Below are positions 1-64,000 of a stretch of DNA of 64,000 bases, in pieces. This DNA comes from a virus. The notes beneath the pieces were generated by a model. It saw nothing but the letters and a program-made list of their open reading frames with translations, had not been told where the DNA came from and did not search any database. Position 1 is the stretch's first letter. Every line of letters begins with the position of its first letter. The translations under genes and the position numbers were made by a program. The stretch is from positions 1-64,000 of IMG/VR virus record IMGVR_UViG_3300013006_000027; one strand, written 5' to 3'.

Positions 1-2319
1 ACAACTACAGCAGGTCCAGGTACAACTACGACAACTACAGCAGGTCCAGGTACAACTACGACAACTACGGCAGCACCAGGCCCAACCATAATACAGTATA
101 CGTTAACAAATATAGGAACAGAAGGACTAACTATTCAGTCAATGACCTTCAACGATCCTCCAAATATAGGTCATATTGCTAATTTAATAAATTTAGGTGG
201 TTCTAGTGCTGAGACCGGTAATGCATCATTAGTCTATAACTTTCCCGCAAGTACAACACAAACTTTTACTCTAGATTATACTAATTCTGGAGCTGCCCCG
301 GGAACATATCTTGGTAATGTAATTATTGGCGGTAGTAATAGTACCAGTCAAACTATAAATAGTACCATTACGGTCGTTGGAGGAGGTACTACTTCAACTA
401 CAACAGCAGGACCAGGTACTACTTCAACTACAACAGCAGGACCATCACCATCTGGAGTCGGGGCTATATTTGGATTTGGTGCTGATGCCTCATCTGCATA
501 TCTTTCAACGACCAATCTAGTGTCTGCCACTGGTGTTGTTGCTGCTGATGTTACTAGTGTTGGCACTGGTAGATTTGGTCTAGCAGCAGCTAGTTATGGC
601 GGTGATAAAGCTATATTTGGATTTGGAACCGCTGTTCTCTTGTTTGTTCCGTTGCAAGATTGTAATATAACCAATCTAGTAAATAATCTTGGTGTTGTTG
701 CTACAGATAATTCTGGTGTTGGTACTGCAAGGGGGGGTCTAGCAGCAGCAGGATATGGTGGCGATAAAGCTATATTTGGATTTGGTGAAATCAATAGTAG
801 TGGTTATACCCCTGTAAATATGACCAATCTAGTAACTAATACTGGTGTTGTTGCTACCGACCAATCCGCATTAACTGGTACAGCAAGATATCAACTAGCA
901 GCAGCAGGATATGGTGGCGATAAAGCTATATTTGGATTTGGTCAGGATTTCTATCCAGGGACTGTCTTTTCAATAACCAATCTAGTAGATAATCTTGGTG
1001 TTGTTGTTGCTGACCAAACCGCATTAACTGGTACCGCAAGGCAAGGTCTAGCCGCAGCAGGGTATGGTGGCGATAAAGCTATATTTGGATTTGGCTCTAA
1101 TAGTAGTGGTTATACCACTGTAAATATAACCAATCTAGTAAATAATCTTGGTGTTGTTGCTACAGATACCACTGGTGTTGGTACCGCAAGGCAAGGTCTA
1201 GCCGCAGCAGGATATGGTGGCGATAAAGCTATATTTGGATTTGGTTATACCGGTTCTTCCTACACTAACATAACTAATTTAGTATCTAATACTGGAGTTG
1301 TTGTTGCTGATCAAACCGCATTAACTGGTACTGCAAGATCGGCTTTAGCAGGAGCTAGTCTTGGTAGTGCAGTCACACCTACAACTACAACTACTACAAC
1401 AGCAGCACCTTCTGGGCCTACACAGGCTATATTTGGATTTGGAAGTGATCCACTTAATGACGTTTCAACAACCAACCTAGTAGATAGTAATGGTGTTGTT
1501 GCTGCTAACCAAACTGCATTAACTGGTACTCCGAGGAGTGGTTTAGCAGCAGCAGGATATGGCGGTGATAAGGCTATATTTGGATTTGGTTATGCATACC
1601 CTGCAGGTAATTATTCAGTAACCAATCTAGTAGATAATCTTGGTGTTGTAGTTGCAGATACACCCGGTGTTGGTACTCCAAGAAGAAGTGTGGCGGCAGC
1701 AGGATATGGTACTGATAAAGCTATATTTGGATTTGGATTTACTGGCACTTCTGTTTCAATAACCAATCTAGTAAATAATCTTGGTGTTGTTTCTGCTGAT
1801 CAAGCCTTATTAACTGGTACTCCAAGAGGTAATTTAGCAGCAGCAGGATTTGGTGTTGATCAAGCTATATTTGGATTTGGAGTTACGGGCACCAGTACTA
1901 CTTTATCAACAACCAACCTAGTATCTAATACTGGTGTTGTTTCTGCTGATCAAACTGCATTAACTGGTACTCCGAGGGCTAGTTTAGCAGCAGCAGGATA
2001 TGGCGGTGATAAAGCTATATTTGGATTTGGTTTTGATAATGGTACTTTTACACCGCTTTCAGTAACCAACCTAGTAGATAATCTTGGTGTTGTTGCTACA
2101 GATACCTCTGGTGTTGGTACTCCAAGGTCTGGTTTAGCAGCAGCAGGATATGGTACTGATAAAGCTATATTTGGATTTGGTACTACTCTGAGTAGTAGTG
2201 GTGGTACTAAGGTATCAATAACCAATCTAGTAAATAATCTTGGTGTTGTTGCTGTTGACCAAACTGCATTGACTGGTACTGCAAGAAGTGCTCTAGCAGC
2301 AGCTAGTTTTGGTACCTAA
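1..2319 (+). CDS. Giant adhesin/tail-fibre protein, 5' end outside window
   Basis: The frame is open from base 1, so the true start lies upstream; the first internal ATG at 142 is only a mid-protein methionine. Order seen: Thr-rich linker (two TTTAGPG-type units), a beta-sandwich resembling ASH / choice-of-anchor-D domains (about 91-390), a second Thr linker, then two blocks of six about 49-residue repeats (463-1368 and 1426-2319) joined by a Thr/Ala/Pro linker. Each repeat opens with AIFGFG, has a short variable stretch, then a conserved TNLV..GVV..T(A/P)R..LAAAGYGGDK frame. Repeat length and count fit kelch-like six-bladed beta-propellers. Likely a virion receptor-binding fibre. The function is inferred from architecture; the repeat structure is read directly. 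Confidence 0.85.
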   Translation, partial: TTTAGPGTTTTTTAGPGTTTTTTAAPGPTIIQYTLTNIGTEGLTIQSMTFNDPPNIGHIANLINLGGSSAETGNASLVYNFPASTTQTFTLDYTNSGAAPGTYLGNVIIGGSNSTSQTINSTITVVGGGTTSTTTAGPGTTSTTTAGPSPSGVGAIFGFGADASSAYLSTTNLVSATGVVAADVTSVGTGRFGLAAASYGGDKAIFGFGTAVLLFVPLQDCNITNLVNNLGVVATDNSGVGTARGGLAAAGYGGDKAIFGFGEINSSGYTPVNMTNLVTNTGVVATDQSALTGTARYQLAAAGYGGDKAIFGFGQDFYPGTVFSITNLVDNLGVVVADQTALTGTARQGLAAAGYGGDKAIFGFGSNSSGYTTVNITNLVNNLGVVATDTTGVGTARQGLAAAGYGGDKAIFGFGYTGSSYTNITNLVSNTGVVVADQTALTGTARSALAGASLGSAVTPTTTTTTTAAPSGPTQAIFGFGSDPLNDVSTTNLVDSNGVVAANQTALTGTPRSGLAAAGYGGDKAIFGFGYAYPAGNYSVTNLVDNLGVVVADTPGVGTPRRSVAAAGYGTDKAIFGFGFTGTSVSITNLVNNLGVVSADQALLTGTPRGNLAAAGFGVDQAIFGFGVTGTSTTLSTTNLVSNTGVVSADQTALTGTPRASLAAAGYGGDKAIFGFGFDNGTFTPLSVTNLVDNLGVVATDTSGVGTPRSGLAAAGYGTDKAIFGFGTTLSSSGGTKVSITNLVNNLGVVAVDQTALTGTARSALAAASFGT
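463..2319 (+). repeat. Two blocks of six kelch-like blade repeats
   Basis: Twelve in-frame repeats of about 145-155 bp, each beginning GCTATATTTGGATTTGG. Six occupy about 463-1368 and six 1426-2319, separated by an ACT/ACA-rich Thr linker. The framework is almost identical at DNA level; the few codons after GGATTTGG and the two codons after the TAR/TPR motif vary most. Confidence 0.9.
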
Positions 2320-2327
2320 CTATTAGT

Positions 2328-2370
2328 ATTCATACGCATATTGGATCATTGTAACAAGTTTATTATGAGA
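2328..2370 (+). repeat. 43-bp 3' flank repeat, copy 1
   Basis: The 43 bases starting ATTCATACGCATATTGGATC just after the first fibre gene recur at 5758-5800 after the second fibre gene with three mismatches. No strong hairpin is visible. It marks duplication of a whole gene cassette, or a shared 3' UTR element. Confidence 0.8.
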
Positions 2371-2411
2371 GAATAGCAATATTATAAATGAATAATTATA
2401 TATTTACTATG

Positions 2412-2418
2412 ATAAATA
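2412..2418 (+). promoter_or_regulatory. T4-like late promoter (gATAAATA)
   Basis: GATAAATA, close to the T4 late consensus TATAAATA, lies 16 bases before the start codon of the second fibre gene. Confidence 0.6.
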
Positions 2419-2434
2419 TATAAAAGATGAATAT

Positions 2435-5400
2435 ATGGCAGCAAGACAATTTACATTAAGAAATGCTGGAACAAGTAGTTTAGTTATACAGTCAGTGACT
2501 TTTAATGGTCTTTCTGGCATTGGTCATACCGCTAATTTGGTAAATTTAGGTGGTTCAAGCACCGAGACTGGTAATGCAACGTTGTCGTATACTCTTGCTT
2601 CAAATACTGTGCAAACTTTTACAGTAGATTATTATGACGCAGGCGCCGGCCTTGGAACATATACCGGTAATATAGTAATTGGTTGTAGCAATAATGTCAG
2701 TTCAACTACTATATCTAGTACAGTTCGGATTAATCCAACAACTACTACTACAACATCTACTACTACAACATCTACTACTACAACAACCACACGAGCACCT
2801 ACTACAACAACTACACGAGGACCTACTACAACAACTACAACAGCAGGACCAGGTACAACTACAACCACACGAGCACCTACAACTACAACTACAACTACAG
2901 CAGCTCCATTATCTGGAGCTAGGGCTATATTTGGATTTGGTAGCAATGGCTCTCTTAATTTTCTTGCTATAACTAATAAAGTATCTGATACTGGTGTTGT
3001 ACAGACCGATATTACTTATCCGTTTAGTACTCCAAGATATGGCGCGGCAGCAGCAGGATTTGGAGGAGATCAAGCTATATTTGGATTTGGTCAAATTAAA
3101 ATTGCTAACGTCTTCATCCCGACTTCTATAACCAATCTAGTAGATAATACTGGTGTTGTTGCTACTGATACTGAGGGTGTTGGTACTGCAAGATATAGTC
3201 TAGCAGCAACAGGATATGGCGGTGATAAGGCTATATTTGGATTTGGTGAAACTAGTGGTCCTACCGTTGTCTCCATGACCAACCTAGTAGATAATACAGG
3301 TGTTGTTGCCACTGATACTACAGGTGTTGGTACTCCAAGGCGAAGTTTGGCAGCAGCTAGTTATGGTTATGATAAGGCTATATTTGGATTTGGCGTTCGA
3401 ACTGGTGGGGCGACTTCTATAACCAATCTAGTATCTAATCTCGGTGTTGTTGCTACTGACCAAACCACATTAACTGGTACAGCAAGGCAAGGTCTAGCAG
3501 CCGCAGGATATGGGTATGATAAAGCTATATTTGGATTTGGTTGGGATATTAATCTTATTTATGTTTCAATAACCAATAAAGTAACTAATACCGGAGTAAT
3601 TGCCGCAGATATTACTAGTGTTGGTACTGCAAGGCAAGGTCTAGCAGGATCAGGCTATGGCAGTGATACAGCTATATTTGGATTTGGTAGTTCCAATGGT
3701 CCTGTTTATTATTCAATAACCAATCTAGTATCTAATCTTGGTGTTGTTGCTACTGATACTGCTGGTGTTGGTACTGCAAGGTCGTTTCTTGCAGCAGCAA
3801 GATTTGGTGCTACTGTAGTTCCACCTAGTACTACCACAACAACGGCAGGACCACCAGCTGGACTTAATGCTATATTTGGATTTGGACGGGTCGATGGAGA
3901 TGGTTATTTTTCAATGACCAATAAAGTATCTGATACTGGCGTTGTTGCTACAGATACTACTGGTGTTGGTACTGCAAGAAATAGGTTAGCAGCAGCAGGA
4001 TTTGGCGGTAATAAAGCTATATTTGGATTTGGAGACCGCGGTGGTGAATTTGGTACTTCCATAACTAATACTGTATCTGATCAAGGGGTTGTTGCTACAG
4101 ATACCGCTGGTGTTGGTACAGGAAGGATGGATCTAGCAGCAGCAGGATATGGCAGTGATAAAGCTATATTTGGATTTGGACATGTCAATTTCGCCGAGAC
4201 TGAGTTATCAATAACCAATCTAGTAGATAATACAGGTGTTGTTGCCACTGATACTACAGGTGTTGGTACTGCAAGATATGGTTTAGCAGCCGCAAGTTAT
4301 GGCGGTGATAAAGCTATATTTGGATTTGGACAGGCCAATTTAATCAATGTTTCAATGACTAATCTAGTATCTAATCTCGGTGTTGTTGCTACTGATACTA
4401 CTGGTGTTGGTACTGCAAGACATTATCTAGCCGCAGCAGGATATGGTAGTGGTCAGGCTATATTTGGATATGGTCTAATCAGTGGTTATGTTTCAGTAAC
4501 TAATTTAGTATCTGATCAAGGGGTTGTTGCTACAGATACCGCTGGTGTCGGCAGTGCAAGGGGTTATCTAGCAGCAGCAGGATTTGGTGGCGATCAGGCT
4601 ATTTTTGGATTTGGAACTGTTTCTGGCGGCGGTTCTGGTACTGCAATAACTAATCTAGTAAATAATCTCGGTGTTGTTGCTACTGATACAGCCGGTGTTG
4701 GTACTGGAAGATGGGGACTAGCAGCAGCAAGTTATGGCAGTGGATCCGCACCAATCAATACCACGACTACAACCACATCAGGATCTACAACTACTAGTAC
4801 AACCACATCAGGATCTACAACTACTAGTACAACCACATCAGGATCTACAACTACGACAACGGCAGCACCATCAACTGGATTTAGAGCTATATTTGGATTT
4901 GGGTATGTTTCATTTAGTACTAATATAACTAATCTAGTATCTAATACTGGTGTTGTTTCTACAGATACCGCTGGTGTTGGTACTGAAAGGGAAAGTCTAG
5001 CAGCAGCCGGGTATGGTGGTGATCGAGCTATATTTGGATTTGGAATAGATACGTCTGGGTACCTGTCGATGACTAATCTAGTATCTAATACTGGTGTTGT
5101 TGCTACTGATACTACTGGTGTTGGTACTACAAGATATTATCTAGCAGCAGCAGGATATGGCGGTGATAAAGCTATATTTGGATTTGGTACTACTGGTAGT
5201 AGAACTAATATAACCAACCTAGTATCTAATACTGGTGTTGTTGCGACAGATACCGCTGGTGTTGGTACTGCATTAAGTACTCTAGCAGCAGCCGGGTATG
5301 GTTATGATAAGGCTATATTTGGATTTGGAGTGGATACCTTATTTGTTACAGTTTCAATAACTAGTCTATTTTCTAATACTGGCATTTTTGTTAGTGAATC

Positions 5401-5749
5401 TACAAGTGTTGGTACTGCAAGGGAAAGTCTAGCAGCAGCAGGATTTGGAGGAGATCAAGCTATATTTGGATTTGGGTACTTGGGCGGTACCGGGGATTTG
5501 TCAATAACCAATCTAGTGTCTAATCTTGGTGTTGTTGCTGCTGACCAAACTGCATTAAATGGTTCTCCAAGATATAATCTAGCGGCAGCAGGGTATGGCG
5601 GTGATAAGGCTATATTTGGATATGGAAGAGCCTTTGGCGCCATTACCAACGTAACCAATCTAGTATCTAATCTTGGTGTTGTTGCTACAGATACTCTTGG
5701 TGTTGGTACTGCACGAGAACGTCTAGCAGCAGCAGGATATGGCACTTGA
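2435..5749 (+). CDS. Giant adhesin/tail-fibre protein with 18 propeller blades
   Basis: 1104 residues. The N-terminal about 105 residues are a beta-sandwich paralogous to the one in the first fibre gene (shared pattern IQSVTF..IGHTANLVNLGGSS). A Thr/Arg-rich linker follows, then three blocks of six AIFGFG repeats starting at bases 2924, 3869 and 4886. Linkers between blocks are Thr/Ser/Pro rich; the last contains three TTTSTTTSGS-like units. Eighteen blades in 6+6+6 fits three six-bladed kelch-like propellers. A late promoter precedes the start; the SD is weak (AAAGATG). Probable receptor-binding structural protein; exact placement on the virion is unknown. Confidence 0.88.
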   Translation: MAARQFTLRNAGTSSLVIQSVTFNGLSGIGHTANLVNLGGSSTETGNATLSYTLASNTVQTFTVDYYDAGAGLGTYTGNIVIGCSNNVSSTTISSTVRINPTTTTTTSTTTTSTTTTTTRAPTTTTTRGPTTTTTTAGPGTTTTTRAPTTTTTTTAAPLSGARAIFGFGSNGSLNFLAITNKVSDTGVVQTDITYPFSTPRYGAAAAGFGGDQAIFGFGQIKIANVFIPTSITNLVDNTGVVATDTEGVGTARYSLAATGYGGDKAIFGFGETSGPTVVSMTNLVDNTGVVATDTTGVGTPRRSLAAASYGYDKAIFGFGVRTGGATSITNLVSNLGVVATDQTTLTGTARQGLAAAGYGYDKAIFGFGWDINLIYVSITNKVTNTGVIAADITSVGTARQGLAGSGYGSDTAIFGFGSSNGPVYYSITNLVSNLGVVATDTAGVGTARSFLAAARFGATVVPPSTTTTTAGPPAGLNAIFGFGRVDGDGYFSMTNKVSDTGVVATDTTGVGTARNRLAAAGFGGNKAIFGFGDRGGEFGTSITNTVSDQGVVATDTAGVGTGRMDLAAAGYGSDKAIFGFGHVNFAETELSITNLVDNTGVVATDTTGVGTARYGLAAASYGGDKAIFGFGQANLINVSMTNLVSNLGVVATDTTGVGTARHYLAAAGYGSGQAIFGYGLISGYVSVTNLVSDQGVVATDTAGVGSARGYLAAAGFGGDQAIFGFGTVSGGGSGTAITNLVNNLGVVATDTAGVGTGRWGLAAASYGSGSAPINTTTTTTSGSTTTSTTTSGSTTTSTTTSGSTTTTTAAPSTGFRAIFGFGYVSFSTNITNLVSNTGVVSTDTAGVGTERESLAAAGYGGDRAIFGFGIDTSGYLSMTNLVSNTGVVATDTTGVGTTRYYLAAAGYGGDKAIFGFGTTGSRTNITNLVSNTGVVATDTAGVGTALSTLAAAGYGYDKAIFGFGVDTLFVTVSITSLFSNTGIFVSESTSVGTARESLAAAGFGGDQAIFGFGYLGGTGDLSITNLVSNLGVVAADQTALNGSPRYNLAAAGYGGDKAIFGYGRAFGAITNVTNLVSNLGVVATDTLGVGTARERLAAAGYGT
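2924..5746 (+). repeat. Three blocks of six kelch-like blade repeats
   Basis: Eighteen in-frame AIFGFG/AIFGYG repeats. Block boundaries are set by Thr-rich linkers near 3817-3868 and 4741-4885. One blade (about 5323-5460) has a diverged frame (ITSLFSNTGIFVSES). Confidence 0.9.
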
Positions 5750-5757
5750 TTATCTTT

Positions 5758-5800
5758 ATTCATACGCATATTGGATCATTCTAACAAGTTTGATATGAGA
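5758..5800 (+). repeat. 43-bp 3' flank repeat, copy 2
   Basis: Second copy of the element at 2328-2370, with 40 of 43 bases identical, again directly after a fibre-gene stop codon. Confidence 0.8.
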
Positions 5801-5920
5801 AAAATATGTTTCATGACTTTTAGATAGGCATATATATTCAATACAGCAAGGATCAATTCATATCATTTCTCTAAAAAGATATGCTATTGTCAATGCTAAC
5901 TTTTTATATAAGGAATATAT

Positions 5921-6562
5921 ATGCCATCAAAATTTAACTCTGAATTTAATTACCGTTACCTGGTCAACGGCGAAACACCTTGGGAAAAAATCAAAATCCT
6001 TAAAGGATTTTTGGAAGGTAGAAAACGTGCTGCTTGTTTGGAAGAAGTTGCCGCAAAAAAACGTTTGGCAAAAGAACTAGAATTGGAAAACTGCAAAAAT
6101 AACAATGCATTACCCCATGTTATCTTAAATTTAGAAGCAGAACTCTTAGAATCTAAATCTTTTGATGAAGGACAAAATGAAGCATGGGAATTAAATCGAC
6201 AAGAAATTGCATTTTTAGAAAGTTTTCTAGCAGAAATATATGAGGTCGCTGAACAAACTAGAATTCCCGGTTATACAGATGAACAAATGTTTGAAGCAAA
6301 TGCTGCATACGAGTTTACTGTTATGCTTGGAAAAGAAATTCAAGCAGAAATTATTGCAAATGGTCGACCATCACCTGCAAAATTAAGAAATGCTATGTCA
6401 AATCCATATACATTTGAAACTTTGAAGAGAGTAGGACTAGTTCCACAAGAAGCAGTCTTATTAGATACTACTGTTCAAAATCCATTAGAGTTGGCATTTA
6501 ATGAAGTTGTTACTGAAACTAAAAATTTACAAATTCAACATAGTAACGTAAAAACAGAGTAA
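5921..6562 (+). CDS. Hypothetical protein between fibre genes
   Basis: 213 residues, hydrophilic and largely helical by composition (many Glu/Lys/Leu), no signal peptide or membrane segment. AAGGA sits seven bases before the ATG. It lies between the second and third adhesin genes, so a chaperone, assembly or hinge role for the fibres is possible, but no diagnostic motif was recognised. The 170-bp gap before it carries the 43-bp repeat and no ATAAATA box. Confidence 0.75.
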   Translation: MPSKFNSEFNYRYLVNGETPWEKIKILKGFLEGRKRAACLEEVAAKKRLAKELELENCKNNNALPHVILNLEAELLESKSFDEGQNEAWELNRQEIAFLESFLAEIYEVAEQTRIPGYTDEQMFEANAAYEFTVMLGKEIQAEIIANGRPSPAKLRNAMSNPYTFETLKRVGLVPQEAVLLDTTVQNPLELAFNEVVTETKNLQIQHSNVKTE

Positions 6563-6625
6563 TCTTTGTACCTAAAAATCATTTGGTATAAAGATGTACT
6601 GTGCAGGTAAGATAATATAAATTTG

Positions 6626-6632
6626 ATAAATA
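6626..6632 (+). promoter_or_regulatory. T4-like late promoter (gATAAATA)
   Basis: GATAAATA 28 bases before the start codon of the third fibre gene; AGGAA is the likely SD of that gene. Confidence 0.6.
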
Positions 6633-6660
6633 TTCATAGAATATATTTCAGGAATATCCA

Positions 6661-9600
6661 ATGACCTATGCACAGTACAATCTTATAGAAGCATCTGATT
6701 TCAATGCCCTAATTGGTAACAATCCTGGTAATACAGCAAATACACTTAACACTACATGGGCCGTTGGTAACGGTAACGCTGGTTACGGACAGCAGCAGGT
6801 AGCAAATGTTGCTATAGGATATACTGTTGCTAATATTGATTGGGCTACTTTAATTAATAATACCGCAAACTCAGCGGCTCATCAAGGTTCTACAATTACT
6901 AGTGTTACTCCACCTTCTGGCGGAAATACTATAGCATATATTGCTGCGGTTACAAATAATTTAACTACAATTTATAATAATCGTCTTAATGCAGTAGCGC
7001 AAGGGCTGATCCCTGCATCTAACACTGTTACTAGTGGTAACACGTGGACTAGTAATATAGTATTCACTCAGACAGCATCTTTTGCGAATGGTGATGCGGC
7101 TCGATACTTTTTTAATGCAGGTGGACAGTTAGTTATTACCTGTGCTCATCCAACTGGTAGTACAATTAACAATATATTCCATGGTTTAGCTGCAAACATA
7201 GGCAATGTTACATTAAGTTCACCTACAACAGGTGTTATAAATGTTGCCGGTAATTCGTTTAGTGGTATTAGTAAATTAGGAGGAAGTGGACAAACACCTA
7301 GTATACTTACTAACAATGGGTATTATGCGTTGACAACTAGTAACGCAAATGTATTTACACAAATTGATGGTGTGGATTCTACTTTTAGTTCTAGCTATAT
7401 TAATATAAAAGTTAAATCTAATGGAACTCAAGGTAGTTACGGAGATGCAGGAAATGTTATAACATTCTATACTACATGGCAGGAACTACCAGTTGGTACG
7501 ACAGTATCAGCAGGTACGGCAACTACGCTAACTGCGATTTATCCATCAAGTAATAATATTGCCAACACTTGGGGTACGGTAACTGTTCAAGGATCATCAC
7601 CGATCACACCAACAACTACTACTACAACTACAACAGGCCCGGGCACTACAACTACAACTACAGCAGCTCCATCACCAGCTCCAGCTGGATCTGCTATATT
7701 TGGATTTGGATTTGGTACTAAACCGAGTGGTCAAGGTGCACTCAACATGACCAATCTAGTAAATTATTTTGGTGTTGTTGCTACAGATACCACTGGTGTT
7801 GGTACTGAAAGATCTGGTCTAGCAGCAGCAGGATATGGTGTTGGTCAGGCTATATTTGGATTTGGTTACACCGGTGGTGGTACTTATTTTTCGATCACCA
7901 ATCTAGTATCTAGTGCTGGTGTTGTTGCTACAGATACGACTGGTGTTGGTACTGCAAGGCGAGAACTAGCAGCAGCAGGATATGGTAGTGGTCAGGCTAT
8001 ATTTGGATTTGGTGAAGACGCCGGCTCGGTTGCCGTTTCAATAACCAACCTAGTAGATAATACAGGTGTTGTTGCTACTGATACTACTGGTGTTGGTACT
8101 GCAAGGAATGGACTAGCAGCAGCCGAATATGGTGTTGGTCAGGCTATATTTGGATTTGGAAGTTCTTCTGGTGGGTATTATACGAATATAACCAATCTAG
8201 TAAATAATCTTGGTGTTGTTGCTACTGACCAAACTGCATTAACTGGTACTATAAGATCTAGACTAGCAGCCGCAGGATATGGCGGTAATAAAGCTATATT
8301 TGGATTTGGAAATGATGGGGTATCTCATGTTTCAATTACCAATCTAGTATCTAATCTTGGTGTTGTTGCTGCTAACCAAACCGCATTAACTGGCACAGCA
8401 AGATCTAATCTAGCAGCAGCAGGATATGGTGGTGATAAAGCAATATTTGGATTTGGAGCTTTTGGTAGCGGTTTAACCCGAACTTCTATAACCAATCTAG
8501 TATCTAATCTTGGTGTTGTTGCTGCTGATGTTACTGGGGTTGGTACTGCAAGGCAGGACCTTGCAGCAGCAGGATATGGTAGTGGACCCCCACCATTGAC
8601 TACAACTACAACTACAGCAGCTCCAACACCTACACCTGGATCTGCTATATTTGGATTTGGATTGAATAATGTCGGCGATGAAACATCAATAACCAATCTA
8701 GTAAATAATAACGGTGTCGTTAGTAATGATGTTACTAGTGTTGGTACTGCAAGGCGAAGTCCAGCAGCGGCAGGATATGGCACTGATAAGGCTATATTTG
8801 GATTTGGATTTGCAAATCTACTAAGTTACATCGCAATAACTAATCTAGTATCTAATCTTGGTGTGGTTGCCACAGATACTGCTGGTGTTGGTACTCCAAG
8901 ATCTGCTTTAGCAGCAGCAGGATATGGTGGTGATAAAGCTATATTTGGATTTGGTAATGATAATAGTGGTGCACCTTTTTCAATGACCAATCTAGTAAAT
9001 AATCTTGGTGTGGTTGCTGCTGATACCACTGGTGTTGGTACGGCAAGATATGGTCTAGCAGCAGCAGGATTTGGTGTTGGTCAAGCTATATTTGGATTTG
9101 GAAATACTGGCATTGCTGTTTCAATAACCAATCTAGTAGATAATAACGGTGTTATTGTTTCTGAAACTGCTGGTGTTGGTACTGCAAGATATGGTCTAGC
9201 AGCAGCAGGGTATGATAGTGATAAAGCTATATTTGGATTTGGTAGATCATCTAGTTTAACATCAATAACCAATAAAGTATCTAATCTTGGTGTCGTGCAG
9301 GCTGATGTTACCAATCTTAGCTCTACAGCAAGAGATGCTCTAGCAGCAGCAGGATACGGTAGTGGTCAAGCTATATTTGGATTTGGTAGAGTAGGCCCCT
9401 TATCGGGAACTGCTTCGGTTCGAATAATCAATCTAGTAAATAACCTAGGTACTATTGTTAGTGAATCTGCTGGTGTTGGTACTCCAAGGTCTGGACTAGC
9501 AGCAGCAGGGTATGGTGGTGTACCTCCTTCGCCACCTACAACTACAACTACAACTACAATAGGCCCAGGCACTACAACTACTACTACAACCGCAAGTCCA

Positions 9601-11604
9601 GGACCAACTAGAGATGGAAAAGCTATATTTGGATTTGGATTTGCTGGCGGCTCTGATGTTTCAATAACCAATAAAGTAAATAATATTGGTACTGTTACTA
9701 CAGATACTACAGGTGTTGGTACTGCAAGAGTAATACTAGCAGCCGCAAGTTATGGCGGTGATAAAGCTATATTTGGATTTGGACGGGCCGGTGGCATCGA
9801 TGTTTCAATAACCAACCTAGTATCTAATCTTGGTGTTGTTGCCACAGATACAACTGGTGTTGGTACTGCAAGATATGGACTAGCAGCAGCAGGGTATGGT
9901 GGTGATAAAGCTATATTTGGATTTGGGGTGGGATCGCTTGCGTCGTCCACAATAATTAATCTAGTATCTAATACTGGTGTAGTTGCTACAGATACGGCTG
10001 GTGTTGGTACGGCAAGATCTCAACTAGCAGCAGCCGGCTATGGTTATGATAAAGCTATATTTGGATTTGGAGCAAGTGGGGTTGGTTTATTCTCAATAAC
10101 CAATCTAGTAAATAATCTTGGTGTTGTTGCTACAGATACTGCTGGTGTTGGTACTCCGAGGTATGGTCTAGCAGCAGCAGGATATGGTACAGACAAGGCA
10201 ATATTTGGATTTGGTGTTACTAGTAATCCAACTAGTATAACCAATCTAGTATCTAATCTTGGTGTTGTTATTGTTGATCAAGCCGCATTAACTGGTACTG
10301 CAAGATATGGACTAGCAGCAGCAGGATATGGCGGTGATAAAGCTATATTTGGGTTTGGTTTTACCAACATTTCTCTTGGCAACCCTACTAACGTAACCAA
10401 TCTAATAACTAATACTGGTGTGGTTGGCAATGATGTCACTGGTGTTGGTACTGCAAGGTCAGGTCTAGCAGCAGCCGGATATGATAATGTACAACCACTG
10501 AATTATACATTTCCGATACCTGGTACTTACTCTGTAGCACCTATACCCGGCTACCCCTATCTTGCACTAGAATTGGTTGGTGCGGGGGGCGGTGGAGGCG
10601 GCACTGATGGATACGGCGCTAGTTATGCAGGTGGTGGCGGTGGTTCTGGTGGGTATTCTTTTGATATTTTAGATACTACCGGAACAAGTGGTAACTTCAC
10701 TGTAACTGTAGGCGCTGGCGGAACTGCTGCTAGTGCTAGCCTCGACGGTACTGTTTATCCAGGTGTACCTGGCATAACTAGAACTGGTACAAAAAATGCT
10801 GGAACCGGAGGCATATCTTCACTACTATACGGTTTAACAAATTATTATACTGCTCTAGGAGGAGTTGGAGGTACCGGTAATACAGGTAGTAACGATGATG
10901 GTGTGGGCGGAGCTGGCGGTATAGGTAGAACTATTTCTGGTAATCCTGGAGTCACCCCTTCTACTCCGATAGATATTTATCCAGCAGCAGCAGGAGGCGC
11001 TAGCGTATATGGTGGATTTGGTACAGGTGGAGCTAGTCAAAATAGTAACTTTACTTCTAATTCAGATGCAAACTTGCCACAAGCCGGTGGTAATGGTTAT
11101 GTAAGAATGCAATTCTCTAGCACTCTACCTAGTACAACTACTACAACTACTACTGCTGCACCAAGTGGTACTATCAATACTGCATTGTTTACTTACTTAA
11201 CAAATAATAGTTTTTATGGATCAATTTCTGGTGGAACCGATGCTAGCACATATATTTTATTTTATTCTAACGGTAACTTTGCAATTCTTGATCAATCAGG
11301 AACTAATTTAACCAATGGAGCCCCAACTAATCAATATTGGTTCAGTGGGGGATTTGTAACTCCGGGATTAGTCCATTGGTTCAGATTTACACAAACTGCT
11401 GTGAATGGTTATACCGCTACAGCTACAACTGGTTGGATTCAACCAGGAGTCGCCGGGATCGCAGCAGCATATGTAGCAAATAATTATAATGCAACTACAG
11501 ACGCAACTTATACCATAGAAGTTGCGTCAGATTCATCAGGTACTAACATCGTAGCAACCGCTACCGGGGTGTTAATATCCGCAACACAGTACCCTCCCCC
11601 GTAA
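6661..11604 (+). CDS. Giant multidomain tail-fibre/adhesin with 18 blades
   Basis: 1647 residues. An N-terminal domain of about 315 residues (start MTYAQYNLIEASDFNALIG) is unlike the other two fibres and may anchor the protein to the virion. Three blocks of six AIFGFG repeats follow at about residues 345-641, 662-952 and 988-1276, with Thr/Pro linkers. A Gly-rich domain (about residues 1280-1485, GGGGGG and GGAGG runs) follows, then another poly-Thr linker and a C-terminal beta-rich domain (about 150 residues, ending QYPPP). Gly-rich domains are common near the tips of phage adhesins. It is preceded by a late promoter and an AGGAA SD. Confidence 0.88.
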   Translation: MTYAQYNLIEASDFNALIGNNPGNTANTLNTTWAVGNGNAGYGQQQVANVAIGYTVANIDWATLINNTANSAAHQGSTITSVTPPSGGNTIAYIAAVTNNLTTIYNNRLNAVAQGLIPASNTVTSGNTWTSNIVFTQTASFANGDAARYFFNAGGQLVITCAHPTGSTINNIFHGLAANIGNVTLSSPTTGVINVAGNSFSGISKLGGSGQTPSILTNNGYYALTTSNANVFTQIDGVDSTFSSSYINIKVKSNGTQGSYGDAGNVITFYTTWQELPVGTTVSAGTATTLTAIYPSSNNIANTWGTVTVQGSSPITPTTTTTTTTGPGTTTTTTAAPSPAPAGSAIFGFGFGTKPSGQGALNMTNLVNYFGVVATDTTGVGTERSGLAAAGYGVGQAIFGFGYTGGGTYFSITNLVSSAGVVATDTTGVGTARRELAAAGYGSGQAIFGFGEDAGSVAVSITNLVDNTGVVATDTTGVGTARNGLAAAEYGVGQAIFGFGSSSGGYYTNITNLVNNLGVVATDQTALTGTIRSRLAAAGYGGNKAIFGFGNDGVSHVSITNLVSNLGVVAANQTALTGTARSNLAAAGYGGDKAIFGFGAFGSGLTRTSITNLVSNLGVVAADVTGVGTARQDLAAAGYGSGPPPLTTTTTTAAPTPTPGSAIFGFGLNNVGDETSITNLVNNNGVVSNDVTSVGTARRSPAAAGYGTDKAIFGFGFANLLSYIAITNLVSNLGVVATDTAGVGTPRSALAAAGYGGDKAIFGFGNDNSGAPFSMTNLVNNLGVVAADTTGVGTARYGLAAAGFGVGQAIFGFGNTGIAVSITNLVDNNGVIVSETAGVGTARYGLAAAGYDSDKAIFGFGRSSSLTSITNKVSNLGVVQADVTNLSSTARDALAAAGYGSGQAIFGFGRVGPLSGTASVRIINLVNNLGTIVSESAGVGTPRSGLAAAGYGGVPPSPPTTTTTTTIGPGTTTTTTTASPGPTRDGKAIFGFGFAGGSDVSITNKVNNIGTVTTDTTGVGTARVILAAASYGGDKAIFGFGRAGGIDVSITNLVSNLGVVATDTTGVGTARYGLAAAGYGGDKAIFGFGVGSLASSTIINLVSNTGVVATDTAGVGTARSQLAAAGYGYDKAIFGFGASGVGLFSITNLVNNLGVVATDTAGVGTPRYGLAAAGYGTDKAIFGFGVTSNPTSITNLVSNLGVVIVDQAALTGTARYGLAAAGYGGDKAIFGFGFTNISLGNPTNVTNLITNTGVVGNDVTGVGTARSGLAAAGYDNVQPLNYTFPIPGTYSVAPIPGYPYLALELVGAGGGGGGTDGYGASYAGGGGGSGGYSFDILDTTGTSGNFTVTVGAGGTAASASLDGTVYPGVPGITRTGTKNAGTGGISSLLYGLTNYYTALGGVGGTGNTGSNDDGVGGAGGIGRTISGNPGVTPSTPIDIYPAAAGGASVYGGFGTGGASQNSNFTSNSDANLPQAGGNGYVRMQFSSTLPSTTTTTTTAAPSGTINTALFTYLTNNSFYGSISGGTDASTYILFYSNGNFAILDQSGTNLTNGAPTNQYWFSGGFVTPGLVHWFRFTQTAVNGYTATATTGWIQPGVAGIAAAYVANNYNATTDATYTIEVASDSSGTNIVATATGVLISATQYPPP
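7693..10485 (+). repeat. Three blocks of six kelch-like blade repeats
   Basis: Eighteen in-frame repeats, in blocks starting at 7693, 8644 and 9622. Thr-rich linkers are at about 8584-8643 and 9518-9621. Same 48-51 residue unit as in the two upstream genes. Confidence 0.9.
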
Positions 11605-11615
11605 GTTAAAAATTT

Positions 11616-11662
11616 ATCATCACACTCATAATTAGCTATATAAAGCTATACGGTGTGATGAT
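11616..11662 (+). promoter_or_regulatory. Stem-loop abutting the glycosyltransferase start
   Basis: ATCATCACAC (11616-11625) pairs perfectly with GTGTGATGAT (11653-11662) over 10 bp, with an AGCT/AGCT inner pairing. The 3' arm ends three bases before ATG 11666 and no SD is present. It could end fibre transcription or control translation of the next gene. Confidence 0.6.
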
Positions 11663-11665
11663 AAC

Positions 11666-12604
11666 ATGAAAAAAAATCTAAGATTTATTTGCGTACAACC
11701 TGCCATTGATTACTATACTTGGCAAGTTGAAGTTATGATTAATAACTTCATGGAAAAAGGAATAAACCCTAACTACATTGACGTAGTATGTGGTATACAA
11801 AACAATCATGTTCCTGAAAGATGGCAAAAATTAGCTAACCATTATAATATGGTTAGATTCTTCTTCTATAACAATACTAGACAATCACCTGGCTATATTA
11901 GCTCTCTAAGACCACATATAATGAAAAAACATTTTCAAGCTAGACCTGAATTACTAGATGAAGCCATATTCTATCACGATAATGATATCATGTTCACTGA
12001 TCGGATAAACTTTGATCAATTTTTAGAAGACGATATATGGTATGGTTCAGATTGTCGTTGGTATATCTCTCACGATTACATCATTAGCAAAGGTGAAGAT
12101 GTATTGGACGCTATGTGCAATATTGTTAAGATTGACAAATCTTTGGTTAAAGAAAATGAGCTAAACAGTATTGGTGCTCAATACTTAATGAAAAATCTTA
12201 CCGCAGAATTTTGGGAAAACGTTGAACGTGATTGTGAAAAGTTATTTGTGGATATTACTGCTATGAATAACATTAAAAAGCAAGCAAATCCTGGATACCA
12301 TGAATTGCAAATTTGGTGCGCTGATATGTGGGCTGTACTTTGGAATGGATGGAAACTAGGTAACAAAACAGAATGTCATAAAGACCTTAGCTTTAGTTGG
12401 GCTACTTCACCGGCAAGAGAATGGAACGATCATAAAATATTTCATAATGCAGGTGTTACTGGAACAGAAAATGGTCAATTTTACAAAGCTAACTATATGC
12501 AAACATTACCCTACAATCAACCCCTAGAAATAAAGCCTGATTATTGTAGTTACCATTATTGGCTATGGGTACAAAAAGTTGCCCAAATGTCTTGCTTAAC
12601 ATAG
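11666..12604 (+). CDS. Glycosyltransferase-like protein (GT-A, DXD-type)
   Basis: 312 residues, soluble. HDNDIMF at residues 104-110 looks like the metal-binding DXD motif of GT-A glycosyltransferases, in a setting (YH-DND plus later Trp-rich C-terminal half) seen in glycosyltransferase-like phage proteins. It lies directly after the fibre genes, so fibre glycosylation is a reasonable guess. No SD is visible; the start abuts a 10-bp stem-loop. The family is assigned from one motif and general layout, so function is tentative. Confidence 0.6.
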   Translation: MKKNLRFICVQPAIDYYTWQVEVMINNFMEKGINPNYIDVVCGIQNNHVPERWQKLANHYNMVRFFFYNNTRQSPGYISSLRPHIMKKHFQARPELLDEAIFYHDNDIMFTDRINFDQFLEDDIWYGSDCRWYISHDYIISKGEDVLDAMCNIVKIDKSLVKENELNSIGAQYLMKNLTAEFWENVERDCEKLFVDITAMNNIKKQANPGYHELQIWCADMWAVLWNGWKLGNKTECHKDLSFSWATSPAREWNDHKIFHNAGVTGTENGQFYKANYMQTLPYNQPLEIKPDYCSYHYWLWVQKVAQMSCLT

Positions 12605-12615
12605 AGCTAAAACTG

Positions 12616-12623
12616 TATAAATA
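12616..12623 (+). promoter_or_regulatory. T4 late promoter, perfect TATAAATA
   Basis: Exact TATAAATA octamer 30 bases before the start at 12654. A good SD (AAAGGAG) follows. It may also feed the tmRNA downstream. Confidence 0.7.
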
Positions 12624-12653
12624 ATATTGTATACTTTATAAAGGAGTTACAAA

Positions 12654-12971
12654 ATGCAAGCAAAAATTTTATCTATATTACTTTTGTTTCCCTTAAGTGC
12701 GATAGCACAACACCATCATCATGGTATGAGACATTTTGATCATCATCAAGCTCATCGTGGAGGATGGGGTTGGGTAGCACCTGCTGTCATCGGCGGGGCT
12801 GTAGTATATGGGTTAACTCGTCCTTCTCCTGTAATAGTTCAACAACCAGTCTACATTCAACAGCCTCCCGTTGTTGTTCAGCCTCAGGTTGTAATTATTG
12901 ATGGAGTAGAGTATACTAAACAAACTATGATAGTAAATGGTGTATCACAAGAAGTTTTGATACGCCAGTAA
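12654..12971 (+). CDS. Secreted His-rich small protein
   Basis: 105 residues. A signal peptide (MQAKILSILLLFPLSAIAQ) has a likely signal peptidase I site after AIA. A His-rich stretch (HHHHGM..HFDHHQAH) follows, then a Gly/Ala hydrophobic segment (WGWVAPAVIGGAVVYGL), a Val/Gln/Pro stretch, and a C-terminal IDGVEYTKQTMIVNG strand pair. Likely periplasmic or envelope-associated, possibly metal binding. A late promoter and AAAGGAG SD are present. No named family recognised. Confidence 0.75.
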   Translation: MQAKILSILLLFPLSAIAQHHHHGMRHFDHHQAHRGGWGWVAPAVIGGAVVYGLTRPSPVIVQQPVYIQQPPVVVQPQVVIIDGVEYTKQTMIVNGVSQEVLIRQ

Positions 12972-12985
12972 AGAATTGTTGTAAA

Positions 12986-13288
12986 AACCGAAAGGAAAGA
13001 AGCAAGTTAAAAGACGGGCAAGACTCGGGTTCGACTCCCGACCGGTCCACCAAAAGCATACTAGAGTGATGCTGGGGAAGAGTAATAGTCAGCGGTTAAT
13101 AAATCTTCCAAGTATGCTTTTGATGGGCCGGCCATGGTATCGATTGACGGATGAGTAGATGAGTGGACAACACGATAGGCGATGGACGTAATCCAAGCAA
13201 AATCTATAAATGCCAACGATGAGGTATTTGCTATAGCCGCATGAGGCTGAGCCGGAGTAGGAAAGACTCTGTAAAATAACTAACCTGT
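12986..13288 (+). ncRNA. ssrA: Circularly permuted (two-piece) tmRNA
   Basis: Acceptor piece first: T-stem TCGGG (13025-13029), loop TTCGACT, CCCGA, then CCGGTCC (13042-13048), discriminator A and encoded CCA (13050-13052). Coding piece next: GGGCCGG (13125-13131) pairs with CCGGTCC over 7 bp, placing a G.U at position 3:70, the alanine identity pair of tmRNA. The spacer between them folds by a perfect 11-bp stem (13052-13062 with 13111-13121). Tag frame 13212-13244 reads ANDEVFAIAA-stop. Permuted tmRNAs are known in Alphaproteobacteria, some Betaproteobacteria and some cyanobacteria. The 5' and 3' ends of the precursor are estimates. Confidence 0.9.
13212..13244 (+). other. tmRNA proteolysis-tag reading frame
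   Basis: Resume codon probably GCC (13212), giving ANDEVFAIAA then TGA, the same length as the E. coli tag ANDENYALAA and with a typical small hydrophobic end. An in-frame GCA at 13197 would give a 15-residue tag, A-K-S-I-N before the same ten residues. AAAATCTATAAAT upstream resembles the A/U-rich positioning sequence. Confidence 0.8.
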
Positions 13289-13319
13289 AATAGGCCCGAA
13301 AGGGCCTATTATTTTGTTG
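13289..13319 (+). terminator. Rho-independent terminator after tmRNA
   Basis: Nine-bp stem AATAGGCCC / GGGCCTATT with a GAAA tetraloop, followed by ATTTTGTTG. Confidence 0.85.
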
Positions 13320-13342
13320 TTTTTCCGCAACAAACCCAAAAT

Positions 13343-13371
13343 TTGACATTAATTGGGTATAAGCGTATACT
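13343..13371 (+). promoter_or_regulatory. Sigma70-type promoter
   Basis: TTGACA (13343-13348), 17-bp spacer, TATACT (13366-13371). It serves the gene starting at 13402. Confidence 0.8.
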
Positions 13372-13401
13372 GTATCTATAGTGAGAAACAAGGAGAGCGA
13401 G

Positions 13402-13773
13402 ATGAGCGAACTGACTTACAAGACTTGGGAAGAGTACACTCCGCTTGAGCAGGCTGCAATGACCTACTGGGATATGTACAAGGACGCTTACAATTTCCGC
13501 CCCCGTAGTGTGGACACGTCCAAATGGACACTAGCAGACTTCCAAAAGGAGTTCGAAACCCTGCAGTTTATCATCAACCGCAATGAGGCCCAACGTATCG
13601 AGGACGAGGCTGCGGCTGTCGCCCGTTTCGAAGCCCGTATCGCTAGCATCATCCAATTGGGTGCTAAGGATCGTGCAATGGCACTGCGTTGGATTCACGA
13701 GGCTGAGGACACGGACGGCGACGATGAGTACCTCTGCTACACGGTTGGCATCCCTTATGGATATTTCAAATGA
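13402..13773 (+). CDS. Hypothetical phage protein (YTPLEQAAMTYWDMYKDAY type)
   Basis: 123 residues from ATG 13402. An earlier in-frame GTG at 13381 is rejected because the promoter places the transcript start near 13378 and AAGGAG sits seven bases before 13402. The N-terminal stretch around YWDMYKDAYNFRPR looks like a widespread small-protein motif in phages and plasmids; the middle is a charged helix. Function unknown. First gene of a two-gene unit: its stop overlaps the next start. Confidence 0.75.
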   Translation: MSELTYKTWEEYTPLEQAAMTYWDMYKDAYNFRPRSVDTSKWTLADFQKEFETLQFIINRNEAQRIEDEAAAVARFEARIASIIQLGAKDRAMALRWIHEAEDTDGDDEYLCYTVGIPYGYFK

Positions 13774-13883
13774 CATTCACTTTAACTACCCCAACTGGTA
13801 AGGTCATGCAGTTCTATTTGCAGGCTACGGCTGAATTGTATCAGATACTTTACCAAGGCACAATCACTAAGGCTTCTGCTTGA
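13770..13883 (+). CDS. Small 37-residue hypothetical protein
   Basis: ATG overlaps the previous stop (ATGA). The product begins MTFTLTTPTGKVMQFYLQA and ends TKASA. Its stop codon lies inside the -35 box of the next promoter. It is supported only by translational coupling and an intact frame. Confidence 0.5.
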   Translation: MTFTLTTPTGKVMQFYLQATAELYQILYQGTITKASA

Positions 13884-13908
13884 CATTAATTCAGGCAGTT
13901 GCTATAAT
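13880..13908 (+). promoter_or_regulatory. Sigma70-type promoter of the MoxR gene
   Basis: TTGACA (13880-13885), 17 bp, TATAAT (13903-13908). It shares TTGACATTAATT with the promoter at 13343. Confidence 0.85.
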
Positions 13909-13942
13909 CTTTTTATCGTAGTTTTTTCAACAGGAGTAAGAA

Positions 13943-15043
13943 ATGGCTCAAGTATCTGACAATCTCACCGTTACTAGTGTTCAGGCCCGTAAAGCAATTC
14001 TCAAGGCTTTCAAGGTCAAACGTCCCGTGTTTCTCTGGGGCCCTCCCGGTATCGGTAAGTCTGAGGTTGTTTCTGAAATCACCGAGGAGCTTGGTGGTTT
14101 TATGATTGATTTGCGTATGGCACAAATGGAACCCACTGATATTCGTGGTATTCCTTTCTTCAATAAAGACATTGGCAAGATGGACTGGGCTCCCCCGGTT
14201 GATCTCCCTGACGAGGAACTTGCTAGTCAGTACCCTATCGTCTGTCTGTTCTTGGACGAGATGAATTCGGCTGCCCCTGCTGTACAGGCTGCAGGATATC
14301 AGTTGATTCTCAATCGCCGTGTTGGTAAGTACAAACTTCCTGACAACGTGGTTATTGTTGCGGCAGGCAACCGTGATAGCGATAAGGGTGTTACTTATCG
14401 TATGCCGATGCCCCTTGCTAATCGGTTCTTGCATATTGAAATGCGACCCGATTTTGCTTCGTGGCAGAACTGGGCAGTTAACAAAGGCATCCATAAGGAT
14501 GTGGTTGGTTATCTGTCTTTCGCTAAACAGGATCTCTATGATTTTGATTCAAAGTCCTCTAGCCGCGCATTCGCTACTCCCCGTAGCTGGTGCTTTGTCA
14601 GCGATTTGCTGAATGATGACGAAGACACGGACTCTGATACACTGTTCAACTTGGTCGCAGGTTCTGTAGGTGAAGGTCTTGCTGTTAAGTTTATGGCACA
14701 CCGTAAGGTTGCAGGTCAGATGCCCGAGCCTAGCGATATTCTCGCAGGTAAGGTCAAAGAACTCCGTGTCAAGGAAGTGTCGGCAATGTACTCCCTCACG
14801 ATTAGCCTGTGCTATGAATTGAAGGACGCTCTTGACAACAAACGTGTCAACACCAAACAATTCCACGAAATGGCTGATAATTTCTTCAGCTACATCATGG
14901 CAAACTTTGAAACTGAGTTGGTCGTAATGGGTGCGAAGGTTGCTCTGAAAACGTATCGTCTTCCGATCGAACCCAGTCAGTTGAAACATTTTGATGACTT
15001 CCACAAGAAGTACGGCAAGTACATTGTAGAAGCAGGTAATTAA
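13943..15043 (+). CDS. MoxR-family AAA+ ATPase
   Basis: 366 residues. Walker A GPPGIGKS (33-40), Walker B CLFLDEMN (101-108), sensor-1 AAGNRDSD (140-147) and an ANRF arginine-finger region near 160 match MoxR/RavA-type AAA+ proteins. These act as ATP-driven chaperones that work with VWA-domain partners, and the next gene encodes such a partner. It has its own sigma70 promoter and SD (CAGGAG) and ends at a strong terminator, so it is a single-gene transcript. A role in phage infection is not established. Confidence 0.9.
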   Translation: MAQVSDNLTVTSVQARKAILKAFKVKRPVFLWGPPGIGKSEVVSEITEELGGFMIDLRMAQMEPTDIRGIPFFNKDIGKMDWAPPVDLPDEELASQYPIVCLFLDEMNSAAPAVQAAGYQLILNRRVGKYKLPDNVVIVAAGNRDSDKGVTYRMPMPLANRFLHIEMRPDFASWQNWAVNKGIHKDVVGYLSFAKQDLYDFDSKSSSRAFATPRSWCFVSDLLNDDEDTDSDTLFNLVAGSVGEGLAVKFMAHRKVAGQMPEPSDILAGKVKELRVKEVSAMYSLTISLCYELKDALDNKRVNTKQFHEMADNFFSYIMANFETELVVMGAKVALKTYRLPIEPSQLKHFDDFHKKYGKYIVEAGN

Positions 15044-15044
15044 T

Positions 15045-15069
15045 AAAAGGGGAGGCAACTCCCTTTTTT
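15045..15069 (+). terminator. Rho-independent terminator
   Basis: Ten-bp stem AAAAGGGGAG / CTCCCTTTTT (one G.U) with a GCAA loop and a T run. Confidence 0.85.
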
Positions 15070-15072
15070 CAC

Positions 15073-15101
15073 TTGCAATTAAATACGGTATGTGTTATAA
15101 T
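15073..15101 (+). promoter_or_regulatory. Sigma70-type promoter of the VWA gene
   Basis: TTGCAA (15073-15078), 17 bp, TATAAT (15096-15101). Confidence 0.7.
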
Positions 15102-15129
15102 ATAACATATATACGATAAAGGAGTAGGT

Positions 15130-16416
15130 ATGAGTGATGTAGTCGCCCCAACTAAAAAGCGTAAACGTAGTAAAAAATTTGAAAATTTGGTCGGCCCTAC
15201 CGATGCCAAAGTAGACTTCAATGCCCGTGAGCGGTTGGTAACTGCCCGCATTGGTCTGCTTCTCCGTCATTCATTCTTTGGTAACCTTGCAACCCGTATG
15301 CAATTGGTTAACGCCGATGAATGGTGCTCTACAGCCGCTACTGACGGATTGAAATTCTATTACAATTCTCGGTTTATTATGATGCTCAAGCCCAAGGAAG
15401 TTGAATTCTTGGTTGGGCATGAAGTACTTCATGTAGTATACGATCATATTGGTCGTCGAGGCAACCGTGATCCCCAACTTTGGAACATTGCTGATGACTA
15501 CGCGGTTAATGCCGACTTGAAACGGCACAAGGTCGGTGAGTTTATCAAAACGGTTCCTTGCTTGTATGAAGCAAAATATGACGGTAAGAGTGCCGAAGAA
15601 ATCTATGATGACCTTTATGAGAAGGCTGAAAAGATTAACATTGAGGATCATATCGACCAAATGATTGATGATCATATGGAAGGTGAGGGTTCTGAGTCTG
15701 AAGGTGACGGCGAAGAAATTGACGGTAGTGGTAAGGTCAAAGGTCGTCCGAAAATGTCTGGTGAGGAACGTGAACGTGTTCGCCAAGAAGTAAAACAGGC
15801 TATCATCAATGCGGCTTCTTCTGCTGAAGCAGGTTCTATTCCTAAAGGTGTTGAGCGGCTGATCAAACAGCATACTAACCCAATAATGCCTTGGCGTGAA
15901 TTGATTCAGACTAATTTGACAAGTGCTATTCGGACTGACTTTAGCTTTATGCGTCCTAATCGTCGAGGTTGGCATATGGACGCTATCATGCCTGGGATGA
16001 CCCCAGGTGAAGAAATCGATGTTGTAGTTAGCCTTGATATGTCGGGTTCTATTACCGATAAACAAGCTCAGGCATTCTTGGGTGAGATTGCCGGTATGAT
16101 GGATGCGTTTGATGGATATCGGGTGCATGTATTTTGTTTTGATACAGAAACTTACAATCCACAAGACTTTACCAGCGAGAACTTGGATACAATTGATTCA
16201 TATGAACCAGTTGGTGGAGGTGGTACTGATTTTGATTGCATCTTCAGTTATCTTAAAGAAAATGCAATTGTGCCCAAACGTTTGATTGTGTTCACGGATG
16301 GCTACCCTGGTGGTAGCTGGGGAGATCCTGACTATTGTGATACCACATGGATCATTCATGGTGACAAGGATCCTAATCCCCCATTTGGGACGTTTGCACT
16401 ATATGACGGGGCATGA
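15130..16416 (+). CDS. VWA-like protein with putative metallopeptidase domain
   Basis: 428 residues. The N-terminal half has a zincin-like HEVLH motif (97-101), as in the putative metallopeptidase family usually fused to a VWA-like domain (DUF2201 type). An acidic linker (about 185-215) follows, then a VWA domain with MIDAS DMSGS (303-307), the GGGTDF threonine site and FTDG. This architecture is the usual partner of MoxR ATPases, and the MoxR gene lies directly upstream. Likely a cytoplasmic ATPase-driven remodelling or metal-insertion module. SD is AAAGGAG. Confidence 0.88.
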   Translation: MSDVVAPTKKRKRSKKFENLVGPTDAKVDFNARERLVTARIGLLLRHSFFGNLATRMQLVNADEWCSTAATDGLKFYYNSRFIMMLKPKEVEFLVGHEVLHVVYDHIGRRGNRDPQLWNIADDYAVNADLKRHKVGEFIKTVPCLYEAKYDGKSAEEIYDDLYEKAEKINIEDHIDQMIDDHMEGEGSESEGDGEEIDGSGKVKGRPKMSGEERERVRQEVKQAIINAASSAEAGSIPKGVERLIKQHTNPIMPWRELIQTNLTSAIRTDFSFMRPNRRGWHMDAIMPGMTPGEEIDVVVSLDMSGSITDKQAQAFLGEIAGMMDAFDGYRVHVFCFDTETYNPQDFTSENLDTIDSYEPVGGGGTDFDCIFSYLKENAIVPKRLIVFTDGYPGGSWGDPDYCDTTWIIHGDKDPNPPFGTFALYDGA

Positions 16417-16651
16417 TCTAATATATGAATCCCCCGATAAGGGGGAAACTATATATGCTAGAAAAGTAGGATCTACTGACAGGGTGTTAATTTCAATGAG
16501 TGAAAAGGCTTGGTCTCGTATCAATGAACAAGAGCAAGTCGAGATTTGGAAAGATATTAGAGGATTAGCAAAAACCAATCCATCGTTGAATGATGTATTG
16601 GATAGATTGTTAGTAGTTTATAACCTTATCAAAAAAGAAAATTCACTATGA
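16403..16651 (+). CDS. Small conserved phage protein, function unknown
   Basis: 82 residues from ATG 16403, overlapping the VWA gene end by 14 bases. Earlier in-frame starts back to 16286 read through the VWA gene in another frame and are rejected. The product opens HDLIYESPDKGETIYARKVG and ends in a Leu-rich helix. The start overlap suggests translational coupling. No function can be assigned. Confidence 0.65.
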   Translation: MTGHDLIYESPDKGETIYARKVGSTDRVLISMSEKAWSRINEQEQVEIWKDIRGLAKTNPSLNDVLDRLLVVYNLIKKENSL

Positions 16652-17055
16652 TGTATATTGGTACAAGCTTGGGTGGTTGCTTGCGTAGCATCCTAGATGG
16701 CGAAGTATCCGAGGACCGTGTTTTGACGATTATTACTAGGACTCACTGCGAAACTTACGATTCGTTGGTCAACGTAGTTAAATTGTATTACTCTGAAGGT
16801 AATAACTATGCTAGAAATCCTCAGCGGTACGACTTAACAAAATTTGATTTTGAGACCGTGTTGGATTTAGCTAGTAGGCTTTATAATTCAGGTAGAATTC
16901 ATCAACCTAGGCTTTACTCAGATAGTGATTATTTGCCTATTGCCTTTGCTTTTCAAGAACTTTGGCTCCAAGTAGTACCAACTAATACTAATTCTTCACC
17001 TGCGGTGATTGATGCGTATGAAAAATACAAGATGTTAGATTCTCTAACCCGATGA
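16648..17055 (+). CDS. Hypothetical phage protein
   Basis: 135 residues, overlapping the previous stop (ATGATG). Begins MMYIGTSLGGCLRSILDGEV; soluble, mixed alpha/beta composition, no catalytic motif recognised. Part of the VWA operon by tight spacing. Confidence 0.7.
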   Translation: MMYIGTSLGGCLRSILDGEVSEDRVLTIITRTHCETYDSLVNVVKLYYSEGNNYARNPQRYDLTKFDFETVLDLASRLYNSGRIHQPRLYSDSDYLPIAFAFQELWLQVVPTNTNSSPAVIDAYEKYKMLDSLTR

Positions 17056-17285
17056 TAGAGATTGATCCTGTTGTTTGGTTTAGTGATCGGGAGGTTAATT
17101 TTAAACCTCCACATTTCGTTATGACCAACACTCATATTACTGAAGAATCTAAATTTTGGATTTTAAAAAATTTAAAAGGTAGATTTTCATTAATTGAAAA
17201 TGGTTATATAACAAGGAATAAAAAGTTTGTACCTGCTTTTGAAGATCCACAAGAAGCAATTCTTTATGAGTTAGCTTGGTCTTGA
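17052..17285 (+). CDS. Small hypothetical protein with LYELAW-type tail
   Basis: 77 residues, overlapping the previous stop. It ends EDPQEAILYELAWS, a tail resembling the FxLRWG ends of the tandem family at 41584-42919. A Lys/Asn-rich middle is predicted beta. Function unknown. Confidence 0.7.
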   Translation: MIEIDPVVWFSDREVNFKPPHFVMTNTHITEESKFWILKNLKGRFSLIENGYITRNKKFVPAFEDPQEAILYELAWS

Positions 17286-17345
17286 TAAATTTTTAGTATA
17301 TAGTAAAAATCAATTAAATAATGATATAATCAAGGAGAATATGAT

Positions 17346-18026
17346 ATGAGTTTTTTAAGACATGTTGGTAAACACGGTGATCGCAAAGTTGCAGTAATCT
17401 TCCGTGAAGTGCCCGGTGAATCACATATGTGCCTAGTCACATATACAGAAACGTTGAATATGCATATTCATGATCCAATTATTAAATGTATTGAAAGTGA
17501 CATTGGTCAGAACAGTCAAAATCTAGCTGATGCATTACATCGTAGCTATACCAAAGACGGTAAACCAATTTTACAAACACTACACCTTGAAGGACAGTTG
17601 AAAAAAGTTCAAACTGCTCAAATTATAATGACTCCTCAACCTAATACTCAAATTAGATTGGATGAACTGAATAAGATTTTAGATGAGATGCAACAAGGTG
17701 AAGAAGCCGTTAAGCGATTAGCTGAAATGGATAAGAGCATGGGAATGCAAACCAAGTCTGAAGTTATTAGAAAGATGCGTGGTCCACAAACACAACCTGC
17801 ATATCCAACTGGTGATGTAATGGGCGATCAGCAATTGGCTAAACAGCGGTTAGATCAAGCAATTAAGATGGAAAGTGAAGCACAAGGTCTTATGTCTGAA
17901 GCAAAACGGTTAAAGGCAGAGGCAAGGTCACTTGATCCTAATGTAGCACCTACTGGGGAAGCATCAGTTGTTGTGGAGGTCCCATCACCAAAAGCAAAAA
18001 AATCAAGAGCTAAAGCGGTTGCATAA
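17346..18026 (+). CDS. Conserved T4-like phage protein (MSFLRHVGKHGDRK type)
   Basis: 226 residues. The N-terminal about 115 residues form a conserved-looking globular domain. A helical middle (LDELNKILDEMQQG) follows, then a long coiled-coil-like stretch and a Lys/Ala-rich tail (PKAKKSRAKAVA). I recognise the N-terminal block as recurrent in marine T4-like phages but know no function. AAGGAG lies before the start, and a lone TATAAT at 17325 without a good -35 may be a weak promoter. The first gene of an operon leading to DHFR and ThyA. Confidence 0.75.
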   Translation: MSFLRHVGKHGDRKVAVIFREVPGESHMCLVTYTETLNMHIHDPIIKCIESDIGQNSQNLADALHRSYTKDGKPILQTLHLEGQLKKVQTAQIIMTPQPNTQIRLDELNKILDEMQQGEEAVKRLAEMDKSMGMQTKSEVIRKMRGPQTQPAYPTGDVMGDQQLAKQRLDQAIKMESEAQGLMSEAKRLKAEARSLDPNVAPTGEASVVVEVPSPKAKKSRAKAVA

Positions 18027-18322
18027 TGTCACCTGAATTCATTGAAAAATGGGAACACATCCTCGAGGATGTTGAAAAACAAAAAATTCCTATTGGCTTT
18101 ATTAAAAAAGTAGTTATCAAACTAATAGGAAAGAAACAGCAAACTCTGAATATTGAGAAATTTTTAAATCAAGGTTTAGAACCAGAGCAAGTAGAAGATT
18201 TAGTTAATAAAAGATTAACTGAATTGGATGATTTAGTTACTAGCGTAGAATTTATTCTTAATGTACAGAGTATTGCGGACACTGTCCAACCTGAAACGGA
18301 CAGATTATTAGGTAATTTATGA
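18026..18322 (+). CDS. Hypothetical phage protein
   Basis: 98 residues, helical, with start overlapping the previous stop (TAATG). Pattern IEKFLNQGLEPEQVEDLVNKRL looks like a helix-turn-helix bundle rather than an enzyme. It ends four bases into DHFR (ATGA), so it is translated with that operon. Confidence 0.7.
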   Translation: MSPEFIEKWEHILEDVEKQKIPIGFIKKVVIKLIGKKQQTLNIEKFLNQGLEPEQVEDLVNKRLTELDDLVTSVEFILNVQSIADTVQPETDRLLGNL

Positions 18323-18792
18323 GACTCATTGTTGCCTGTGATCCTAAAGGTGGAATAGGCTATAAGAACAAATTGCCCTGGAGTAAAATCGAGGGCGATT
18401 TGCCAAGATTCAAAAGATTAACTCAGGATAAAACTGTAGTTATGGGTCGCAATACTTGGGATAGTCTTCCAGTAAAACCTTTACCTAACAGATACAATGT
18501 TGTAGTAACTACAAAACCAATTATACTACCTAACAATGTTAAAACAATTGCTCATTTAGATGACTTGAAATATTTTTATGAGCCATGGATAATGGGAGGA
18601 GCAAAGTTAATACAAACATGTTGGGAAAGAATTACTAAAATTCACTTGACCACTACCTTTGCCGAATATGCTTGTGATACTTTTATAGACTTGAAAAAAT
18701 TACGGGGGGAGTTTAGAATTTCACATGAAGAGGTTCGTAGTGACCATACATATGAAATTTGGGACAGAGATCATCCTGATTATTGGAAATAA
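18319..18792 (+). CDS. frd: Dihydrofolate reductase
   Basis: 157 residues, normal DHFR length. N-terminal MRLIVACDPKGGIGYKNKLPW carries the Met20-loop pattern GGIGxxxxLPW. VVMGRNTWDSLP and the late WIMGGAKLI glycine pair match NADPH-binding motifs. Makes tetrahydrofolate from dihydrofolate, recycling the product of the thymidylate synthase encoded immediately downstream. T4 carries the same frd-td pair. Start overlaps the previous stop by ATGA. Confidence 0.95.
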   Translation: MRLIVACDPKGGIGYKNKLPWSKIEGDLPRFKRLTQDKTVVMGRNTWDSLPVKPLPNRYNVVVTTKPIILPNNVKTIAHLDDLKYFYEPWIMGGAKLIQTCWERITKIHLTTTFAEYACDTFIDLKKLRGEFRISHEEVRSDHTYEIWDRDHPDYWK

Positions 18793-18794
18793 AA

Positions 18795-19709
18795 ATGCAA
18801 AATTATCATGATTTGCTTAAAGATATACTAGAGAACGGCGAAACAAAAGACGATAGAACAGGTGTAGGTACAGTATCTGTCTTTGGTAGACAATTAAGAT
18901 TTGATTTACGCAAGGGTTTTCCTGCTGTTACTACTAAAAAGTTAGCATGGAAAGCCTGTGTAGGTGAGTTGTTATGGTTTATTGAAGGTAGTGGTGATGA
19001 ACGTAGATTAGCTGAAATTACACATGGTAGTAAAGATGGTACAGTTACCATATGGACTCCAAATGCATTATCAAGTTATTGGAAACCTAAAGCTAAGTTT
19101 GAAGGTGATTTAGGCAGGGTATATGGTGTACAATGGCGAGATTGGAAACATAATACTCTTAAATCTTCCAAACATTATGTTCAACATAGTAAATCTGATA
19201 AAACTCATTATGATTCAACAGTAATGGAAAGGTCAGTTGACCAATTAGCAAACTTATTAGAAGGATTAAAGACAGACCCTAATGGTCGTAGACATATTCT
19301 TAGTGCATTGAATGTCGGTGAATTAGATCAAATGGCATTGCCACCTTGTCATGTTATGAGCCAATACTATGTGAACAAGAACCGTGAATTAAGTTGTCAT
19401 ATGTACCAAAGATCAGTGGATGTTTTCCTAGGATTGCCCTTTAATATCGCTAGTTATGCTCTACTAACTCATTTGATTGCTCATCATTGTGGTTACAAAG
19501 TTGGGGAATTAATTATCAGTACTGGTGATACACATATCTATACCAATCACATTGATCAAGTTAAGGAACAATTGACCCGAGAACCATTGCCCTTACCTAC
19601 ATTGATGTTACCTGTAGAAAAGAAAGATATTTTTGAAATGACCATGAATGATATTCATTTAGAAGGGTATACCAGTCATGGCCCAATCAAAGCGGAAATG
19701 GCTGTATGA
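18795..19709 (+). CDS. td: Thymidylate synthase
   Basis: 304 residues from ATG 18795 (an upstream in-frame TTG at 18783 overlaps DHFR and is less likely; GGAAA precedes the ATG). Motifs: DDRTGVGT near the start, LGRVYGVQWRDW, PNGRRHI, catalytic Cys185 in LPPCHVMSQYYV, the QRSVDVFLGLPFNIASYALL block and GDTHIYTNH. ThyA type: dUMP plus methylene-tetrahydrofolate gives dTMP plus dihydrofolate. It carries a Lys/Ser/His-rich insertion after the RDW motif. Works with the adjacent DHFR. Confidence 0.96.
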   Translation: MQNYHDLLKDILENGETKDDRTGVGTVSVFGRQLRFDLRKGFPAVTTKKLAWKACVGELLWFIEGSGDERRLAEITHGSKDGTVTIWTPNALSSYWKPKAKFEGDLGRVYGVQWRDWKHNTLKSSKHYVQHSKSDKTHYDSTVMERSVDQLANLLEGLKTDPNGRRHILSALNVGELDQMALPPCHVMSQYYVNKNRELSCHMYQRSVDVFLGLPFNIASYALLTHLIAHHCGYKVGELIISTGDTHIYTNHIDQVKEQLTREPLPLPTLMLPVEKKDIFEMTMNDIHLEGYTSHGPIKAEMAV

Positions 19710-19954
19710 AAGATTACATTGAAACTAAAGTACACACATTCAGTATAGGTGATGTTGATGATCCTGATATCTATGCTTCTCAGCCTCTTTGGGAATTTCA
19801 ACAGACAGAAAAGGGCAAGTGGATTATGGATAATGCTATAGAGCAACCAACTTGGCATAGGTATGTTGATCATGTACATTTTGGTCATACATATGCTATT
19901 ACAGCTAAATTGCCTAAAGAAAAATATACATTTTTCAAACTTAAGTTTGATTAA
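19706..19954 (+). CDS. Small conserved phage protein
   Basis: 82 residues, overlapping ThyA stop by ATGA. Contains PDIYASQPLWEFQQTEKGKW, a pattern I associate with small proteins in other phages, and ends FFKLKFD, similar in style to the aromatic tails of the 41584-42919 family. Function unknown. Confidence 0.7.
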   Translation: MKDYIETKVHTFSIGDVDDPDIYASQPLWEFQQTEKGKWIMDNAIEQPTWHRYVDHVHFGHTYAITAKLPKEKYTFFKLKFD

Positions 19955-19960
19955 TTGATT

Positions 19961-19978
19961 CCCGTAGATAAATACGGG
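19961..19978 (+). promoter_or_regulatory. Late promoter inside a hairpin, abutting start codon
   Basis: GATAAATA (ATAAATA 19968-19974) lies in the loop and arm of CCCGTA/TACGGG. Five bases separate it from ATG 19980 and there is no clear SD. Confidence 0.6.
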
Positions 19979-19979
19979 T

Positions 19980-20447
19980 ATGTGGATCTTATCTGTTTTA
20001 CCTAGTTACGCTATACATGGTTTATTATCTGTTGGTATTATTGGTGTAATATTAGGCTTTGTATTAGGGTTTATTCCTTTAATCGGGAAATATAAACTTC
20101 CTATTCAAATTATAAGTATATTAGTTCTAACCCTTGCCTTATATTTAGAAGGTGGGTTAGAAAACGAACGGTTATGGCAATTAAAAGTAAAAGAAGTAGA
20201 AGCTAAAGTTGCGGTATCAGAAGTTAAGGCTGTAGAAAAAACTGTAGAAATACAAGAAAAGATTATAAACAAAACTAAAATCATTAAACAAAAGGGCGAT
20301 GATATAATAAAATATATTGATAAGGAAATCGTTAAAAAAGAAGAGATTATCAAGTACATAGAAAATTGCCCGGTGCCACAGGAAATTATTGAACAACATA
20401 ATAAGATTGTAAACTTATCTAGTCAATCCTCAGGAGAGAAGAAATGA
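19980..20447 (+). CDS. Inner-membrane spanin subunit (Rz-like)
   Basis: 155 residues. Two hydrophobic segments near the N-terminus (about 5-30 and 38-57), then a long Lys/Glu/Ile periplasmic coiled coil, and a C-terminal NCPVPQEIIEQHN motif typical of Rz-like i-spanins. It should pair with the lipoprotein encoded next, fusing inner and outer membranes at the last step of lysis. Two N-terminal membrane segments instead of the usual one is a little unusual. Start overlaps nothing and sits close to a late promoter; stop overlaps the o-spanin start by ATGA. Confidence 0.85.
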   Translation: MWILSVLPSYAIHGLLSVGIIGVILGFVLGFIPLIGKYKLPIQIISILVLTLALYLEGGLENERLWQLKVKEVEAKVAVSEVKAVEKTVEIQEKIINKTKIIKQKGDDIIKYIDKEIVKKEEIIKYIENCPVPQEIIEQHNKIVNLSSQSSGEKK

Positions 20448-20719
20448 GGACTCTTATACCAGTAATATTATTGTTATCTGCCTGTGCTACTACGCCTGTT
20501 CCAGTAGAGCGTAAATTTCCTCCATATCCTAGTGCATTATCAGAAAAATGCGAACCGTTAAAACCTATTGAGCCTGGTGATAAAGTACCTATTACAGACA
20601 TGTTAAAAGTTGTAGTAGAAAACTATGTGAGATATTATAATTGTGCTACCAAAGTTGAGAGTTGGCAAGAATGGTACACCGAACAGAAAAAAATCTTTGA
20701 AAGTGTAAATCAAAAATAA
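20444..20719 (+). CDS. Outer-membrane spanin lipoprotein (Rz1-like)
   Basis: 91 residues. A short signal peptide ends in lipobox LLSAC (Cys at about residue 14), followed by a Pro-rich stretch (TTPVPVERKFPPYP), as expected for an o-spanin anchored in the outer membrane. Larger than classic Rz1. Translationally coupled to the i-spanin gene, SD GGAGAGAAG. Confidence 0.85.
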   Translation: MRTLIPVILLLSACATTPVPVERKFPPYPSALSEKCEPLKPIEPGDKVPITDMLKVVVENYVRYYNCATKVESWQEWYTEQKKIFESVNQK

Positions 20720-20722
20720 CTC

Positions 20723-20729
20723 ATAAATA
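20723..20729 (+). promoter_or_regulatory. T4-like late promoter (cATAAATA)
   Basis: ATAAATA 20 bases before ATG 20750, with GAGGT as SD between. Confidence 0.6.
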
Positions 20730-20749
20730 CATTATGAGGTTATGAAAAT

Positions 20750-21289
20750 ATGTCTACACAAGAAATCATTAATATAGGTACGTCACCTAATGACGGTCAG
20801 GGTGATCCATTACGCACGGCTTTTGCGAAGATAAACAATAATTTTACCAATTTATTTAATACTACGTTTAGTACCTCTACTGCGTACTCTTTAGGTAATT
20901 CTACTAACCAAGTAATATATACCGCACCTGTTGAAACTTTTACACAGGCAATGCTTCAAATTAGATCAAGCAACCCTTTAACATCGGATAGTCAAGATAT
21001 TACGCTTTCAGCACAAATTACAAATGATAATGCTAGTGTGAGGTTCACTGGATACGGTACTACAATTAATGGTAATGCTATAACTAACTATGATATGGAC
21101 GTGTTTGCCTCTAACGTTCGTGTTTTAGTTAATCCAATTGGAAATGCTACATTACTACATTTTATTTCTTCTCAAGTTACTTTTATTGGTGTCGATGTTC
21201 CTGGTCTAAACATTCAATTAGATGGTTATGTAGATGGATACGATATGTCTACAGAAAATGACTTGTTTATAACAACTGAACAAGCATGA
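20750..21289 (+). CDS. Probable virion structural/fibre-associated protein
   Basis: 179 residues. The N-terminal INIGTSPNDGQGDPLRTAFAKINNNF motif is frequent at the start of T4-like structural and fibre proteins. The rest is Thr/Asn/Val-rich beta structure. It lies behind a late promoter and heads the operon that carries three internal-protein-like genes. The role is inferred from the motif and context. Confidence 0.75.
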   Translation: MSTQEIINIGTSPNDGQGDPLRTAFAKINNNFTNLFNTTFSTSTAYSLGNSTNQVIYTAPVETFTQAMLQIRSSNPLTSDSQDITLSAQITNDNASVRFTGYGTTINGNAITNYDMDVFASNVRVLVNPIGNATLLHFISSQVTFIGVDVPGLNIQLDGYVDGYDMSTENDLFITTEQA

Positions 21290-21669
21290 GGGCCCATGAA
21301 TTTATTACTGAGAGCGTAGAAGAAAAACTAATGCCCGATCAAGCAGGGGCCCTTCCTGCTACTTATGTAATTCCTGAATTACCAAATCAAGATCCTTATT
21401 TACAATATAGATTTTCAGTAGCGATTGCAGGTGCAAAAGGAGCTGAAAAACGTAAACAAGATGGTGTTAGTAGTATGTCTAGAGAAGGACCATTTGGTGA
21501 AAGCGAGATTGTAGTATCATATGGTCATGATGTAGGTCCATATATTGATGATGCACTTAAATCTATGGGTATGAAAGGAAAGCGTAGAGTATCAACACCT
21601 AAAAGTGAAGAAACTACGGATGTTACTAAAACTAGCCCCATGAAGCCTTTTAAGGGATATAAAAGGTGA
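21286..21669 (+). CDS. Candidate internal virion protein with capsid-targeting N-terminus, paralogue 1
   Basis: 127 residues. N-terminus MRAHEFITE-S resembles the T4 capsid-targeting peptide (xxxEFIxE), with a site fitting the gp21 protease rule (I/L)-x-E. Middle block PEL..DPYLQYRFSVAIAGA and GPFGESEIVVSY. C-terminus SPMKPFKGYKR is shared with the next two genes. T4 proteins with such N-termini (IPI-IPIII, Alt) are packaged in the head and injected. Start overlaps the previous stop (ATGAG). Confidence 0.75.
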   Translation: MRAHEFITESVEEKLMPDQAGALPATYVIPELPNQDPYLQYRFSVAIAGAKGAEKRKQDGVSSMSREGPFGESEIVVSYGHDVGPYIDDALKSMGMKGKRRVSTPKSEETTDVTKTSPMKPFKGYKR

Positions 21670-22028
21670 GAGCAAGAGAGTTTATTGCCGAACGCAATTT
21701 ATTTATAATTCCTGAACTAACATCAGGTGATCCTTACCAAATCTATAGATTTGGTGTTGCTATTGCTAGAGCTAGAAGTGAATCAGGAGATTGGGATAAG
21801 GTCAGAGATAGTCAACAAAGAAATGACGGTAAGTTTTCAGGTGAAAGTCCCTTTAGTGAAAATGCTATAGTAGCACCACAATATGAAGATGGATCTATTA
21901 TAAATAAAGCATTGGGATATGAAAATATTCCTGGTGGAAAGAAAGCAATACCAATGTCATCTGGATATGAATTGCCCACTGATAATAAACCTAGTCCATT
22001 GAAACCGTTTAAGGGATATGCAAGATGA
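21666..22028 (+). CDS. Candidate internal virion protein, paralogue 2
   Basis: 120 residues, starting at GTG 21666 as GTGAGAGCAAGAG, overlapping the previous stop. N-terminus MRAREFIAE, middle PELTSGDPYQIYRFGVAIARA and SPFSENAIVAPQY, C-terminus SPLKPFKGYAR. Clear paralogue of the gene before. The cleavage-like site is IAE. Confidence 0.72.
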   Translation: MRAREFIAERNLFIIPELTSGDPYQIYRFGVAIARARSESGDWDKVRDSQQRNDGKFSGESPFSENAIVAPQYEDGSIINKALGYENIPGGKKAIPMSSGYELPTDNKPSPLKPFKGYAR

Positions 22029-22417
22029 GAGCAACAGAATTTATAATTGAAGCAACAGCAGATGATGGATCTCATGGTAAAAGAAAAGGTAAATTGCATC
22101 CGGATGTAAAATCCGCACTTGGTATGATTCATAGAGTAGCCGGTACTGCTGACAGAACATATGATTTAAATCGTGCTATGATGGCAGTTGCTAGTTCAAA
22201 TGGAAAAGAATTTAGTCACCAGCCAGATGGAGAAAGTTGGATTGGCAGAAGTAATATGGCTGCTCCTTATACTAAAGAAGAACATGATATGTTACATCAT
22301 GCTTATAAATCAATTGGTACTCCGGTTCAATCGGCAACAGATGATTTCAGAAGAGAGCCTGACGATACACACAAAGTTAGTCCTCATAAGCCATTCAAGG
22401 GTTATAAAAGAAAATAA
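22025..22417 (+). CDS. Candidate internal virion protein, paralogue 3
   Basis: 130 residues, ATG overlapping the previous stop. N-terminus MRATEFIIE-A (cleavage-like IIE-A) and C-terminus SPHKPFKGYKRK match the two genes before, while the middle is diverged (LHPDVKSALGMIHRVAG, WIGRSNMAAPYTKEEHDML). Same ends with a changed core suggests different cargoes on one delivery signal. Confidence 0.72.
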   Translation: MRATEFIIEATADDGSHGKRKGKLHPDVKSALGMIHRVAGTADRTYDLNRAMMAVASSNGKEFSHQPDGESWIGRSNMAAPYTKEEHDMLHHAYKSIGTPVQSATDDFRREPDDTHKVSPHKPFKGYKRK

Positions 22418-22441
22418 TTTCATCATCAAAGCCGAGAATAA

Positions 22442-22459
22442 GTAATTTGTACAAATTAC
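22442..22459 (+). promoter_or_regulatory. 18-bp perfect palindrome upstream of methyltransferase
   Basis: GTAATTTGT directly followed by its complement ACAAATTAC. It sits just before the SD (AAGG) of the gene at 22470 and could be an operator or a short RNA stem. Confidence 0.45.
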
Positions 22460-22469
22460 AAGGTTTTCA

Positions 22470-23159
22470 ATGATTGATATTAATAATACCCTAGACCTAG
22501 TAAAACTTAAGTTTTACAACGACTACCTTTACCAATGTCACATATATGATGAAGGCGAAAGTGGATACCATAAACAACTTACTGGTGAAGTTGTAAAATC
22601 TTACGTTGACCCATTAAATTTAGCCAAAGATGCTTTAATTTTAGATTTGGGTTGTGGCCCGGGTTATTTCTTAGATGAAATGAAAGAAAGGGGCTATACC
22701 AATCTAATTGGTGTTACCCTTAGTCCCAATGACGTTAAAATGTGTGAAGATAAAGGCCATACTGTTAAAAAATATGACTTGTCATTCTTGCCACAAGAAC
22801 AAGGTTATTATGATGAAAGTGTAGACTTTATATTTCTAAGACATGCACTAGAACATAGTCCATATCCAATATTTACATTAATGGAATACAATAGGGTATT
22901 AAAACAAAATAGTAAGATTTATATTGAGGTACCTGCTCCTGATTGTGAAAGAAAGCACGAATATAACTTGAATCATTATAGCATTTTTGGTGCTGCTCAG
23001 CTATCAGCATTACTTGAGCGTACTGGATTTAATGTCAACACCTTTAATATATTAGAGTTTAATTTAGAAATACCCAATACCGACGGTGAACCTGTTCCAG
23101 TTAAAGAAAGGTTTTATTGTATAGTTGCCACTAAAGCTAGGCCGCTAGACATTAAATAA
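22470..23159 (+). CDS. Class I SAM-dependent methyltransferase
   Basis: 229 residues. Motif I ILDLGCGPGYFLDEM binds S-adenosylmethionine. Then IGVTLSPNDVKMCEDKG, the acidic VDFIFLRHALEHSPYP post-motif typical of methyltransferase-11-like enzymes, and a C-terminal lid. The substrate cannot be told; similar phage enzymes act on sugars, small molecules or DNA precursors. No DNA-MTase target motif is seen. Preceded by a palindrome. Confidence 0.85.
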   Translation: MIDINNTLDLVKLKFYNDYLYQCHIYDEGESGYHKQLTGEVVKSYVDPLNLAKDALILDLGCGPGYFLDEMKERGYTNLIGVTLSPNDVKMCEDKGHTVKKYDLSFLPQEQGYYDESVDFIFLRHALEHSPYPIFTLMEYNRVLKQNSKIYIEVPAPDCERKHEYNLNHYSIFGAAQLSALLERTGFNVNTFNILEFNLEIPNTDGEPVPVKERFYCIVATKARPLDIK

Positions 23160-23165
23160 AACGAT

Positions 23166-23192
23166 AAATACTCTCTATATGAGAGTATTTTT
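23166..23192 (+). terminator. Terminator-like hairpin overlapping a late promoter
   Basis: AATACTCTC / GAGAGTATT, 9 bp with a TATAT loop, followed by TTTT. ATAAATA at 23164-23170 overlaps its left arm, so upstream transcription ends and late transcription starts at the same spot. Confidence 0.65.
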
Positions 23193-23227
23193 ATGGCTAG
23201 CCGTAAAATTACATAAAGGAATACAAT

Positions 23228-23610
23228 ATGAAACCTAGTGAGATATTACGTAGCTTAGCTGACATGATTGATGCAAGACAGCAAATACAATTGTAGTGCG
23301 TGATGCTAATGGTGCAATCAATGTTAACGGTTGGACAGTAGGAACACATTTAACAGCAGTGAATTACACAGCAACTAATAGTGATTATTGGATTGGCACT
23401 ACAACTAAAAATAAAACCATTACATTGCCCAACGCAGCCAATGGTGCATCTAATGGTAGACAATATCAAATCGTCGATGCAGTTCACACAGGCAACCCTG
23501 GCACTACTATTGCCGCACAAAGTCCTGCTACAGTAGTCGGTAATCAACCTAGTCAACAGGGTCAAATAATAATTGCTACTTATGTGGGTACAACTTGGTA
23601 TTTAAATTAA
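23228..23610 (+). pseudogene. Small virion protein split by a -1 frame break
   Basis: ATG 23228 with AAAGGA SD opens MKPSEILRSLADMIDA, a typical N-terminus, then stops at TAG 23294. The frame one base back is open from 23272 and reads TANTIVVRDANG, then continues to 23610 with a beta-rich tail-type domain (IGTTTKNKTITLP..NGRQYQIVDAV) ending TTWYLN. The join looks like one gene with a lost or gained base near 23273-23285, or a programmed shift. No classic slippery heptamer is in frame. A GTG overlapping the TAG could allow restart at 23296. Confidence 0.6.
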
Positions 23611-23612
23611 TT

Positions 23613-23882
23613 ATGTTTGATCCTTTCCAACAAGCAAAGATACAGCGTAGCTATTCTAAACTCAGGGATACCGTCCCTGAGAAAGATATGTCATTAGACG
23701 ATTTAAAAAGATTAAGTGGTGCAGGTAAAATTACTGGTGAATCAGCAACAGTAGACCATGAATTAAATGCCAAAAAAGCACAATATATTCGTGAGAATAA
23801 TATCAAGCCAGGTGACCAAGCTTGGTTCAAAGTTATGTTTGCAAAACCACATCTTACTGGCGAAGATCCTTTTTCCAAATAG
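23613..23882 (+). CDS. Small hypothetical protein before the large terminase
   Basis: 89 residues from ATG 23613 (an upstream TTG lies in the previous gene). MFDPFQQAKIQRSYSKL then charged helices, ending GEDPFSK. In T4 the small terminase gp16 precedes gp17, but this protein is far shorter than gp16 and shows no clear HTH, so gp16 identity is not claimed. Confidence 0.7.
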   Translation: MFDPFQQAKIQRSYSKLRDTVPEKDMSLDDLKRLSGAGKITGESATVDHELNAKKAQYIRENNIKPGDQAWFKVMFAKPHLTGEDPFSK

Positions 23883-23891
23883 TAGCCGTTA

Positions 23892-23898
23892 CTAAATA
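23892..23898 (+). promoter_or_regulatory. Late-promoter-like CTAAATA abutting gp17 start
   Basis: One mismatch from ATAAATA, five bases before ATG 23904; no SD between. Confidence 0.45.
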
Positions 23899-23903
23899 AT
23901 TGT

Positions 23904-25451
23904 ATGAGCGGAACTTCTACATTAGTAAAAACACCGTATGTAAAAACCAAGTTCGCAACACAAAAACAGTTAGACGATTTTATCAAGTGTTGTGATCCTA
24001 AAACAGGTTATCTGTATTTCATGGATAACTTCTTTTATATACAACACCCTACCAAGGGCAGCATGGTCTATCATCCATGGGCTTATCAAGAACGGTTAAT
24101 TCATACATATCATAACTATCGGTTTAGTATTAGCTTGATGCCTCGTCAAAGTGGTAAAAGTACCAGTGCAGCAGGATATTTACTTTGGTATGCCATGTTT
24201 AATCCTGACTCTACGATTCTTATAGCAGCACATAAGTACACTGGCGCACAAGAGATCATGCAAAGGATAAGGTACGCCTACGAAAATTGTCCTGACTATA
24301 TTAAAGCAGGTGTTACTACTTACAATAAAGGCTCACTAGACTTTGAGAATGGAAGTCGTATTGTAAGTGCAACTACTACTGAAAATACAGGTCGTGGTAT
24401 GTCTATCACATTATTGTATTTGGACGAGTTTGCATTCGTTAGACCTACTATTGCTGAACAGTTTTGGACTTCTATTACTCCTACATTATCAACTGGTGGT
24501 AAAGCAATTATCACTAGTACTCCAAACAGTGACGAAGACCAATTTGCTCTTATTTGGAAAGGTGCTAATAAAACAGAAGATTCATATGGTAATCAAACTG
24601 AATTAGGAGTCAATGGCTTTAAAGCCTATAGAGCATACTGGCACGAGCAACCAGGGCGTGATGATAAATGGGCAGAAGAGATGAAAGCCCAATTAGGAGA
24701 AGATCGCTTTAACCGAGAAATCGGTTGCGAATTTATTATCGCGGATGAAACTCTTATTAATCCAAATACACTGATTGAGTTAACTGGAATAGAACCTATA
24801 CAAAGAATGGGCCAAGTTCGTTGGTATAAAAAACCAGAGAAAGGTAACATATATGTTGTTGGTTTAGATCCTAGCTTAGGCACCGGTGGAGATCCTGCAG
24901 CAATTCAAATCTTTGAAGCAAATACTACTACACAAATTGGTGAGTGGAAACACAATAAAACTGACATTCCTAATCAAGTTAAGTTATTGGCACAGATTAA
25001 CAAATATATCATAGAATGCACTAATGAACCTAACAACCTTTATTATTCAATAGAAAATAATAGCATAGGAGAAGCGGCATTAGTATCAATCAACGAATAT
25101 GGTGAATCAAATATCAGTGGTATATTTTTAAGTGAGCCTGGTAAAAAACGTAAAGGATTTAATACTTCACATAAAGTAAAATTAGCTGCCTGTGCTAAAT
25201 TTAAAACTCTATTGGAAAGTAAAAAATTACAAATCAATAGTAGAAGTTTAGTATCAGAGTTAAAAACCTTTATAGCCAGTGGTGGTAGTTATGCGGCTAA
25301 AATAGGCGACACCGATGATTTAGTAATGAGTACACTATTAGTTGTTCGTATGTTACAGCAACTAGGTGACTATCATTATGAATTGGAATCACATATGAGA
25401 GACCATGACGAGTTTATAGCACCGCTCCCATTTTTTGCGGTATTAAATTAA
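23904..25451 (+). CDS. gp17: Terminase large subunit
   Basis: 515 residues. Packaging ATPase: Walker A-like MPRQSGKST (79-87), Walker B LLYLDE (170-175), C-motif ITSTPNS. C-terminal RNase-H-like nuclease: VVGLDPSLGTGGDP with Asp322, ENNS(I)GEAAL region, and late D in GDTDDLVMS. It is slightly shorter than T4 gp17 (610). Drives headful DNA packaging at the portal and cuts concatemers. No SD; a CTAAATA box lies directly upstream. Confidence 0.96.
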   Translation: MSGTSTLVKTPYVKTKFATQKQLDDFIKCCDPKTGYLYFMDNFFYIQHPTKGSMVYHPWAYQERLIHTYHNYRFSISLMPRQSGKSTSAAGYLLWYAMFNPDSTILIAAHKYTGAQEIMQRIRYAYENCPDYIKAGVTTYNKGSLDFENGSRIVSATTTENTGRGMSITLLYLDEFAFVRPTIAEQFWTSITPTLSTGGKAIITSTPNSDEDQFALIWKGANKTEDSYGNQTELGVNGFKAYRAYWHEQPGRDDKWAEEMKAQLGEDRFNREIGCEFIIADETLINPNTLIELTGIEPIQRMGQVRWYKKPEKGNIYVVGLDPSLGTGGDPAAIQIFEANTTTQIGEWKHNKTDIPNQVKLLAQINKYIIECTNEPNNLYYSIENNSIGEAALVSINEYGESNISGIFLSEPGKKRKGFNTSHKVKLAACAKFKTLLESKKLQINSRSLVSELKTFIASGGSYAAKIGDTDDLVMSTLLVVRMLQQLGDYHYELESHMRDHDEFIAPLPFFAVLN

Positions 25452-25459
25452 TAATTCAG

Positions 25460-25466
25460 ATAAATA
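25460..25466 (+). promoter_or_regulatory. Late promoter (gATAAATA) close to start codon
   Basis: GATAAATA with eight bases before ATG 25475 and no SD. Confidence 0.55.
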
Positions 25467-25474
25467 TTATTACT

Positions 25475-28069
25475 ATGCCTATACAAACTGATACTATTAA
25501 CCGTAGCCTTTATGATTTACTAACCGTAAGATACGATGATGTAACTCCATTAGATTCCGAAGAAAAAACTACCGCACCTGAAGAAGCCGATATTTTCAGA
25601 TTTACTTTTGAAAAAGATGGTGAATCATATGGTAAGGTATATGTCACCATTGATAATAGTAGAAATCTAGTTCTATATTATGGTGATGAAGTAGAAGATA
25701 GTCCCGATACTAATACTTCGGGAACCGAATTTACTGACAGTTGGTCAGGTTTTAGAAATATGCTTAAGCAGTGGTCACAACGTAAGCAATTAGATTTTGA
25801 ATTGAAAAATAAAAATCACTTAGCTAAAGATATGGCTCAAAGAACATATAATAAAGAAAAAGAAAACTTAGGTGAAAGTTATTATCCAATGGGTAAAAGA
25901 GGTAGCTATAGCGATGCCGTGCCCAATGTTAAGATAATTATTCAACATACTCGCCAAATTGGTGAAGGTGAGCAAAGGTATCGTAATATAGATAAAATAT
26001 TTGTAGAAAACACAATGGGTGAAAGATTTGCTGTGCCAAGCAATAAGCCTGGTATAGCCAAAGTATATGCTAGACATATTGCTGAAGGTGGGTCACCTTA
26101 TGACGATAGAGGTCGTCATATTACTTCACTAGTAGAAGAATATACAAAAATGGCTGGCTTTGTTAGAGCCACTAAAAATAAACAGTTTAATGAATCTACC
26201 AATATATTGATACAAGAGGGTGTTAATCATTATCAGGCATTAAGAGAAACACTAAGCAGAATGATCGGCCGTCGTGGTTATAATGCATACTTTGAATCAT
26301 GGCAACCTATCTTAAGTGAAGAAATTACAGAAGAAGTTAGTCTTAACGAACTATTTGTTCAAGAAACAATTGATCCTAGAATTGAGTCAGTAATGCCAAT
26401 TCTTTCTAAATTATATAAAAAGGTAAGTGAAATGAAAGAAATCAATCAATTAGAAGAGTGGGCTGATAGCATAATAAATGAATACGCAGAAAATGATAAT
26501 ATTGGATATATTCAATTATTACAAAGCAAATTAAAAGCAGGTAAACCACTGACCTCCCAAGAAAAAGAAAAACTTAAAGCATATCTTGCAGCTAAGAATT
26601 TAGGATTAAAAGAAGGTGAAACTTCGTCCAATCCAATGGGAATTCCTGAATCTGAGCTTGATGAAGGCAAGGGAGCTATAAGAAAGTTCTTAGCTGGTTT
26701 AGGAATCGTAGGTGCATTGGGAGCATATATTAGTAGTGAAGATGAAGCCATACTACAAAAAATGGCTGTGAAATATGACCAAGCACAGACTTTGGAACAA
26801 AAAGCACAAATCAAGCGAGACATTGAAAGAGTTACCAAAGGTAGTTTAGTCAAAGAAGAAGATTTAGAAGAAAGCGGGTTACAGGCATATCTTGGTAATA
26901 AGAAATATGGCAAAGAAGGTATGGATGCACTACGCAAAGCAGGTCGTGAACATGTTGGTAAGGAAAAAATGGCAGCTATTCGTGCTAAGTATGACAAACT
27001 AGATGAAGAAGATATGGCAGAAAGTTCACAAAGAGTTGATCGTCTTGTTACTAGAGCGTTAAAAATAATGCGTGGGGGAACAACTGCTGATGCTATAGCA
27101 GCATTAAAAACTGTCCTTGGTGAAATGGAGTATAATGAACGTCCACAATTTTATGATTTCTATATTAGGCAAATGGTTGATATGTACGGCAAGCAAGGTA
27201 TGGCGGAAGATTTAGATGCTAACCAAAAGCGTGTAGGACAATTAGGCCCAACCGAAAAGGTAGGACCTAAGGGCGCAGTTGGTAAACTAGTTGGCGCTAG
27301 TGAAAGTATTAGAGAAGGTCAAGAAGACTTAGATACCATCAAACGATTATTGGGTGAAGGGTTAGCAGGAGAATTTGCAGGTGGCACCCTTGGAGGAGTC
27401 GCTGGCAATCTAGCGGGCACCGCAATTGGCGGACCAATTGGTGGAATTGTCGGAGGCGCAGTAGGTGGTGCCGCCGGCGGAATCGCTGGACGTGAATTAA
27501 CCAAAGAAGACCAACTTAATGAGTTTGCCTTTCTTGCACCTGCATTAGCGGCTGGCGCAAGAGCATTATTACCATTATTATCTCGTGCTGGTCCTGCATT
27601 AGGCCGTATGGCATCTACCGCAGGAAAAGCCGGTGCTGAAGTAGCCGGAAAAGCAGCAACTGGAATTGGTAAAGGTGCTGTAGAACTTGGTAAATCAGCA
27701 GCGCAGTCAACAGCCCAAAATGCAGGTAAAGTTGGTTTAGGTGCCGGCATATACTCAATAGCTGATGAGATTGGTAAATCAATTCCTCAAGGCTTGAATA
27801 AAGTTTATACAGATGCAACACAAGCCACTAGCGCATTAACTAGTATTCTTGGTAATGCACTTGATGGCAAAACTATTGGTGAATTAGGAATGGCAGCCGC
27901 TAAATATGCGATACCGTTGGGTATACTATTAGCCGCACTATACGGTGGTAAGAAAATAATTGACCAAGTAATGTCTGAAGGGGAAGATGATAGTATTATG
28001 GGATCAATCGGTAAAACATTTGAAGGTCAAGAAGACTTAGATACTATCAAACGATTATTGGGTAAATAA
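25475..28069 (+). CDS. Large candidate internal virion protein with Gly-zipper membrane module
   Basis: 864 residues. N-terminal about 140 residues form a mixed domain, followed by long charged helical regions with many (I/L)xE sites. A block at 529-580 (RVDRLVTRALKIMRGGTT..QMVDMYGKQG) follows. Residues 633-680 form a glycine-zipper stretch (GGTLGGVAGNLAGTAIGG), then Ala/Gly-rich helices and a hydrophobic segment (IPLGILLAALYGG). The pair EGQEDLDTIKRLLG at 614-628 and 850-864 brackets this module. Glycine zippers insert in membranes, so ejection through the host envelope is plausible. It directly follows the terminase. Confidence 0.7.
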   Translation: MPIQTDTINRSLYDLLTVRYDDVTPLDSEEKTTAPEEADIFRFTFEKDGESYGKVYVTIDNSRNLVLYYGDEVEDSPDTNTSGTEFTDSWSGFRNMLKQWSQRKQLDFELKNKNHLAKDMAQRTYNKEKENLGESYYPMGKRGSYSDAVPNVKIIIQHTRQIGEGEQRYRNIDKIFVENTMGERFAVPSNKPGIAKVYARHIAEGGSPYDDRGRHITSLVEEYTKMAGFVRATKNKQFNESTNILIQEGVNHYQALRETLSRMIGRRGYNAYFESWQPILSEEITEEVSLNELFVQETIDPRIESVMPILSKLYKKVSEMKEINQLEEWADSIINEYAENDNIGYIQLLQSKLKAGKPLTSQEKEKLKAYLAAKNLGLKEGETSSNPMGIPESELDEGKGAIRKFLAGLGIVGALGAYISSEDEAILQKMAVKYDQAQTLEQKAQIKRDIERVTKGSLVKEEDLEESGLQAYLGNKKYGKEGMDALRKAGREHVGKEKMAAIRAKYDKLDEEDMAESSQRVDRLVTRALKIMRGGTTADAIAALKTVLGEMEYNERPQFYDFYIRQMVDMYGKQGMAEDLDANQKRVGQLGPTEKVGPKGAVGKLVGASESIREGQEDLDTIKRLLGEGLAGEFAGGTLGGVAGNLAGTAIGGPIGGIVGGAVGGAAGGIAGRELTKEDQLNEFAFLAPALAAGARALLPLLSRAGPALGRMASTAGKAGAEVAGKAATGIGKGAVELGKSAAQSTAQNAGKVGLGAGIYSIADEIGKSIPQGLNKVYTDATQATSALTSILGNALDGKTIGELGMAAAKYAIPLGILLAALYGGKKIIDQVMSEGEDDSIMGSIGKTFEGQEDLDTIKRLLGK
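27314..27358 (+). repeat. 45-bp direct repeat, copy 1
   Basis: Encodes EGQEDLDTIKRLLGE. Recurs at 28022-28066 with two mismatches, in the same frame, 708 bases away. Confidence 0.9.
28022..28066 (+). repeat. 45-bp direct repeat, copy 2
   Basis: Encodes EGQEDLDTIKRLLGK, the last 15 residues of the protein; partner of 27314-27358. Confidence 0.9.
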
Positions 28070-28078
28070 ACTTCTAAA

Positions 28079-28102
28079 AAACCGCACAAAAAAGTGCGGT
28101 TT
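28079..28102 (+). terminator. Rho-independent terminator
   Basis: AAACCGCAC-type 9-bp stem with an A6 loop and GTGCGGTTT. Confidence 0.8.
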
Positions 28103-28153
28103 CCCATATATGGGATAAATATACTTGACGGATCGCTGTAAGTAGTTTATACT
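28103..28153 (+). promoter_or_regulatory. Tandem late and sigma70-type promoters of gene 32
   Basis: CCCATATATGGG palindrome, then ATAAATA (28115-28121), then TTGACG (28125-28130), 17 bp, TATACT (28148-28153). Overlapping early/middle and late control would fit gp32, which is needed throughout infection. CACTCATGGTGAGTG further down can fold in the leader. Confidence 0.75.
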
Positions 28154-28226
28154 TACGATTCGTTAGTCACTCATGGTGAGTGGCGAATATTAAACAGAGA
28201 CCATCTCAATTTTAAGGAAAAATATC

Positions 28227-29204
28227 ATGGCATCACTCGCAGAAATCCGCGCTCGTATTGCAGCGCAAGACACAAAAGCACAACGCACCCCCGGTGCTCA
28301 ATCTGATAACTCAATCTACGCTCATTGGAACGCAGAAGAAGGTACAACCGCTACCGTTCGTTTCCTACCAGATGCGAATCCTTCAAATACGTTCTTTTGG
28401 GTAGAACGTCAAATTATTAAACTTGCCTTCAATGGTGTAAAAGGTAGTACCGATTCTAAACGTGTTGAAGTTCAAGTACCATGTCTAGAAATGTACGGTG
28501 ACAGTTGCCCTATTCTAGCAGAGATTCGTCCATGGTATAAGGATGAAACTCTTAAAGAAATGGCTAACAAGTATTGGAAAAAACGTAGTTACTTGTTCCA
28601 AGGTTTTGTACGTCAAAACCCAATTGGTGATGACAAGGTTCCCGCGAATCCTATTCGTCGGTTCGTCATTAGCCCACAAATCTTTACCATCATCAAATCT
28701 AGTTTGATGGATCCTGAAATGGAAGAATTGCCCACTGACTATATGCGCGGTCTTGATTTTAACATCAAGAAAGCTAGTAAAGGTGGCTATGCTGACTACT
28801 CAACTTCTAACTGGGCACGTAAAGAAAGCGCACTAACTCAGGCTGAACAAGATGCTATTGAAGCACATGGTCTTTTCAATCTTACTGAGTTCTTGCCTAA
28901 AAAGCCAAATGAAGCCGAGTTGCGTATCATCAAAGAAATGTTTGATGCTTCAGTAGATGGTCAACCATACGACAATGATCGTTGGGGATCATACTATCGT
29001 CCATATGGGCTAGAAGCACCTACAGGTAATGGTAGTCAAGCAGTTGCTACTGAGGTTAAGGTTAATAATAAACCCGTAGAAGCTATGGAAGAAGATGACC
29101 CTATTGCTTCGGCTGAGCCTATTTCAATTCCTAAAGCACCAGCTGGTGATAAGGCACAAGACATTCTAGCAATGATTCGTGCCCGTCAGAATAAGCCCGC
29201 TTAA
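28227..29204 (+). CDS. gp32: Single-stranded DNA-binding protein
   Basis: 325 residues, close to T4 gp32 (301). N-terminal helical LAEIRARIAAQ, the core with ATVRFLPDANPSNTFFWVERQ, Cys-containing PCLEMYGDSCPIL, KKRSYLFQGFV and an acidic C-terminal region (EAMEEDDPIASAEP) that in T4 contacts partners such as UvsY and the primosome. A short conserved tail (AQDILAMIRARQ) follows. Coats ssDNA in replication and recombination. Ends in a perfect hairpin. Confidence 0.93.
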   Translation: MASLAEIRARIAAQDTKAQRTPGAQSDNSIYAHWNAEEGTTATVRFLPDANPSNTFFWVERQIIKLAFNGVKGSTDSKRVEVQVPCLEMYGDSCPILAEIRPWYKDETLKEMANKYWKKRSYLFQGFVRQNPIGDDKVPANPIRRFVISPQIFTIIKSSLMDPEMEELPTDYMRGLDFNIKKASKGGYADYSTSNWARKESALTQAEQDAIEAHGLFNLTEFLPKKPNEAELRIIKEMFDASVDGQPYDNDRWGSYYRPYGLEAPTGNGSQAVATEVKVNNKPVEAMEEDDPIASAEPISIPKAPAGDKAQDILAMIRARQNKPA

Positions 29205-29212
29205 GTAGAGAA

Positions 29213-29232
29213 GGGAGGGTATATACCCTCCC
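29213..29232 (+). terminator. 20-bp palindromic stem after gene 32
   Basis: GGGAGGGTAT / ATACCCTCCC, perfect. Not followed by a T run, so it may be an mRNA-stabilising or processing hairpin rather than a terminator. Confidence 0.6.
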
Positions 29233-29248
29233 TATACAGGAGAACAAT

Positions 29249-29479
29249 ATGACATTACCAGACGAAAGATATCGTGCCTTAAAGCAGGGTAAAAAACTAT
29301 TAGAAGAACTATGTGATCCGGGTCGTACTCCTCGTGTCCCTAGTTTAGTACGGGATAAGGCTAGAACAGCACTTAGGCATTTTCCCAGTGATTATGAAAT
29401 TGACCGAATGGCTGATCAATGTCCAGAGATACTTGATAATCAACCATTTAGTATGTATAATGTTGGATTAAACAGATAA
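29249..29479 (+). CDS. BPSL0761-like small protein
   Basis: 76 residues. MTLPDERYRALKQGKKLLEELCDPGRTPRVPSLVRDKARTALRHFPSDYEIDRM follows the layout of the BPSL0761 family, common in Betaproteobacteria chromosomes and their mobile DNA: helix, (D/P)xRTPRVP hinge, R-rich helix, LRH(F/Y)P. Function unknown. SD CAGGAGAA. Its family is a weak clue to a Burkholderiales-type host. Confidence 0.7.
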   Translation: MTLPDERYRALKQGKKLLEELCDPGRTPRVPSLVRDKARTALRHFPSDYEIDRMADQCPEILDNQPFSMYNVGLNR

Positions 29480-29493
29480 TAAGGAAAACTATT

Positions 29494-29685
29494 ATGTCAA
29501 AATTAAGCAAATTAGATAAAGTAAATGAATCAATCACTATCAATCGTTATGACAATGGTTGGATGGTTGAAGTAGGCGGTCGTAATGATGAAAGCGATTG
29601 GAAGAACTGTAAGATTGTATGTAATTCAGAAGAGGAAGTTCTTAACGTAGTTAAAGAATGGAATACAATGGATTTGGACAGTTAA
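29494..29685 (+). CDS. Small hypothetical phage protein
   Basis: 63 residues, AAGGAAAA SD. Beta-strand pattern ITINRYDNGWMVEVGGR and VVKEWNTMD. One base from UvsX, so likely co-translated. Confidence 0.65.
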   Translation: MSKLSKLDKVNESITINRYDNGWMVEVGGRNDESDWKNCKIVCNSEEEVLNVVKEWNTMDLDS

Positions 29686-29686
29686 A

Positions 29687-30754
29687 ATGACCAAACCATT
29701 TGATATAAGTAAATTTCGCCGTGACATTACTAAATCTATTGAGGGACTTAGTATCGGGTTCAATGATCCCACTGATTGGATATCTACAGGTAATTTCGCC
29801 CTCAATTATCTTATATCCGGTGATTTTAATAAAGGCGTACCTCTTGGTAAGGTTACTGTCTTTGCCGGAGAATCAGGAGCAGGAAAATCATTCATTTGTT
29901 CAGGAAACCTAGTACGCCATGCACAACAACAGGGTATTTTCGTAGTATTGATTGATACAGAAAATGCCCTTGATGAAAAATGGCTACATGCTTTGGGTGT
30001 ATCTACAGAAGAAGATAAGCTGTTGAAGTTAAATATGGCTATGATTGATGATGTGGGTAAAACTATATCAGAATTTATGAAGACATATAAAGTACTACCT
30101 GAAACTGATAAACCAAAGGTTTTGTTTGTACTTGATAGCTTGGGTATGTTGCTAACTCCCACTGACGTTAATCAATTTGAAGCAGGTGACATGAAAGGTG
30201 ATATGGGTCGTAAGCCCAAAGCATTAACAGCACTTGTGCGTAATTGTGTTAACATGTTTGGTAGTCATAATGTAGGATTAGTTGCTACTAATCATACATA
30301 TGCTAGTCAGGACATGTTTGACCCAGATGATAAAATTTCAGGTGGTCAAGGCTTTGTGTATGCGTCAAGCATTGTTGTTGCTATGAAAAAACTCAAACTC
30401 AAAGAAGACGAGGATGGTAATAAGATTAGTGAGGTACGTGGTATTCGGTCGGCATGTAAGATTATGAAAACTCGTTATGCCAAACCTTTTGAAAGTGTTC
30501 AAGTTAAAATCCCTTATGAAACGGGAATGAGCCCCTATTCAGGTCTACTTGATATGATTGAAAAGGCTGAACTTGTTAAGAAAGAAGGTAACAGTCTTGT
30601 TTACACTACCCTTGATGGAGAAATCATTAAGAAGTTTCGTAAAGCATGGGAAGCAAATGCTGATGGTTGCCTAGATAAAGTAATGACCGAATATAGCCAA
30701 AAAACAACTCGTAAGATAAGTAATGTATTACCTGAGGAGGAAAATGCAGAATGA
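29687..30754 (+). CDS. uvsX: UvsX RecA-like recombinase
   Basis: 355 residues. Walker A GESGAGKS (61-68), Walker B VLFVLDSLGML, the GDMGRKPKAL(T) segment matching UvsX L1-like loop, NHTYASQDMF and the KISGGQGFVYASSIVV block typical of UvsX. Catalyses strand invasion on gp32-coated DNA, loaded by UvsY encoded two genes on. No SD is obvious beyond GGACAG. Confidence 0.95.
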   Translation: MTKPFDISKFRRDITKSIEGLSIGFNDPTDWISTGNFALNYLISGDFNKGVPLGKVTVFAGESGAGKSFICSGNLVRHAQQQGIFVVLIDTENALDEKWLHALGVSTEEDKLLKLNMAMIDDVGKTISEFMKTYKVLPETDKPKVLFVLDSLGMLLTPTDVNQFEAGDMKGDMGRKPKALTALVRNCVNMFGSHNVGLVATNHTYASQDMFDPDDKISGGQGFVYASSIVVAMKKLKLKEDEDGNKISEVRGIRSACKIMKTRYAKPFESVQVKIPYETGMSPYSGLLDMIEKAELVKKEGNSLVYTTLDGEIIKKFRKAWEANADGCLDKVMTEYSQKTTRKISNVLPEEENAE

Positions 30755-31002
30755 GTCTAGATATTATTTCATCCGTTTGGGATGCATTGAGTACACACAT
30801 TGATTTAAATGAACGCAAGTATGCGGCAGAAACTCTTGTTGATTTTTTAATTGACAATGATTTTCAACCAAATGAAATTTTAGAACACTTTCAGGGTGAT
30901 ACTGAAATGACCCATGCAATCAAAGGTTGGGTCGATCAATATGGTGATGATGATTTTGATTTTGATGACGTAGAAGACGCAGATACAGACGATTGGGATT
31001 AA
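30751..31002 (+). CDS. Small acidic protein between uvsX and uvsY
   Basis: 83 residues, overlapping UvsX stop by ATGA. Helical N-terminus and a very acidic tail (DDDFDFDDVEDADTDDWD). The position suggests a role in recombination; the tail resembles gp32-like acidic partner-binding ends. Unknown. Confidence 0.7.
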   Translation: MSLDIISSVWDALSTHIDLNERKYAAETLVDFLIDNDFQPNEILEHFQGDTEMTHAIKGWVDQYGDDDFDFDDVEDADTDDWD

Positions 31003-31461
31003 ATGGCAAATTGGTACACACGAATCTCACAAGACTTATCCGTCATACCTGATTTCATAACGTACTACGAATTAGAACTAGTTACTTCTAAAAAAGAGGT
31101 AACAATATACGGCAATGTTGAAAAAAACATTGCCGGCTTACCCGGTATCACTGAAAAACATTTTTCTAACTTACAAGAAATTGAGGCAATATTAAATTAT
31201 CTCAATATTCAATTAAGAAAGATTCGTAGAAAACATTTTCAAAAATATTTGGAGGCATATAATCGGGCTTTAACAAGCCGTGATGCTGAAAAATATGTTG
31301 ATGGTGAAGATGAAGTTATTGATTTTGAAACAATAATTAATGAAGTAGCCTTGATTAGAAATAGATATTTAGGAATCATGAAGGCATTGGAGAGCAAGAA
31401 CTTTATGTTAGGTCATCTAGTTAGATTAAAAACAGCGGGGATGGAAGATTTTACTATCTAA
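31003..31461 (+). CDS. uvsY: UvsY-like recombination mediator
   Basis: 152 residues, near T4 UvsY (137). The C-terminal part (RKHFQKYLEAYNRALTSRDAEKYVDGEDEV..LIRNRYLGIMKALESKNFMLGHLVRLK) matches the UvsY pattern of basic helix, acidic loop, and a final helix ending in K. It displaces gp32 and loads UvsX. Adjacent to uvsX, as in T4. Confidence 0.8.
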   Translation: MANWYTRISQDLSVIPDFITYYELELVTSKKEVTIYGNVEKNIAGLPGITEKHFSNLQEIEAILNYLNIQLRKIRRKHFQKYLEAYNRALTSRDAEKYVDGEDEVIDFETIINEVALIRNRYLGIMKALESKNFMLGHLVRLKTAGMEDFTI

Positions 31462-32179
31462 CGCAATTTGGTCCGTGACCATGCCTGCCGAAATTTGATG
31501 AATCCAAAGTTTTACCACATTTCTCACAGGTCTTTTTTAATCTTGGCGGATGTTTCTTTGTCTTTTTAATAAGCCCTGTGAATATTTTACAATTTTCGCC
31601 GTGCGATCTGTTATAGTTAGCACTATCCATAACGTTATTACAATGGATACAGGTAATTTTTTTCTGAGAACAGTGTAAACCTCTTTCTATTTGTTCTAGA
31701 ACATGTTTTTTATGAAATTCTTTGTTTTGTAAAATCCATGAACCTTCTTTAATTTTTTGTTGGATTATTTTGTCTCGTTCTTTGTTAGCCTTAGTTAAGT
31801 TTTCTTTATTTTGAAAACCTAAAATACCTTTTTGTGCTCTCGCCTGGCTGGACCTTTTTTGAATTTCTCCACCCAATAAATGATGCGTCCCATTAAGAAC
31901 TCTCAGCTTATTTTGTTGTCTATTCAACCTCGTAAGTGTTTCAGGATCTACACCAAGTTTTCTACCAATTAATACACAGGCAGCGTAATCTTTTTGAAAA
32001 AGATGTATATCGTAATGTTCTTGTAAAGTGACCGCTATTAAATTAATTGGATCATTATTATTATGATTCCCATCTACATGATGAATTTCATAACTTCTTC
32101 CGTTTGGTTCTTTTGGAATTTTACCGTAATGATTTTCATAAATCCTACGGTGTTTGTTAGTACCGCAATAAATACACAT
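31454..32179 (-). CDS. HNH homing endonuclease
   Basis: 241 residues from ATG 32179 with GAGGAG SD 8 bases before. N-terminal Zn-like CIYCG, then the HNH core YEIHHVDGNHNNNDPINLIAV with EHYDIH. Basic helices follow, and two C-terminal C-x2-C..H-x4-C zinc-finger-like units (CIHCNNVM..HGENC and CEKCGKTL..HGPNC) for DNA binding. Free-standing homing enzyme, inserted antisense against the uvsY end (8-base overlap). Its leader and late promoter match those of the GIY-YIG remnant at 50113-50259. Confidence 0.85.
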   Translation of the reverse strand: MCIYCGTNKHRRIYENHYGKIPKEPNGRSYEIHHVDGNHNNNDPINLIAVTLQEHYDIHLFQKDYAACVLIGRKLGVDPETLTRLNRQQNKLRVLNGTHHLLGGEIQKRSSQARAQKGILGFQNKENLTKANKERDKIIQQKIKEGSWILQNKEFHKKHVLEQIERGLHCSQKKITCIHCNNVMDSANYNRSHGENCKIFTGLIKKTKKHPPRLKKTCEKCGKTLDSSNFGRHGHGPNCVR

Positions 32180-32247
32180 GCTGATGCTCCTCAATAGCGT
32201 TAGAGTAGTTGGGAATCCCCATTCCGCGAACTACACTTTTATTTATC
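32180..32247 (-). promoter_or_regulatory. Homing-endonuclease late promoter and hairpin leader, copy 1
   Basis: On the minus strand: GATAAATA (32240-32247), then a 60-base leader folding by GTAGTT/AACTAC with inner GGAAT/ATTCC, then the SD. A second copy with the same outer stem is at 50260-50327. Confidence 0.8.
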
Positions 32248-32256
32248 CCGTTTAAC

Positions 32257-32285
32257 TTGTATATTTGATTGTTATGTGCTATTCT
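32257..32285 (+). promoter_or_regulatory. Possible weak sigma70-type promoter
   Basis: TTGTAT, 17 bp, TATTCT, about 50 bases before the gene at 32335. Confidence 0.35.
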
Positions 32286-32334
32286 TAACAATCATTAAAC
32301 AGCCGGCATGGAAGATATTCAAATAGGATAAAAT

Positions 32335-33207
32335 ATGTCAAATAATATTAATAAAGGGTATTCAACCCAAAATACAATGTGGAATCAACAAATACAACAA
32401 ATAACACCCCTAACTACTGCTCAAATTAGCAATATGACTGCAAGTTATAATCTTGCTAATGCTGTTAATTATCCCAGTATATCCTCTATTAATTTGAATG
32501 ACATTATAAAATCAACAACTGGTTATCATGATGGCAAGTACATTAAAACTTATCAAATTATTGAGGCTGCTGAAGATTTGTTGGTGTTAAGTGTAGCCCA
32601 TAAAAGATTATTGAGTGAAAAGATTTCAGCACTTGCAAAATCATTTGCATTTAGAAATATTCTGGATTCAGTTGTTTTTGAAAATTTAAACGATAATGAC
32701 CGAGAAATCGCTAACTCTATTAGAAAATATTATAGCCAACAAATAATAATGTGGGCGCTTAAAGGAATTAAATTAACAGCATTTAGAGAAGATTTAAAAA
32801 CTTATATTAATGGTGAAGGTAATAAATTTGTAGAAAATACTATTCCATTAGTAACTAAATTGCCTTATTTTTATGATTATGATATTAAATTAGATGAAAT
32901 AAAAAGAGAGTTTACTACAGATACCGAAAGGTTTAATCTTGCTACCAATAATCCTAGTAAGCGAAGTTTCATTTTAACTCCGATTAAATCACTATCTCGT
33001 AAAACTAAAAGAGTAAAGTGTATTGAATATTGGTTGAAAGATAATCATAATCAAGCCTATAAAATAGAAATTGAACATAATAATACTTTACAACACTTAT
33101 GGGATAAAACTTTTAATTCTAGTAAATTAGAAATATTGGGTTACATTAAAGTAAAACGTTTAGATGATTTAAATTATTTTCATATATTTGGTTGGGAAGT
33201 GTTGTAA
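32335..33207 (+). CDS. Hypothetical phage protein
   Basis: 290 residues, AT-rich, Asn/Ile/Lys-heavy, no signal peptide. N-terminal 40 residues are Gln/Asn/Thr-rich and low complexity; the middle is helical (IEAAEDLLVLSVAHKRLLSEKISALAKS) and the C-terminus is beta. No motif recognised. AGGA lies before the start. Confidence 0.7.
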   Translation: MSNNINKGYSTQNTMWNQQIQQITPLTTAQISNMTASYNLANAVNYPSISSINLNDIIKSTTGYHDGKYIKTYQIIEAAEDLLVLSVAHKRLLSEKISALAKSFAFRNILDSVVFENLNDNDREIANSIRKYYSQQIIMWALKGIKLTAFREDLKTYINGEGNKFVENTIPLVTKLPYFYDYDIKLDEIKREFTTDTERFNLATNNPSKRSFILTPIKSLSRKTKRVKCIEYWLKDNHNQAYKIEIEHNNTLQHLWDKTFNSSKLEILGYIKVKRLDDLNYFHIFGWEVL

Positions 33208-33227
33208 TTTTACTACATCTTGGAAAG

Positions 33228-33256
33228 TTGACAATAAATGGGCAAGGATGTATAAT
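33228..33256 (+). promoter_or_regulatory. Promoter cassette 1
   Basis: TTGACA (33228-33233), 17 bp, TATAAT (33251-33256). Begins TTGACAATAAATGG; the leader ends AAACGGAGAAG then the start codon. Confidence 0.88.
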
Positions 33257-33287
33257 GAAATTATACGCTAAGAAAACGGAGAAGCAA

Positions 33288-33497
33288 ATGGAATTTGAAG
33301 CTACAGTCATTAATACTATTAAACCAATACTAGGCTCAAAAGAATTGGTAGATTTTAGCTATGGCACATTGTTCGTAACCTGTGCCGAAGAGAAAGCCCG
33401 TTGTATTTTTCACACACTTTGTGACAATTTTGGCGGAGTCAACAAAGTCCGCATCAGCAAATGTGGTGAGGAATTTGCCTACGATTTTGTCGCTTGA
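33288..33497 (+). CDS. Small hypothetical protein (cassette 1)
   Basis: 69 residues from ATG 33288, chosen because the promoter -10 box lies at 33251 and CGGAG precedes it; longer frames from 33192 start before the promoter. Alternating beta/alpha (SKELVDFSYGTLFVTCAEEKARCIFHTL). Its stop overlaps the -35 of the next cassette. Function unknown. Confidence 0.7.
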   Translation: MEFEATVINTIKPILGSKELVDFSYGTLFVTCAEEKARCIFHTLCDNFGGVNKVRISKCGEEFAYDFVA

Positions 33498-33522
33498 CAA
33501 TAAATGGATTTGGATCTATAAT
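33494..33522 (+). promoter_or_regulatory. Promoter cassette 2
   Basis: TTGACA, 17 bp, TATAAT; starts TTGACAATAAATGG. Overlaps the stop codon of the gene before. Confidence 0.88.
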
Positions 33523-33552
33523 ACTTGTATTGAATCAACAAAAGGTCACAAA

Positions 33553-33753
33553 ATGACACAGTTTATTGCTAAAGGTTACATTGAAAACGGTGACTCAGCC
33601 ATTCTTTGGAGAATGGCCGACTACCACTATCAACTGGAAGTTGGGTTTGGAACACCTAGACAACGGTCCATTGATTTGACGGATACCGAGTACTACGATG
33701 CTTATTGTATGTTGCAGGCAATTTGTATGGATAAAGTGGAAGTTGTTGCGTAA
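33553..33753 (+). CDS. Small hypothetical protein (cassette 2)
   Basis: 66 residues from ATG 33553 (promoter at 33494-33522 rules out the longer frame from 33382). SD AAAGG. MTQFIAKGYIENGDSAILWRM and DLTDTEYYDAYCML. Function unknown. Confidence 0.68.
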   Translation: MTQFIAKGYIENGDSAILWRMADYHYQLEVGFGTPRQRSIDLTDTEYYDAYCMLQAICMDKVEVVA

Positions 33754-33771
33754 AAACAACATTACCAAAGG

Positions 33772-33800
33772 TTGACAATAAATCAGGTTCCCTGTATAAT
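33772..33800 (+). promoter_or_regulatory. Promoter cassette 3
   Basis: TTGACA, 17 bp, TATAAT; starts TTGACAATAAATC. Confidence 0.88.
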
Positions 33801-33833
33801 AGAATCTTAGACAGTTAAACAACGGAGTTCAAA

Positions 33834-34091
33834 ATGCGTACACCAACTATCATCAACGGTCTGAAAAACTCTCAAAAATTCCGTGTGATTTTCAAGGGCG
33901 ATGGCTCTGAAAATGACATTGGTATGTACATGACGGTCAAGCAAATGTCCGAAATGTTTGCTACGACCAATGCCCGATCATTGTGTTATGAAGCCCTTGA
34001 GATGTTGGCTTCTGAGCGCCAATCTACAAAAGCCATTGTAGGGCTTGGTACTACAATCCGTGGTAAGCAAATTCAAATTGATTTGATTTAA
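33834..34091 (+). CDS. Small hypothetical protein (cassette 3)
   Basis: 85 residues, SD ACGGAG. Basic and mixed alpha/beta (MRTPTIINGLKNSQKFRVIFKG; MTVKQMSEMFATTNARSLCYEALEML). Possibly nucleic-acid binding by charge only. The next gene follows 11 bases on. Confidence 0.68.
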   Translation: MRTPTIINGLKNSQKFRVIFKGDGSENDIGMYMTVKQMSEMFATTNARSLCYEALEMLASERQSTKAIVGLGTTIRGKQIQIDLI

Positions 34092-34102
34092 AAGGAAATA
34101 TA

Positions 34103-34375
34103 ATGAGTAGATTAGCGTTTATTGGCCGACCGTGGGTAGCGTTTGACGCAACAGATTTGCAACACCGAGCTTGGTTCGCAGAGTTTCGAAAATTAGGCAC
34201 TTGGGGAAAGTGTCCTGTGCGATTCATCATTCCAGATGAACACGGTGATCTTATCACTATGATCCAACGACGCTTGATTGATTATTATGTGGGTAAAGAA
34301 TTTGAACCAATTAATGTAACTTCAGCTCCGTTGACCTATAGTCCATTTGATACACCTAAGGCCGTAAATAATTAG
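34103..34375 (+). CDS. Small hypothetical protein
   Basis: 90 residues, SD AAAGGAAA. Trp/Arg/Phe-rich first half, C-terminus polar. No motif recognised. In an operon with the amidotransferase-like gene. Confidence 0.65.
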   Translation: MSRLAFIGRPWVAFDATDLQHRAWFAEFRKLGTWGKCPVRFIIPDEHGDLITMIQRRLIDYYVGKEFEPINVTSAPLTYSPFDTPKAVNN

Positions 34376-34383
34376 GCTTATTA

Positions 34384-35025
34384 ATGAAGCCTAGAATAGC
34401 ATTATTCCTTAATGATCCAGAATGTTCGGTCATCTGTTGCGCTGGTATATATGAGGCACTATCTGAACAGTATGACATTCGTATCTTTACCAAACACGAC
34501 CTTACTACAAAAATTTTAAAAAAAGCTGATATTATTGCCTTTCCAGGTGGAATTGGTAATAGTGGTTCTTTTGAAGAATTACTTGAAGATAAAGTAGATA
34601 TAGTAAAAGAATACCTAGCCAAAGGTGGCAGATATCTTGGTATTTGCATGGGAGCTTATTGGGCAGGGCATTATTACTTTGATATATTGGATGGAATCAA
34701 GGTTGTACAATATATCAAACGCCGCGATACCGAAATCAAACGTAGTTATGCTACCGTAGCCGAAGTGAATTGGAATGATCATAAAGAAAATATGTATTTC
34801 TACGATGGGTGTGCCTTTATATGTAAACCACATAAACAGAAAACTATTGCTACTTACGCCAACGGTGATCCAATGGCTATTATGCAAAATAGAATTGGCT
34901 TGATTGGTTGTCATCCTGAATCATCATTATCATGGTATCGCCAACCCTATTTAAAACAATATTGGCACGAATTTCGGCACCATGAATTATTATTAAATTT
35001 TGTTAATGACTTAATGGAAAGGTAA
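34384..35025 (+). CDS. Class I glutamine amidotransferase-like protein (BPL_N type)
   Basis: 213 residues. FPGGIGNSGSFEE, nucleophile Cys88 in YLGICMGAYWAG and a distal GCHPESS giving His177 and Glu179 form a GATase1-like triad. The N-terminal LFLNDPECSVICCAGIYEAL fits the biotin-protein-ligase N-terminal domain-like family. Such stand-alone proteins may hydrolyse or transfer amide nitrogen; the substrate is unknown. No synthetase partner is next to it. Confidence 0.8.
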   Translation: MKPRIALFLNDPECSVICCAGIYEALSEQYDIRIFTKHDLTTKILKKADIIAFPGGIGNSGSFEELLEDKVDIVKEYLAKGGRYLGICMGAYWAGHYYFDILDGIKVVQYIKRRDTEIKRSYATVAEVNWNDHKENMYFYDGCAFICKPHKQKTIATYANGDPMAIMQNRIGLIGCHPESSLSWYRQPYLKQYWHEFRHHELLLNFVNDLMER

Positions 35026-35111
35026 TGAATAGTAATCAATTTGATCGTATAATTGCTATTTGGGGTTGGATTATTATAATCATTGTGCTACATTATGAAT
35101 ATGGTAGGTAA
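35025..35111 (+). CDS. Tiny single-pass membrane protein
   Basis: 28 residues. TAATG overlap with the gene before. MNSNQFDRIIAIWGWIIIIIVLHYEYGR: one hydrophobic helix flanked by charges. Only the intact frame and coupling support it. Confidence 0.4.
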   Translation: MNSNQFDRIIAIWGWIIIIIVLHYEYGR

Positions 35112-35183
35112 ATTATGATCAGGGTCTATATAAAATGATTTGGAGTGCCATACTGGACAACAAAAAGATACCAAGGAAAAACA

Positions 35184-35396
35184 ATGAGTAAAATTGTACT
35201 AAGTTGTGGGCACGAGGTAAACGACTTTGATCACGCTTATCATATTATGACCAAAGGTACAGATCGTTATGGTGAACGGGCTATTGTATATCAAACTGTC
35301 TGCGGACCTTGTGAAGATCGTTATAGACAACAGGGACAGATTTTTGACTTTGAAGAAGTAGCACATCAGTGGGTTGGTAAGGATAATACCGTATAA
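35184..35396 (+). CDS. Small Cys-rich hypothetical protein
   Basis: 70 residues from ATG 35184 (AAGGA SD at 35173). SCGHEV early and VCGPCEDRY later give three Cys and one His, suggesting a small zinc site. Function unknown. Confidence 0.65.
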   Translation: MSKIVLSCGHEVNDFDHAYHIMTKGTDRYGERAIVYQTVCGPCEDRYRQQGQIFDFEEVAHQWVGKDNTV

Positions 35397-35425
35397 AAAC
35401 AATATTAAACCTTTAAGGAATAATT

Positions 35426-35587
35426 ATGAATATTGAATTGGATCGTGAAACAATTAGTGATGAATTATATAACAAACTTCTACAGCATTTTGTGAACAAG
35501 GCAGTGGCACAAGGTGTGTTTGTGACTAAACACACTAAATTCGAAGACTGGGTACTAACCTGTCGTGTAGAAAACACAGTGCATTGA
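35426..35587 (+). CDS. Small hypothetical protein
   Basis: 53 residues, SD AAGGAA. MNIELDRETISDELYNKLL, then a basic/hydrophobic half ending RVENTVH. Its stop overlaps the next -35 box, as in the promoter-cassette genes. Confidence 0.55.
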   Translation: MNIELDRETISDELYNKLLQHFVNKAVAQGVFVTKHTKFEDWVLTCRVENTVH

Positions 35588-35612
35588 CAGGAATTCTGAA
35601 GCCGTGTATACT
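35584..35612 (+). promoter_or_regulatory. Sigma70-type promoter
   Basis: TTGACA, 17 bp, TATACT. It does not share the ATAAAT extension of the cassette family. Confidence 0.8.
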
Positions 35613-35641
35613 TACTAACTTAACTGAAAAAAGGACCTAAC

Positions 35642-35881
35642 ATGTACGACGATAACCTTTCCGAAGATGATTTTGCTAACCTAGATTTTTTGATTGAACT
35701 AGATCCTCAAGGACTACAGGCATGGTTAGACGCCGCAGATAATGATGATTTGGTTTATGCCTTAGAAATTCTTAGGCCACTGATTACCAATTTGACTCTC
35801 AAGGAATTGGCAATCATGGATTTGGTCACTAACACCGATTTGGCAGATGAGGTGGTGGATCGTATCCGTAAGCTTAAGTAA
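35642..35881 (+). CDS. Small acidic hypothetical protein
   Basis: 79 residues, SD AAGGACC. All-helical, Asp/Leu-rich (LSEDDFANLDFLIELDPQGLQAWLDAAD). Possibly a protein-binding inhibitor or adaptor by composition only. Confidence 0.65.
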   Translation: MYDDNLSEDDFANLDFLIELDPQGLQAWLDAADNDDLVYALEILRPLITNLTLKELAIMDLVTNTDLADEVVDRIRKLK

Positions 35882-35891
35882 ATTTCTGCAT

Positions 35892-35920
35892 TTGACAATA
35901 AATAGACACGGGCGTATAAT
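35892..35920 (+). promoter_or_regulatory. Promoter cassette 4
   Basis: TTGACA, 17 bp, TATAAT; starts TTGACAATAAATAG. Leader contains TTATACGCTGAGAAAACGGAG, nearly the same as cassette 1. Confidence 0.88.
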
Positions 35921-35951
35921 AGACTTATACGCTGAGAAAACGGAGTTACAA

Positions 35952-36146
35952 ATGAGCGCAATGAGCAATCTTTATACAGAAATCCAAGAACTCCTTGAAG
36001 AAGGATTGTTCCCAACGGTGATCGCAAGTCGGCTTGGTGTTCCTCTGAATTGGGTAGATCAGGTCCGTATGGATTTGGATCCCCCTGATCTGTCACCTGA
36101 CAGTGAGGAGCAGTTCCAAGACTACGATTCAGCTATCGCAGGTTGA
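35952..36146 (+). CDS. Small HTH-like protein (cassette 4)
   Basis: 64 residues from ATG 35952 (promoter excludes the longer frame). LLEEGLFPTVIASRLGVPLNWVDQV looks like a helix-turn-helix, with an acidic tail. Could be a small DNA-binding regulator. Confidence 0.62.
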   Translation: MSAMSNLYTEIQELLEEGLFPTVIASRLGVPLNWVDQVRMDLDPPDLSPDSEEQFQDYDSAIAG

Positions 36147-36171
36147 CAATAAATGGGTTTGGGTGTATAAT
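36143..36171 (+). promoter_or_regulatory. Promoter cassette 5
   Basis: TTGACA, 17 bp, TATAAT; starts TTGACAATAAATGG. Leader CACTGAGAAAACGGAG shared with cassettes 4 and 6. Confidence 0.88.
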
Positions 36172-36202
36172 ATATACATACACTGAGAAAACGGAGTAAG
36201 TA

Positions 36203-36397
36203 ATGGTAACACAAACACTGTATAGCAACTCGGTAGATTTTTTTAGCCGATTTGAAGCCGACACTTTTTCTATGGAAATCTTGGATGACACTACTGGTAA
36301 CTGGGAAGGTTACATTGGCGTCGGTGGCGAACTGGTTCAGGCTGCAGGCTTCGATGCTAGCACCGGTAACGGCTGGTACGACGATACCCTGATTTGA
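36203..36397 (+). CDS. Small acidic hypothetical protein (cassette 5)
   Basis: 64 residues, SD ACGGAG. Beta-rich with acidic and Gly content (GNWEGYIGVGGELVQAAGF). Stop overlaps the next cassette -35. Confidence 0.65.
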   Translation: MVTQTLYSNSVDFFSRFEADTFSMEILDDTTGNWEGYIGVGGELVQAAGFDASTGNGWYDDTLI

Positions 36398-36422
36398 CAA
36401 TAAATGGTTTTGGCTGTATAAT
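36394..36422 (+). promoter_or_regulatory. Promoter cassette 6
   Basis: TTGACA, 17 bp, TATAAT; starts TTGACAATAAATGG. Leader CACTGAGAAAACGGAG, then a GTG start. Confidence 0.88.
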
Positions 36423-36453
36423 ATACACATACACTGAGAAAACGGAGTAACAA

Positions 36454-37488
36454 GTGGCACAAGTTCTAGTCAAATACGGCGAGTACCGTAATCTTCCCGT
36501 GATCAATACTAAATTCACCCTTGTCAAGGATTTTCATCAGGGCAAGAAAGGTGCTTACATCACTGTTAAGAACGATGGGCAATTTCCAATCGCTATTAGC
36601 GTGGTTAAGGTTAAAGTAAATAATGTTATGAATGTAGAATATCTTGATGGAGAACCTGTAATGGCGCAAGCTGTGGAATTTAAAGCACTGAAAACCCCCG
36701 CGGTCGAGACCGAGCAAGAAGCAATGGATCGGATCGCTACCCGTTTTCAAATTCTTGATGACATGTCCAAGGCATGTATCAACGGCGATATCCGTGCAAT
36801 GATTGTGTCAGGTCCTCCAGGAGTTGGTAAGTCATTTGGTGTTGAGACCCAGTTGGAAAAGGCTGCAATGTTTGACAAAATTGCAGGCAAACGTGTACGC
36901 TTTGAAATTGTCAAAGGTGCAATGACTCCAATTGGACTGTACTGCACACTGTACAAGTACTCTGATCCAAAGAACGTCCTAGTATTTGACGATTGCGATT
37001 CGGTCTTCCAAGATGATTTGGCTCTGAACATTCTCAAGGCTGCTCTTGACAGTGGTAAACGTCGGCGCATTTGCTGGAACTCGGATAACTCTATGCTTCG
37101 CCGTGAGGGTATCCCCGAGTCATTTGAATTCAAAGGTTCGGCAATTTTTATCACTAACTTGAAATTTGAGAACCTCAAATCCAAGAAATTGCAAGATCAC
37201 CTCGAGGCTCTGCAAAGTCGTTGTCACTTTCTTGACCTAACGATTGATACGGAGCGTGATAAGATTCTTCGGATCAAACAGGTTCATCGTGATTGTGACG
37301 GTGGATTGTTTAAAGACTATGATTTTGAAGGTGACGAGGGCGATCAAATCCTAAACTTCATGGAATCAAATAAGTCTAAACTCCGTGAATTGTCGCTACG
37401 CATGGCACTAAAGATTGCGGATCTGACTAAAGTGTCATCTTCAAACTGGCGTGTACTTGCGGAAAGCACTGTGATGAAACGCGGTTGA
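36454..37488 (+). CDS. AAA-family ATPase
   Basis: 344 residues from GTG 36454, chosen because the cassette leader and ACGGAG lie just before. N-terminal about 80 residues form a separate beta-rich domain. Walker A GPPGVGKS (120-127), Walker B NVLVFDDCDSVF near 174, sensor-like SAIFITN, then a helical lid. Not a recognised T4 replication factor; it resembles uncharacterised AAA proteins of marine phages. Single-gene unit ending in a strong terminator. Confidence 0.82.
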   Translation: MAQVLVKYGEYRNLPVINTKFTLVKDFHQGKKGAYITVKNDGQFPIAISVVKVKVNNVMNVEYLDGEPVMAQAVEFKALKTPAVETEQEAMDRIATRFQILDDMSKACINGDIRAMIVSGPPGVGKSFGVETQLEKAAMFDKIAGKRVRFEIVKGAMTPIGLYCTLYKYSDPKNVLVFDDCDSVFQDDLALNILKAALDSGKRRRICWNSDNSMLRREGIPESFEFKGSAIFITNLKFENLKSKKLQDHLEALQSRCHFLDLTIDTERDKILRIKQVHRDCDGGLFKDYDFEGDEGDQILNFMESNKSKLRELSLRMALKIADLTKVSSSNWRVLAESTVMKRG

Positions 37489-37516
37489 TAATTTTCTCTC
37501 TCTGAAGTGGTTTTTA

Positions 37517-37541
37517 GGGGGATTTAAATCCCCCTTTTTTT
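37517..37541 (+). terminator. Rho-independent terminator
   Basis: Perfect palindrome GGGGGATTTAAATCCCCC followed by seven T. Confidence 0.88.
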
Positions 37542-37551
37542 GCCTTTTAAC

Positions 37552-37580
37552 TTGAATAATTTTTTGGATGAGTGTATAAT
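37552..37580 (+). promoter_or_regulatory. Sigma70-type promoter abutting a start codon
   Basis: TTGAAT, 17 bp, TATAAT (37575-37580); ATG 37587 falls at the predicted transcription start. Confidence 0.7.
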
Positions 37581-37586
37581 CTATCG

Positions 37587-38354
37587 ATGATAACAGGCAC
37601 CGTTAAGATAATAATTGACAATGATAAGATTTTAATGAGCTTACCATTTTCAAAAACATTTATTAAGGACTTGCGAAGTCAGGAAATCTTTGGTTTATAT
37701 TGGAATTCTGATGCTGTTAGATATGAAACAATATTTTCAACCGATACGTTAAAAAAACTAATCAATACCGTATCTAATCATTTTTCTACTATAGAATATT
37801 GTTCAAATGCAACCAGTGTTATTGATTGTATTAATGAATACACCTCGATTAAATATTGGCAACCTACATTAGTTTGTAGGAATGGTTTTCACTATATTGC
37901 GGCTAGTAATCAACATTTAGATGATGCAATAAAAGATATTCCGTTAAATAGTAATATAAAAACACTTTCGCTACTGGCAGAATACGGAATTGCAATTGAT
38001 CAACAATTAATTGGGTCCGATAATAAATTAATCTTTGCATCTAATTATTATGCTCAATTTGATTATAATAATACAGAGTGTATAACGTATTGGTTAAAGG
38101 AAATCGAGTGCGATTGTGTTATATTTGCAAGCAGACCTTATACTACCGTTGGTACATTTTTATACAATGAGTGTATAAAACAAGGATTACATGTTACTAT
38201 AATGCATGATGAATTGAATTTAGATTTGGAATACAAACAAGTTAAACGGCCGGTTATGATTAGATTTTTGTCTAACCAATATCCGTTCCCCCATAGTTTA
38301 AATATTAAAAAGGTAATTAAAATTACCAATTCTTTACCGGTTGATGTTAAATGA
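37587..38354 (+). CDS. Hypothetical protein, likely leaderless, upstream of uvsW
   Basis: 255 residues from ATG 37587; an in-frame GTG at 37572 overlaps the -10 box and is rejected. Soluble, mixed alpha/beta. The pattern LNSNIKTLSLLAEYGIAIDQQL and later CDCVIFASRPYTTV/ VTIMHDELNLDLEYK/ PVMIRFLSNQYPFP looks like a Rossmann- or helicase-like alternation, but no P-loop is present. Coupled to uvsW (ATGA). Confidence 0.75.
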   Translation: MITGTVKIIIDNDKILMSLPFSKTFIKDLRSQEIFGLYWNSDAVRYETIFSTDTLKKLINTVSNHFSTIEYCSNATSVIDCINEYTSIKYWQPTLVCRNGFHYIAASNQHLDDAIKDIPLNSNIKTLSLLAEYGIAIDQQLIGSDNKLIFASNYYAQFDYNNTECITYWLKEIECDCVIFASRPYTTVGTFLYNECIKQGLHVTIMHDELNLDLEYKQVKRPVMIRFLSNQYPFPHSLNIKKVIKITNSLPVDVK

Positions 38355-39808
38355 AGCAAGTTAAACTAGAAATAAAAGACGAAGTTAATTGTAAATTTGT
38401 CGGTCTAGAACTTAGTGAACGTAAAGCCCTTGTAAAAATGTTTGAATACGAGATACCTGGTGCAAGATATTTACCAAGTGTCCGTTTAGGTAGATGGAAT
38501 GGAAAAGTCAGCTATTTTAGTTTAGGTGGTAGTACATTCATCAATCTATTGCCTGAAATTATTCCTATATTGGATCGTGCTGGATACGACATTGAGTTGG
38601 AAGATATTAGAGAATATCGTACAAACTTTGAATTCAACCAAGTGTCTGAATCTACCTTTTCTCATAAAGTTTGGCCCAAAGGTCATCCTAAAGTAGGTGA
38701 GCCAATTGTACTTAGAGATTATCAGATACAAATTATTAATGACTTTTTAACTAATCCGCAAAGTCTACAAGAAATTGCAACTGGTGCAGGTAAGACTATC
38801 ATGACTGCCGCACTAAGTTACAGTATTGAAAAATACGGTCGTAGTATTGTAATCGTTCCAAATAAAAGTCTAGTTACACAAACTGAAGCAGATTATAAAA
38901 ACCTTGAACTAGATGTTGGTGTTTATTTTGGAGATAGAAAAGAAATAGGAAGAACTCATACTATATGTACTTGGCAAAGCCTTAACAATATGCTTAAAAA
39001 AACAAAAGCAGACGAGGCTGAAGTTCCAATTGGTGAATTTTTAGATGGTGTGGTATGTGTAATGGTTGATGAAGTACATCAAGCAAAAGCCGATGCTCTT
39101 AAAACATTATTAACTGGAGTAATGTCACATATCCCAATTCGTTGGGGATTGACTGGAACTATACCTAAAGCTAAATTTGAAGCACAGGCTTTGTTTGTTA
39201 GTTTAGGTCCCGTAATAAATAAACTCTCAGCTAGCGAATTACAAGATCAGGGAGTTCTTGCTAGGTGTCATGTTAACATTGTTCAATTGCAAGATAAGGT
39301 TGAATTTTCAAATTATCAAAGTGAATTAAAACATCTACTTGAAGACAAAAATAGATTAGATAAAATTGCAGACTTGATAGATAAGATTAAAGATTCAGGT
39401 AATACATTAATTTTAGTAGATAGGGTTAACGCAGGAAATGAAATCGTAAGTAGAATCCCCGACAGTGTTTTTATAAGTGGCGAAACAAAACTTACAGAGA
39501 GAAAGGATGAGTATGATAGTGTGGCGACTAGCAATGGAAAGGTTATTGTGGCGACTTACGGTGTGGCCGCTGTGGGTATTAATATCCCCCGCATTTTTAA
39601 TTTGGTTCTTATTGAGCCCGGAAAAAGCTTTGTCCGTGTTATACAAAGTATCGGGCGAGGCATTAGAAAGGCAGAGGACAAGGATCACGTAATGATTTGG
39701 GATATTACCTCTTCATGTAAATTTGCCAAACGTCATTTGACCCAACGAAAAGCTTTTTATAACGAAGCAAACTATCCTTTTGATGTTGAAAAATTAAATT
39801 ATAAATGA
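38351..39808 (+). CDS. uvsW: UvsW superfamily-2 helicase
   Basis: 485 residues, near T4 UvsW (587, shorter here). Motif I ATGAGKT (143-149), motif II VDEVHQ, motif III LTGTIPK, then the C-terminal RecA-like domain with ATYGVAAVGINIPR and QSIGRGIRK (motifs V and VI). Unwinds R-loops and branched DNA, shifting T4-type replication from origin to recombination-dependent start. The N-terminal about 110 residues form the substrate-binding domain. Confidence 0.93.
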   Translation: MKQVKLEIKDEVNCKFVGLELSERKALVKMFEYEIPGARYLPSVRLGRWNGKVSYFSLGGSTFINLLPEIIPILDRAGYDIELEDIREYRTNFEFNQVSESTFSHKVWPKGHPKVGEPIVLRDYQIQIINDFLTNPQSLQEIATGAGKTIMTAALSYSIEKYGRSIVIVPNKSLVTQTEADYKNLELDVGVYFGDRKEIGRTHTICTWQSLNNMLKKTKADEAEVPIGEFLDGVVCVMVDEVHQAKADALKTLLTGVMSHIPIRWGLTGTIPKAKFEAQALFVSLGPVINKLSASELQDQGVLARCHVNIVQLQDKVEFSNYQSELKHLLEDKNRLDKIADLIDKIKDSGNTLILVDRVNAGNEIVSRIPDSVFISGETKLTERKDEYDSVATSNGKVIVATYGVAAVGINIPRIFNLVLIEPGKSFVRVIQSIGRGIRKAEDKDHVMIWDITSSCKFAKRHLTQRKAFYNEANYPFDVEKLNYK

Positions 39809-39814
39809 TATACT
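39786..39814 (+). promoter_or_regulatory. Sigma70-type promoter abutting a start codon
   Basis: TTGAAA, 17 bp, TATACT (39809-39814); six bases then ATG 39821. Confidence 0.65.
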
Positions 39815-39820
39815 ATTAAA

Positions 39821-40321
39821 ATGAACATACTTCTCTTAGACAATACCAAATACAATCTAGAAAATCTTCCTGATGAAATTGACGATCTTAGGTTTGCTAT
39901 ACTAGACAACAGTAATCCTAGCAACGTAGACTATCATTATATCCCACTAATCTTTTTAGAAAGCTTTAATAGTCCTGCGCTTGTACTACAAGTTGGCGAA
40001 CATAAAATTAAAATGCCAGTAGATTGGCAAATATTGATCGGTGAAAAAGAACATGGTGATTTAGAAACACTACCACTGACTAGTATTAACGATAGAGGTT
40101 TTAGTGCATTTGAGTTTAATCCACTTTCATCATTTAGTCCTAGCTTTTTACCAATCGAGATAGTGGATATCTACCATGATGTAACTTGGTATGCACCTAG
40201 ATTAAAGAATGGTCAATTTTTGTGTGTTCCATTAGAGCCCGGCCCTAAACCCCAGTGTGCTTATTTTGTAAAAGAAGTAAGTCGTAATTGTGAATTGGTT
40301 GATTACAATCAGGCGTTTTAA
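39821..40321 (+). CDS. Conserved phage protein, likely leaderless
   Basis: 166 residues, beta-rich (LVLQVGEHKIKMPVDWQILIGEKEHGDLETLPL), ending PQCAYFVKEVSRNCELVDYNQAF. The pattern suggests a small barrel. Translated from the start of its own transcript, then coupled (TAATG) to the clamp-loader-like gene, so a replication link is plausible. Unknown function. Confidence 0.72.
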   Translation: MNILLLDNTKYNLENLPDEIDDLRFAILDNSNPSNVDYHYIPLIFLESFNSPALVLQVGEHKIKMPVDWQILIGEKEHGDLETLPLTSINDRGFSAFEFNPLSSFSPSFLPIEIVDIYHDVTWYAPRLKNGQFLCVPLEPGPKPQCAYFVKEVSRNCELVDYNQAF

Positions 40322-40908
40322 TGGCAAAAGAAAAAGTAGCTAGTGACGAAAAATTTGACAAACAAGATTTTGACTTGTTTGAAGCCCTTACTGCTTTGGA
40401 TAAAAAAGACTATGGGTATTATGATAGGTTAACTACAGAACAGCAAAAGAAGTTTGTACCTTTTATGATGCTACACTGGATGAGTGCTATCAAAGGTTCA
40501 AGTGATTTGCAAAGGTATTACTTACAAAGTATAGACTATCATGCTAATAAATATTTCCTTAATGAATCTATTTCTAAACATCCTAAATTACAATGGCTAA
40601 TGTTGTGTGCTAGTAGTCCAGGACTAGGAAAACAGTTTCATCAATGGATTCCTCATATTAAAGATAGAGTAAGTAAACTAAAAGAACCTGCTAAAGCAAA
40701 AGATACTAAAGAATATTTTACTAAAATTTATCCTAAAGCTAACAAGGATGAATTACAAGAAATCACTAGTGCATTTGTTGAATCACAAAATCGTAAGATG
40801 CATTTAGCTAAATTATTCCCTAATCTAAAGCTACAAGATATTGAAGTTTTAAATACATTGATTACCGATGATGATATTAACAACTATGAAAGAGACTCAG
40901 GAAACTAA
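40321..40908 (+). CDS. Possible clamp-loader small subunit (gp62-like)
   Basis: 195 residues, close to T4 gp62 (187). All-helical, with KKFVPFMMLHWMSAIKGSSDLQRYYL and HPKLQWLMLCASSPGLGKQFHQWI, resembling gp62 of T4-like phages, which have a PFM..R/W core and a (G)KxxxW motif. Its partner gp44 is not in the window. Assigned on layout and weak similarity only. Confidence 0.5.
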   Translation: MAKEKVASDEKFDKQDFDLFEALTALDKKDYGYYDRLTTEQQKKFVPFMMLHWMSAIKGSSDLQRYYLQSIDYHANKYFLNESISKHPKLQWLMLCASSPGLGKQFHQWIPHIKDRVSKLKEPAKAKDTKEYFTKIYPKANKDELQEITSAFVESQNRKMHLAKLFPNLKLQDIEVLNTLITDDDINNYERDSGN

Positions 40909-41584
40909 ATCTCCTTATTCATGTGAGTTTTGTAAGAGATCGTTTATTAGAGAATCCACGGTGCTCAAACATATATGTGAGTATAAACATCGTTGGATGG
41001 ATAAAGATAAGCAAGGCAATAGATTAGGTTTTCAGTCTTGGGTAGAATTTTATAAGAAGAATTCTACCAGTAAAAAACAAAAAACATATGAAGAATTTAT
41101 TCGTAGTGCATATTATATTGCGTTTGTAAAATTTGGATCATATTGTATAGATGTAAATGTATTAAATGTTAGTAGGTATATTGATTGGTTGTTGAAAAAC
41201 CAAATTAAAATTGATTCATGGTGTCAAGATTCTAACTATACTAAATTTCTTATTGAGTATTTGCGTATAGAAGATCCTATGGATGCTATAGCCAGAAGTA
41301 TTGAAACTACTATCAACCTGGCAGAAGTTGAAAGAATTCTTAGCAAAGATTATCTAAGATATGGTAATTCAAATAAAATTTGCTATGCAATTACTACAGG
41401 TAAATTGAGTCCTTGGATTCTTTATCATAGTGCTAGTGGAAAAGAGTTCTTAGACAAACTAGATGAATCGCAAATTAAAATGATCATTGACTATTTGAAT
41501 CCTGAACTATGGGCAATTAAATTTAAACGAGAACCTGAAAAGGTTGATGAAGTTAAATCATTACTAACATTAGCAGGTTATTAA
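40886..41584 (+). CDS. Zinc-finger phage protein of unknown function
   Basis: 232 residues from ATG 40886 (alternative ATG 40868 adds six residues inside the previous gene). N-terminal C2H2-like finger CEFCKRSFIRESTVLKHICEYKH, then a helical body with TYEEFIRSAYYIAFVKFG and SRYIDWLLKNQI. Likely nucleic-acid binding. The layout suggests a replication or recombination accessory, but no T4 name is assigned. Confidence 0.72.
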   Translation: MKETQETKSPYSCEFCKRSFIRESTVLKHICEYKHRWMDKDKQGNRLGFQSWVEFYKKNSTSKKQKTYEEFIRSAYYIAFVKFGSYCIDVNVLNVSRYIDWLLKNQIKIDSWCQDSNYTKFLIEYLRIEDPMDAIARSIETTINLAEVERILSKDYLRYGNSNKICYAITTGKLSPWILYHSASGKEFLDKLDESQIKMIIDYLNPELWAIKFKREPEKVDEVKSLLTLAGY

Positions 41585-41781
41585 TGTCAGATAAACATAA
41601 GGTAAGAATTCCGTGGCGTAAGGGTATGACATTAACAGCTTGGGATGAGATTTGTATTTGGGCTCTTAAAAATTATGGTACACCGGGCTCTAAATATGTA
41701 ACAACCCTGACCGAAGATTATATGGATTTTTTATTTTCAGATGAAAAGGATGCCATACATTTCTCATTAAGATGGTTATGA
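41584..41781 (+). CDS. LRW-tail family small protein 1
   Basis: 65 residues, TAATG overlap with the previous stop. KVRIPWRKGMTLTAWDEICIWALKNYG then a tail AIHFSLRWL. First member of a six-gene tandem set that shares an aromatic F-x-L-R-W end. Confidence 0.7.
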   Translation: MSDKHKVRIPWRKGMTLTAWDEICIWALKNYGTPGSKYVTTLTEDYMDFLFSDEKDAIHFSLRWL

Positions 41782-42041
41782 CTACCATTAGACCTTTTCA
41801 AGATTATGATGATAATGATCCAAATATTCAACAAAGGGCTAATCGTTGGAAGTATTGGGAAGCATTAAAAACCATACGTAAAGAATATATGGAATCAAAA
41901 AGTGGATTTGATGCATATGAGTTTGAAGATTACTTATTAAATAGGTATGGTATACGAATGAATTTAGTAAGTGGTAATATTACAGATGGATATGAAATAG
42001 TTGATGAAAAAAAATATCTGATATTTTTATTAAAATTTTAA
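41778..42041 (+). CDS. LRW-tail family small protein 2 (diverged)
   Basis: 87 residues from ATG 41778, ATGA overlap. Tail YLIFLLKF, shorter than the others. Helical (ANRWKYWEALKTIRKEYMESK). Confidence 0.65.
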   Translation: MTTIRPFQDYDDNDPNIQQRANRWKYWEALKTIRKEYMESKSGFDAYEFEDYLLNRYGIRMNLVSGNITDGYEIVDEKKYLIFLLKF

Positions 42042-42253
42042 TGACGGCTGTAATAATAGAAAATAAAAGTAGTAGTGAAATCAGTAGTATTATACATGAA
42101 TTAAAAACACATGGGTTAATTGCTAATGAACATTATGAATTTAGATACTTTCCCGGTACTTGGGATCCTATGCTGGGTGAAATCCCAAAAAAGTGTGAAT
42201 TTAATTTCAAAGATGATAAACTAGCTAGTTGGTTCATGTTGATATGGGGATAG
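42041..42253 (+). CDS. LRW-tail family small protein 3
   Basis: 70 residues, TAATG overlap. FRYFPGTWDPMLGEIPKKCEFNFKDDKLASWFMLIWG: the pattern (F/W)-x-D-xx-xxFx then tail WFMLIWG is shared with the following genes. Confidence 0.7.
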   Translation: MTAVIIENKSSSEISSIIHELKTHGLIANEHYEFRYFPGTWDPMLGEIPKKCEFNFKDDKLASWFMLIWG

Positions 42254-42489
42254 CATACAATTATTATGAAGGGGTTACTTGGGAATTGACCAAAGTAGGA
42301 TGGTACGAATGTTGCATCAATTCAGAAAGAGTAGATAGATTTGATCATTTTTCTAATATAATTGAATGGTTGCATGAAAAAATTGATAAGTGTGAACGTC
42401 ATTCTAGATGGATATTGACTCATACAGACATGTGTTTTAAATTTAGGTATGAACGTGATTATTTGCTTTTCATGTTAAGGTGGGGATGA
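42244..42489 (+). CDS. LRW-tail family small protein 4
   Basis: 81 residues from ATG 42244, which lies inside the tail codons of the gene before (ATGGGGATAG). WELTKVGWYECCIN.., tail YLLFMLRWG. Confidence 0.68.
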   Translation: MGIAYNYYEGVTWELTKVGWYECCINSERVDRFDHFSNIIEWLHEKIDKCERHSRWILTHTDMCFKFRYERDYLLFMLRWG

Positions 42490-42680
42490 AATTACTAAAG
42501 GCTAATCAAGCTGATAGTCTAGTAGTCATCATAAGAGATTATGAATTTTTTGATGGAGACACTACTGAAGCTATGGATGAATGGTGTTGGCAAACATTTG
42601 GTTATCATCCTAGAGAAGGCATGGTAATGACATTTCGTGAACCTAGCCATACCAATTGGTTTATGTTGAGATGGGGATAG
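42486..42680 (+). CDS. LRW-tail family small protein 5
   Basis: 64 residues from ATG 42486, ATGA overlap. TEAMDEWCWQTFGYHPREGMVMTF then tail NWFMLRWG. A near match of the next gene in layout. Confidence 0.68.
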   Translation: MKLLKANQADSLVVIIRDYEFFDGDTTEAMDEWCWQTFGYHPREGMVMTFREPSHTNWFMLRWG

Positions 42681-42919
42681 AGAATAAATCGCGCCGAAAA
42701 AAATCAACAGATGATTGGCATACAGTGATTACTGGAAAAGAAAATCACTGGCAGGCAACTCAATGGTGTACTGAACAATTTGGCCGACGCTGGGGTGTTG
42801 TAGATAATCGAGATGGTATATGGTGTTGCTTTTGGGCTGGTCGAGAACAATTTAGTTCTTATAAATGGTATTTTGAAAATGAGTATGATATTATTTGGTT
42901 TACATTGAGGTGGGCATGA
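42671..42919 (+). CDS. LRW-tail family small protein 6
   Basis: 82 residues from ATG 42671 inside the previous tail codons (ATGGGGATAG). TQWCTEQFGRRWGVVDNRDGIWCCFW, tail IWFTLRWA. Confidence 0.68.
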   Translation: MGIENKSRRKKSTDDWHTVITGKENHWQATQWCTEQFGRRWGVVDNRDGIWCCFWAGREQFSSYKWYFENEYDIIWFTLRWA

Positions 42920-43335
42920 ATAAACAATTACAAAACATAGACAACATTGGAAACACTTTAGTTGGTGTATTCCATAGAATCGCACTATTTGGCATAGGAG
43001 CTGCTACAATATGGGCAGCTGGATCAGATTTTATAGAAATGTTTAGCCAAACTCGTGCTAGTATTGATGACCTATTACTACTGTTTATCTATTTAGAAAT
43101 TGGGGCTATGGTTGGCATATATTTCAAAACCAACCATATGCCAGTGCGTTTTCTAATTTATATTGCTATTACAGCACTAACCCGGCACATGGTAGATTTG
43201 GTGGCAATTGGGGATGAATCTATGACAAATATATTGACATTGGCAGGGGCAACTCTTATACTTGCTATTAGCTTGTTGCTGATTAGAATGGCCAGTAGTA
43301 AATATCCTAGTAACCAACATGAGGATTTAGGATAA
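42916..43335 (+). CDS. PsiE-like inner-membrane protein
   Basis: 139 residues from ATG 42916 (ATGA overlap). Four hydrophobic segments: GVFHRIALFGIGAATIWAAG, DLLLLFIYLEIGAMVGIYF, PVRFLIYIAITALTRHMV and ILTLAGATLILAISLLLIRM. The block LFIYLEIGAMVGIYFKTNHMPVRFLIYIAITALTR fits the phosphate-starvation-inducible PsiE family. Role of PsiE is poorly known even in bacteria. It ends the LRW operon. Confidence 0.82.
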   Translation: MNKQLQNIDNIGNTLVGVFHRIALFGIGAATIWAAGSDFIEMFSQTRASIDDLLLLFIYLEIGAMVGIYFKTNHMPVRFLIYIAITALTRHMVDLVAIGDESMTNILTLAGATLILAISLLLIRMASSKYPSNQHEDLG

Positions 43336-43898
43336 TGAAATTTAAATCAGATGTAGATATTGACTTTGGAGATAGAGACTCTATTCTTCGGTATATTAAG
43401 CATACTCCTGCAGCTATGCGTAAAGTTAATCCTATAAGAAAACATGCTACAGGAATTTATGTAACAGATATTCCATATGATCCAATGAATCACATGGCTG
43501 CTATTGATTATGCAGATGCAGAAAATAGAGGTTATTTAAAATTAGATTTTCTTAATGTTCATGTTTACAATAAAGTAAAAAGTGAAGAACATTTAATTGA
43601 ATTGATGAGAGAACCTGATTGGTCTAATTTAAAAAATAAAGCTTTTGTAGAACAGTTAATTCATTTGAATAATCATTATAATTCAATACAAAAGATGCCT
43701 GAACCTATTAATAGTATACCTAGGTTAGCTATGTTTTTAGCTGTTATTAGACCTGCTAAAAAACATTTGATTGGTAGAACTTGGAATGAAATCGCAAAAA
43801 CTGTATGGGATAAGGGAGATGATGGATATCATTTTAAGAAGGCGCATGCCATTTCCTATTCATGGCTCGTAGCAGTGCATATGAATTTATTAGGGTAA
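43335..43898 (+). CDS. Conserved phage protein with DVDIDFGDR start
   Basis: 187 residues, start overlaps the previous stop. N-terminal FKSDVDIDFGDRDSILRYI recalls the PDIDIDFxxR motif of bacterial replicative polymerase DnaE, but no other polymerase motif follows, so activity is doubtful. The body is helical with PEPINSIPRLAMFLAVIRPAK. Confidence 0.65.
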   Translation: MKFKSDVDIDFGDRDSILRYIKHTPAAMRKVNPIRKHATGIYVTDIPYDPMNHMAAIDYADAENRGYLKLDFLNVHVYNKVKSEEHLIELMREPDWSNLKNKAFVEQLIHLNNHYNSIQKMPEPINSIPRLAMFLAVIRPAKKHLIGRTWNEIAKTVWDKGDDGYHFKKAHAISYSWLVAVHMNLLG

Positions 43899-44270
43899 TC
43901 TTTTTACTAGTGTAATACTACGTTTTTTGGATCTACGTTTATGTAGTTCAGCTAAACTACATACAGGACCATGAATTATAATTAAATTTTTATTTGTAAA
44001 GGTTCTTAAAAAAGGTCTAAACATAGACCATTCTTCTTTTAAAAATAAATTAATAGGTATTAATCTATTACTCTCCCACCACCATGTCTCGCCTAATTTT
44101 AAAAAAATGTTTTTGGCTTCTAAATCAAGTATTGCACCATAATCATATATAGTGGTTACAGTATCATCACGGTTTTGCACTATACCAACATAGTCTTGGT
44201 CGGCATAGGAGCACACTGTAATAAAAGGGTGATGCTCGGTTAATTTAGTAAAAAAATCTTTTTGAACCAT
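43890..44270 (-). CDS. Conserved phage protein, convergent
   Basis: 126 residues on the minus strand, 9 bases of 3' overlap with the plus-strand gene. VCSYADQDYVGIVQNRDDTVTTIYDYG, WWWESNRLIPINLFLK and a basic C-terminus (KRRSKKRSITLVKR). I recall similar proteins in T4-like cyanophages; function unknown. No SD of strength. Confidence 0.7.
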   Translation of the reverse strand: MVQKDFFTKLTEHHPFITVCSYADQDYVGIVQNRDDTVTTIYDYGAILDLEAKNIFLKLGETWWWESNRLIPINLFLKEEWSMFRPFLRTFTNKNLIIIHGPVCSLAELHKRRSKKRSITLVKRLP

Positions 44271-44320
44271 ACAGAATATTTACTCTAGTTTACCCGAATT
44301 AATAATTAAATATATAGAGA

Positions 44321-44327
44321 CTAAATA
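44321..44327 (+). promoter_or_regulatory. Late-promoter-like CTAAATA
   Basis: CTAAATA followed by GAAGGAG (44331-44337), about 100 bases before ATG 44425. Confidence 0.4.
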
Positions 44328-44424
44328 CTAGAAGGAGCTCAAATTTGTGTACTCAACCGCAGTATTTCTCTATACGCAGCGACAAATTGTTGTTTTATTA
44401 TCAGGATATTCACCGAGGAGATAT

Positions 44425-45114
44425 ATGCCCGTATATGCCAAACCCCTAACCCTTCACAGAGGGGTAGATAACCAAATTCAATTTCAGTTCTTAAACCAAG
44501 AACAGAAACCCGTGGATATAACAGGTAAGCAAATTACATGTAGAATTATTAATTATGAAGGTAATGCAACACTTTTACAAAAGAGTCTTACCTTACAATT
44601 GCCCGCTACAGGTATAGCGGCTCTTGAAGTAAGTGCTGCTGATTTAGTAGCCATTGATCCACAAAAATGCTATTACTCATTAGAAATACCAGTTGGTGCT
44701 TTTGATTATCCTGTTTTCGTAGATCAAAATGCAGGTGCTAGGGGCGACATGTATATCGTTAATTCGGTATTACCTAGCTTTGTTCCCTCAATTGAAGTTA
44801 GTATTCCAACTGGGCAAGCATTTCCTAACAACAATCCAAATCAAAATTCTCAACCTGATGTTACTTATTATTCTAGTGTGATTGAAAGTAGTGATAGTTC
44901 CATACTTACCTTCCAAGTCAAACTAGAAGAATATTATGGGAACGTTGACATTCAAGGTTCTACTATAGTAGATGGAGATTGGTATCCAATTACTAATAAT
45001 ACATATGATGATGTTACTGACACAATTGGGTACACCATTACTGGATTTCATCCTTACGTAAGAATTGGATTTACTAGTAATGCAGGCGCGATAACCAATA
45101 TATTGTCTCGCTAG
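44425..45114 (+). CDS. Baseplate/fibre-like structural protein (BppU-like N-terminus)
   Basis: 229 residues from ATG 44425 with GAGGAG SD; an alternative GTG 44347 also has an AAGGAG and would add 26 residues. YAKPLTLHRGVDNQIQFQFLNQEQKPVDITGKQITCRI matches the strand pattern of BppU-like N-terminal domains, which attach fibres to baseplates. C-terminal half is a separate beta-domain (VESS..FQVKLEEYYGNVDIQGS). Confidence 0.7.
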   Translation: MPVYAKPLTLHRGVDNQIQFQFLNQEQKPVDITGKQITCRIINYEGNATLLQKSLTLQLPATGIAALEVSAADLVAIDPQKCYYSLEIPVGAFDYPVFVDQNAGARGDMYIVNSVLPSFVPSIEVSIPTGQAFPNNNPNQNSQPDVTYYSSVIESSDSSILTFQVKLEEYYGNVDIQGSTIVDGDWYPITNNTYDDVTDTIGYTITGFHPYVRIGFTSNAGAITNILSR

Positions 45115-45127
45115 TTCTCCGTTGTAG

Positions 45128-45156
45128 TTGTTCAATTATTAAATTTATGCTATAAT
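45128..45156 (+). promoter_or_regulatory. Sigma70-type promoter abutting the primase start
   Basis: TTGTTC, 17 bp, TATAAT (45151-45156), six bases, then ATG 45163. Confidence 0.6.
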
Positions 45157-45162
45157 ATAGGG

Positions 45163-46137
45163 ATGTTTGATATCCTATCTATTATTCCAGGTAAAAAAAA
45201 GAATACTCAATCTGGATGGACTTCTTTTAATGCCATATGTTGTGGGTATCGGGGGCATAAGCCAGACCAAAGAATGCGGGGTGGTATTAAGTTTGATGGC
45301 GATACTGCGTGGACTATGCATTGCTTTAACTGTCAATTTAAGTGCGGGTTTATCTTAGGTAAAAGTATTTCTCCAAAGACTAGACAGTTGCTACAATGGT
45401 CTGGAATCGAAGATTCTCAGATAACTAAATGGAGTCTAGAAAGTCTACAACATAAAGATTTGTTAGATTATATACGAGTAAAAAAACAAAAAAGTAGAAT
45501 TAAATTTCAGGATCATACATTACCTGAAGGAGAATTAATTGATATTAATAATCCTCAGCACACTGTATTCTCAGAGTATTTGTTGAGTAGAAGTATCAAT
45601 CCTAATAGTTATCCATTTTTAATTACCCCTCACGAAAAAGGTAGAAATGGTAATCGTATCATAATTCCATATACTTATAAAAATAAAATAGTTGGACATA
45701 CTAGTAGATTCTTAGATAATAGAATCCCCAAATATATTAATGAGCAACAACCCGGTTATGTTTTTAATATTGATAGTCAAAAACCTGATTGGCAAGTATG
45801 TATTGTTACTGAGGGAATATTTGATGCACTAAGTATTGATGGGGTGGCAGTAATGCACAATGATATTAATAACGACCAAGCAACATTATTGGGATCATTG
45901 AATAAGCCAATCATACTAGTTCCTGATAGAGATAATACAGGATTAGCGTTATGTGATAAAGCATTAGAGTTAGGATATAAAATTAGTTTACCAAATTGGG
46001 ATATAGATGTTAAAGATGTAAATGATGCAGTAGTAAAATATGGAAAATTACCAACATTGTTAAGTATATTGCAGGCAGCAACTAGTAGTAAAATTAAGAT
46101 AGAATTAAAGAGGAAGCAAATTGCTAAAGGAATATAA
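45163..46137 (+). CDS. gp61: DNA primase
   Basis: 324 residues, near T4 gp61 (342). N-terminal zinc site with CC..H..CFNCQFKC. TOPRIM part: VTEGIFDALSIDG and VPDRDNTGLAL, with NWDIDVKDVNDAVVKYG at the end, as in DnaG-like primases. It makes RNA primers with the gp41 helicase next door. Apparently leaderless (no SD, ATG at the predicted transcript start). Confidence 0.92.
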   Translation: MFDILSIIPGKKKNTQSGWTSFNAICCGYRGHKPDQRMRGGIKFDGDTAWTMHCFNCQFKCGFILGKSISPKTRQLLQWSGIEDSQITKWSLESLQHKDLLDYIRVKKQKSRIKFQDHTLPEGELIDINNPQHTVFSEYLLSRSINPNSYPFLITPHEKGRNGNRIIIPYTYKNKIVGHTSRFLDNRIPKYINEQQPGYVFNIDSQKPDWQVCIVTEGIFDALSIDGVAVMHNDINNDQATLLGSLNKPIILVPDRDNTGLALCDKALELGYKISLPNWDIDVKDVNDAVVKYGKLPTLLSILQAATSSKIKIELKRKQIAKGI

Positions 46138-47539
46138 TAGGGACGTTCAATTACTTTTCTTACAAATGATGTTAACCAATGCAGAATTGTATACTAGAGT
46201 AATGAATATTATGAACTCGGATAATTTTGATAGGTCAATTAGACCAGTTGCCGAGTTTATTAAAGAATATAGTACTAAGTATAGCCTGTTGCCCGACATT
46301 ACTCAAATCAAAGCGACTACTGGTATTGACGTTGAGCTAATTGAAGATTTTAGTGATAAACATACTGAATGGTTTCTTGCAGAATTTGAATCATTTACTA
46401 AGCGTCAAGAATTAGAACGTGCGATTCTTAAATCAGCCGACTTGTTAGAGAAGGGTGACTTTGGGCCAGTTGAAAAATTAATTAAAGATGCGGTTCAAAT
46501 CAGTTTACAACGTGACATGGGTACTGACTACTTTGCAGATCCTAAAGCACGTATTAACAAATATTTCAATGCAGGTGGACAACAAAGTACAGGGTGGCCT
46601 CAACTTGATAAACTGTTATATGGTGGTTTTAGTCGTGGTGAACTGAATATTTTTGCAGGTGGATCAGGATCAGGTAAGTCATTAGTAATGATGAACATTG
46701 CACTAAATTGGTTGCAAATGGGTTTGAGCGGAGTATATGTATCATTAGAACTTTCAGAAGAGTTAACTTCACTAAGAACCGATGCAATGTTAACTAGTAT
46801 GAGTACTAGGGATATTCGTAAAGACATTGATTCTACTGAACTCAGAGTTAAAATGGCTGGCAAAAAAGCTGGTCAATATAGAGTTAAAGGTCTTCCAGCG
46901 CAAAGTAATGTCAACGATATTCGTTCATACTTAAAAGAAGTACAAATTCAAACAGGTATGCGTGTAGATTTTGTGATGATTGATTATTTAGATTTAGTTA
47001 TGCCTGTATCTGTTAAAGTTAATCCTAATGATCAGTTTATTAAAGACAAATATGTTTCAGAAGAATTACGTAACTTGGCAAAAGAGTTAGGTATCCTTAT
47101 GGTAACAGCAAGTCAATTGAATAGGTCAGCAGTAGAAGAAATTGAATTTGATCATAGTCATATTGCAGGTGGTATCAGTAAAATTAACACAGCGGATAAC
47201 GTGTTTGGTATTTTCACAAGCCGTAGTATGCGTGAACGTGGACAATATCAAATTCAATGTATGAAAAGTCGTAGTAGTACTGGTGTTGGTCAAAAGATTG
47301 ATTTAGATTATAATATAGAAACTATGCGTATTACTGATAGTGATCCTGAAGGTCATGGAGAACAGCAAAATTCATATACTCCTAAACTCAATCCTAACAA
47401 TATAATGAGTACATTAAAAGCAACATCTATGGTAATAGATCAGTCTACGGGAGAAATATTAGAGCCTGAAAACAAGCGAGTAGTTGCAGATGTGCAAGGA
47501 AGTAAATTAAAATCATTACTTAATTCACTAAAGAAATAA
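46121..47539 (+). CDS. gp41: Replicative DnaB-like helicase
   Basis: 472 residues, near T4 gp41 (475). TTG start at 46121 with GAGGAAG SD, overlapping gp61 by 17 bases. Walker A GGSGSGKS (180-187), Walker B region VMIDYLDLVMP, arginine-finger region QLNRSAVEE..SKINTADNVF and C-terminal KSRSSTGVGQ. It unwinds the fork on the lagging strand and binds gp61. Confidence 0.95.
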   Translation: MLKEYNRDVQLLFLQMMLTNAELYTRVMNIMNSDNFDRSIRPVAEFIKEYSTKYSLLPDITQIKATTGIDVELIEDFSDKHTEWFLAEFESFTKRQELERAILKSADLLEKGDFGPVEKLIKDAVQISLQRDMGTDYFADPKARINKYFNAGGQQSTGWPQLDKLLYGGFSRGELNIFAGGSGSGKSLVMMNIALNWLQMGLSGVYVSLELSEELTSLRTDAMLTSMSTRDIRKDIDSTELRVKMAGKKAGQYRVKGLPAQSNVNDIRSYLKEVQIQTGMRVDFVMIDYLDLVMPVSVKVNPNDQFIKDKYVSEELRNLAKELGILMVTASQLNRSAVEEIEFDHSHIAGGISKINTADNVFGIFTSRSMRERGQYQIQCMKSRSSTGVGQKIDLDYNIETMRITDSDPEGHGEQQNSYTPKLNPNNIMSTLKATSMVIDQSTGEILEPENKRVVADVQGSKLKSLLNSLKK

Positions 47540-47553
47540 TTATTACATATAGA

Positions 47554-47560
47554 ATAAATA
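47554..47560 (+). promoter_or_regulatory. Late-type ATAAATA abutting a start codon
   Basis: ATAAATA four bases before ATG 47565; no SD. Confidence 0.5.
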
Positions 47561-47564
47561 TAAT

Positions 47565-47822
47565 ATGCAGAAAAAAACTCGTAGCCTTTTGGAAGAATTA
47601 GAAGCTTTAGGCGATAATCGTGATGTAAATCATATTATTGAGAACCGAGCCCACAACATTATTACCAGTGCTATTAATTTATTAGAACTAATTAATAAGC
47701 ATTATGATAGTGAGAGATCGGAAATCTTAGAAAGAAAGCTATTAAGTGCTATAAAAGGCAGAGACCAAACTAGGTTTGCAAAATCATTAAGGAAGAAAAA
47801 TGAAGCTCCAGGAAATCAATGA
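47565..47822 (+). CDS. Small conserved phage protein
   Basis: 85 residues, helical and basic (RSLLEELEALGDNRDVNHIIENRAHNIITSAINLL). Ends over the next gene start by 23 bases. Possibly head- or replication-associated; unknown. No SD. Confidence 0.7.
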   Translation: MQKKTRSLLEELEALGDNRDVNHIIENRAHNIITSAINLLELINKHYDSERSEILERKLLSAIKGRDQTRFAKSLRKKNEAPGNQ

Positions 47823-48987
47823 GGCATCGGTAAATGAAGAAGGGATCATAGGGCGTGGTGTTGCCGCTGCTCAGCAGCTTGGTTCTAAACTAATTGGTAG
47901 TGAGTTAAGCCGAATGTCTGTCACTGATAGACATGCCATGAATATCTTTATTAAAGATTTTCTTGATAAAGTTTCAGTTGCATTAGGTGTTGCTGTTAAA
48001 AGTAGCGTAGTTGACCCTACTATAGTAGATACTTCAAGTGTAAGCAGTGGGGGAGGAGCAATTAAACCTACTGGTGCACCATTAAGTCAGTTAGGAAAAC
48101 AAACACAACAACAGATGTTAGCTCAACGAGCGGCTAATGCAGCTCCAGGTACAGGTAGAAAACCTTCAGCTCCTGGTCAACCAGCAGCACCGACGGCTGC
48201 TGCCCCAACAGCACCCACATTACCAGCAGCGCCGGCGGCTCCCGCGACACCATTAACTGATTTTGGCACTGTTGGGGCCAAAAGAGCGGAAAGGGCTCAG
48301 GCAAGAGCAGCGATTCCTGATCCAGATCTTAATGTAGGAAGAAGAGAACCTAAGGTAGGCTCACTAAGTGAAACACAATATCAAAAATTAAATTCAATTT
48401 TTGAAAGCATTCTTCTTACCGAAGCAAAAAGCATAGCTACTTTTGTCAAAGATTTCCTTAATACCAATGTACCACAACTTAATACTAAAGATCCTGATAT
48501 TGCCAAAGCCTTAGATAAACTTATTGCTCAAGTTCAAACTGATTGGACTAAAGATAAAGGTAAAAGTGCATTCACCAAATTAGCACAAGCAGCTTACCTC
48601 TTGGCTAAAGTTCCAACCTCTAGTGGCACTGGTGGACAACTAGGTTCCAAAACACAAGGACCAGCAGGTGCACAAGGACAAGCAGGTGCACAAGGTACTA
48701 GAACTCAGGGAGCAGGTGCTACTCAAGCAGCTCCTGATATAGCACAATATACTAATAATATATTGTCACAAATTAATAGAATGCAAAGAAATGATGCGGA
48801 TGATTTAGATGCTATTATTATGAATTCTTTGCGTAGATTATATAAAGTTAACTCTTCTGCCTATATGGACACTGCACAACATCTTAAAACAATGCTCCAA
48901 ACTAGTGCGCCAGTTACACCTGCACCTACACAAGGCCCACCCAATCTATCAATAGCTAGAGAATCTAAAAACAGAGTTAGAAAATGA
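47800..48987 (+). CDS. Candidate head/internal virion protein, Ala/Pro-rich
   Basis: 395 residues. N-terminus MKLQEINE-A again fits a capsid-targeting peptide with (I/L)xE cleavage, and FESILLTE-A at about 205 gives another site. Helical N-domain, then a Pro/Ala/Gln linker (GQPAAPTAAAPTAPTLPAAP), a second helical domain, another Gly/Gln-rich linker and a C-terminal helix bundle. Shared start with the three paralogues at 21286-22417 only in type. ATGA overlap with the next gene. Confidence 0.7.
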   Translation: MKLQEINEASVNEEGIIGRGVAAAQQLGSKLIGSELSRMSVTDRHAMNIFIKDFLDKVSVALGVAVKSSVVDPTIVDTSSVSSGGGAIKPTGAPLSQLGKQTQQQMLAQRAANAAPGTGRKPSAPGQPAAPTAAAPTAPTLPAAPAAPATPLTDFGTVGAKRAERAQARAAIPDPDLNVGRREPKVGSLSETQYQKLNSIFESILLTEAKSIATFVKDFLNTNVPQLNTKDPDIAKALDKLIAQVQTDWTKDKGKSAFTKLAQAAYLLAKVPTSSGTGGQLGSKTQGPAGAQGQAGAQGTRTQGAGATQAAPDIAQYTNNILSQINRMQRNDADDLDAIIMNSLRRLYKVNSSAYMDTAQHLKTMLQTSAPVTPAPTQGPPNLSIARESKNRVRK

Positions 48988-50141
48988 ATTTGACTGAATC
49001 ATTAGCCTCTCTTAGAAATAAGTTAGAAACTATTGATGTCCCTTTATTAACTGAAGACAAGGGACACTTGGATCATCCTGAGGATTTGGTATTTTTAGGA
49101 GATGTTACTGGTGCTAATCGGGCAGTAGATGCAATTGCAAAAACAGTTACAAATCCAAAAACTGTTACTATTAAGTGGGATGGATATCCTGCTCTTATAT
49201 TTGGGCGTGATACTAATGGTAAATTTAGTATCATGGACAAACATATGTTCAACAAGAAAGATGGTACTGGAAGACAAGTTTATAGTCCTGAAGAATTTAG
49301 AAAATATGATATAGACCGTGGGGTAGATCGTTCTGATTTACATAGACTAATAGCTGAAATTTGGTCTGGTCTAGAAAAAGCAAGTAATGGAACTAAAGGT
49401 TATTACTGGGGAGACTTACTCTTCAATAAGCCACTAGCCGATAATAATGGATTGTACACATTCAAAGCTAACCCTAATGGCATAACATACACCGTAGACA
49501 TTAATAGCGACACAGGTAAGTTGATGAAAGGCAAAACTGCTGGTATAGCAGTACATCAATATATAACTCCTGAGGCCCCCAATACTGATTCTGCTGTGCC
49601 ATTGGATGGAACGATAGGACAGCTTAAGAACAATAGTAACGTTGCTATTATTCCTAGCAAAATGCCTATTACTCCTAACTTGAAACTAGATCAAAAGTTA
49701 TTAGCTAAAACTAAACAAGATATTTTAAAATATGGTCAGGCTGTTGACCAGTTAATGAATTCAGCACCGCAAGCTAGAAATACATTTAATCAACTGTTTA
49801 CCGTGTATATTAATAAGCGTATTGTAGGTGGTAACTTAAATGATTTATTATCAGGATTTATGGAGTTTATCGCAAGTAGACCCATGACTGACAAGATGAG
49901 AGCCAAGATAGATGAGCATCTACAAGTTAATAAAGAAGGGTTGATTGGTGCATTTACTATATGGATGGATATTTATAATCTTAAGATGAATGTAGTTGAA
50001 CAACTAAACAAAGCCGCTGAAGCTAGTCCTGTAAAAGGATATTTACAAGATGGTACACAAACTCAAGAAGGATTTGTTTCTAATGGTCTTAAGTTTGTAG
50101 ATAGAATGGGCTTCAGCAGACAGAACCTCCAGGGTCGCTGA
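48984..50141 (+). CDS. Conserved T4-like phage protein with ligase-like KWDG motif
   Basis: 385 residues. TIKWDGYPALIFGRD at about 61-75 looks like motif I (KxDG) of covalent nucleotidyltransferases (DNA/RNA ligases), followed by IMDKHMFNKKDG and later GYYWGDLLF, KGKTAGIAVHQ. It may match the phage family often called DUF6267; the full ligase motif set is not seen. The C-terminus overlaps the antisense GIY-YIG remnant, so its last about 10 residues may have been changed by an insertion. Confidence 0.65.
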   Translation: MNLTESLASLRNKLETIDVPLLTEDKGHLDHPEDLVFLGDVTGANRAVDAIAKTVTNPKTVTIKWDGYPALIFGRDTNGKFSIMDKHMFNKKDGTGRQVYSPEEFRKYDIDRGVDRSDLHRLIAEIWSGLEKASNGTKGYYWGDLLFNKPLADNNGLYTFKANPNGITYTVDINSDTGKLMKGKTAGIAVHQYITPEAPNTDSAVPLDGTIGQLKNNSNVAIIPSKMPITPNLKLDQKLLAKTKQDILKYGQAVDQLMNSAPQARNTFNQLFTVYINKRIVGGNLNDLLSGFMEFIASRPMTDKMRAKIDEHLQVNKEGLIGAFTIWMDIYNLKMNVVEQLNKAAEASPVKGYLQDGTQTQEGFVSNGLKFVDRMGFSRQNLQGR

Positions 50142-50259
50142 ATAATTTCCACCCTTTATAACTTTTTCTGTCGCCCCTAGACAGCGCAGAAGTATGCCCT
50201 TGACCTAGATATTTGAGGTCAGTTACATTGTGGGTTTTCTTGTATAGATAAATAGTCAT
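50113..50259 (-). pseudogene. Internally deleted GIY-YIG homing endonuclease remnant
   Basis: 48 codons. The start MTIYLYKKTHNVTDLKYLGQ is the hallmark N-terminus of phage GIY-YIG endonucleases (YLYKKTHN..LKYLG). It jumps directly to ALSRGDRKSYKGWKLF, which looks like the end of a NUMOD-type DNA-binding repeat. The catalytic middle is missing, so this is a deletion product. Promoter and leader match those of the intact HNH gene at 32179. Its 3' end overlaps the previous plus-strand gene by 29 bases. Confidence 0.75.
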
Positions 50260-50327
50260 GCTGATGTTCCTTTACAACATTAGAGTAGTTGGGGTTTCCG
50301 AGGCCCGCGAACTACACTTTTATTTAT
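50260..50327 (-). promoter_or_regulatory. Homing-endonuclease late promoter and hairpin leader, copy 2
   Basis: Minus strand: ATAAATA (50321-50327), a 61-base leader with GTAGTT/AACTAC outer stem, AAAGGAAC SD, ATG. Outer stem and flanks match copy 1 at 32180-32247, while the inner arms differ. Confidence 0.8.
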
Positions 50328-50354
50328 GCTAAACCGATATTTTTTGCCATTTTG

Positions 50355-50384
50355 TATAAATAATTATATGAGACAGTAGGTCTC
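50355..50384 (+). promoter_or_regulatory. Perfect late promoter and leader hairpin
   Basis: TATAAATA (50355-50362), then GAGAC-AGTAG-GTCTC (50370-50384) in the leader, AAGGAA SD, ATG 50407. Confidence 0.75.
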
Positions 50385-50406
50385 AACAAATATAAGGAAT
50401 TTTAAA

Positions 50407-50790
50407 ATGGCTCAATTTACAAAAGTTAATGGTGACTTTCTACCAGTTCTAAACTTAGACACATTTGCATACACAAACAGTGGTGCTAATGCTCTTAGCA
50501 GTGCTAACACAGTTCAACCACAAGGTCCTAAGCTTCAGTACTTTACTGTTACAGGTACAGGCGAGTTAAGTGGTGCTCAAATCAACATCATTACTCAGAC
50601 AGTTCAGCAATTAGCAACAATCTATATCTATGAGTATACCAATACAACAAATGATACATTTGCGTTTGCTTCATATCCAGCTGGTGCTTGGACAACTGGC
50701 ACATTAGACACAGCAGTTAATGCTGCTCTAACTGCTGCAGGTATTGCTAACACAACATCTTCAACAGCTTCAGCTACATTTACAAACTAA
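50407..50790 (+). CDS. Probable abundant virion protein
   Basis: 127 residues, Thr/Ala/Asn-rich, no charged clusters, beta-dominant. It has the best late promoter in the window, a structured leader, a good SD and its own strong terminator, a layout typical of highly expressed head decoration or tail proteins. Codons are more regular (ACA, GCT, GTT) than in neighbouring small genes. The role is inferred from these signals; no family was recognised. Confidence 0.75.
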   Translation: MAQFTKVNGDFLPVLNLDTFAYTNSGANALSSANTVQPQGPKLQYFTVTGTGELSGAQINIITQTVQQLATIYIYEYTNTTNDTFAFASYPAGAWTTGTLDTAVNAALTAAGIANTTSSTASATFTN

Positions 50791-50809
50791 TTATTAGTTT
50801 TGTATTTAA

Positions 50810-50840
50810 AAGCCCGAGAATTATTCTTGGGCTTTTTTTA
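50810..50840 (+). terminator. Strong rho-independent terminator
   Basis: Eleven-bp stem AAGCCCGAGAA / TTCTTGGGCTT (one G.U), TTA loop, then TTTTT. Confidence 0.9.
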
Positions 50841-50843
50841 TGG

Positions 50844-50850
50844 CTAAATA
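50844..50850 (+). promoter_or_regulatory. Late-promoter-like CTAAATA abutting start
   Basis: CTAAATA four bases before ATG 50855; no SD. Confidence 0.45.
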
Positions 50851-50854
50851 GTTA

Positions 50855-51310
50855 ATGACGTATAGAATACAATGTTATACACTTTTTGATGTAACTAATA
50901 CAGGAGTGCTTAATCGGTCAAAGCCAGCCGATGTTACTGATGAAGATACTTGGCGATTCAAAAGAAACACGCAAGCAAATTTTGATACAGTACTTCAATC
51001 TATATCATTACGTTCACAACCGGATGTACTAAAAAAGCCTGAAAAAATTAATATTCGTTTTGATAAATTTCAGAATTTTGGTTTTTTGTTTGAGCAATTA
51101 GAAGATGAGACTTATCCATGTTGGTATTTTGAATTTGAAGTTTATCATAACAGTGTATTTGACAATGGTATAATAGAGTTTGGCTTTTTATATAGTGATT
51201 GTGATAGAGTGCCAATGATATTGTGTGGTACAGAATGGGATAAGTTGTCTCCATTTTTAGATACTAGTTCTGAATTACGAAACATATATTTTACATTACA
51301 AAATGATTGA
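50855..51310 (+). CDS. Conserved phage protein
   Basis: 151 residues. TYRIQCYTLFDVTNTGVLNRSKP and DTWRFKRNTQANFDTVLQSISLRSQP, then a beta-rich half (CWYFEFEVYHNSVFDNG). I recall it as recurrent in T4-like phages of aquatic bacteria. Function unknown. Overlaps the next gene by 8 bases. Confidence 0.72.
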   Translation: MTYRIQCYTLFDVTNTGVLNRSKPADVTDEDTWRFKRNTQANFDTVLQSISLRSQPDVLKKPEKINIRFDKFQNFGFLFEQLEDETYPCWYFEFEVYHNSVFDNGIIEFGFLYSDCDRVPMILCGTEWDKLSPFLDTSSELRNIYFTLQND

Positions 51311-51779
51311 AGAAAAAATAGTTGATAAAATTAATAAGTTCTTGACAAAAGAGCTTGTTCAGAATATGGGTGATTTTGTTATTTTTAAAAACGAAAATAA
51401 CATTTATGAGTTGTTTAATCAGTACATAATTCACCCCTATACAAATAATAGTTATAAAATAGTTTGTAAATTTAATTCGGTTGAAAAAACATTTTCTTCT
51501 GTAAAGAATGCGGTTACATGGTGTGTGTTTGATAAGAACCAAAAAATTAATGAATGCAATAGAATTCAAGAGATTGACGTATTTTTGGATAGCATTGAGC
51601 TAGAGACCATACTGTGTAAAAAATATTTAAAGAAACCAAAAAATCTAGATTCAAAGTTACTTTATCTCAACAAACTAAGAGAGAATCAAGAGAAAAAAAA
51701 GAGACTAACTGGGGAATTAGATGAATTTATCAAGTTGTCAAAGTATTGGCAAGACAAGAAATTTATTCGCAAAGACTAA
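51303..51779 (+). CDS. Hypothetical phage protein
   Basis: 158 residues, Lys/Asn/Ile-rich, mixed. C-terminal helix KLRENQEKKKRLTGELDEFIKLSKYWQDK. No motif recognised. Confidence 0.7.
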   Translation: MIEEKIVDKINKFLTKELVQNMGDFVIFKNENNIYELFNQYIIHPYTNNSYKIVCKFNSVEKTFSSVKNAVTWCVFDKNQKINECNRIQEIDVFLDSIELETILCKKYLKKPKNLDSKLLYLNKLRENQEKKKRLTGELDEFIKLSKYWQDKKFIRKD

Positions 51780-51795
51780 TAAACATGTGTTTAAG

Positions 51796-51802
51796 ATAAA
51801 TA
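51796..51802 (+). promoter_or_regulatory. T4-like late promoter (gATAAATA)
   Basis: GATAAATA 22 bases before ATG 51825. Confidence 0.6.
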
Positions 51803-51824
51803 TATTATAGACTGGGAAAATATT

Positions 51825-52505
51825 ATGAAATTAACTGACTTTGATAACAACAGCACCGCACAAAAAGCACTGAATGAAACTTATGCTATACCATTCAATG
51901 TTGAAAAAATGCCGTTGCAAACCGCTGCATCAATGCTTAAGAAGGTAAGAAAGCTTACCAATGAAGCCAAACAGTCAAAAGATTTTTACAAAAATCAGAC
52001 GAATCCTTCTTACATGAAATTAGTTTTCATGGAACAGGCTCTGAATTCTCATTTATATAGCTTAAAGAATTCTCCTAAGCCAAGGATCGTAGTAGAGAAT
52101 GAGGAAGTTGAAAAGTCACAGGTTATTCTAGCAGCACAAGACATGATTGATACAGTTCAAAAAATGTTAGAAGAAGTTAGTGATATGATGGTTAAAGAAC
52201 TTCCTGCTCTAGTAAATAGTATTCAATCTGAAATGGGTGTAAATGAAAGCACACAGTTTAATACGCAAGCAACGGAAGCACTAACATCGTTAAGTAGTTC
52301 AATTCAACAATCTAGAGCAACATTAAATGATGCCTTAAATACACTTACTGGTCAGGGCAATGCGGATGCATTTGCTATGGATACCCCACCTGAAATGGGT
52401 CCACCTGAAGAGGAAGTTCAAGATATTAGTATAGATACTACGGAAGTTCCCGCTGAACAACCTGACCCACAGCCAGTTGGTGGTGCCGGCAGACTAAAGA
52501 GATAA
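51825..52505 (+). CDS. Conserved T4-like phage protein, head-associated candidate
   Basis: 226 residues. MKLTDFDNNSTAQKALNETYAIPFNVEKMPLQTAASMLKKVRKL, then a long helical region (YMKLVFMEQALNSHL; VEKSQVILAAQDMIDTVQKMLEEVSDMMVKELPALV) and an acidic Pro-rich tail. Reminiscent of proteins near the portal/prohead cluster in marine T4-like phages. A coiled-coil core or scaffold role is a guess. Confidence 0.7.
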   Translation: MKLTDFDNNSTAQKALNETYAIPFNVEKMPLQTAASMLKKVRKLTNEAKQSKDFYKNQTNPSYMKLVFMEQALNSHLYSLKNSPKPRIVVENEEVEKSQVILAAQDMIDTVQKMLEEVSDMMVKELPALVNSIQSEMGVNESTQFNTQATEALTSLSSSIQQSRATLNDALNTLTGQGNADAFAMDTPPEMGPPEEEVQDISIDTTEVPAEQPDPQPVGGAGRLKR

Positions 52506-52508
52506 TTA

Positions 52509-52844
52509 ATGTTTCTGTCCGAAATTGCGGAACCCAGTCCAAAGATTACTAGATTAGTTACCGTTGTTGACCAGCTTAAAACTGATTTAGACAATGGTAA
52601 AATCAAATCTGAATGGACTGTGGATCAGCTATTGAATTACTTTAGAAAGTATGATATAATTATAGACAAAACTGATTTGTACAAAATGATTAAAAAACCT
52701 CCACTAAAAAATGTAATTTCAAATATTCAAGGTGAAAAAGTAGTGTTTAAAGGGCAAGCTGGTGAAACACCTGATATAGAATCTACTACTCCAGACGATC
52801 AAAAAAAGATAGTCGCTCAAATGGCTAAAAATACACTTAAATGA
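52509..52844 (+). CDS. Small conserved phage protein
   Basis: 111 residues. N-terminus MFLSEIAEPSPKIT has a weak capsid-targeting look (IAE-P). Then SEWTVDQLLNYFRKYDIIIDKTDLYKMIKKPPLKNVI, a compact helical domain. Function unknown. ATGA overlap with the IscA-like gene. Confidence 0.68.
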   Translation: MFLSEIAEPSPKITRLVTVVDQLKTDLDNGKIKSEWTVDQLLNYFRKYDIIIDKTDLYKMIKKPPLKNVISNIQGEKVVFKGQAGETPDIESTTPDDQKKIVAQMAKNTLK

Positions 52845-53161
52845 TAACAGCTACTGAAATAGCCGCTACCAAAATAAAACAACAATTAGAACAAAGAGGT
52901 AAAGGGTTAGGAATTAAAATCGGAGTAAAAACGACCGGTTGTTCTGGTCTTGCCTATACCTTAGAATTTGTTGACCAGATAGATCAAACTTACGCTATAT
53001 TTGAAATCAACGGAGCACATATATATGTAGATCCAAAACATGTTCCTTATTTGCAAGGATTAGAAATGGATTGGGTAAAAAAAGGACTAAATGAAGGTTT
53101 TGAATTTATTAACCCGCAGGAAAAAGACCGTTGCGGTTGCGGCGAAAGTTTCAGAATATGA
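52841..53161 (+). CDS. IscA/HesB-like iron-sulfur carrier
   Basis: 106 residues, the normal A-type carrier length. The three conserved cysteines are in place: C34 in TTGCSGLAY and C98, C100 in RCGCGESF. TLEFVDQIDQ and IYVDPKHVPYLQGLEMDW match the family. It would carry or insert Fe-S clusters, perhaps for a phage nuclease or host enzyme; the next gene is a RecB-like nuclease, a class that sometimes holds an Fe-S cluster. Overlaps both neighbours. Confidence 0.92.
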   Translation: MITATEIAATKIKQQLEQRGKGLGIKIGVKTTGCSGLAYTLEFVDQIDQTYAIFEINGAHIYVDPKHVPYLQGLEMDWVKKGLNEGFEFINPQEKDRCGCGESFRI

Positions 53162-53841
53162 TAGTAGAAAAATTTAAATATACTGCCCTTGATAGGGCCA
53201 CTGTAGATGGTAGTCGTAAGTATGCTACTCCAGATGGTGAAAAACTCCCTAGTGTTACAACTATATTAGATGCAACTAAGACTGAAGAATCCAAACAGGC
53301 TTTGCAAAATTGGAGAAATAGAGTAGGGCATAAACAAGCTCAAGCTATTACTACTGAGGCTGCAAGTCGAGGTACTAGAATGCACAAATGGTTAGAAAAC
53401 TATATAAAAACAGGTGCTACTGGAGAACCAGGTAGTAATCCATATAGTTTACAAAGCCATCAAATGGCTCATAGTATCATTAGCCAAGGATTAGTAAAGT
53501 GTAACGAGTTTTGGGGCACAGAGGTTTCCTTATACTATCCAAAAATATATGCAGGTACTACTGACTTAGTGGGCCTACATGAAGGTAGCGAGGCTATTAT
53601 GGATCATAAACAAACTAATAAGCCTAAAAAACGTGAATGGATTGATGATTATTTCATTCAATTAGCCGCTTATGCCGCAGCACATGACGAACTATATGGA
53701 ACTAAAATCCGTAAAGGTGTTGTGTTTATGTGTAGCCAAGACAATCAATACCAAGAATTCATTGTAGAAGGCAGTGAATTTGACAAATATTCTGATTTGT
53801 GGTTCAAGCGAGTAGAACAATATTATATGAAGTTCATTTAA
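53158..53841 (+). CDS. RecB-like PD-(D/E)XK exonuclease
   Basis: 227 residues from ATG 53158 (ATGA overlap with IscA-like gene). TAASRGTRMHKWLENYI motif (RGT..H), then GTTDLVGLHEGSEAIMDHKQTNKPK giving the D..D-x-K core, and DDYFIQLAAYAAAH with the QLxxY motif of RecB-family nucleases. Possibly acts on DNA ends in recombination. No cysteine cluster is seen, so an Fe-S site in this protein itself is unlikely. Confidence 0.85.
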   Translation: MIVEKFKYTALDRATVDGSRKYATPDGEKLPSVTTILDATKTEESKQALQNWRNRVGHKQAQAITTEAASRGTRMHKWLENYIKTGATGEPGSNPYSLQSHQMAHSIISQGLVKCNEFWGTEVSLYYPKIYAGTTDLVGLHEGSEAIMDHKQTNKPKKREWIDDYFIQLAAYAAAHDELYGTKIRKGVVFMCSQDNQYQEFIVEGSEFDKYSDLWFKRVEQYYMKFI

Positions 53842-53860
53842 CTGTCATCAAGGTATTAAG

Positions 53861-53894
53861 ATAAATAATTGTGATACATTAACTAATCACAATT
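53861..53894 (+). promoter_or_regulatory. Late promoter plus hairpin abutting start codon
   Basis: ATAAATA (53861-53867), then AATTGTGAT (53867-53875) paired with ATCACAATT (53886-53894), 9 bp, ending directly before ATG 53895. No SD. Confidence 0.6.
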
Positions 53895-56357
53895 ATGGCC
53901 ATAATACAAATCTCAAAAATACAGCAGCGTTCAGGTAATATCGTTGATTTACCTCAACTTGACGAAGCAGAATTTGGTTTTGCATCTGATGTAAAAAAAC
54001 TTTATATAGGTAAAGAATCACCCACTGAAAACATAGAGATACTTACATCTTATTCAAATATCAGCTTTAGTCAAATTGAAGGAGCATGCCAAAGTAATTT
54101 AAATATTGACTGTGCTAATGTAGCTAACGGACAAGTATTGACCTTTACTGGAACTGAATGGACTAATCGTGGTGGAAATCTAGGTGGTTTAATAACATTG
54201 GGCAATGCCGCTGATGTTAAACTTACAGGTGGTCAAGAAAACTATTCACTGATAACAGATGGAACCGGTAATTTATCTTGGGCACCTACTACTGCAATTA
54301 TTGCTACTATTCAAAACGTTACTCAATCAAATCCGGCTGTTGTTACTACCGCAGATAATAATTTTTTTACTAGTGGAGCTCAAATAACGATCACTAACGT
54401 AACAGGGATGACTGAGTTAAATGGTAATACTTATTATGCAAATGTTTTAACAGCAAATACACTTGCATTGTATGCTGATAGATATTTAACTTCCGGTATT
54501 AATTCAACAAGCTATGGTAAATTTCCATTCGCTAATGTAACTGCTACAACAGCAGGCACTAATTACATAACAGTAGCTAATTCAGTACCATTTACAATTA
54601 ATGCTCCTGTAGTATTCACAGGAAATACATTTGGTAATATAACTGCAAATATAATTTATTATGTTCAAGCAGTTCCAACTCCAACTGCAATGGTTATTAC
54701 TACCGCAATAGGAGGTACTCCAGTACCACTTACTACTGCTTCAGGCTCGTGTGGTGTTTATGTAACAGGTGGAAGAATTATTTCTTCTGTCAGCGGAGGT
54801 GCCAGTAACGGAGCAGCCGGTGGATCAAACACTACAGTTCAATATAACCTTACTGGACAATTAGATGGTAATTTAAATTTTACATATGATTACCTTACTA
54901 GTAATTTAACATTAACTGGAAATGCAAATGTTAGTAATTTATTAGTTACAGGTAATGCTCAAATTGATGGGGATTTAGTAGTTAATGGTAATACAACATC
55001 AATTAACGTTACTACATTAAATGTTGAAGATCCTATTATATCATTGGGTAGAGGACCTAATAATACACCACTAACAGGAAATGACGGAAAAGATCGTGGT
55101 GAACAACTTTGGTATTACACAACTTCAGAAAAAGCTGCTTTTATTGGATTTCAAAACAGTACTGGAAACTTTTTAGCGGCTACTGATGTAACAATTACGA
55201 ATGAAATAGTTTCTGTAAATAGTTATGGTAATTTTATACTTGGAAATGTGTATGGTATTAATTTTGTTGCATCAGCTAATGCAGCAATTAACGGAGGTTC
55301 CATAACTTCTACCTCGGCAAACTTTAATTTATTACCTACATCTACTACAGTTAATATTGCTGCTAGCGGAACAGCGGTTAATATTGGAGCTAGTATAGGC
55401 GTTACTAACGTTCTCAATAACTTAGATGTTAATGGCAATGTTAACATTGATGGTGGTAATTTAACAGTAAGTACAAGTACATTTAATCTAGCCAACGCTA
55501 ATGCCACAACAATTAATTTTGGTGGTGATGCATCTAATATTAATATTGGTAATACCAATGCAGGTAATACTACAATTAAAAATAATTTAGTAGTCAATGG
55601 TAATACTACTGTATTAGGATACTTGGCTCCTAGTACAGGTAATTCTAGCACAACTGGTATAATATTTCCCGCTGATCCCGGCGGTGGTACAGGAGACATA
55701 GCTAAGATTCAATATTATGCAGTGACAGGTGAGCAAACTGAGTTACTGATTTCTGTTGGTAATGAATCTACCGATAATATTACACTTACTGCTTCTGGTA
55801 TAGTTAACATAACTAATTCTATGTATGTCGGTGGTAATGCTAATGTCGCAGGTAATACTAATATCACAGGTAATGCTAACGTTGGTAACCTTATTACTAC
55901 TGTAATAACAACAGGCGCTAGTGGAACAGCAGGGACAATAACAGGTAATTGGACATTAACTTCGGGATCTAGATTAGAAGCTACTTATGCTGACTTAGCT
56001 GAGTATTATGTCGCTGATTTTGATTATGAACCAGGCACAGTATTAGAATTTGGTGGAGAATTTGAAGTAACTATAGCTGAAGACAGCACACCGCGCGTAG
56101 CAGGTGTAGTTAGTACAGATCCTGCTTATGTAATGAATTCTTCGTGTGAAGGTGAACACATTGTAGCATTGGCTCTCCAAGGACGCGTTCCTACAAAAGT
56201 CCGCGGCGCTATTAAGAAAGGAGATATGCTTATTAGTGGTGGTGAAGGTTATGCAAAACCTAGTCCTACACCTATCATAGGGACAGTGATAGGTAAAGCA
56301 TTAGAAAACTTTGACGGAATCGAAGGCGTCATTGAAGTCGCAGTCGGAAGATTATAA
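53895..56357 (+). CDS. Large tail-fibre/virion protein
   Basis: 820 residues. N-terminal IQISKIQQRSGNIVDLPQLDEAEFGFASDVKKLYIG is the common virion-attachment type (also in MTD-like fibre proteins). The middle is long Asn/Thr/Gly beta-repeat with the phage pattern IDGDLVVNGNTTSINVTTLNVEDPIISLG and many VNGNTT/ NVGN turns. C-terminal LEATYADLAEYYVADFDYEPGTVLEFGG..GVVSTDPAYVMN is a capping domain found on fibre tips of T4-like aquatic phages. No S74 Ser-Lys dyad seen. Confidence 0.82.
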   Translation: MAIIQISKIQQRSGNIVDLPQLDEAEFGFASDVKKLYIGKESPTENIEILTSYSNISFSQIEGACQSNLNIDCANVANGQVLTFTGTEWTNRGGNLGGLITLGNAADVKLTGGQENYSLITDGTGNLSWAPTTAIIATIQNVTQSNPAVVTTADNNFFTSGAQITITNVTGMTELNGNTYYANVLTANTLALYADRYLTSGINSTSYGKFPFANVTATTAGTNYITVANSVPFTINAPVVFTGNTFGNITANIIYYVQAVPTPTAMVITTAIGGTPVPLTTASGSCGVYVTGGRIISSVSGGASNGAAGGSNTTVQYNLTGQLDGNLNFTYDYLTSNLTLTGNANVSNLLVTGNAQIDGDLVVNGNTTSINVTTLNVEDPIISLGRGPNNTPLTGNDGKDRGEQLWYYTTSEKAAFIGFQNSTGNFLAATDVTITNEIVSVNSYGNFILGNVYGINFVASANAAINGGSITSTSANFNLLPTSTTVNIAASGTAVNIGASIGVTNVLNNLDVNGNVNIDGGNLTVSTSTFNLANANATTINFGGDASNINIGNTNAGNTTIKNNLVVNGNTTVLGYLAPSTGNSSTTGIIFPADPGGGTGDIAKIQYYAVTGEQTELLISVGNESTDNITLTASGIVNITNSMYVGGNANVAGNTNITGNANVGNLITTVITTGASGTAGTITGNWTLTSGSRLEATYADLAEYYVADFDYEPGTVLEFGGEFEVTIAEDSTPRVAGVVSTDPAYVMNSSCEGEHIVALALQGRVPTKVRGAIKKGDMLISGGEGYAKPSPTPIIGTVIGKALENFDGIEGVIEVAVGRL

Positions 56358-56370
56358 TAGGAAAAACAAA

Positions 56371-56889
56371 ATGGCATCATATGTATATACGGGAAATTTA
56401 GTATCACAACAATCAGCTAACATTGCTACTGACAAGATTAGAATATCAACTACTGGCACTGGTATTCATGCTGTTACCGGTTATCCTAGAGTAGCTGGTA
56501 CTGGTACAGCAACGGCAGCAACTAACAGTGTAACAGTTACTGGAGTTGGAACAGCATTTAACACTCAACTTGAAGTTGGTGCTTGGATAGGTAATACAAC
56601 CGGAACAACAGTTGGAATAGTGTCAAGTATTGCAAACGCTACTAGCTTAACATTAACTGCTAATGCAGGAGTAGCACTGTCAAATGTTGCATACACTTTC
56701 AATAATGCAGGAGTTCCCTACGCAATCGCCACACAACAGTCACAAATTTTCCCACACCAATCCCAGTTTAATACTGTTTATTGTGGTCAAGGTAATGTAG
56801 TAGCATTTCTTACAACAGGTGGCGGTGCAGGAACTGAATTCAGTATTACTGAATTAGGTATGCCTCACGCGGTTACCGGTACAGAATAA
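56371..56889 (+). CDS. Virion protein, Thr/Gly-rich
   Basis: 172 residues from ATG 56371 (AGGAA SD). MASYVYTGNLVSQQSANIATDKIRISTTGTGIHAVTGYP, then a G-T-A repeat region TVTGVGTAFNTQLEVGAWIGNTTGTTVGIVSSIANATSL, a phage beta-domain motif seen also at 57202-58638. A frame back to 56311 overlaps the previous gene and is rejected. Probably a fibre or decoration subunit. Confidence 0.78.
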   Translation: MASYVYTGNLVSQQSANIATDKIRISTTGTGIHAVTGYPRVAGTGTATAATNSVTVTGVGTAFNTQLEVGAWIGNTTGTTVGIVSSIANATSLTLTANAGVALSNVAYTFNNAGVPYAIATQQSQIFPHQSQFNTVYCGQGNVVAFLTTGGGAGTEFSITELGMPHAVTGTE

Positions 56890-57096
56890 TTATTCTTTTA
56901 CTCGCCATCCTTTTACCATACGGTGTCTCTCGTGGATCATATTAGATATGTGTCCACTCGGGAGATTATATTTTTCTATTAATTTAGTCCTAGTACAGTT
57001 CTCAATAAGACCGGTAATATGATAAAATTCATAGATTGTAGGGTCAGATAAGTTAACTCTCACTTTTTCTCTTGTAAATTTATGCATGTTGTTCAT
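56890..57096 (-). CDS. Orphan NUMOD-like DNA-binding fragment
   Basis: 68 residues, minus strand, stop directly after the plus-strand stop. DPTIYEFYHITGLIENCTRTKLIEKYNLPSGHISNMIHERHRMVKGWRV looks like the NUMOD-type HTH with a final KGW(R/K)V, the same end as in the GIY-YIG remnant. It has no nuclease core and may be the tail of a lost homing endonuclease. Start ATG 57096. Confidence 0.6.
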   Translation of the reverse strand: MNNMHKFTREKVRVNLSDPTIYEFYHITGLIENCTRTKLIEKYNLPSGHISNMIHERHRMVKGWRVKE

Positions 57097-57110
57097 TTTT
57101 TGGTAAAATG

Positions 57111-57117
57111 ATAAATA
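57111..57117 (+). promoter_or_regulatory. T4-like late promoter (gATAAATA)
   Basis: GATAAATA 84 bases before ATG 57202. The leader holds GCAC-AATACG-GTGC and GCGG/CCGC pairings and TTAGGAG SD. Confidence 0.6.
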
Positions 57118-57201
57118 TATTTACATAGCACAATACGGTGCTTCGTAATGATAACTCATTAACGGCGGTTAGAACCCGCAACCCATATTAGGAGAAATCA
57201 A

Positions 57202-58638
57202 ATGGGACGCCCTTTAAAAATCGCAAAGGCTCAAACAGTCTTAACAATTACTGACACAGCAACAGCAGGTAGTGTCGTTACAATATCAGGTGGAAATTTA
57301 ACAACTTCACCCACAGTCGGTGTAACATCTGGTATGTCATTTGTACCTGCATCAAGTATCAGTGGTTTAGTAGCTAACACAATATATTATGTTGATACTA
57401 TTTTATCAAATACCACATTCAGCGTTTCAACAACTCAACTAAGTGTTCAACCACGTGTAATGGCTACATTAACTAATTCAACAGGTGGCACGGTTAGCGC
57501 ATCATTTAATGTGGTTGATGCTTACTTCAACAATCCATTAGGTGGCACTGGTTTTCCGACAACAAACAGTAATACATATTCTGTAGTTGGTGGTAATACA
57601 GCTATTATTGGACCACAAGTACTAGCACAAGTTGCTATCGGTATCAATGGCACCGGTACTCTATATTCTACTAGTGGTAACGCAACCGTATTTGGTGTTG
57701 GTACTGATCTTGCTAACACATTATCTGTAGGTTCTGCAATTCAAGTAGGAGTTGCCAACATCAATGGTTCTACTGATTATGTTAATTTAGGATTTGCTGC
57801 TACACTTTCGGGATATGCAAATATTGAAATTTCCAATGCTACTGCTACAGGTAATTTCTTAACAACAGTTGGCAATGCTCAAACATTGTTCGCAAGTAAA
57901 CCAGTTGTATTGACAGCTAACATCGGTGGTTTGGCAGCTGGCACAACATACTTTGTTAATACAATTTCCAACGCGGCCGCATTCAGCGTATCTTCCTATG
58001 TAGGTGGTGCTAACGTTCCATTAACGAATCAAAATGCCACTTCTTATGCTGTACAAGATCGTGTGATATTATCAACTACTGCTGCCACTTCTTATGCAAA
58101 TGTACCATTCGTTTATGCAAATGATGAAGCTGGTTACATTGTACGTCAAAAAGGTAAGCAAAAGTACTTAGTAAAAGGCGGAACAACTGGTTTAACAGCA
58201 CAATGTTTAACAGCAAACGTTGCAAATACAGCATTGACACCAAATTCTATGCGTATTCTTGCTACATATGCTAACTCAACCACTCAAACAGTTCAGTATC
58301 TTTCTGATCACAATGCAGGATTGTTTACTGCTAGTTCTAGTCCTATTGCAACAGCTAATATTGTATCTGCCGGACAACCAACTGGTAACTTGGGATATAT
58401 CAACACAGCTCCAGTAATTGCAACATTCAATAGTGCGGTAACTACCGTAACTGCTGGATCGTTTGTTGTCGGAGTAGCTTATGTTATTGTATCACTTGGT
58501 GATACTGACTGGGCGGCAGTAGGTGCAAATAATGCATCTGTAGGAGCAATCTTCACTGCAACCGGTGTTGGCTCTGGTACAGGTACGGTGTCTATCGCCG
58601 GTGCAATTGGTCCAATCGTAACCATAGCTAACGCATAA
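57202..58638 (+). CDS. Virion structural protein, beta-repeat
   Basis: 478 residues. MGRPLKIAKAQTVLTITDTA start is common in T4-like aquatic phage structural proteins. Repeated G-T-(Y/T)-(F/Y)-V-x-T units (LVANTIYYVDTIL, LAAGTTYFVNTIS), YIVRQKGKQKYLVKGG block, and a C-terminal repeat SFVVGVAYVIVSLGDTDWAAVGANNASVGAIFTATG that recurs widely in phage tail proteins. Late promoter and good SD. Confidence 0.78.
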   Translation: MGRPLKIAKAQTVLTITDTATAGSVVTISGGNLTTSPTVGVTSGMSFVPASSISGLVANTIYYVDTILSNTTFSVSTTQLSVQPRVMATLTNSTGGTVSASFNVVDAYFNNPLGGTGFPTTNSNTYSVVGGNTAIIGPQVLAQVAIGINGTGTLYSTSGNATVFGVGTDLANTLSVGSAIQVGVANINGSTDYVNLGFAATLSGYANIEISNATATGNFLTTVGNAQTLFASKPVVLTANIGGLAAGTTYFVNTISNAAAFSVSSYVGGANVPLTNQNATSYAVQDRVILSTTAATSYANVPFVYANDEAGYIVRQKGKQKYLVKGGTTGLTAQCLTANVANTALTPNSMRILATYANSTTQTVQYLSDHNAGLFTASSSPIATANIVSAGQPTGNLGYINTAPVIATFNSAVTTVTAGSFVVGVAYVIVSLGDTDWAAVGANNASVGAIFTATGVGSGTGTVSIAGAIGPIVTIANA

Positions 58639-58949
58639 TGGCTATTATAAAAATGACTAAAGCGCAGCAAGTTGAGACTGAAATCGCTGTGCTTCAAGTT
58701 CAAGTTAATAACATTGAAACAAAAATCAATGACATTAAGGAGAGCTTGAAGGAAGTGCATGATTGCGTTCATTTAAACGCTGAGGAAACTCAGCGTTTAA
58801 TTAAAGAATTGCAAGAGTCTAACGAGAAGTCTCATAAAACATTATCTGAAAAGGTCACTGCTTTAGAGAAATGGAGATGGATGTTAATGGGCGCCGGCGT
58901 TGTTATTGGATCTATTGGATTCGATTCTTTAGCAAAATTGCTGAAATAA
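58638..58949 (+). CDS. Coiled-coil membrane protein, holin-like (XhlA type)
   Basis: 103 residues. A long coiled coil (VETEIAVLQVQVNNIETKINDIKESLKEV; KELQESNEKSHKTLSEKVTALEKW) and one C-terminal membrane helix WMLMGAGVVIGSIGF. This layout matches XhlA-like holins/haemolysins. TAATG overlap with the virion gene before. Lysis function is a guess; the spanins lie far away at 19980. Confidence 0.65.
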   Translation: MAIIKMTKAQQVETEIAVLQVQVNNIETKINDIKESLKEVHDCVHLNAEETQRLIKELQESNEKSHKTLSEKVTALEKWRWMLMGAGVVIGSIGFDSLAKLLK

Positions 58950-58975
58950 AAAAGAGAGACTTAGGTCTCTCTTTT
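58947..58975 (+). terminator. Bidirectional terminator
   Basis: AAAGAGAGAC / GTCTCTCTTT with a TTAG loop and A/T tracts both sides, between convergent genes. The NUDIX stop codon lies in the loop. Confidence 0.85.
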
Positions 58976-59374
58976 CGTAAGTGCATATAATTTTGATTGT
59001 ACAATATCAAAATTAACCGTACTAAATAATCCAGGATGTAATGGTTTAGGATATTGATTTCCTCCGACCCAAGCATATCCACAATGTTCTTCGTTTAGTA
59101 TAGGAATAAATTCTTCTGTTACTGAACAAAAAAATGTGTGATAAGTAAAGGCTTTGTTTACGAATTTTTGTATTGGAATCAGTTTAATGTTTTCAGGAAA
59201 GTAGTTAATCTCTTCTAAACATTCACGTTCTAAACCTTCTAATAGAGTCTCACTTTCTTCAATTTTGCCACCGGGTATACCCCAGTTACCTAAATTTTTA
59301 GGATCTGTTCTAAGAAGATAAAAGAATCTGTCAGTACTTGAACAATAGAAAAATACACCTGCTGATTGGTTCAT
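58961..59374 (-). CDS. NUDIX hydrolase
   Basis: 137 residues, minus strand. Nudix box: GGKIEESETLLEGLERECLEEI (G-x5-E-x7-RE-x2-EE, one to two positions off the strict spacing). N-terminal FFYLLRTDPKNLGNWGIPGG. Hydrolyses a nucleoside diphosphate linked to X; the substrate (nucleotide, cap-like RNA end or coenzyme) is unknown. ATGA overlap with the gp15-like gene, so it is co-translated with a tail operon. Confidence 0.88.
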   Translation of the reverse strand: MNQSAGVFFYCSSTDRFFYLLRTDPKNLGNWGIPGGKIEESETLLEGLERECLEEINYFPENIKLIPIQKFVNKAFTYHTFFCSVTEEFIPILNEEHCGYAWVGGNQYPKPLHPGLFSTVNFDIVQSKLYALTKRET

Positions 59375-60741
59375 ATTACTATAGAATAGTCACCTTGATC
59401 ATACCATCCATCTACTGATTTCATCCAAGCTCCATTAATGTATCTATACTGAATATTTGTTGTAAGATTTGTAACGTATTCTACTGTAGTAGAAGTATTA
59501 CTATCAAAAGATACATACCATTGACCTAAACTAGAACTATATTCAATAATGTCATTAGCCGCTGCTACTAAATTTCCCCAAGCTACTGTACTACTACCCG
59601 GTGCACCAATATCTTCGACAATTAAATACCTAACACCATTAATAGGACCTGGTAAGCCTGCATTTGGTCCTGAAGTAAGAGGGTTAACTACACTATAAAC
59701 AGGATCTAACGTATTTTGCGGAAGTGTGTCTGGATCGATATTATAAATTAGTAACCTATCATCAAGTGGATCAGGTACAATAGTACCAACTATGTCAGTT
59801 GACATATATGGATTTTGTAACCATATTTGTGATATGCCAGGTCTTACCGTACCGTAGACATTTAATAAACTTGACCAATACAATGAAGTATTTGGATTTG
59901 TTGGATTGTCTAAATCACTATTAGGAGGATTAAATGGTTGATTAGCAGGTAGTATTTGTAATGTATTGTTTATTAATAGAACTTTGTAACCATATGGCGT
60001 AATTTTTTGTCTGGTCCCTAATAAGAACTCGTCATTTTGCATATCTTCTAATGCAGCGCCCGTATAAATTGAAGCAATGATCTTATGTATAACACCCATT
60101 TTCTTCAACTTAGCAGGCGGAGTTAGCCACACCGGCATGTAAAATTTCCAAGTCATTACATCTATTGGATTATTAGTTCCTTGTGGAATTGATCTACTAG
60201 AGAAAGTTAATCCATCTTGAAATACTGCACTCAACGATGTCCAATCAATATAATTGTCTGTACTTTGAATCTCTAGTGCTGGATTAAACAGTGTACCCAA
60301 TTGTTCTAACAATTCTAATTTTTGATTGTAATTAGTAGTCCAAAAATCTACATTAATTCGTAATGTATATGGAACTGGCATTATTCTTTCAACTGTAAAT
60401 GCTTGCCCTTGAGTAGAATCATAACTTTGAGTTTCTGAATTATATGCTCTTTGTCTTACGTTTATTTTATCAACAAATGTAGGATCTTGAGTCCATCTTT
60501 GATTATATTCCAATCCAGATATATAGTATGTTATTAATGGTGCAGATGGTAAATTACTTGCACTATTATCAGCAATGATAGTAGCGGCTTGTCTACTGCT
60601 ATCACCATACATAATAGGGACTCTAACTAGTATAGGATTTCCTGAAGGATCTTTCCCCTTAGTAACATACCATGAACTGAAAATTTTTGCAAATTGAATT
60701 AAAAATCTTCGTATTTGCTGATCGTAGAAAAATTGTGCCAT
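59371..60741 (-). CDS. Tail sheath stabiliser/completion protein (gp15-like)
   Basis: 456 residues. MAQFFYDQQIRRFLIQFAKIFSSWYV, VRVPIMYGDSSRQAATIIADNSASNLPSAPLITYYISGLEYN and LRINVDFWTTNYNQKLELLEQLGTLFNPALEIQSTDNYIDWTSL match the T4-like aquatic phage protein usually named proximal tail sheath stabiliser. It is longer than T4 gp15 (272). It comes after the gp14-like gene, the same order as 14-15 in T4. The name rests on recall and synteny. Confidence 0.75.
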   Translation of the reverse strand: MAQFFYDQQIRRFLIQFAKIFSSWYVTKGKDPSGNPILVRVPIMYGDSSRQAATIIADNSASNLPSAPLITYYISGLEYNQRWTQDPTFVDKINVRQRAYNSETQSYDSTQGQAFTVERIMPVPYTLRINVDFWTTNYNQKLELLEQLGTLFNPALEIQSTDNYIDWTSLSAVFQDGLTFSSRSIPQGTNNPIDVMTWKFYMPVWLTPPAKLKKMGVIHKIIASIYTGAALEDMQNDEFLLGTRQKITPYGYKVLLINNTLQILPANQPFNPPNSDLDNPTNPNTSLYWSSLLNVYGTVRPGISQIWLQNPYMSTDIVGTIVPDPLDDRLLIYNIDPDTLPQNTLDPVYSVVNPLTSGPNAGLPGPINGVRYLIVEDIGAPGSSTVAWGNLVAAANDIIEYSSSLGQWYVSFDSNTSTTVEYVTNLTTNIQYRYINGAWMKSVDGWYDQGDYSIVI

Positions 60742-60744
60742 GTA

Positions 60745-62595
60745 TTAAACTTTTGGTGGTAGTGGGTCAGGGGCAATTTGCAATATAGTAGATAGGGCTT
60801 GTTTTTGAGGAATAACAGTACCTGTAGTAGACAAGAATACAGTACTATCATTAATAAATCCTGATAATAATGATTTATCATCTTCAGTAAATCCGGTGTC
60901 TGTTCTTACATTACTAGAAATTCTTACCCATATTTTACCACTCCAACGATATAATATCTGAGGTAAATAATCTATACGTAAAAAATAATCTCCGACTTGT
61001 GGATTTTGCGGAAATGAAATTCCTGATCCAGTTGGAGATGCATTAGTATTTGATACACCCACTGCGCCTAAAGCGTCATTTGCAGTAGCTGCCATATTAG
61101 CAGCTTGGACCGCCCCGACTGAGTTTTCAGGTAATGGGTATAATGGTGGAGTATTAGTAATACCAGTTGATATTCCATTTGGTGCAGAACCATCTCCAGT
61201 CATATAACCAATACTATACCCAAATGATCTCGGAGTTGATCTAGCAATGAATTGAAATCTAGGATCACAATCAGCACGGAAATCCATTTGTTGCGAGACT
61301 GTGCCTGTAAACCCGGGTAATTCAGGGTCTTGATCAGCCGTCGCATAAGTGTTATCAGCAGTACCATATGGTCCTATTATCATACCTGTTGATGTAGCAG
61401 ATAATACCATATCTCCTTGAACTGCCCCCGAACCTGAACCTATTACTTCAGGTGCAATTTCTACTAATTGTAGATTAACTTGCATAAATTTATCAATCGG
61501 AGATACTTCGGGAGCCATATCAACTGTCATATCCCAAATACTTTGTACTACATCTTTTTTAATTCTAATTACTGGACTTGGATTTTTATACTGAGCACTT
61601 GTCATAAGTGAAACTGTGCCTGTTGCAACAGTAGAACCAGTAGATGTGGGTACTAACACTCCTACAGGAGGAGCCGGCTGATTATATTTACCTGATAATT
61701 GCGTATTCGTGTCATATACACCGTATGTAGGAACTATATAAAAATTACTTGTATCATAGCCTGATAATGGTACAATTCTAGCTGCTTCATTAAGATTGGC
61801 ATTATTAATCTCAATGTTTCTATTATAAGTTGCTAATATATCTTTTAGGTTTCTTGACAAATCTAATTCCCAATAATTTGGATCAGGAGGGTTAACTCCG
61901 ATTGGTACTTCTTTTGTAGATATATAATTTTTATCACCATATGTAATTACATATCCCGGCGGATATGTTCTATCTTTATCCCATAGTCCTAAATAATTAT
62001 CCTGATTAATTGGTTCAGTTAATATTTGTGAAAATTCTTCACTATCTACTAGTGGTTCGCATTTGATTCTCCATAAATGCGGATACCAAGTTGGAGAAAA
62101 CCCTTCACTTGCATAGTTACTGTCAGTGATTTGATAAAATCTTTTAAGTGCAGTTGGTATTGTTTCTCTAAGAGGATTATAATCTAATAAGTGTGGTAAT
62201 TCTAATACATCCCCGACCATTAATTTACGACCTACAATTTCAATCATGTCATTGTAATGTACCGTAATAAAGATAATGTCATTGTTTAAAAATAAACCAA
62301 ATTGACTTAAATCAAAATCTAAGTTTTGTACACTGTAATGTCCACGTAACCTATATATACTAGTATCGTAAGTTCTATCTCTGTTTTCTAAGAATAACAA
62401 ATCTTGTATATTATTAGGGTTTAATGCATCATACTGAGGTTGGGTATAATCAATTGATGGACCTTGATCTGTAGGACCTAAATACTTATGAATGTATAAA
62501 TCAGTTCCACCCGCAGTAAATTGTTCGGATATATTCCTATCAAAAAAACGATAATCGTTGGATTTTGTGGTATGGTAAAGTGATAAGCGGGGCAT
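60745..62595 (-). CDS. Neck protein (gp14-like)
   Basis: 616 residues. SLYHTTKSNDYRFFDRNISEQFTAGGTDLYIHKYLGP, NIQDLLFLENRDRTYDTSIYRLRGHY and LMVGDVLELPHLLDY are recurrent in T4-like aquatic phage neck proteins. Middle and end are Pro/Thr/Gly rich (PAPPVGVLVPTSTGSTVATG). Longer than T4 gp14 (256). It starts four bases after a minus-strand ATAAATA with no SD. Assigned by memory of the family and by its position before the gp15-like gene. Confidence 0.68.
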   Translation of the reverse strand: MPRLSLYHTTKSNDYRFFDRNISEQFTAGGTDLYIHKYLGPTDQGPSIDYTQPQYDALNPNNIQDLLFLENRDRTYDTSIYRLRGHYSVQNLDFDLSQFGLFLNNDIIFITVHYNDMIEIVGRKLMVGDVLELPHLLDYNPLRETIPTALKRFYQITDSNYASEGFSPTWYPHLWRIKCEPLVDSEEFSQILTEPINQDNYLGLWDKDRTYPPGYVITYGDKNYISTKEVPIGVNPPDPNYWELDLSRNLKDILATYNRNIEINNANLNEAARIVPLSGYDTSNFYIVPTYGVYDTNTQLSGKYNQPAPPVGVLVPTSTGSTVATGTVSLMTSAQYKNPSPVIRIKKDVVQSIWDMTVDMAPEVSPIDKFMQVNLQLVEIAPEVIGSGSGAVQGDMVLSATSTGMIIGPYGTADNTYATADQDPELPGFTGTVSQQMDFRADCDPRFQFIARSTPRSFGYSIGYMTGDGSAPNGISTGITNTPPLYPLPENSVGAVQAANMAATANDALGAVGVSNTNASPTGSGISFPQNPQVGDYFLRIDYLPQILYRWSGKIWVRISSNVRTDTGFTEDDKSLLSGFINDSTVFLSTTGTVIPQKQALSTILQIAPDPLPPKV

Positions 62596-62599
62596 ACAG

Positions 62600-62607
62600 T
62601 ATTTATC
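62600..62607 (-). promoter_or_regulatory. Late promoter (gATAAATA) abutting start codon
   Basis: Minus strand GATAAATA; four bases then ATG 62595. Confidence 0.55.
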
Positions 62608-62638
62608 TGTTGTTTCTGTACAACTAAATATCAGAGGC

Positions 62639-62667
62639 TTGACAGAAATGCCAAGCTAGTGTAAAAT
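62639..62667 (+). promoter_or_regulatory. Sigma70-type promoter
   Basis: TTGACA (62639-62644), 17 bp, TAAAAT (62662-62667). Divergent from the late promoter of the gp14-like gene. Confidence 0.7.
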
Positions 62668-62695
62668 AAGAAATAATCAAGTTAACGGAGTTAGT

Positions 62696-63883
62696 ATGAG
62701 CCGAAAATCAGCGCCCCAGTTTGTTGTGAAAACCCTTAATCCTAAGGATGAGGATTCGAAATATTACGGAACCGAACCCGAGTTTAAAGAGCAACCTACA
62801 GTTGAAGGTCGAACCTCAGCACTATCGAACGGTCTTCGTTGGTACAGCCGATTCTTTGGACGAAAGGATGCTAAAGAATTGCTGATTCAATATACCGAAT
62901 TTAAAGGCAATCCTGAACAAGGTAAACTTTTGCGTAAAGTGGAAGATAGCGAAATTGCAATGTCTCTATGCTGGTTGGCTCGCATGAATATGCGTGGGCT
63001 AGTATTGACTACCGAAGAGCAAACGAAAGTAAACAATGAACTTACTCGGTTGACAGAAACATTCACAAATCCTAAACTTGCTAAAGCAAGTATGACCTCA
63101 GTTGCAAAAGAAGAGGTTAAAGAAACCCCTACTAATCGTCCTAATGTACAAGAAATTATGCGGGAAAAAGCCTCTGAAGTAGCAGGGGAGCTTGAAGGTA
63201 TTTTTGATGAATACATTAAAGATGGTGCAAAAGCTAGCCATAGTTTTAAAATCATTGATGAAGTAAAAAAGAAAAATATTCTATCTCAACATATCAGTAT
63301 CATTAGCGATGTTTGGAAAAAGAAACTAGTAGAGTTTTCATTGGTTCTAGAAGGCAAAGATAGCGACTTAGCTCAAGGTTATGCTTTCTTGACTAAAACT
63401 CAAATCAAAAATATCATCAAATTCATCGAGCAAGTGCTTAGTGAATTGAATAGTTACATCTCTGTTAAAAAGACTACTAGAGCACCTAGGGCACGTAAAC
63501 CTGTTTCAGTAGAGAAACAAGTTTCAAAACTAAAGTACCTCAGGTCTTTTAAAGATGAAGCCCTTAAACTAGACTTGACTAGTATTCATCCTACTAAACT
63601 TCATGGTGCAAGCGAATGTTGGGTTTATGATACTGCAAAGCGTAAGCTTCATCATTATGTGGCTGATGAGTATAGCAAAACGTTTACAGTTAAAGGTAAT
63701 ACTATTTTGGGTTTTGATACTCGTAATAGTGAGATGAAAACACTACGTAAACCCGCTGAACAATTGAAAGAAATTATGGGTAGTAAGCCGGCCGCACGTA
63801 AATACTTCAAAGAGATTAAAGCGGTGGCTACTACCCCAAATGGTAGATTCAATGAAAATCTTATTATTTTAAAGGCATTTTAA
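62696..63883 (+). CDS. Conserved T4-like phage protein, function unknown
   Basis: 395 residues, SD AACGGAG. SRKSAPQFVVKTLNPKDEDSKYYGTEPEF, LRWYSRFFGRKDAKELLIQYTEF, then long helical regions, a basic KKTTRAPRARKPVSVEKQVSKLKYL stretch, and a C-terminal half with WVYDTAKRKLHHYVADEYSKTFTVKGNTILGFD. It looks nucleic-acid binding by charge. Its strong early/middle-type promoter suggests expression before structural genes. Confidence 0.75.
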   Translation: MSRKSAPQFVVKTLNPKDEDSKYYGTEPEFKEQPTVEGRTSALSNGLRWYSRFFGRKDAKELLIQYTEFKGNPEQGKLLRKVEDSEIAMSLCWLARMNMRGLVLTTEEQTKVNNELTRLTETFTNPKLAKASMTSVAKEEVKETPTNRPNVQEIMREKASEVAGELEGIFDEYIKDGAKASHSFKIIDEVKKKNILSQHISIISDVWKKKLVEFSLVLEGKDSDLAQGYAFLTKTQIKNIIKFIEQVLSELNSYISVKKTTRAPRARKPVSVEKQVSKLKYLRSFKDEALKLDLTSIHPTKLHGASECWVYDTAKRKLHHYVADEYSKTFTVKGNTILGFDTRNSEMKTLRKPAEQLKEIMGSKPAARKYFKEIKAVATTPNGRFNENLIILKAF

Positions 63884-63884
63884 T

Positions 63885-64000
63885 ATGACAAAGCAAATTG
63901 ACTTAAACAAGTATAGCGAATTTGTAGAGGCTGTAACTAGCCGAGATAGTAACGATTTAGCATCATTTATCAATCGTTTAGATTACCTAGATGGAATGTG
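63885..64000 (+). CDS. MazG-like or related gene, 3' end outside window
   Basis: The frame opens at ATG 63885 with the stop of the previous gene just before, and runs off the window. TKQIDLNKYSEFVEAVTSRDSNDLASFINRLDYLDGM resembles the start of phage MazG-type NTP pyrophosphohydrolases, but the catalytic part is not in view. Confidence 0.45.
   Translation, partial: MTKQIDLNKYSEFVEAVTSRDSNDLASFINRLDYLDGM

What the first reader, a model, noticed from the sequence alone, without database searches (positions are those of the whole stretch)
12986..13310. Phage-encoded circularly permuted tmRNA
Seen directly: a T-arm and acceptor 3' strand with encoded CCA (13025-13052) come before the 5' acceptor strand GGGCCGG (13125-13131). 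They pair over 7 bp with G.U at 3:70, then a tag frame ANDEVFAIAA-stop and a strong terminator follow. Known: permuted two-piece tmRNAs exist in Alphaproteobacteria, some Betaproteobacteria and some cyanobacteria. Phage tmRNAs known to me are mostly one-piece. A virus carrying the permuted form could redirect ribosome rescue or tag host proteins during infection.
Basis: partly seen in the sequence, partly recalled or inferred. Interest (0 to 1): 0.92.

Follow-up and report, generated by a model that had tools for sequence, protein, structure and literature searches.

The report
Jumbo-phage permuted (two-piece) tmRNA gene
This virus of aquatic bacteria carries its own complete copy of a bacterial ribosome-rescue RNA in the rearranged "two-piece" form; such viral copies were already known, but here it is nearly universal among related giant phages, and its tRNA-like half has changed as a coordinated block relative to its closest kin.

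Summary
ARAGORN calls a permuted tmRNA at 12960-13335 with tag ANDEVFAIAA. Rfam tmRNA_permuted scores 109.6 bits and beta_tmRNA 106.1, both above cut-off. Acceptor strands 13042-13048 and 13125-13131 pair 7/7 with G3:U70; an intrinsic terminator follows.

The gene is real and under selection. Two jumbo-phage contigs that differ from each other carry 91-93% alike syntenic homologues. In these the acceptor changes by three, and the T stem by two, two-sided compensatory pairs. In the phage clade 30 of 45 metagenomic records carry a permuted tmRNA, including 9 of 10 contigs over 200 kb. No SmpB is encoded, so the RNA must use the host's.

Buchholz et al. 2022 (PMC9004378) reported 53 two-piece tmRNAs in phage genomes, and one capped scan here returned about 100 more. 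It is a new member of a known kind.

Two things look fresh. The tRNA-like domain alone has been exchanged between close relatives, while the intervening sequence and mRNA part stayed 95-96% identical. Elbow positions also co-switch: U55 with G18, G55 with A18 (8/8 against 0/12).

The parts
12960..13335 (+). permuted tmRNA gene (ssrA), ARAGORN extent
   Evidence: ARAGORN tmRNA* with tag ANDEVFAIAA; RF04321 12994-13244 109.6 bits and RF01850 12943-13314 106.1 bits
13025..13041 (+). T arm UCGGG-UUCGACU-CCCGA
   Evidence: sequence, fold, two compensatory stem pairs against L123/L244
13042..13052 (+). 3' acceptor strand CCGGUCC, discriminator A, encoded CCA
   Evidence: pairs 7/7 with 13125-13131
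13053..13124 (+). intervening sequence, presumably removed; closed by a 10-bp hairpin 13053-13062/13111-13120
   Evidence: fold; 96% identical in relatives
13125..13131 (+). 5' acceptor strand GGGCCGG; G13127:U13046 is the G3:U70 alanine identity pair
   Evidence: covariation
13132..13143 (+). D-loop region CCAUGGUAUCGA (G18, G19)
   Evidence: RF04321 alignment; 18-55 comparison
13212..13244 (+). tag reading frame ANDEVFAIAA-stop, resume codon GCC
   Evidence: ARAGORN; relative has ANDEVFSLAA
13287..13312 (+). intrinsic terminator, 11-bp stem
   Evidence: conserved in L123 at 3345-3370

Best explanation
It is a functional, phage-maintained ssrA gene of the betaproteobacterial permuted type. 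One transcript, ended by the 13287 terminator, is folded by its acceptor stem and intervening hairpin. Host tRNA-processing enzymes cut out the 72-nt intervening sequence, giving a two-piece tmRNA. AlaRS charges it through G3:U70 (A-CCA end encoded). With host SmpB and EF-Tu it enters ribosomes stalled on broken messages, switches translation to the ANDEVFAIAA frame, frees the ribosome and marks the peptide for proteolysis. The likely benefit is keeping ribosomes available while host and phage mRNAs are being degraded during a long jumbo-phage infection. Shown by sequence: anatomy, covariation, conservation, absence of SmpB. Inferred: processing, charging, tagging and benefit.
For: ARAGORN and two Rfam models agree. 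There are five two-sided compensatory changes in the acceptor and T stems between the window and two relatives that differ from each other. Motif-anchored acceptors selected without pairing: 11 of 12 distinct pairs are 7/7, mean 6.75 against 5.21 for shuffles, maximum 6.17. G3:U70 is in 126 of 145 parsed phage candidates. 9 of 10 clade contigs over 200 kb keep a permuted tmRNA. Tags are nearly all A-N-starting and end LAA, IAA or MAA. No SmpB.
Against: No expression, processing or charging data. No clear own promoter: the nearest match is 9/12 at 12889-12917, inside the upstream gene, and the upstream sequence is not conserved in L123. The host is unknown, so compatibility with its SmpB is untested. 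15 of 45 related records lack a hit, many being fragments.
Confidence: 0.87

Rival explanations
1. Relic of host ssrA picked up at an attachment site or by imprecise excision, with no function in the phage.
For: Host ssrA is a common integration site (PMC9004378 discusses this origin).
Against: The gene is complete, with compensatory changes, intact tag and terminator, and is kept in most large relatives. No integrase turned up among the window proteins scanned, though not every ORF was scanned.
Confidence: 0.04
2. Decoy or inhibitor: the RNA titrates host SmpB or AlaRS rather than rescuing ribosomes, as proposed for the tag-less tRNA-like domain of mycobacteriophage DS6A.
For: DS6A precedent, reported as inhibiting endogenous tmRNA; the phage has no SmpB of its own.
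Against: The full mRNA-like part and a conserved proteolysis tag are kept; a decoy would need neither.
Confidence: 0.07
3. Retargeted tagging: the phage tmRNA mainly marks host or phage proteins with a tag of different fate from the host's, steering proteolysis.
For: The exact tag ANDEVFAIAA is in none of 84,980 species genomes (exact reverse-translated pattern). Tags vary widely among phages.
Against: The tag matches the Rfam beta pattern closely (ANDEHFAMAA, read from the model consensus), and the closest relatives use SLAA or ALAA endings, so no consistent altered signal is seen.
Confidence: 0.1
4. A bacterial stretch misassembled into or binned with a phage contig.
For: The source is a metagenome.
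Against: Terminase, UvsX, primase-helicase and ssDNA-binding genes on the same contig; syntenic homologues in 335-kb and 200-kb viral contigs.
Confidence: 0.01

Closest known systems
Betaproteobacterial permuted tmRNA (Rfam RF01850 / RF04321)
   Same: Permuted order, A-CCA, G3:U70, tag of type ANDExFAxAA, terminator; 106 and 110 bits
   Different: Phage-borne; acceptor GGGCCGG/CCGGUCC instead of consensus GGGGGUG/CACCUCC
Two-piece ssrA of Methylophilales phage Melnitz and pelagiphages (PMC9004378)
   Same: Phage-encoded permuted tmRNA, aquatic phages
   Different: Melnitz has an alphaproteobacterial-type gene linked to a glutamine riboswitch; here a beta-type gene in jumbo phages with terminase and ATPase about 48-50% identical to Pseudomonas phage PA5oct
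tmRNA of Brevundimonas phage Bajun and of Sinorhizobium jumbo phages (Phosso, AP-J-162)
   Same: Large phages with an annotated or detectable tmRNA
   Different: The Bajun and Phosso genes fall below the beta-model cut-off; Phosso's match is much longer (603 bp)
One-piece phage tmRNAs (Bacillus phage G, mycobacteriophages Bxz1, Wildcat)
   Same: Phage ssrA
   Different: One-piece form from general knowledge; not examined here

Membership tests
circularly permuted tmRNA | 3' tRNA piece encoded before 5' acceptor strand, both joining in one acceptor stem | tested here: met
circularly permuted tmRNA | Covariance-model score above curated threshold | tested here: met
   RF04321 109.6 (cut-off 47), RF01850 106.1 (cut-off 84)
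circularly permuted tmRNA | G3:U70 alanine identity pair and encoded A-CCA | tested here: met
circularly permuted tmRNA | Tag reading frame with stop, ending in an AA-type degron | tested here: met
   ANDEVFAIAA
circularly permuted tmRNA | Acceptor strands covary across relatives | tested here: met
   three acceptor and two T-stem compensatory pairs; motif-anchored test
circularly permuted tmRNA | Transcript processed into two RNA pieces | not testable with these tools
   needs RNA-end mapping
circularly permuted tmRNA | SmpB-dependent trans-translation | not testable with these tools
   no SmpB in 17 phage records incl. own; host not identified
betaproteobacterial subtype | Best-scoring clade model is RF01850 | tested here: met
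   only the best of the clan is listed: beta_tmRNA
betaproteobacterial subtype | Groups with host beta sequences in a tree | not tested

The most novel reading that the evidence does not exclude
In this jumbo-phage clade the tmRNA behaves as a modular gene. The two separated segments forming the tRNA-like domain (acceptor, T arm, D loop, with the alternative A18/G55 elbow) are exchanged or co-evolve as a block, while the intervening sequence and tag domain are left alone, perhaps to fit different host SmpB/AlaRS or to evade host RNases that attack the tRNA-like part.
Probability: 0.3. Interest if true: 0.62.

Novelty: new member of a known kind. Interest (0 to 1): 0.42.

Why it matters
It shows that a betaproteobacterial-type permuted tmRNA is a near-constant gene of an aquatic jumbo-phage clade rather than a sporadic pick-up, so ribosome rescue is probably a regular need of these phages. 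The window/L123/L244 trio gives a rare, clean case of concerted change in the two halves of a split RNA domain. The G55/A18 class escapes ARAGORN (nothing reported in L240, L244 or L245), so surveys relying on it, including published phage counts, are likely to be too low.

Tried and rejected
Exact-tag and resume-region scans of 84,980 bacterial genomes returned nothing, so host tmRNAs could not be fetched and origin could not be treed. The TGCGA T-loop scan gave no locus that my parser accepted as a tmRNA. The near-identical contig L242 is 100% identical over 12.3 kb with the same coordinates as the window, so I do not count it as independent. A literature search for an A18-G55 pair found nothing in the held library. 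The first acceptor parser required pairing and is biased; the motif-anchored version was used for the covariation claim.

Full report
WHAT IS THERE. The stretch 12960-13335 is a complete permuted tmRNA gene. Reading along the + strand: a 5' extension; the T arm (13025-13041); the 3' acceptor strand, discriminator A and encoded CCA (13042-13052); a 72-nt intervening sequence (13053-13124); the 5' acceptor strand (13125-13131); a D-loop region (13132-13143); the mRNA-like part with tag ANDEVFAIAA-stop (13212-13244); and an 11-bp intrinsic terminator (13287-13312). ARAGORN, Rfam RF04321 (109.6 bits) and RF01850 (106.1 bits, betaproteobacterial type) agree. The acceptor pairs 7/7 with G3:U70. The intervening sequence folds into a hairpin whose 10-bp stem brings both acceptor strands together. 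No other tRNA gene was found in the window.

WHOSE GENOME. The window is part of a 78,427-base IMG/VR viral record. Its terminase and MoxR-like ATPase are 48-50% identical to those of Pseudomonas phage PA5oct and 43-48% identical to those of Sinorhizobium phage Phosso. The stretch 12970-19048 aligns at 86% with a 335-kb viral contig whose ATPase is 99% identical. The record is therefore very probably a fragment of a jumbo-phage genome. The host was not identified; the beta-type RNA suggests a betaproteobacterium, which is an inference.

IS IT UNDER SELECTION. The closest relatives, L123/L240 (335-kb contig) and L244 (200-kb contig), are about 92% identical to each other and carry the tmRNA in the same place. 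Against the window their acceptor is GGGGGUG/CACCUCC rather than GGGCCGG/CCGGUCC: pairs 4, 5 and 6 all change on both sides, G3:U70 is kept, and T-stem pairs 49 and 50 also change on both sides. In a wider set taken by sequence motif alone, 11 of 12 distinct acceptor combinations pair fully, mean 6.75 against 5.21 when shuffled. Permuted tmRNAs occur in 30 of 45 IMG/VR records of the ATPase clade and in 9 of the 10 contigs over 200 kb (11 of 18, 19 of 27). Their position in the genome varies outside the closest relatives.

HOW IT WORKS. The best reading is ordinary trans-translation with host factors: alanine charging through G3:U70, host SmpB (no SmpB gene in 17 phage records, including this one and several of 286-364 kb), resumption at GCC and release at the tag's stop. 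The tag is of the standard beta kind; relatives end SLAA or ALAA. Retargeting of proteolysis has no specific support, although the exact tag is in no genome of the 84,980-species set. A decoy role like the tag-less DS6A RNA is disfavoured because the tag and mRNA part are kept.

THE UNEXPECTED PART. Among 278 pairs of phage tmRNAs whose mRNA parts are at least 75% alike, the tRNA-like segments are normally the best conserved (T-arm/acceptor mean 92% against mRNA part 80%). The window/L123 pair is the extreme exception: mRNA part 95% and intervening sequence 96%, but T arm plus acceptor 62% and 5' acceptor plus D region 70%. By region, 16 of 43 positions in the tRNA-like segments differ against 14 of 286 elsewhere in the gene (Fisher p=2e-8). 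The two changed tracts lie on either side of the unchanged intervening sequence. The L123 form is found in two contigs that differ from each other, so it is not one assembly error; the window form is seen in one population only. A further co-change runs through the elbow. In parsed tmRNAs not chosen by D-loop sequence, all 8 with G55 have AG in the D loop and none of 12 with U55 do (p=8e-6), on four different acceptor backgrounds. Some rows are related, so the p-value is optimistic. Whether this arose by recombination or by stepwise compensation is open; the more distant L241, L243, L245, L246 and L247 have the L123-like form, which hints that the window form is the derived one.

KNOWN OR NEW. 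Buchholz et al. 2022 (PMC9004378) counted 402 phages with tmRNA among 18,146 genomes, with 53 of the unique structures two-piece and mostly from aquatic phages. One capped pattern scan here returned about 100 more viral contigs, and 113 distinct permuted sequences were parsed in all. The tmRNA database of 2025 lists 79 unique phage sequences. This is a new member of a known kind. The fresh elements are its near-constant presence in one jumbo-phage clade, the block exchange of the tRNA-like domain, and the G55/A18 class that ARAGORN often does not report.

Noticed in passing
L123:3079-3201 and L244:10071-10193 against window 13020-13143: Only the tRNA-like segments of the tmRNA differ strongly between close relatives; the 72-nt intervening sequence between them is unchanged.
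   Followed up: partly
L221, L225, L227, L239, L144, L309, L310, L312: Class of phage permuted tmRNAs with T-loop UGCRA (G55) always accompanied by A18 in the D loop; in the close set L240, L244 and L245 get no ARAGORN call.
   Followed up: partly
L007, L024, L028, L111, L059, L224, L230, L234, L236 and others: Two families of phage permuted tmRNAs with tags of 28-31 residues (ANADTFDFSAMSFTGNTV... and ...GEVTVSGKNVKFSAR...LAV or FAV); codon differences include many synonymous ones, so they look translated.
   Followed up: partly
L107 (G055:10119-10548 and 17164-17505): One 28-kb viral contig with two different beta-type permuted tmRNAs about 7 kb apart, tags ANDSVYALAA and ANDEVYTLAA.
   Followed up: no
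window 511-10330: Long ORFs upstream of the tmRNA share a DNA repeat of about 150 bases in dozens of copies (seen in the BLAST); they look like giant repeat proteins, and the two scanned had no PHROG match.
   Followed up: no
window 13343-13371 and 13880-13908: Near-perfect sigma-70 promoters (TTGACA-17-TATACT and TTGACA-17-TATAAT) before the two genes after the tmRNA, conserved in L123 at 3401 and 3938.
   Followed up: no
window 12971/12970 junction; L123:1711-3029: In L123 and L244 extra DNA (in L123 a 383-aa gene, 1874-3025) lies between the upstream gene and the tmRNA; homology with the window resumes exactly where the tmRNA region starts.
   Followed up: partly
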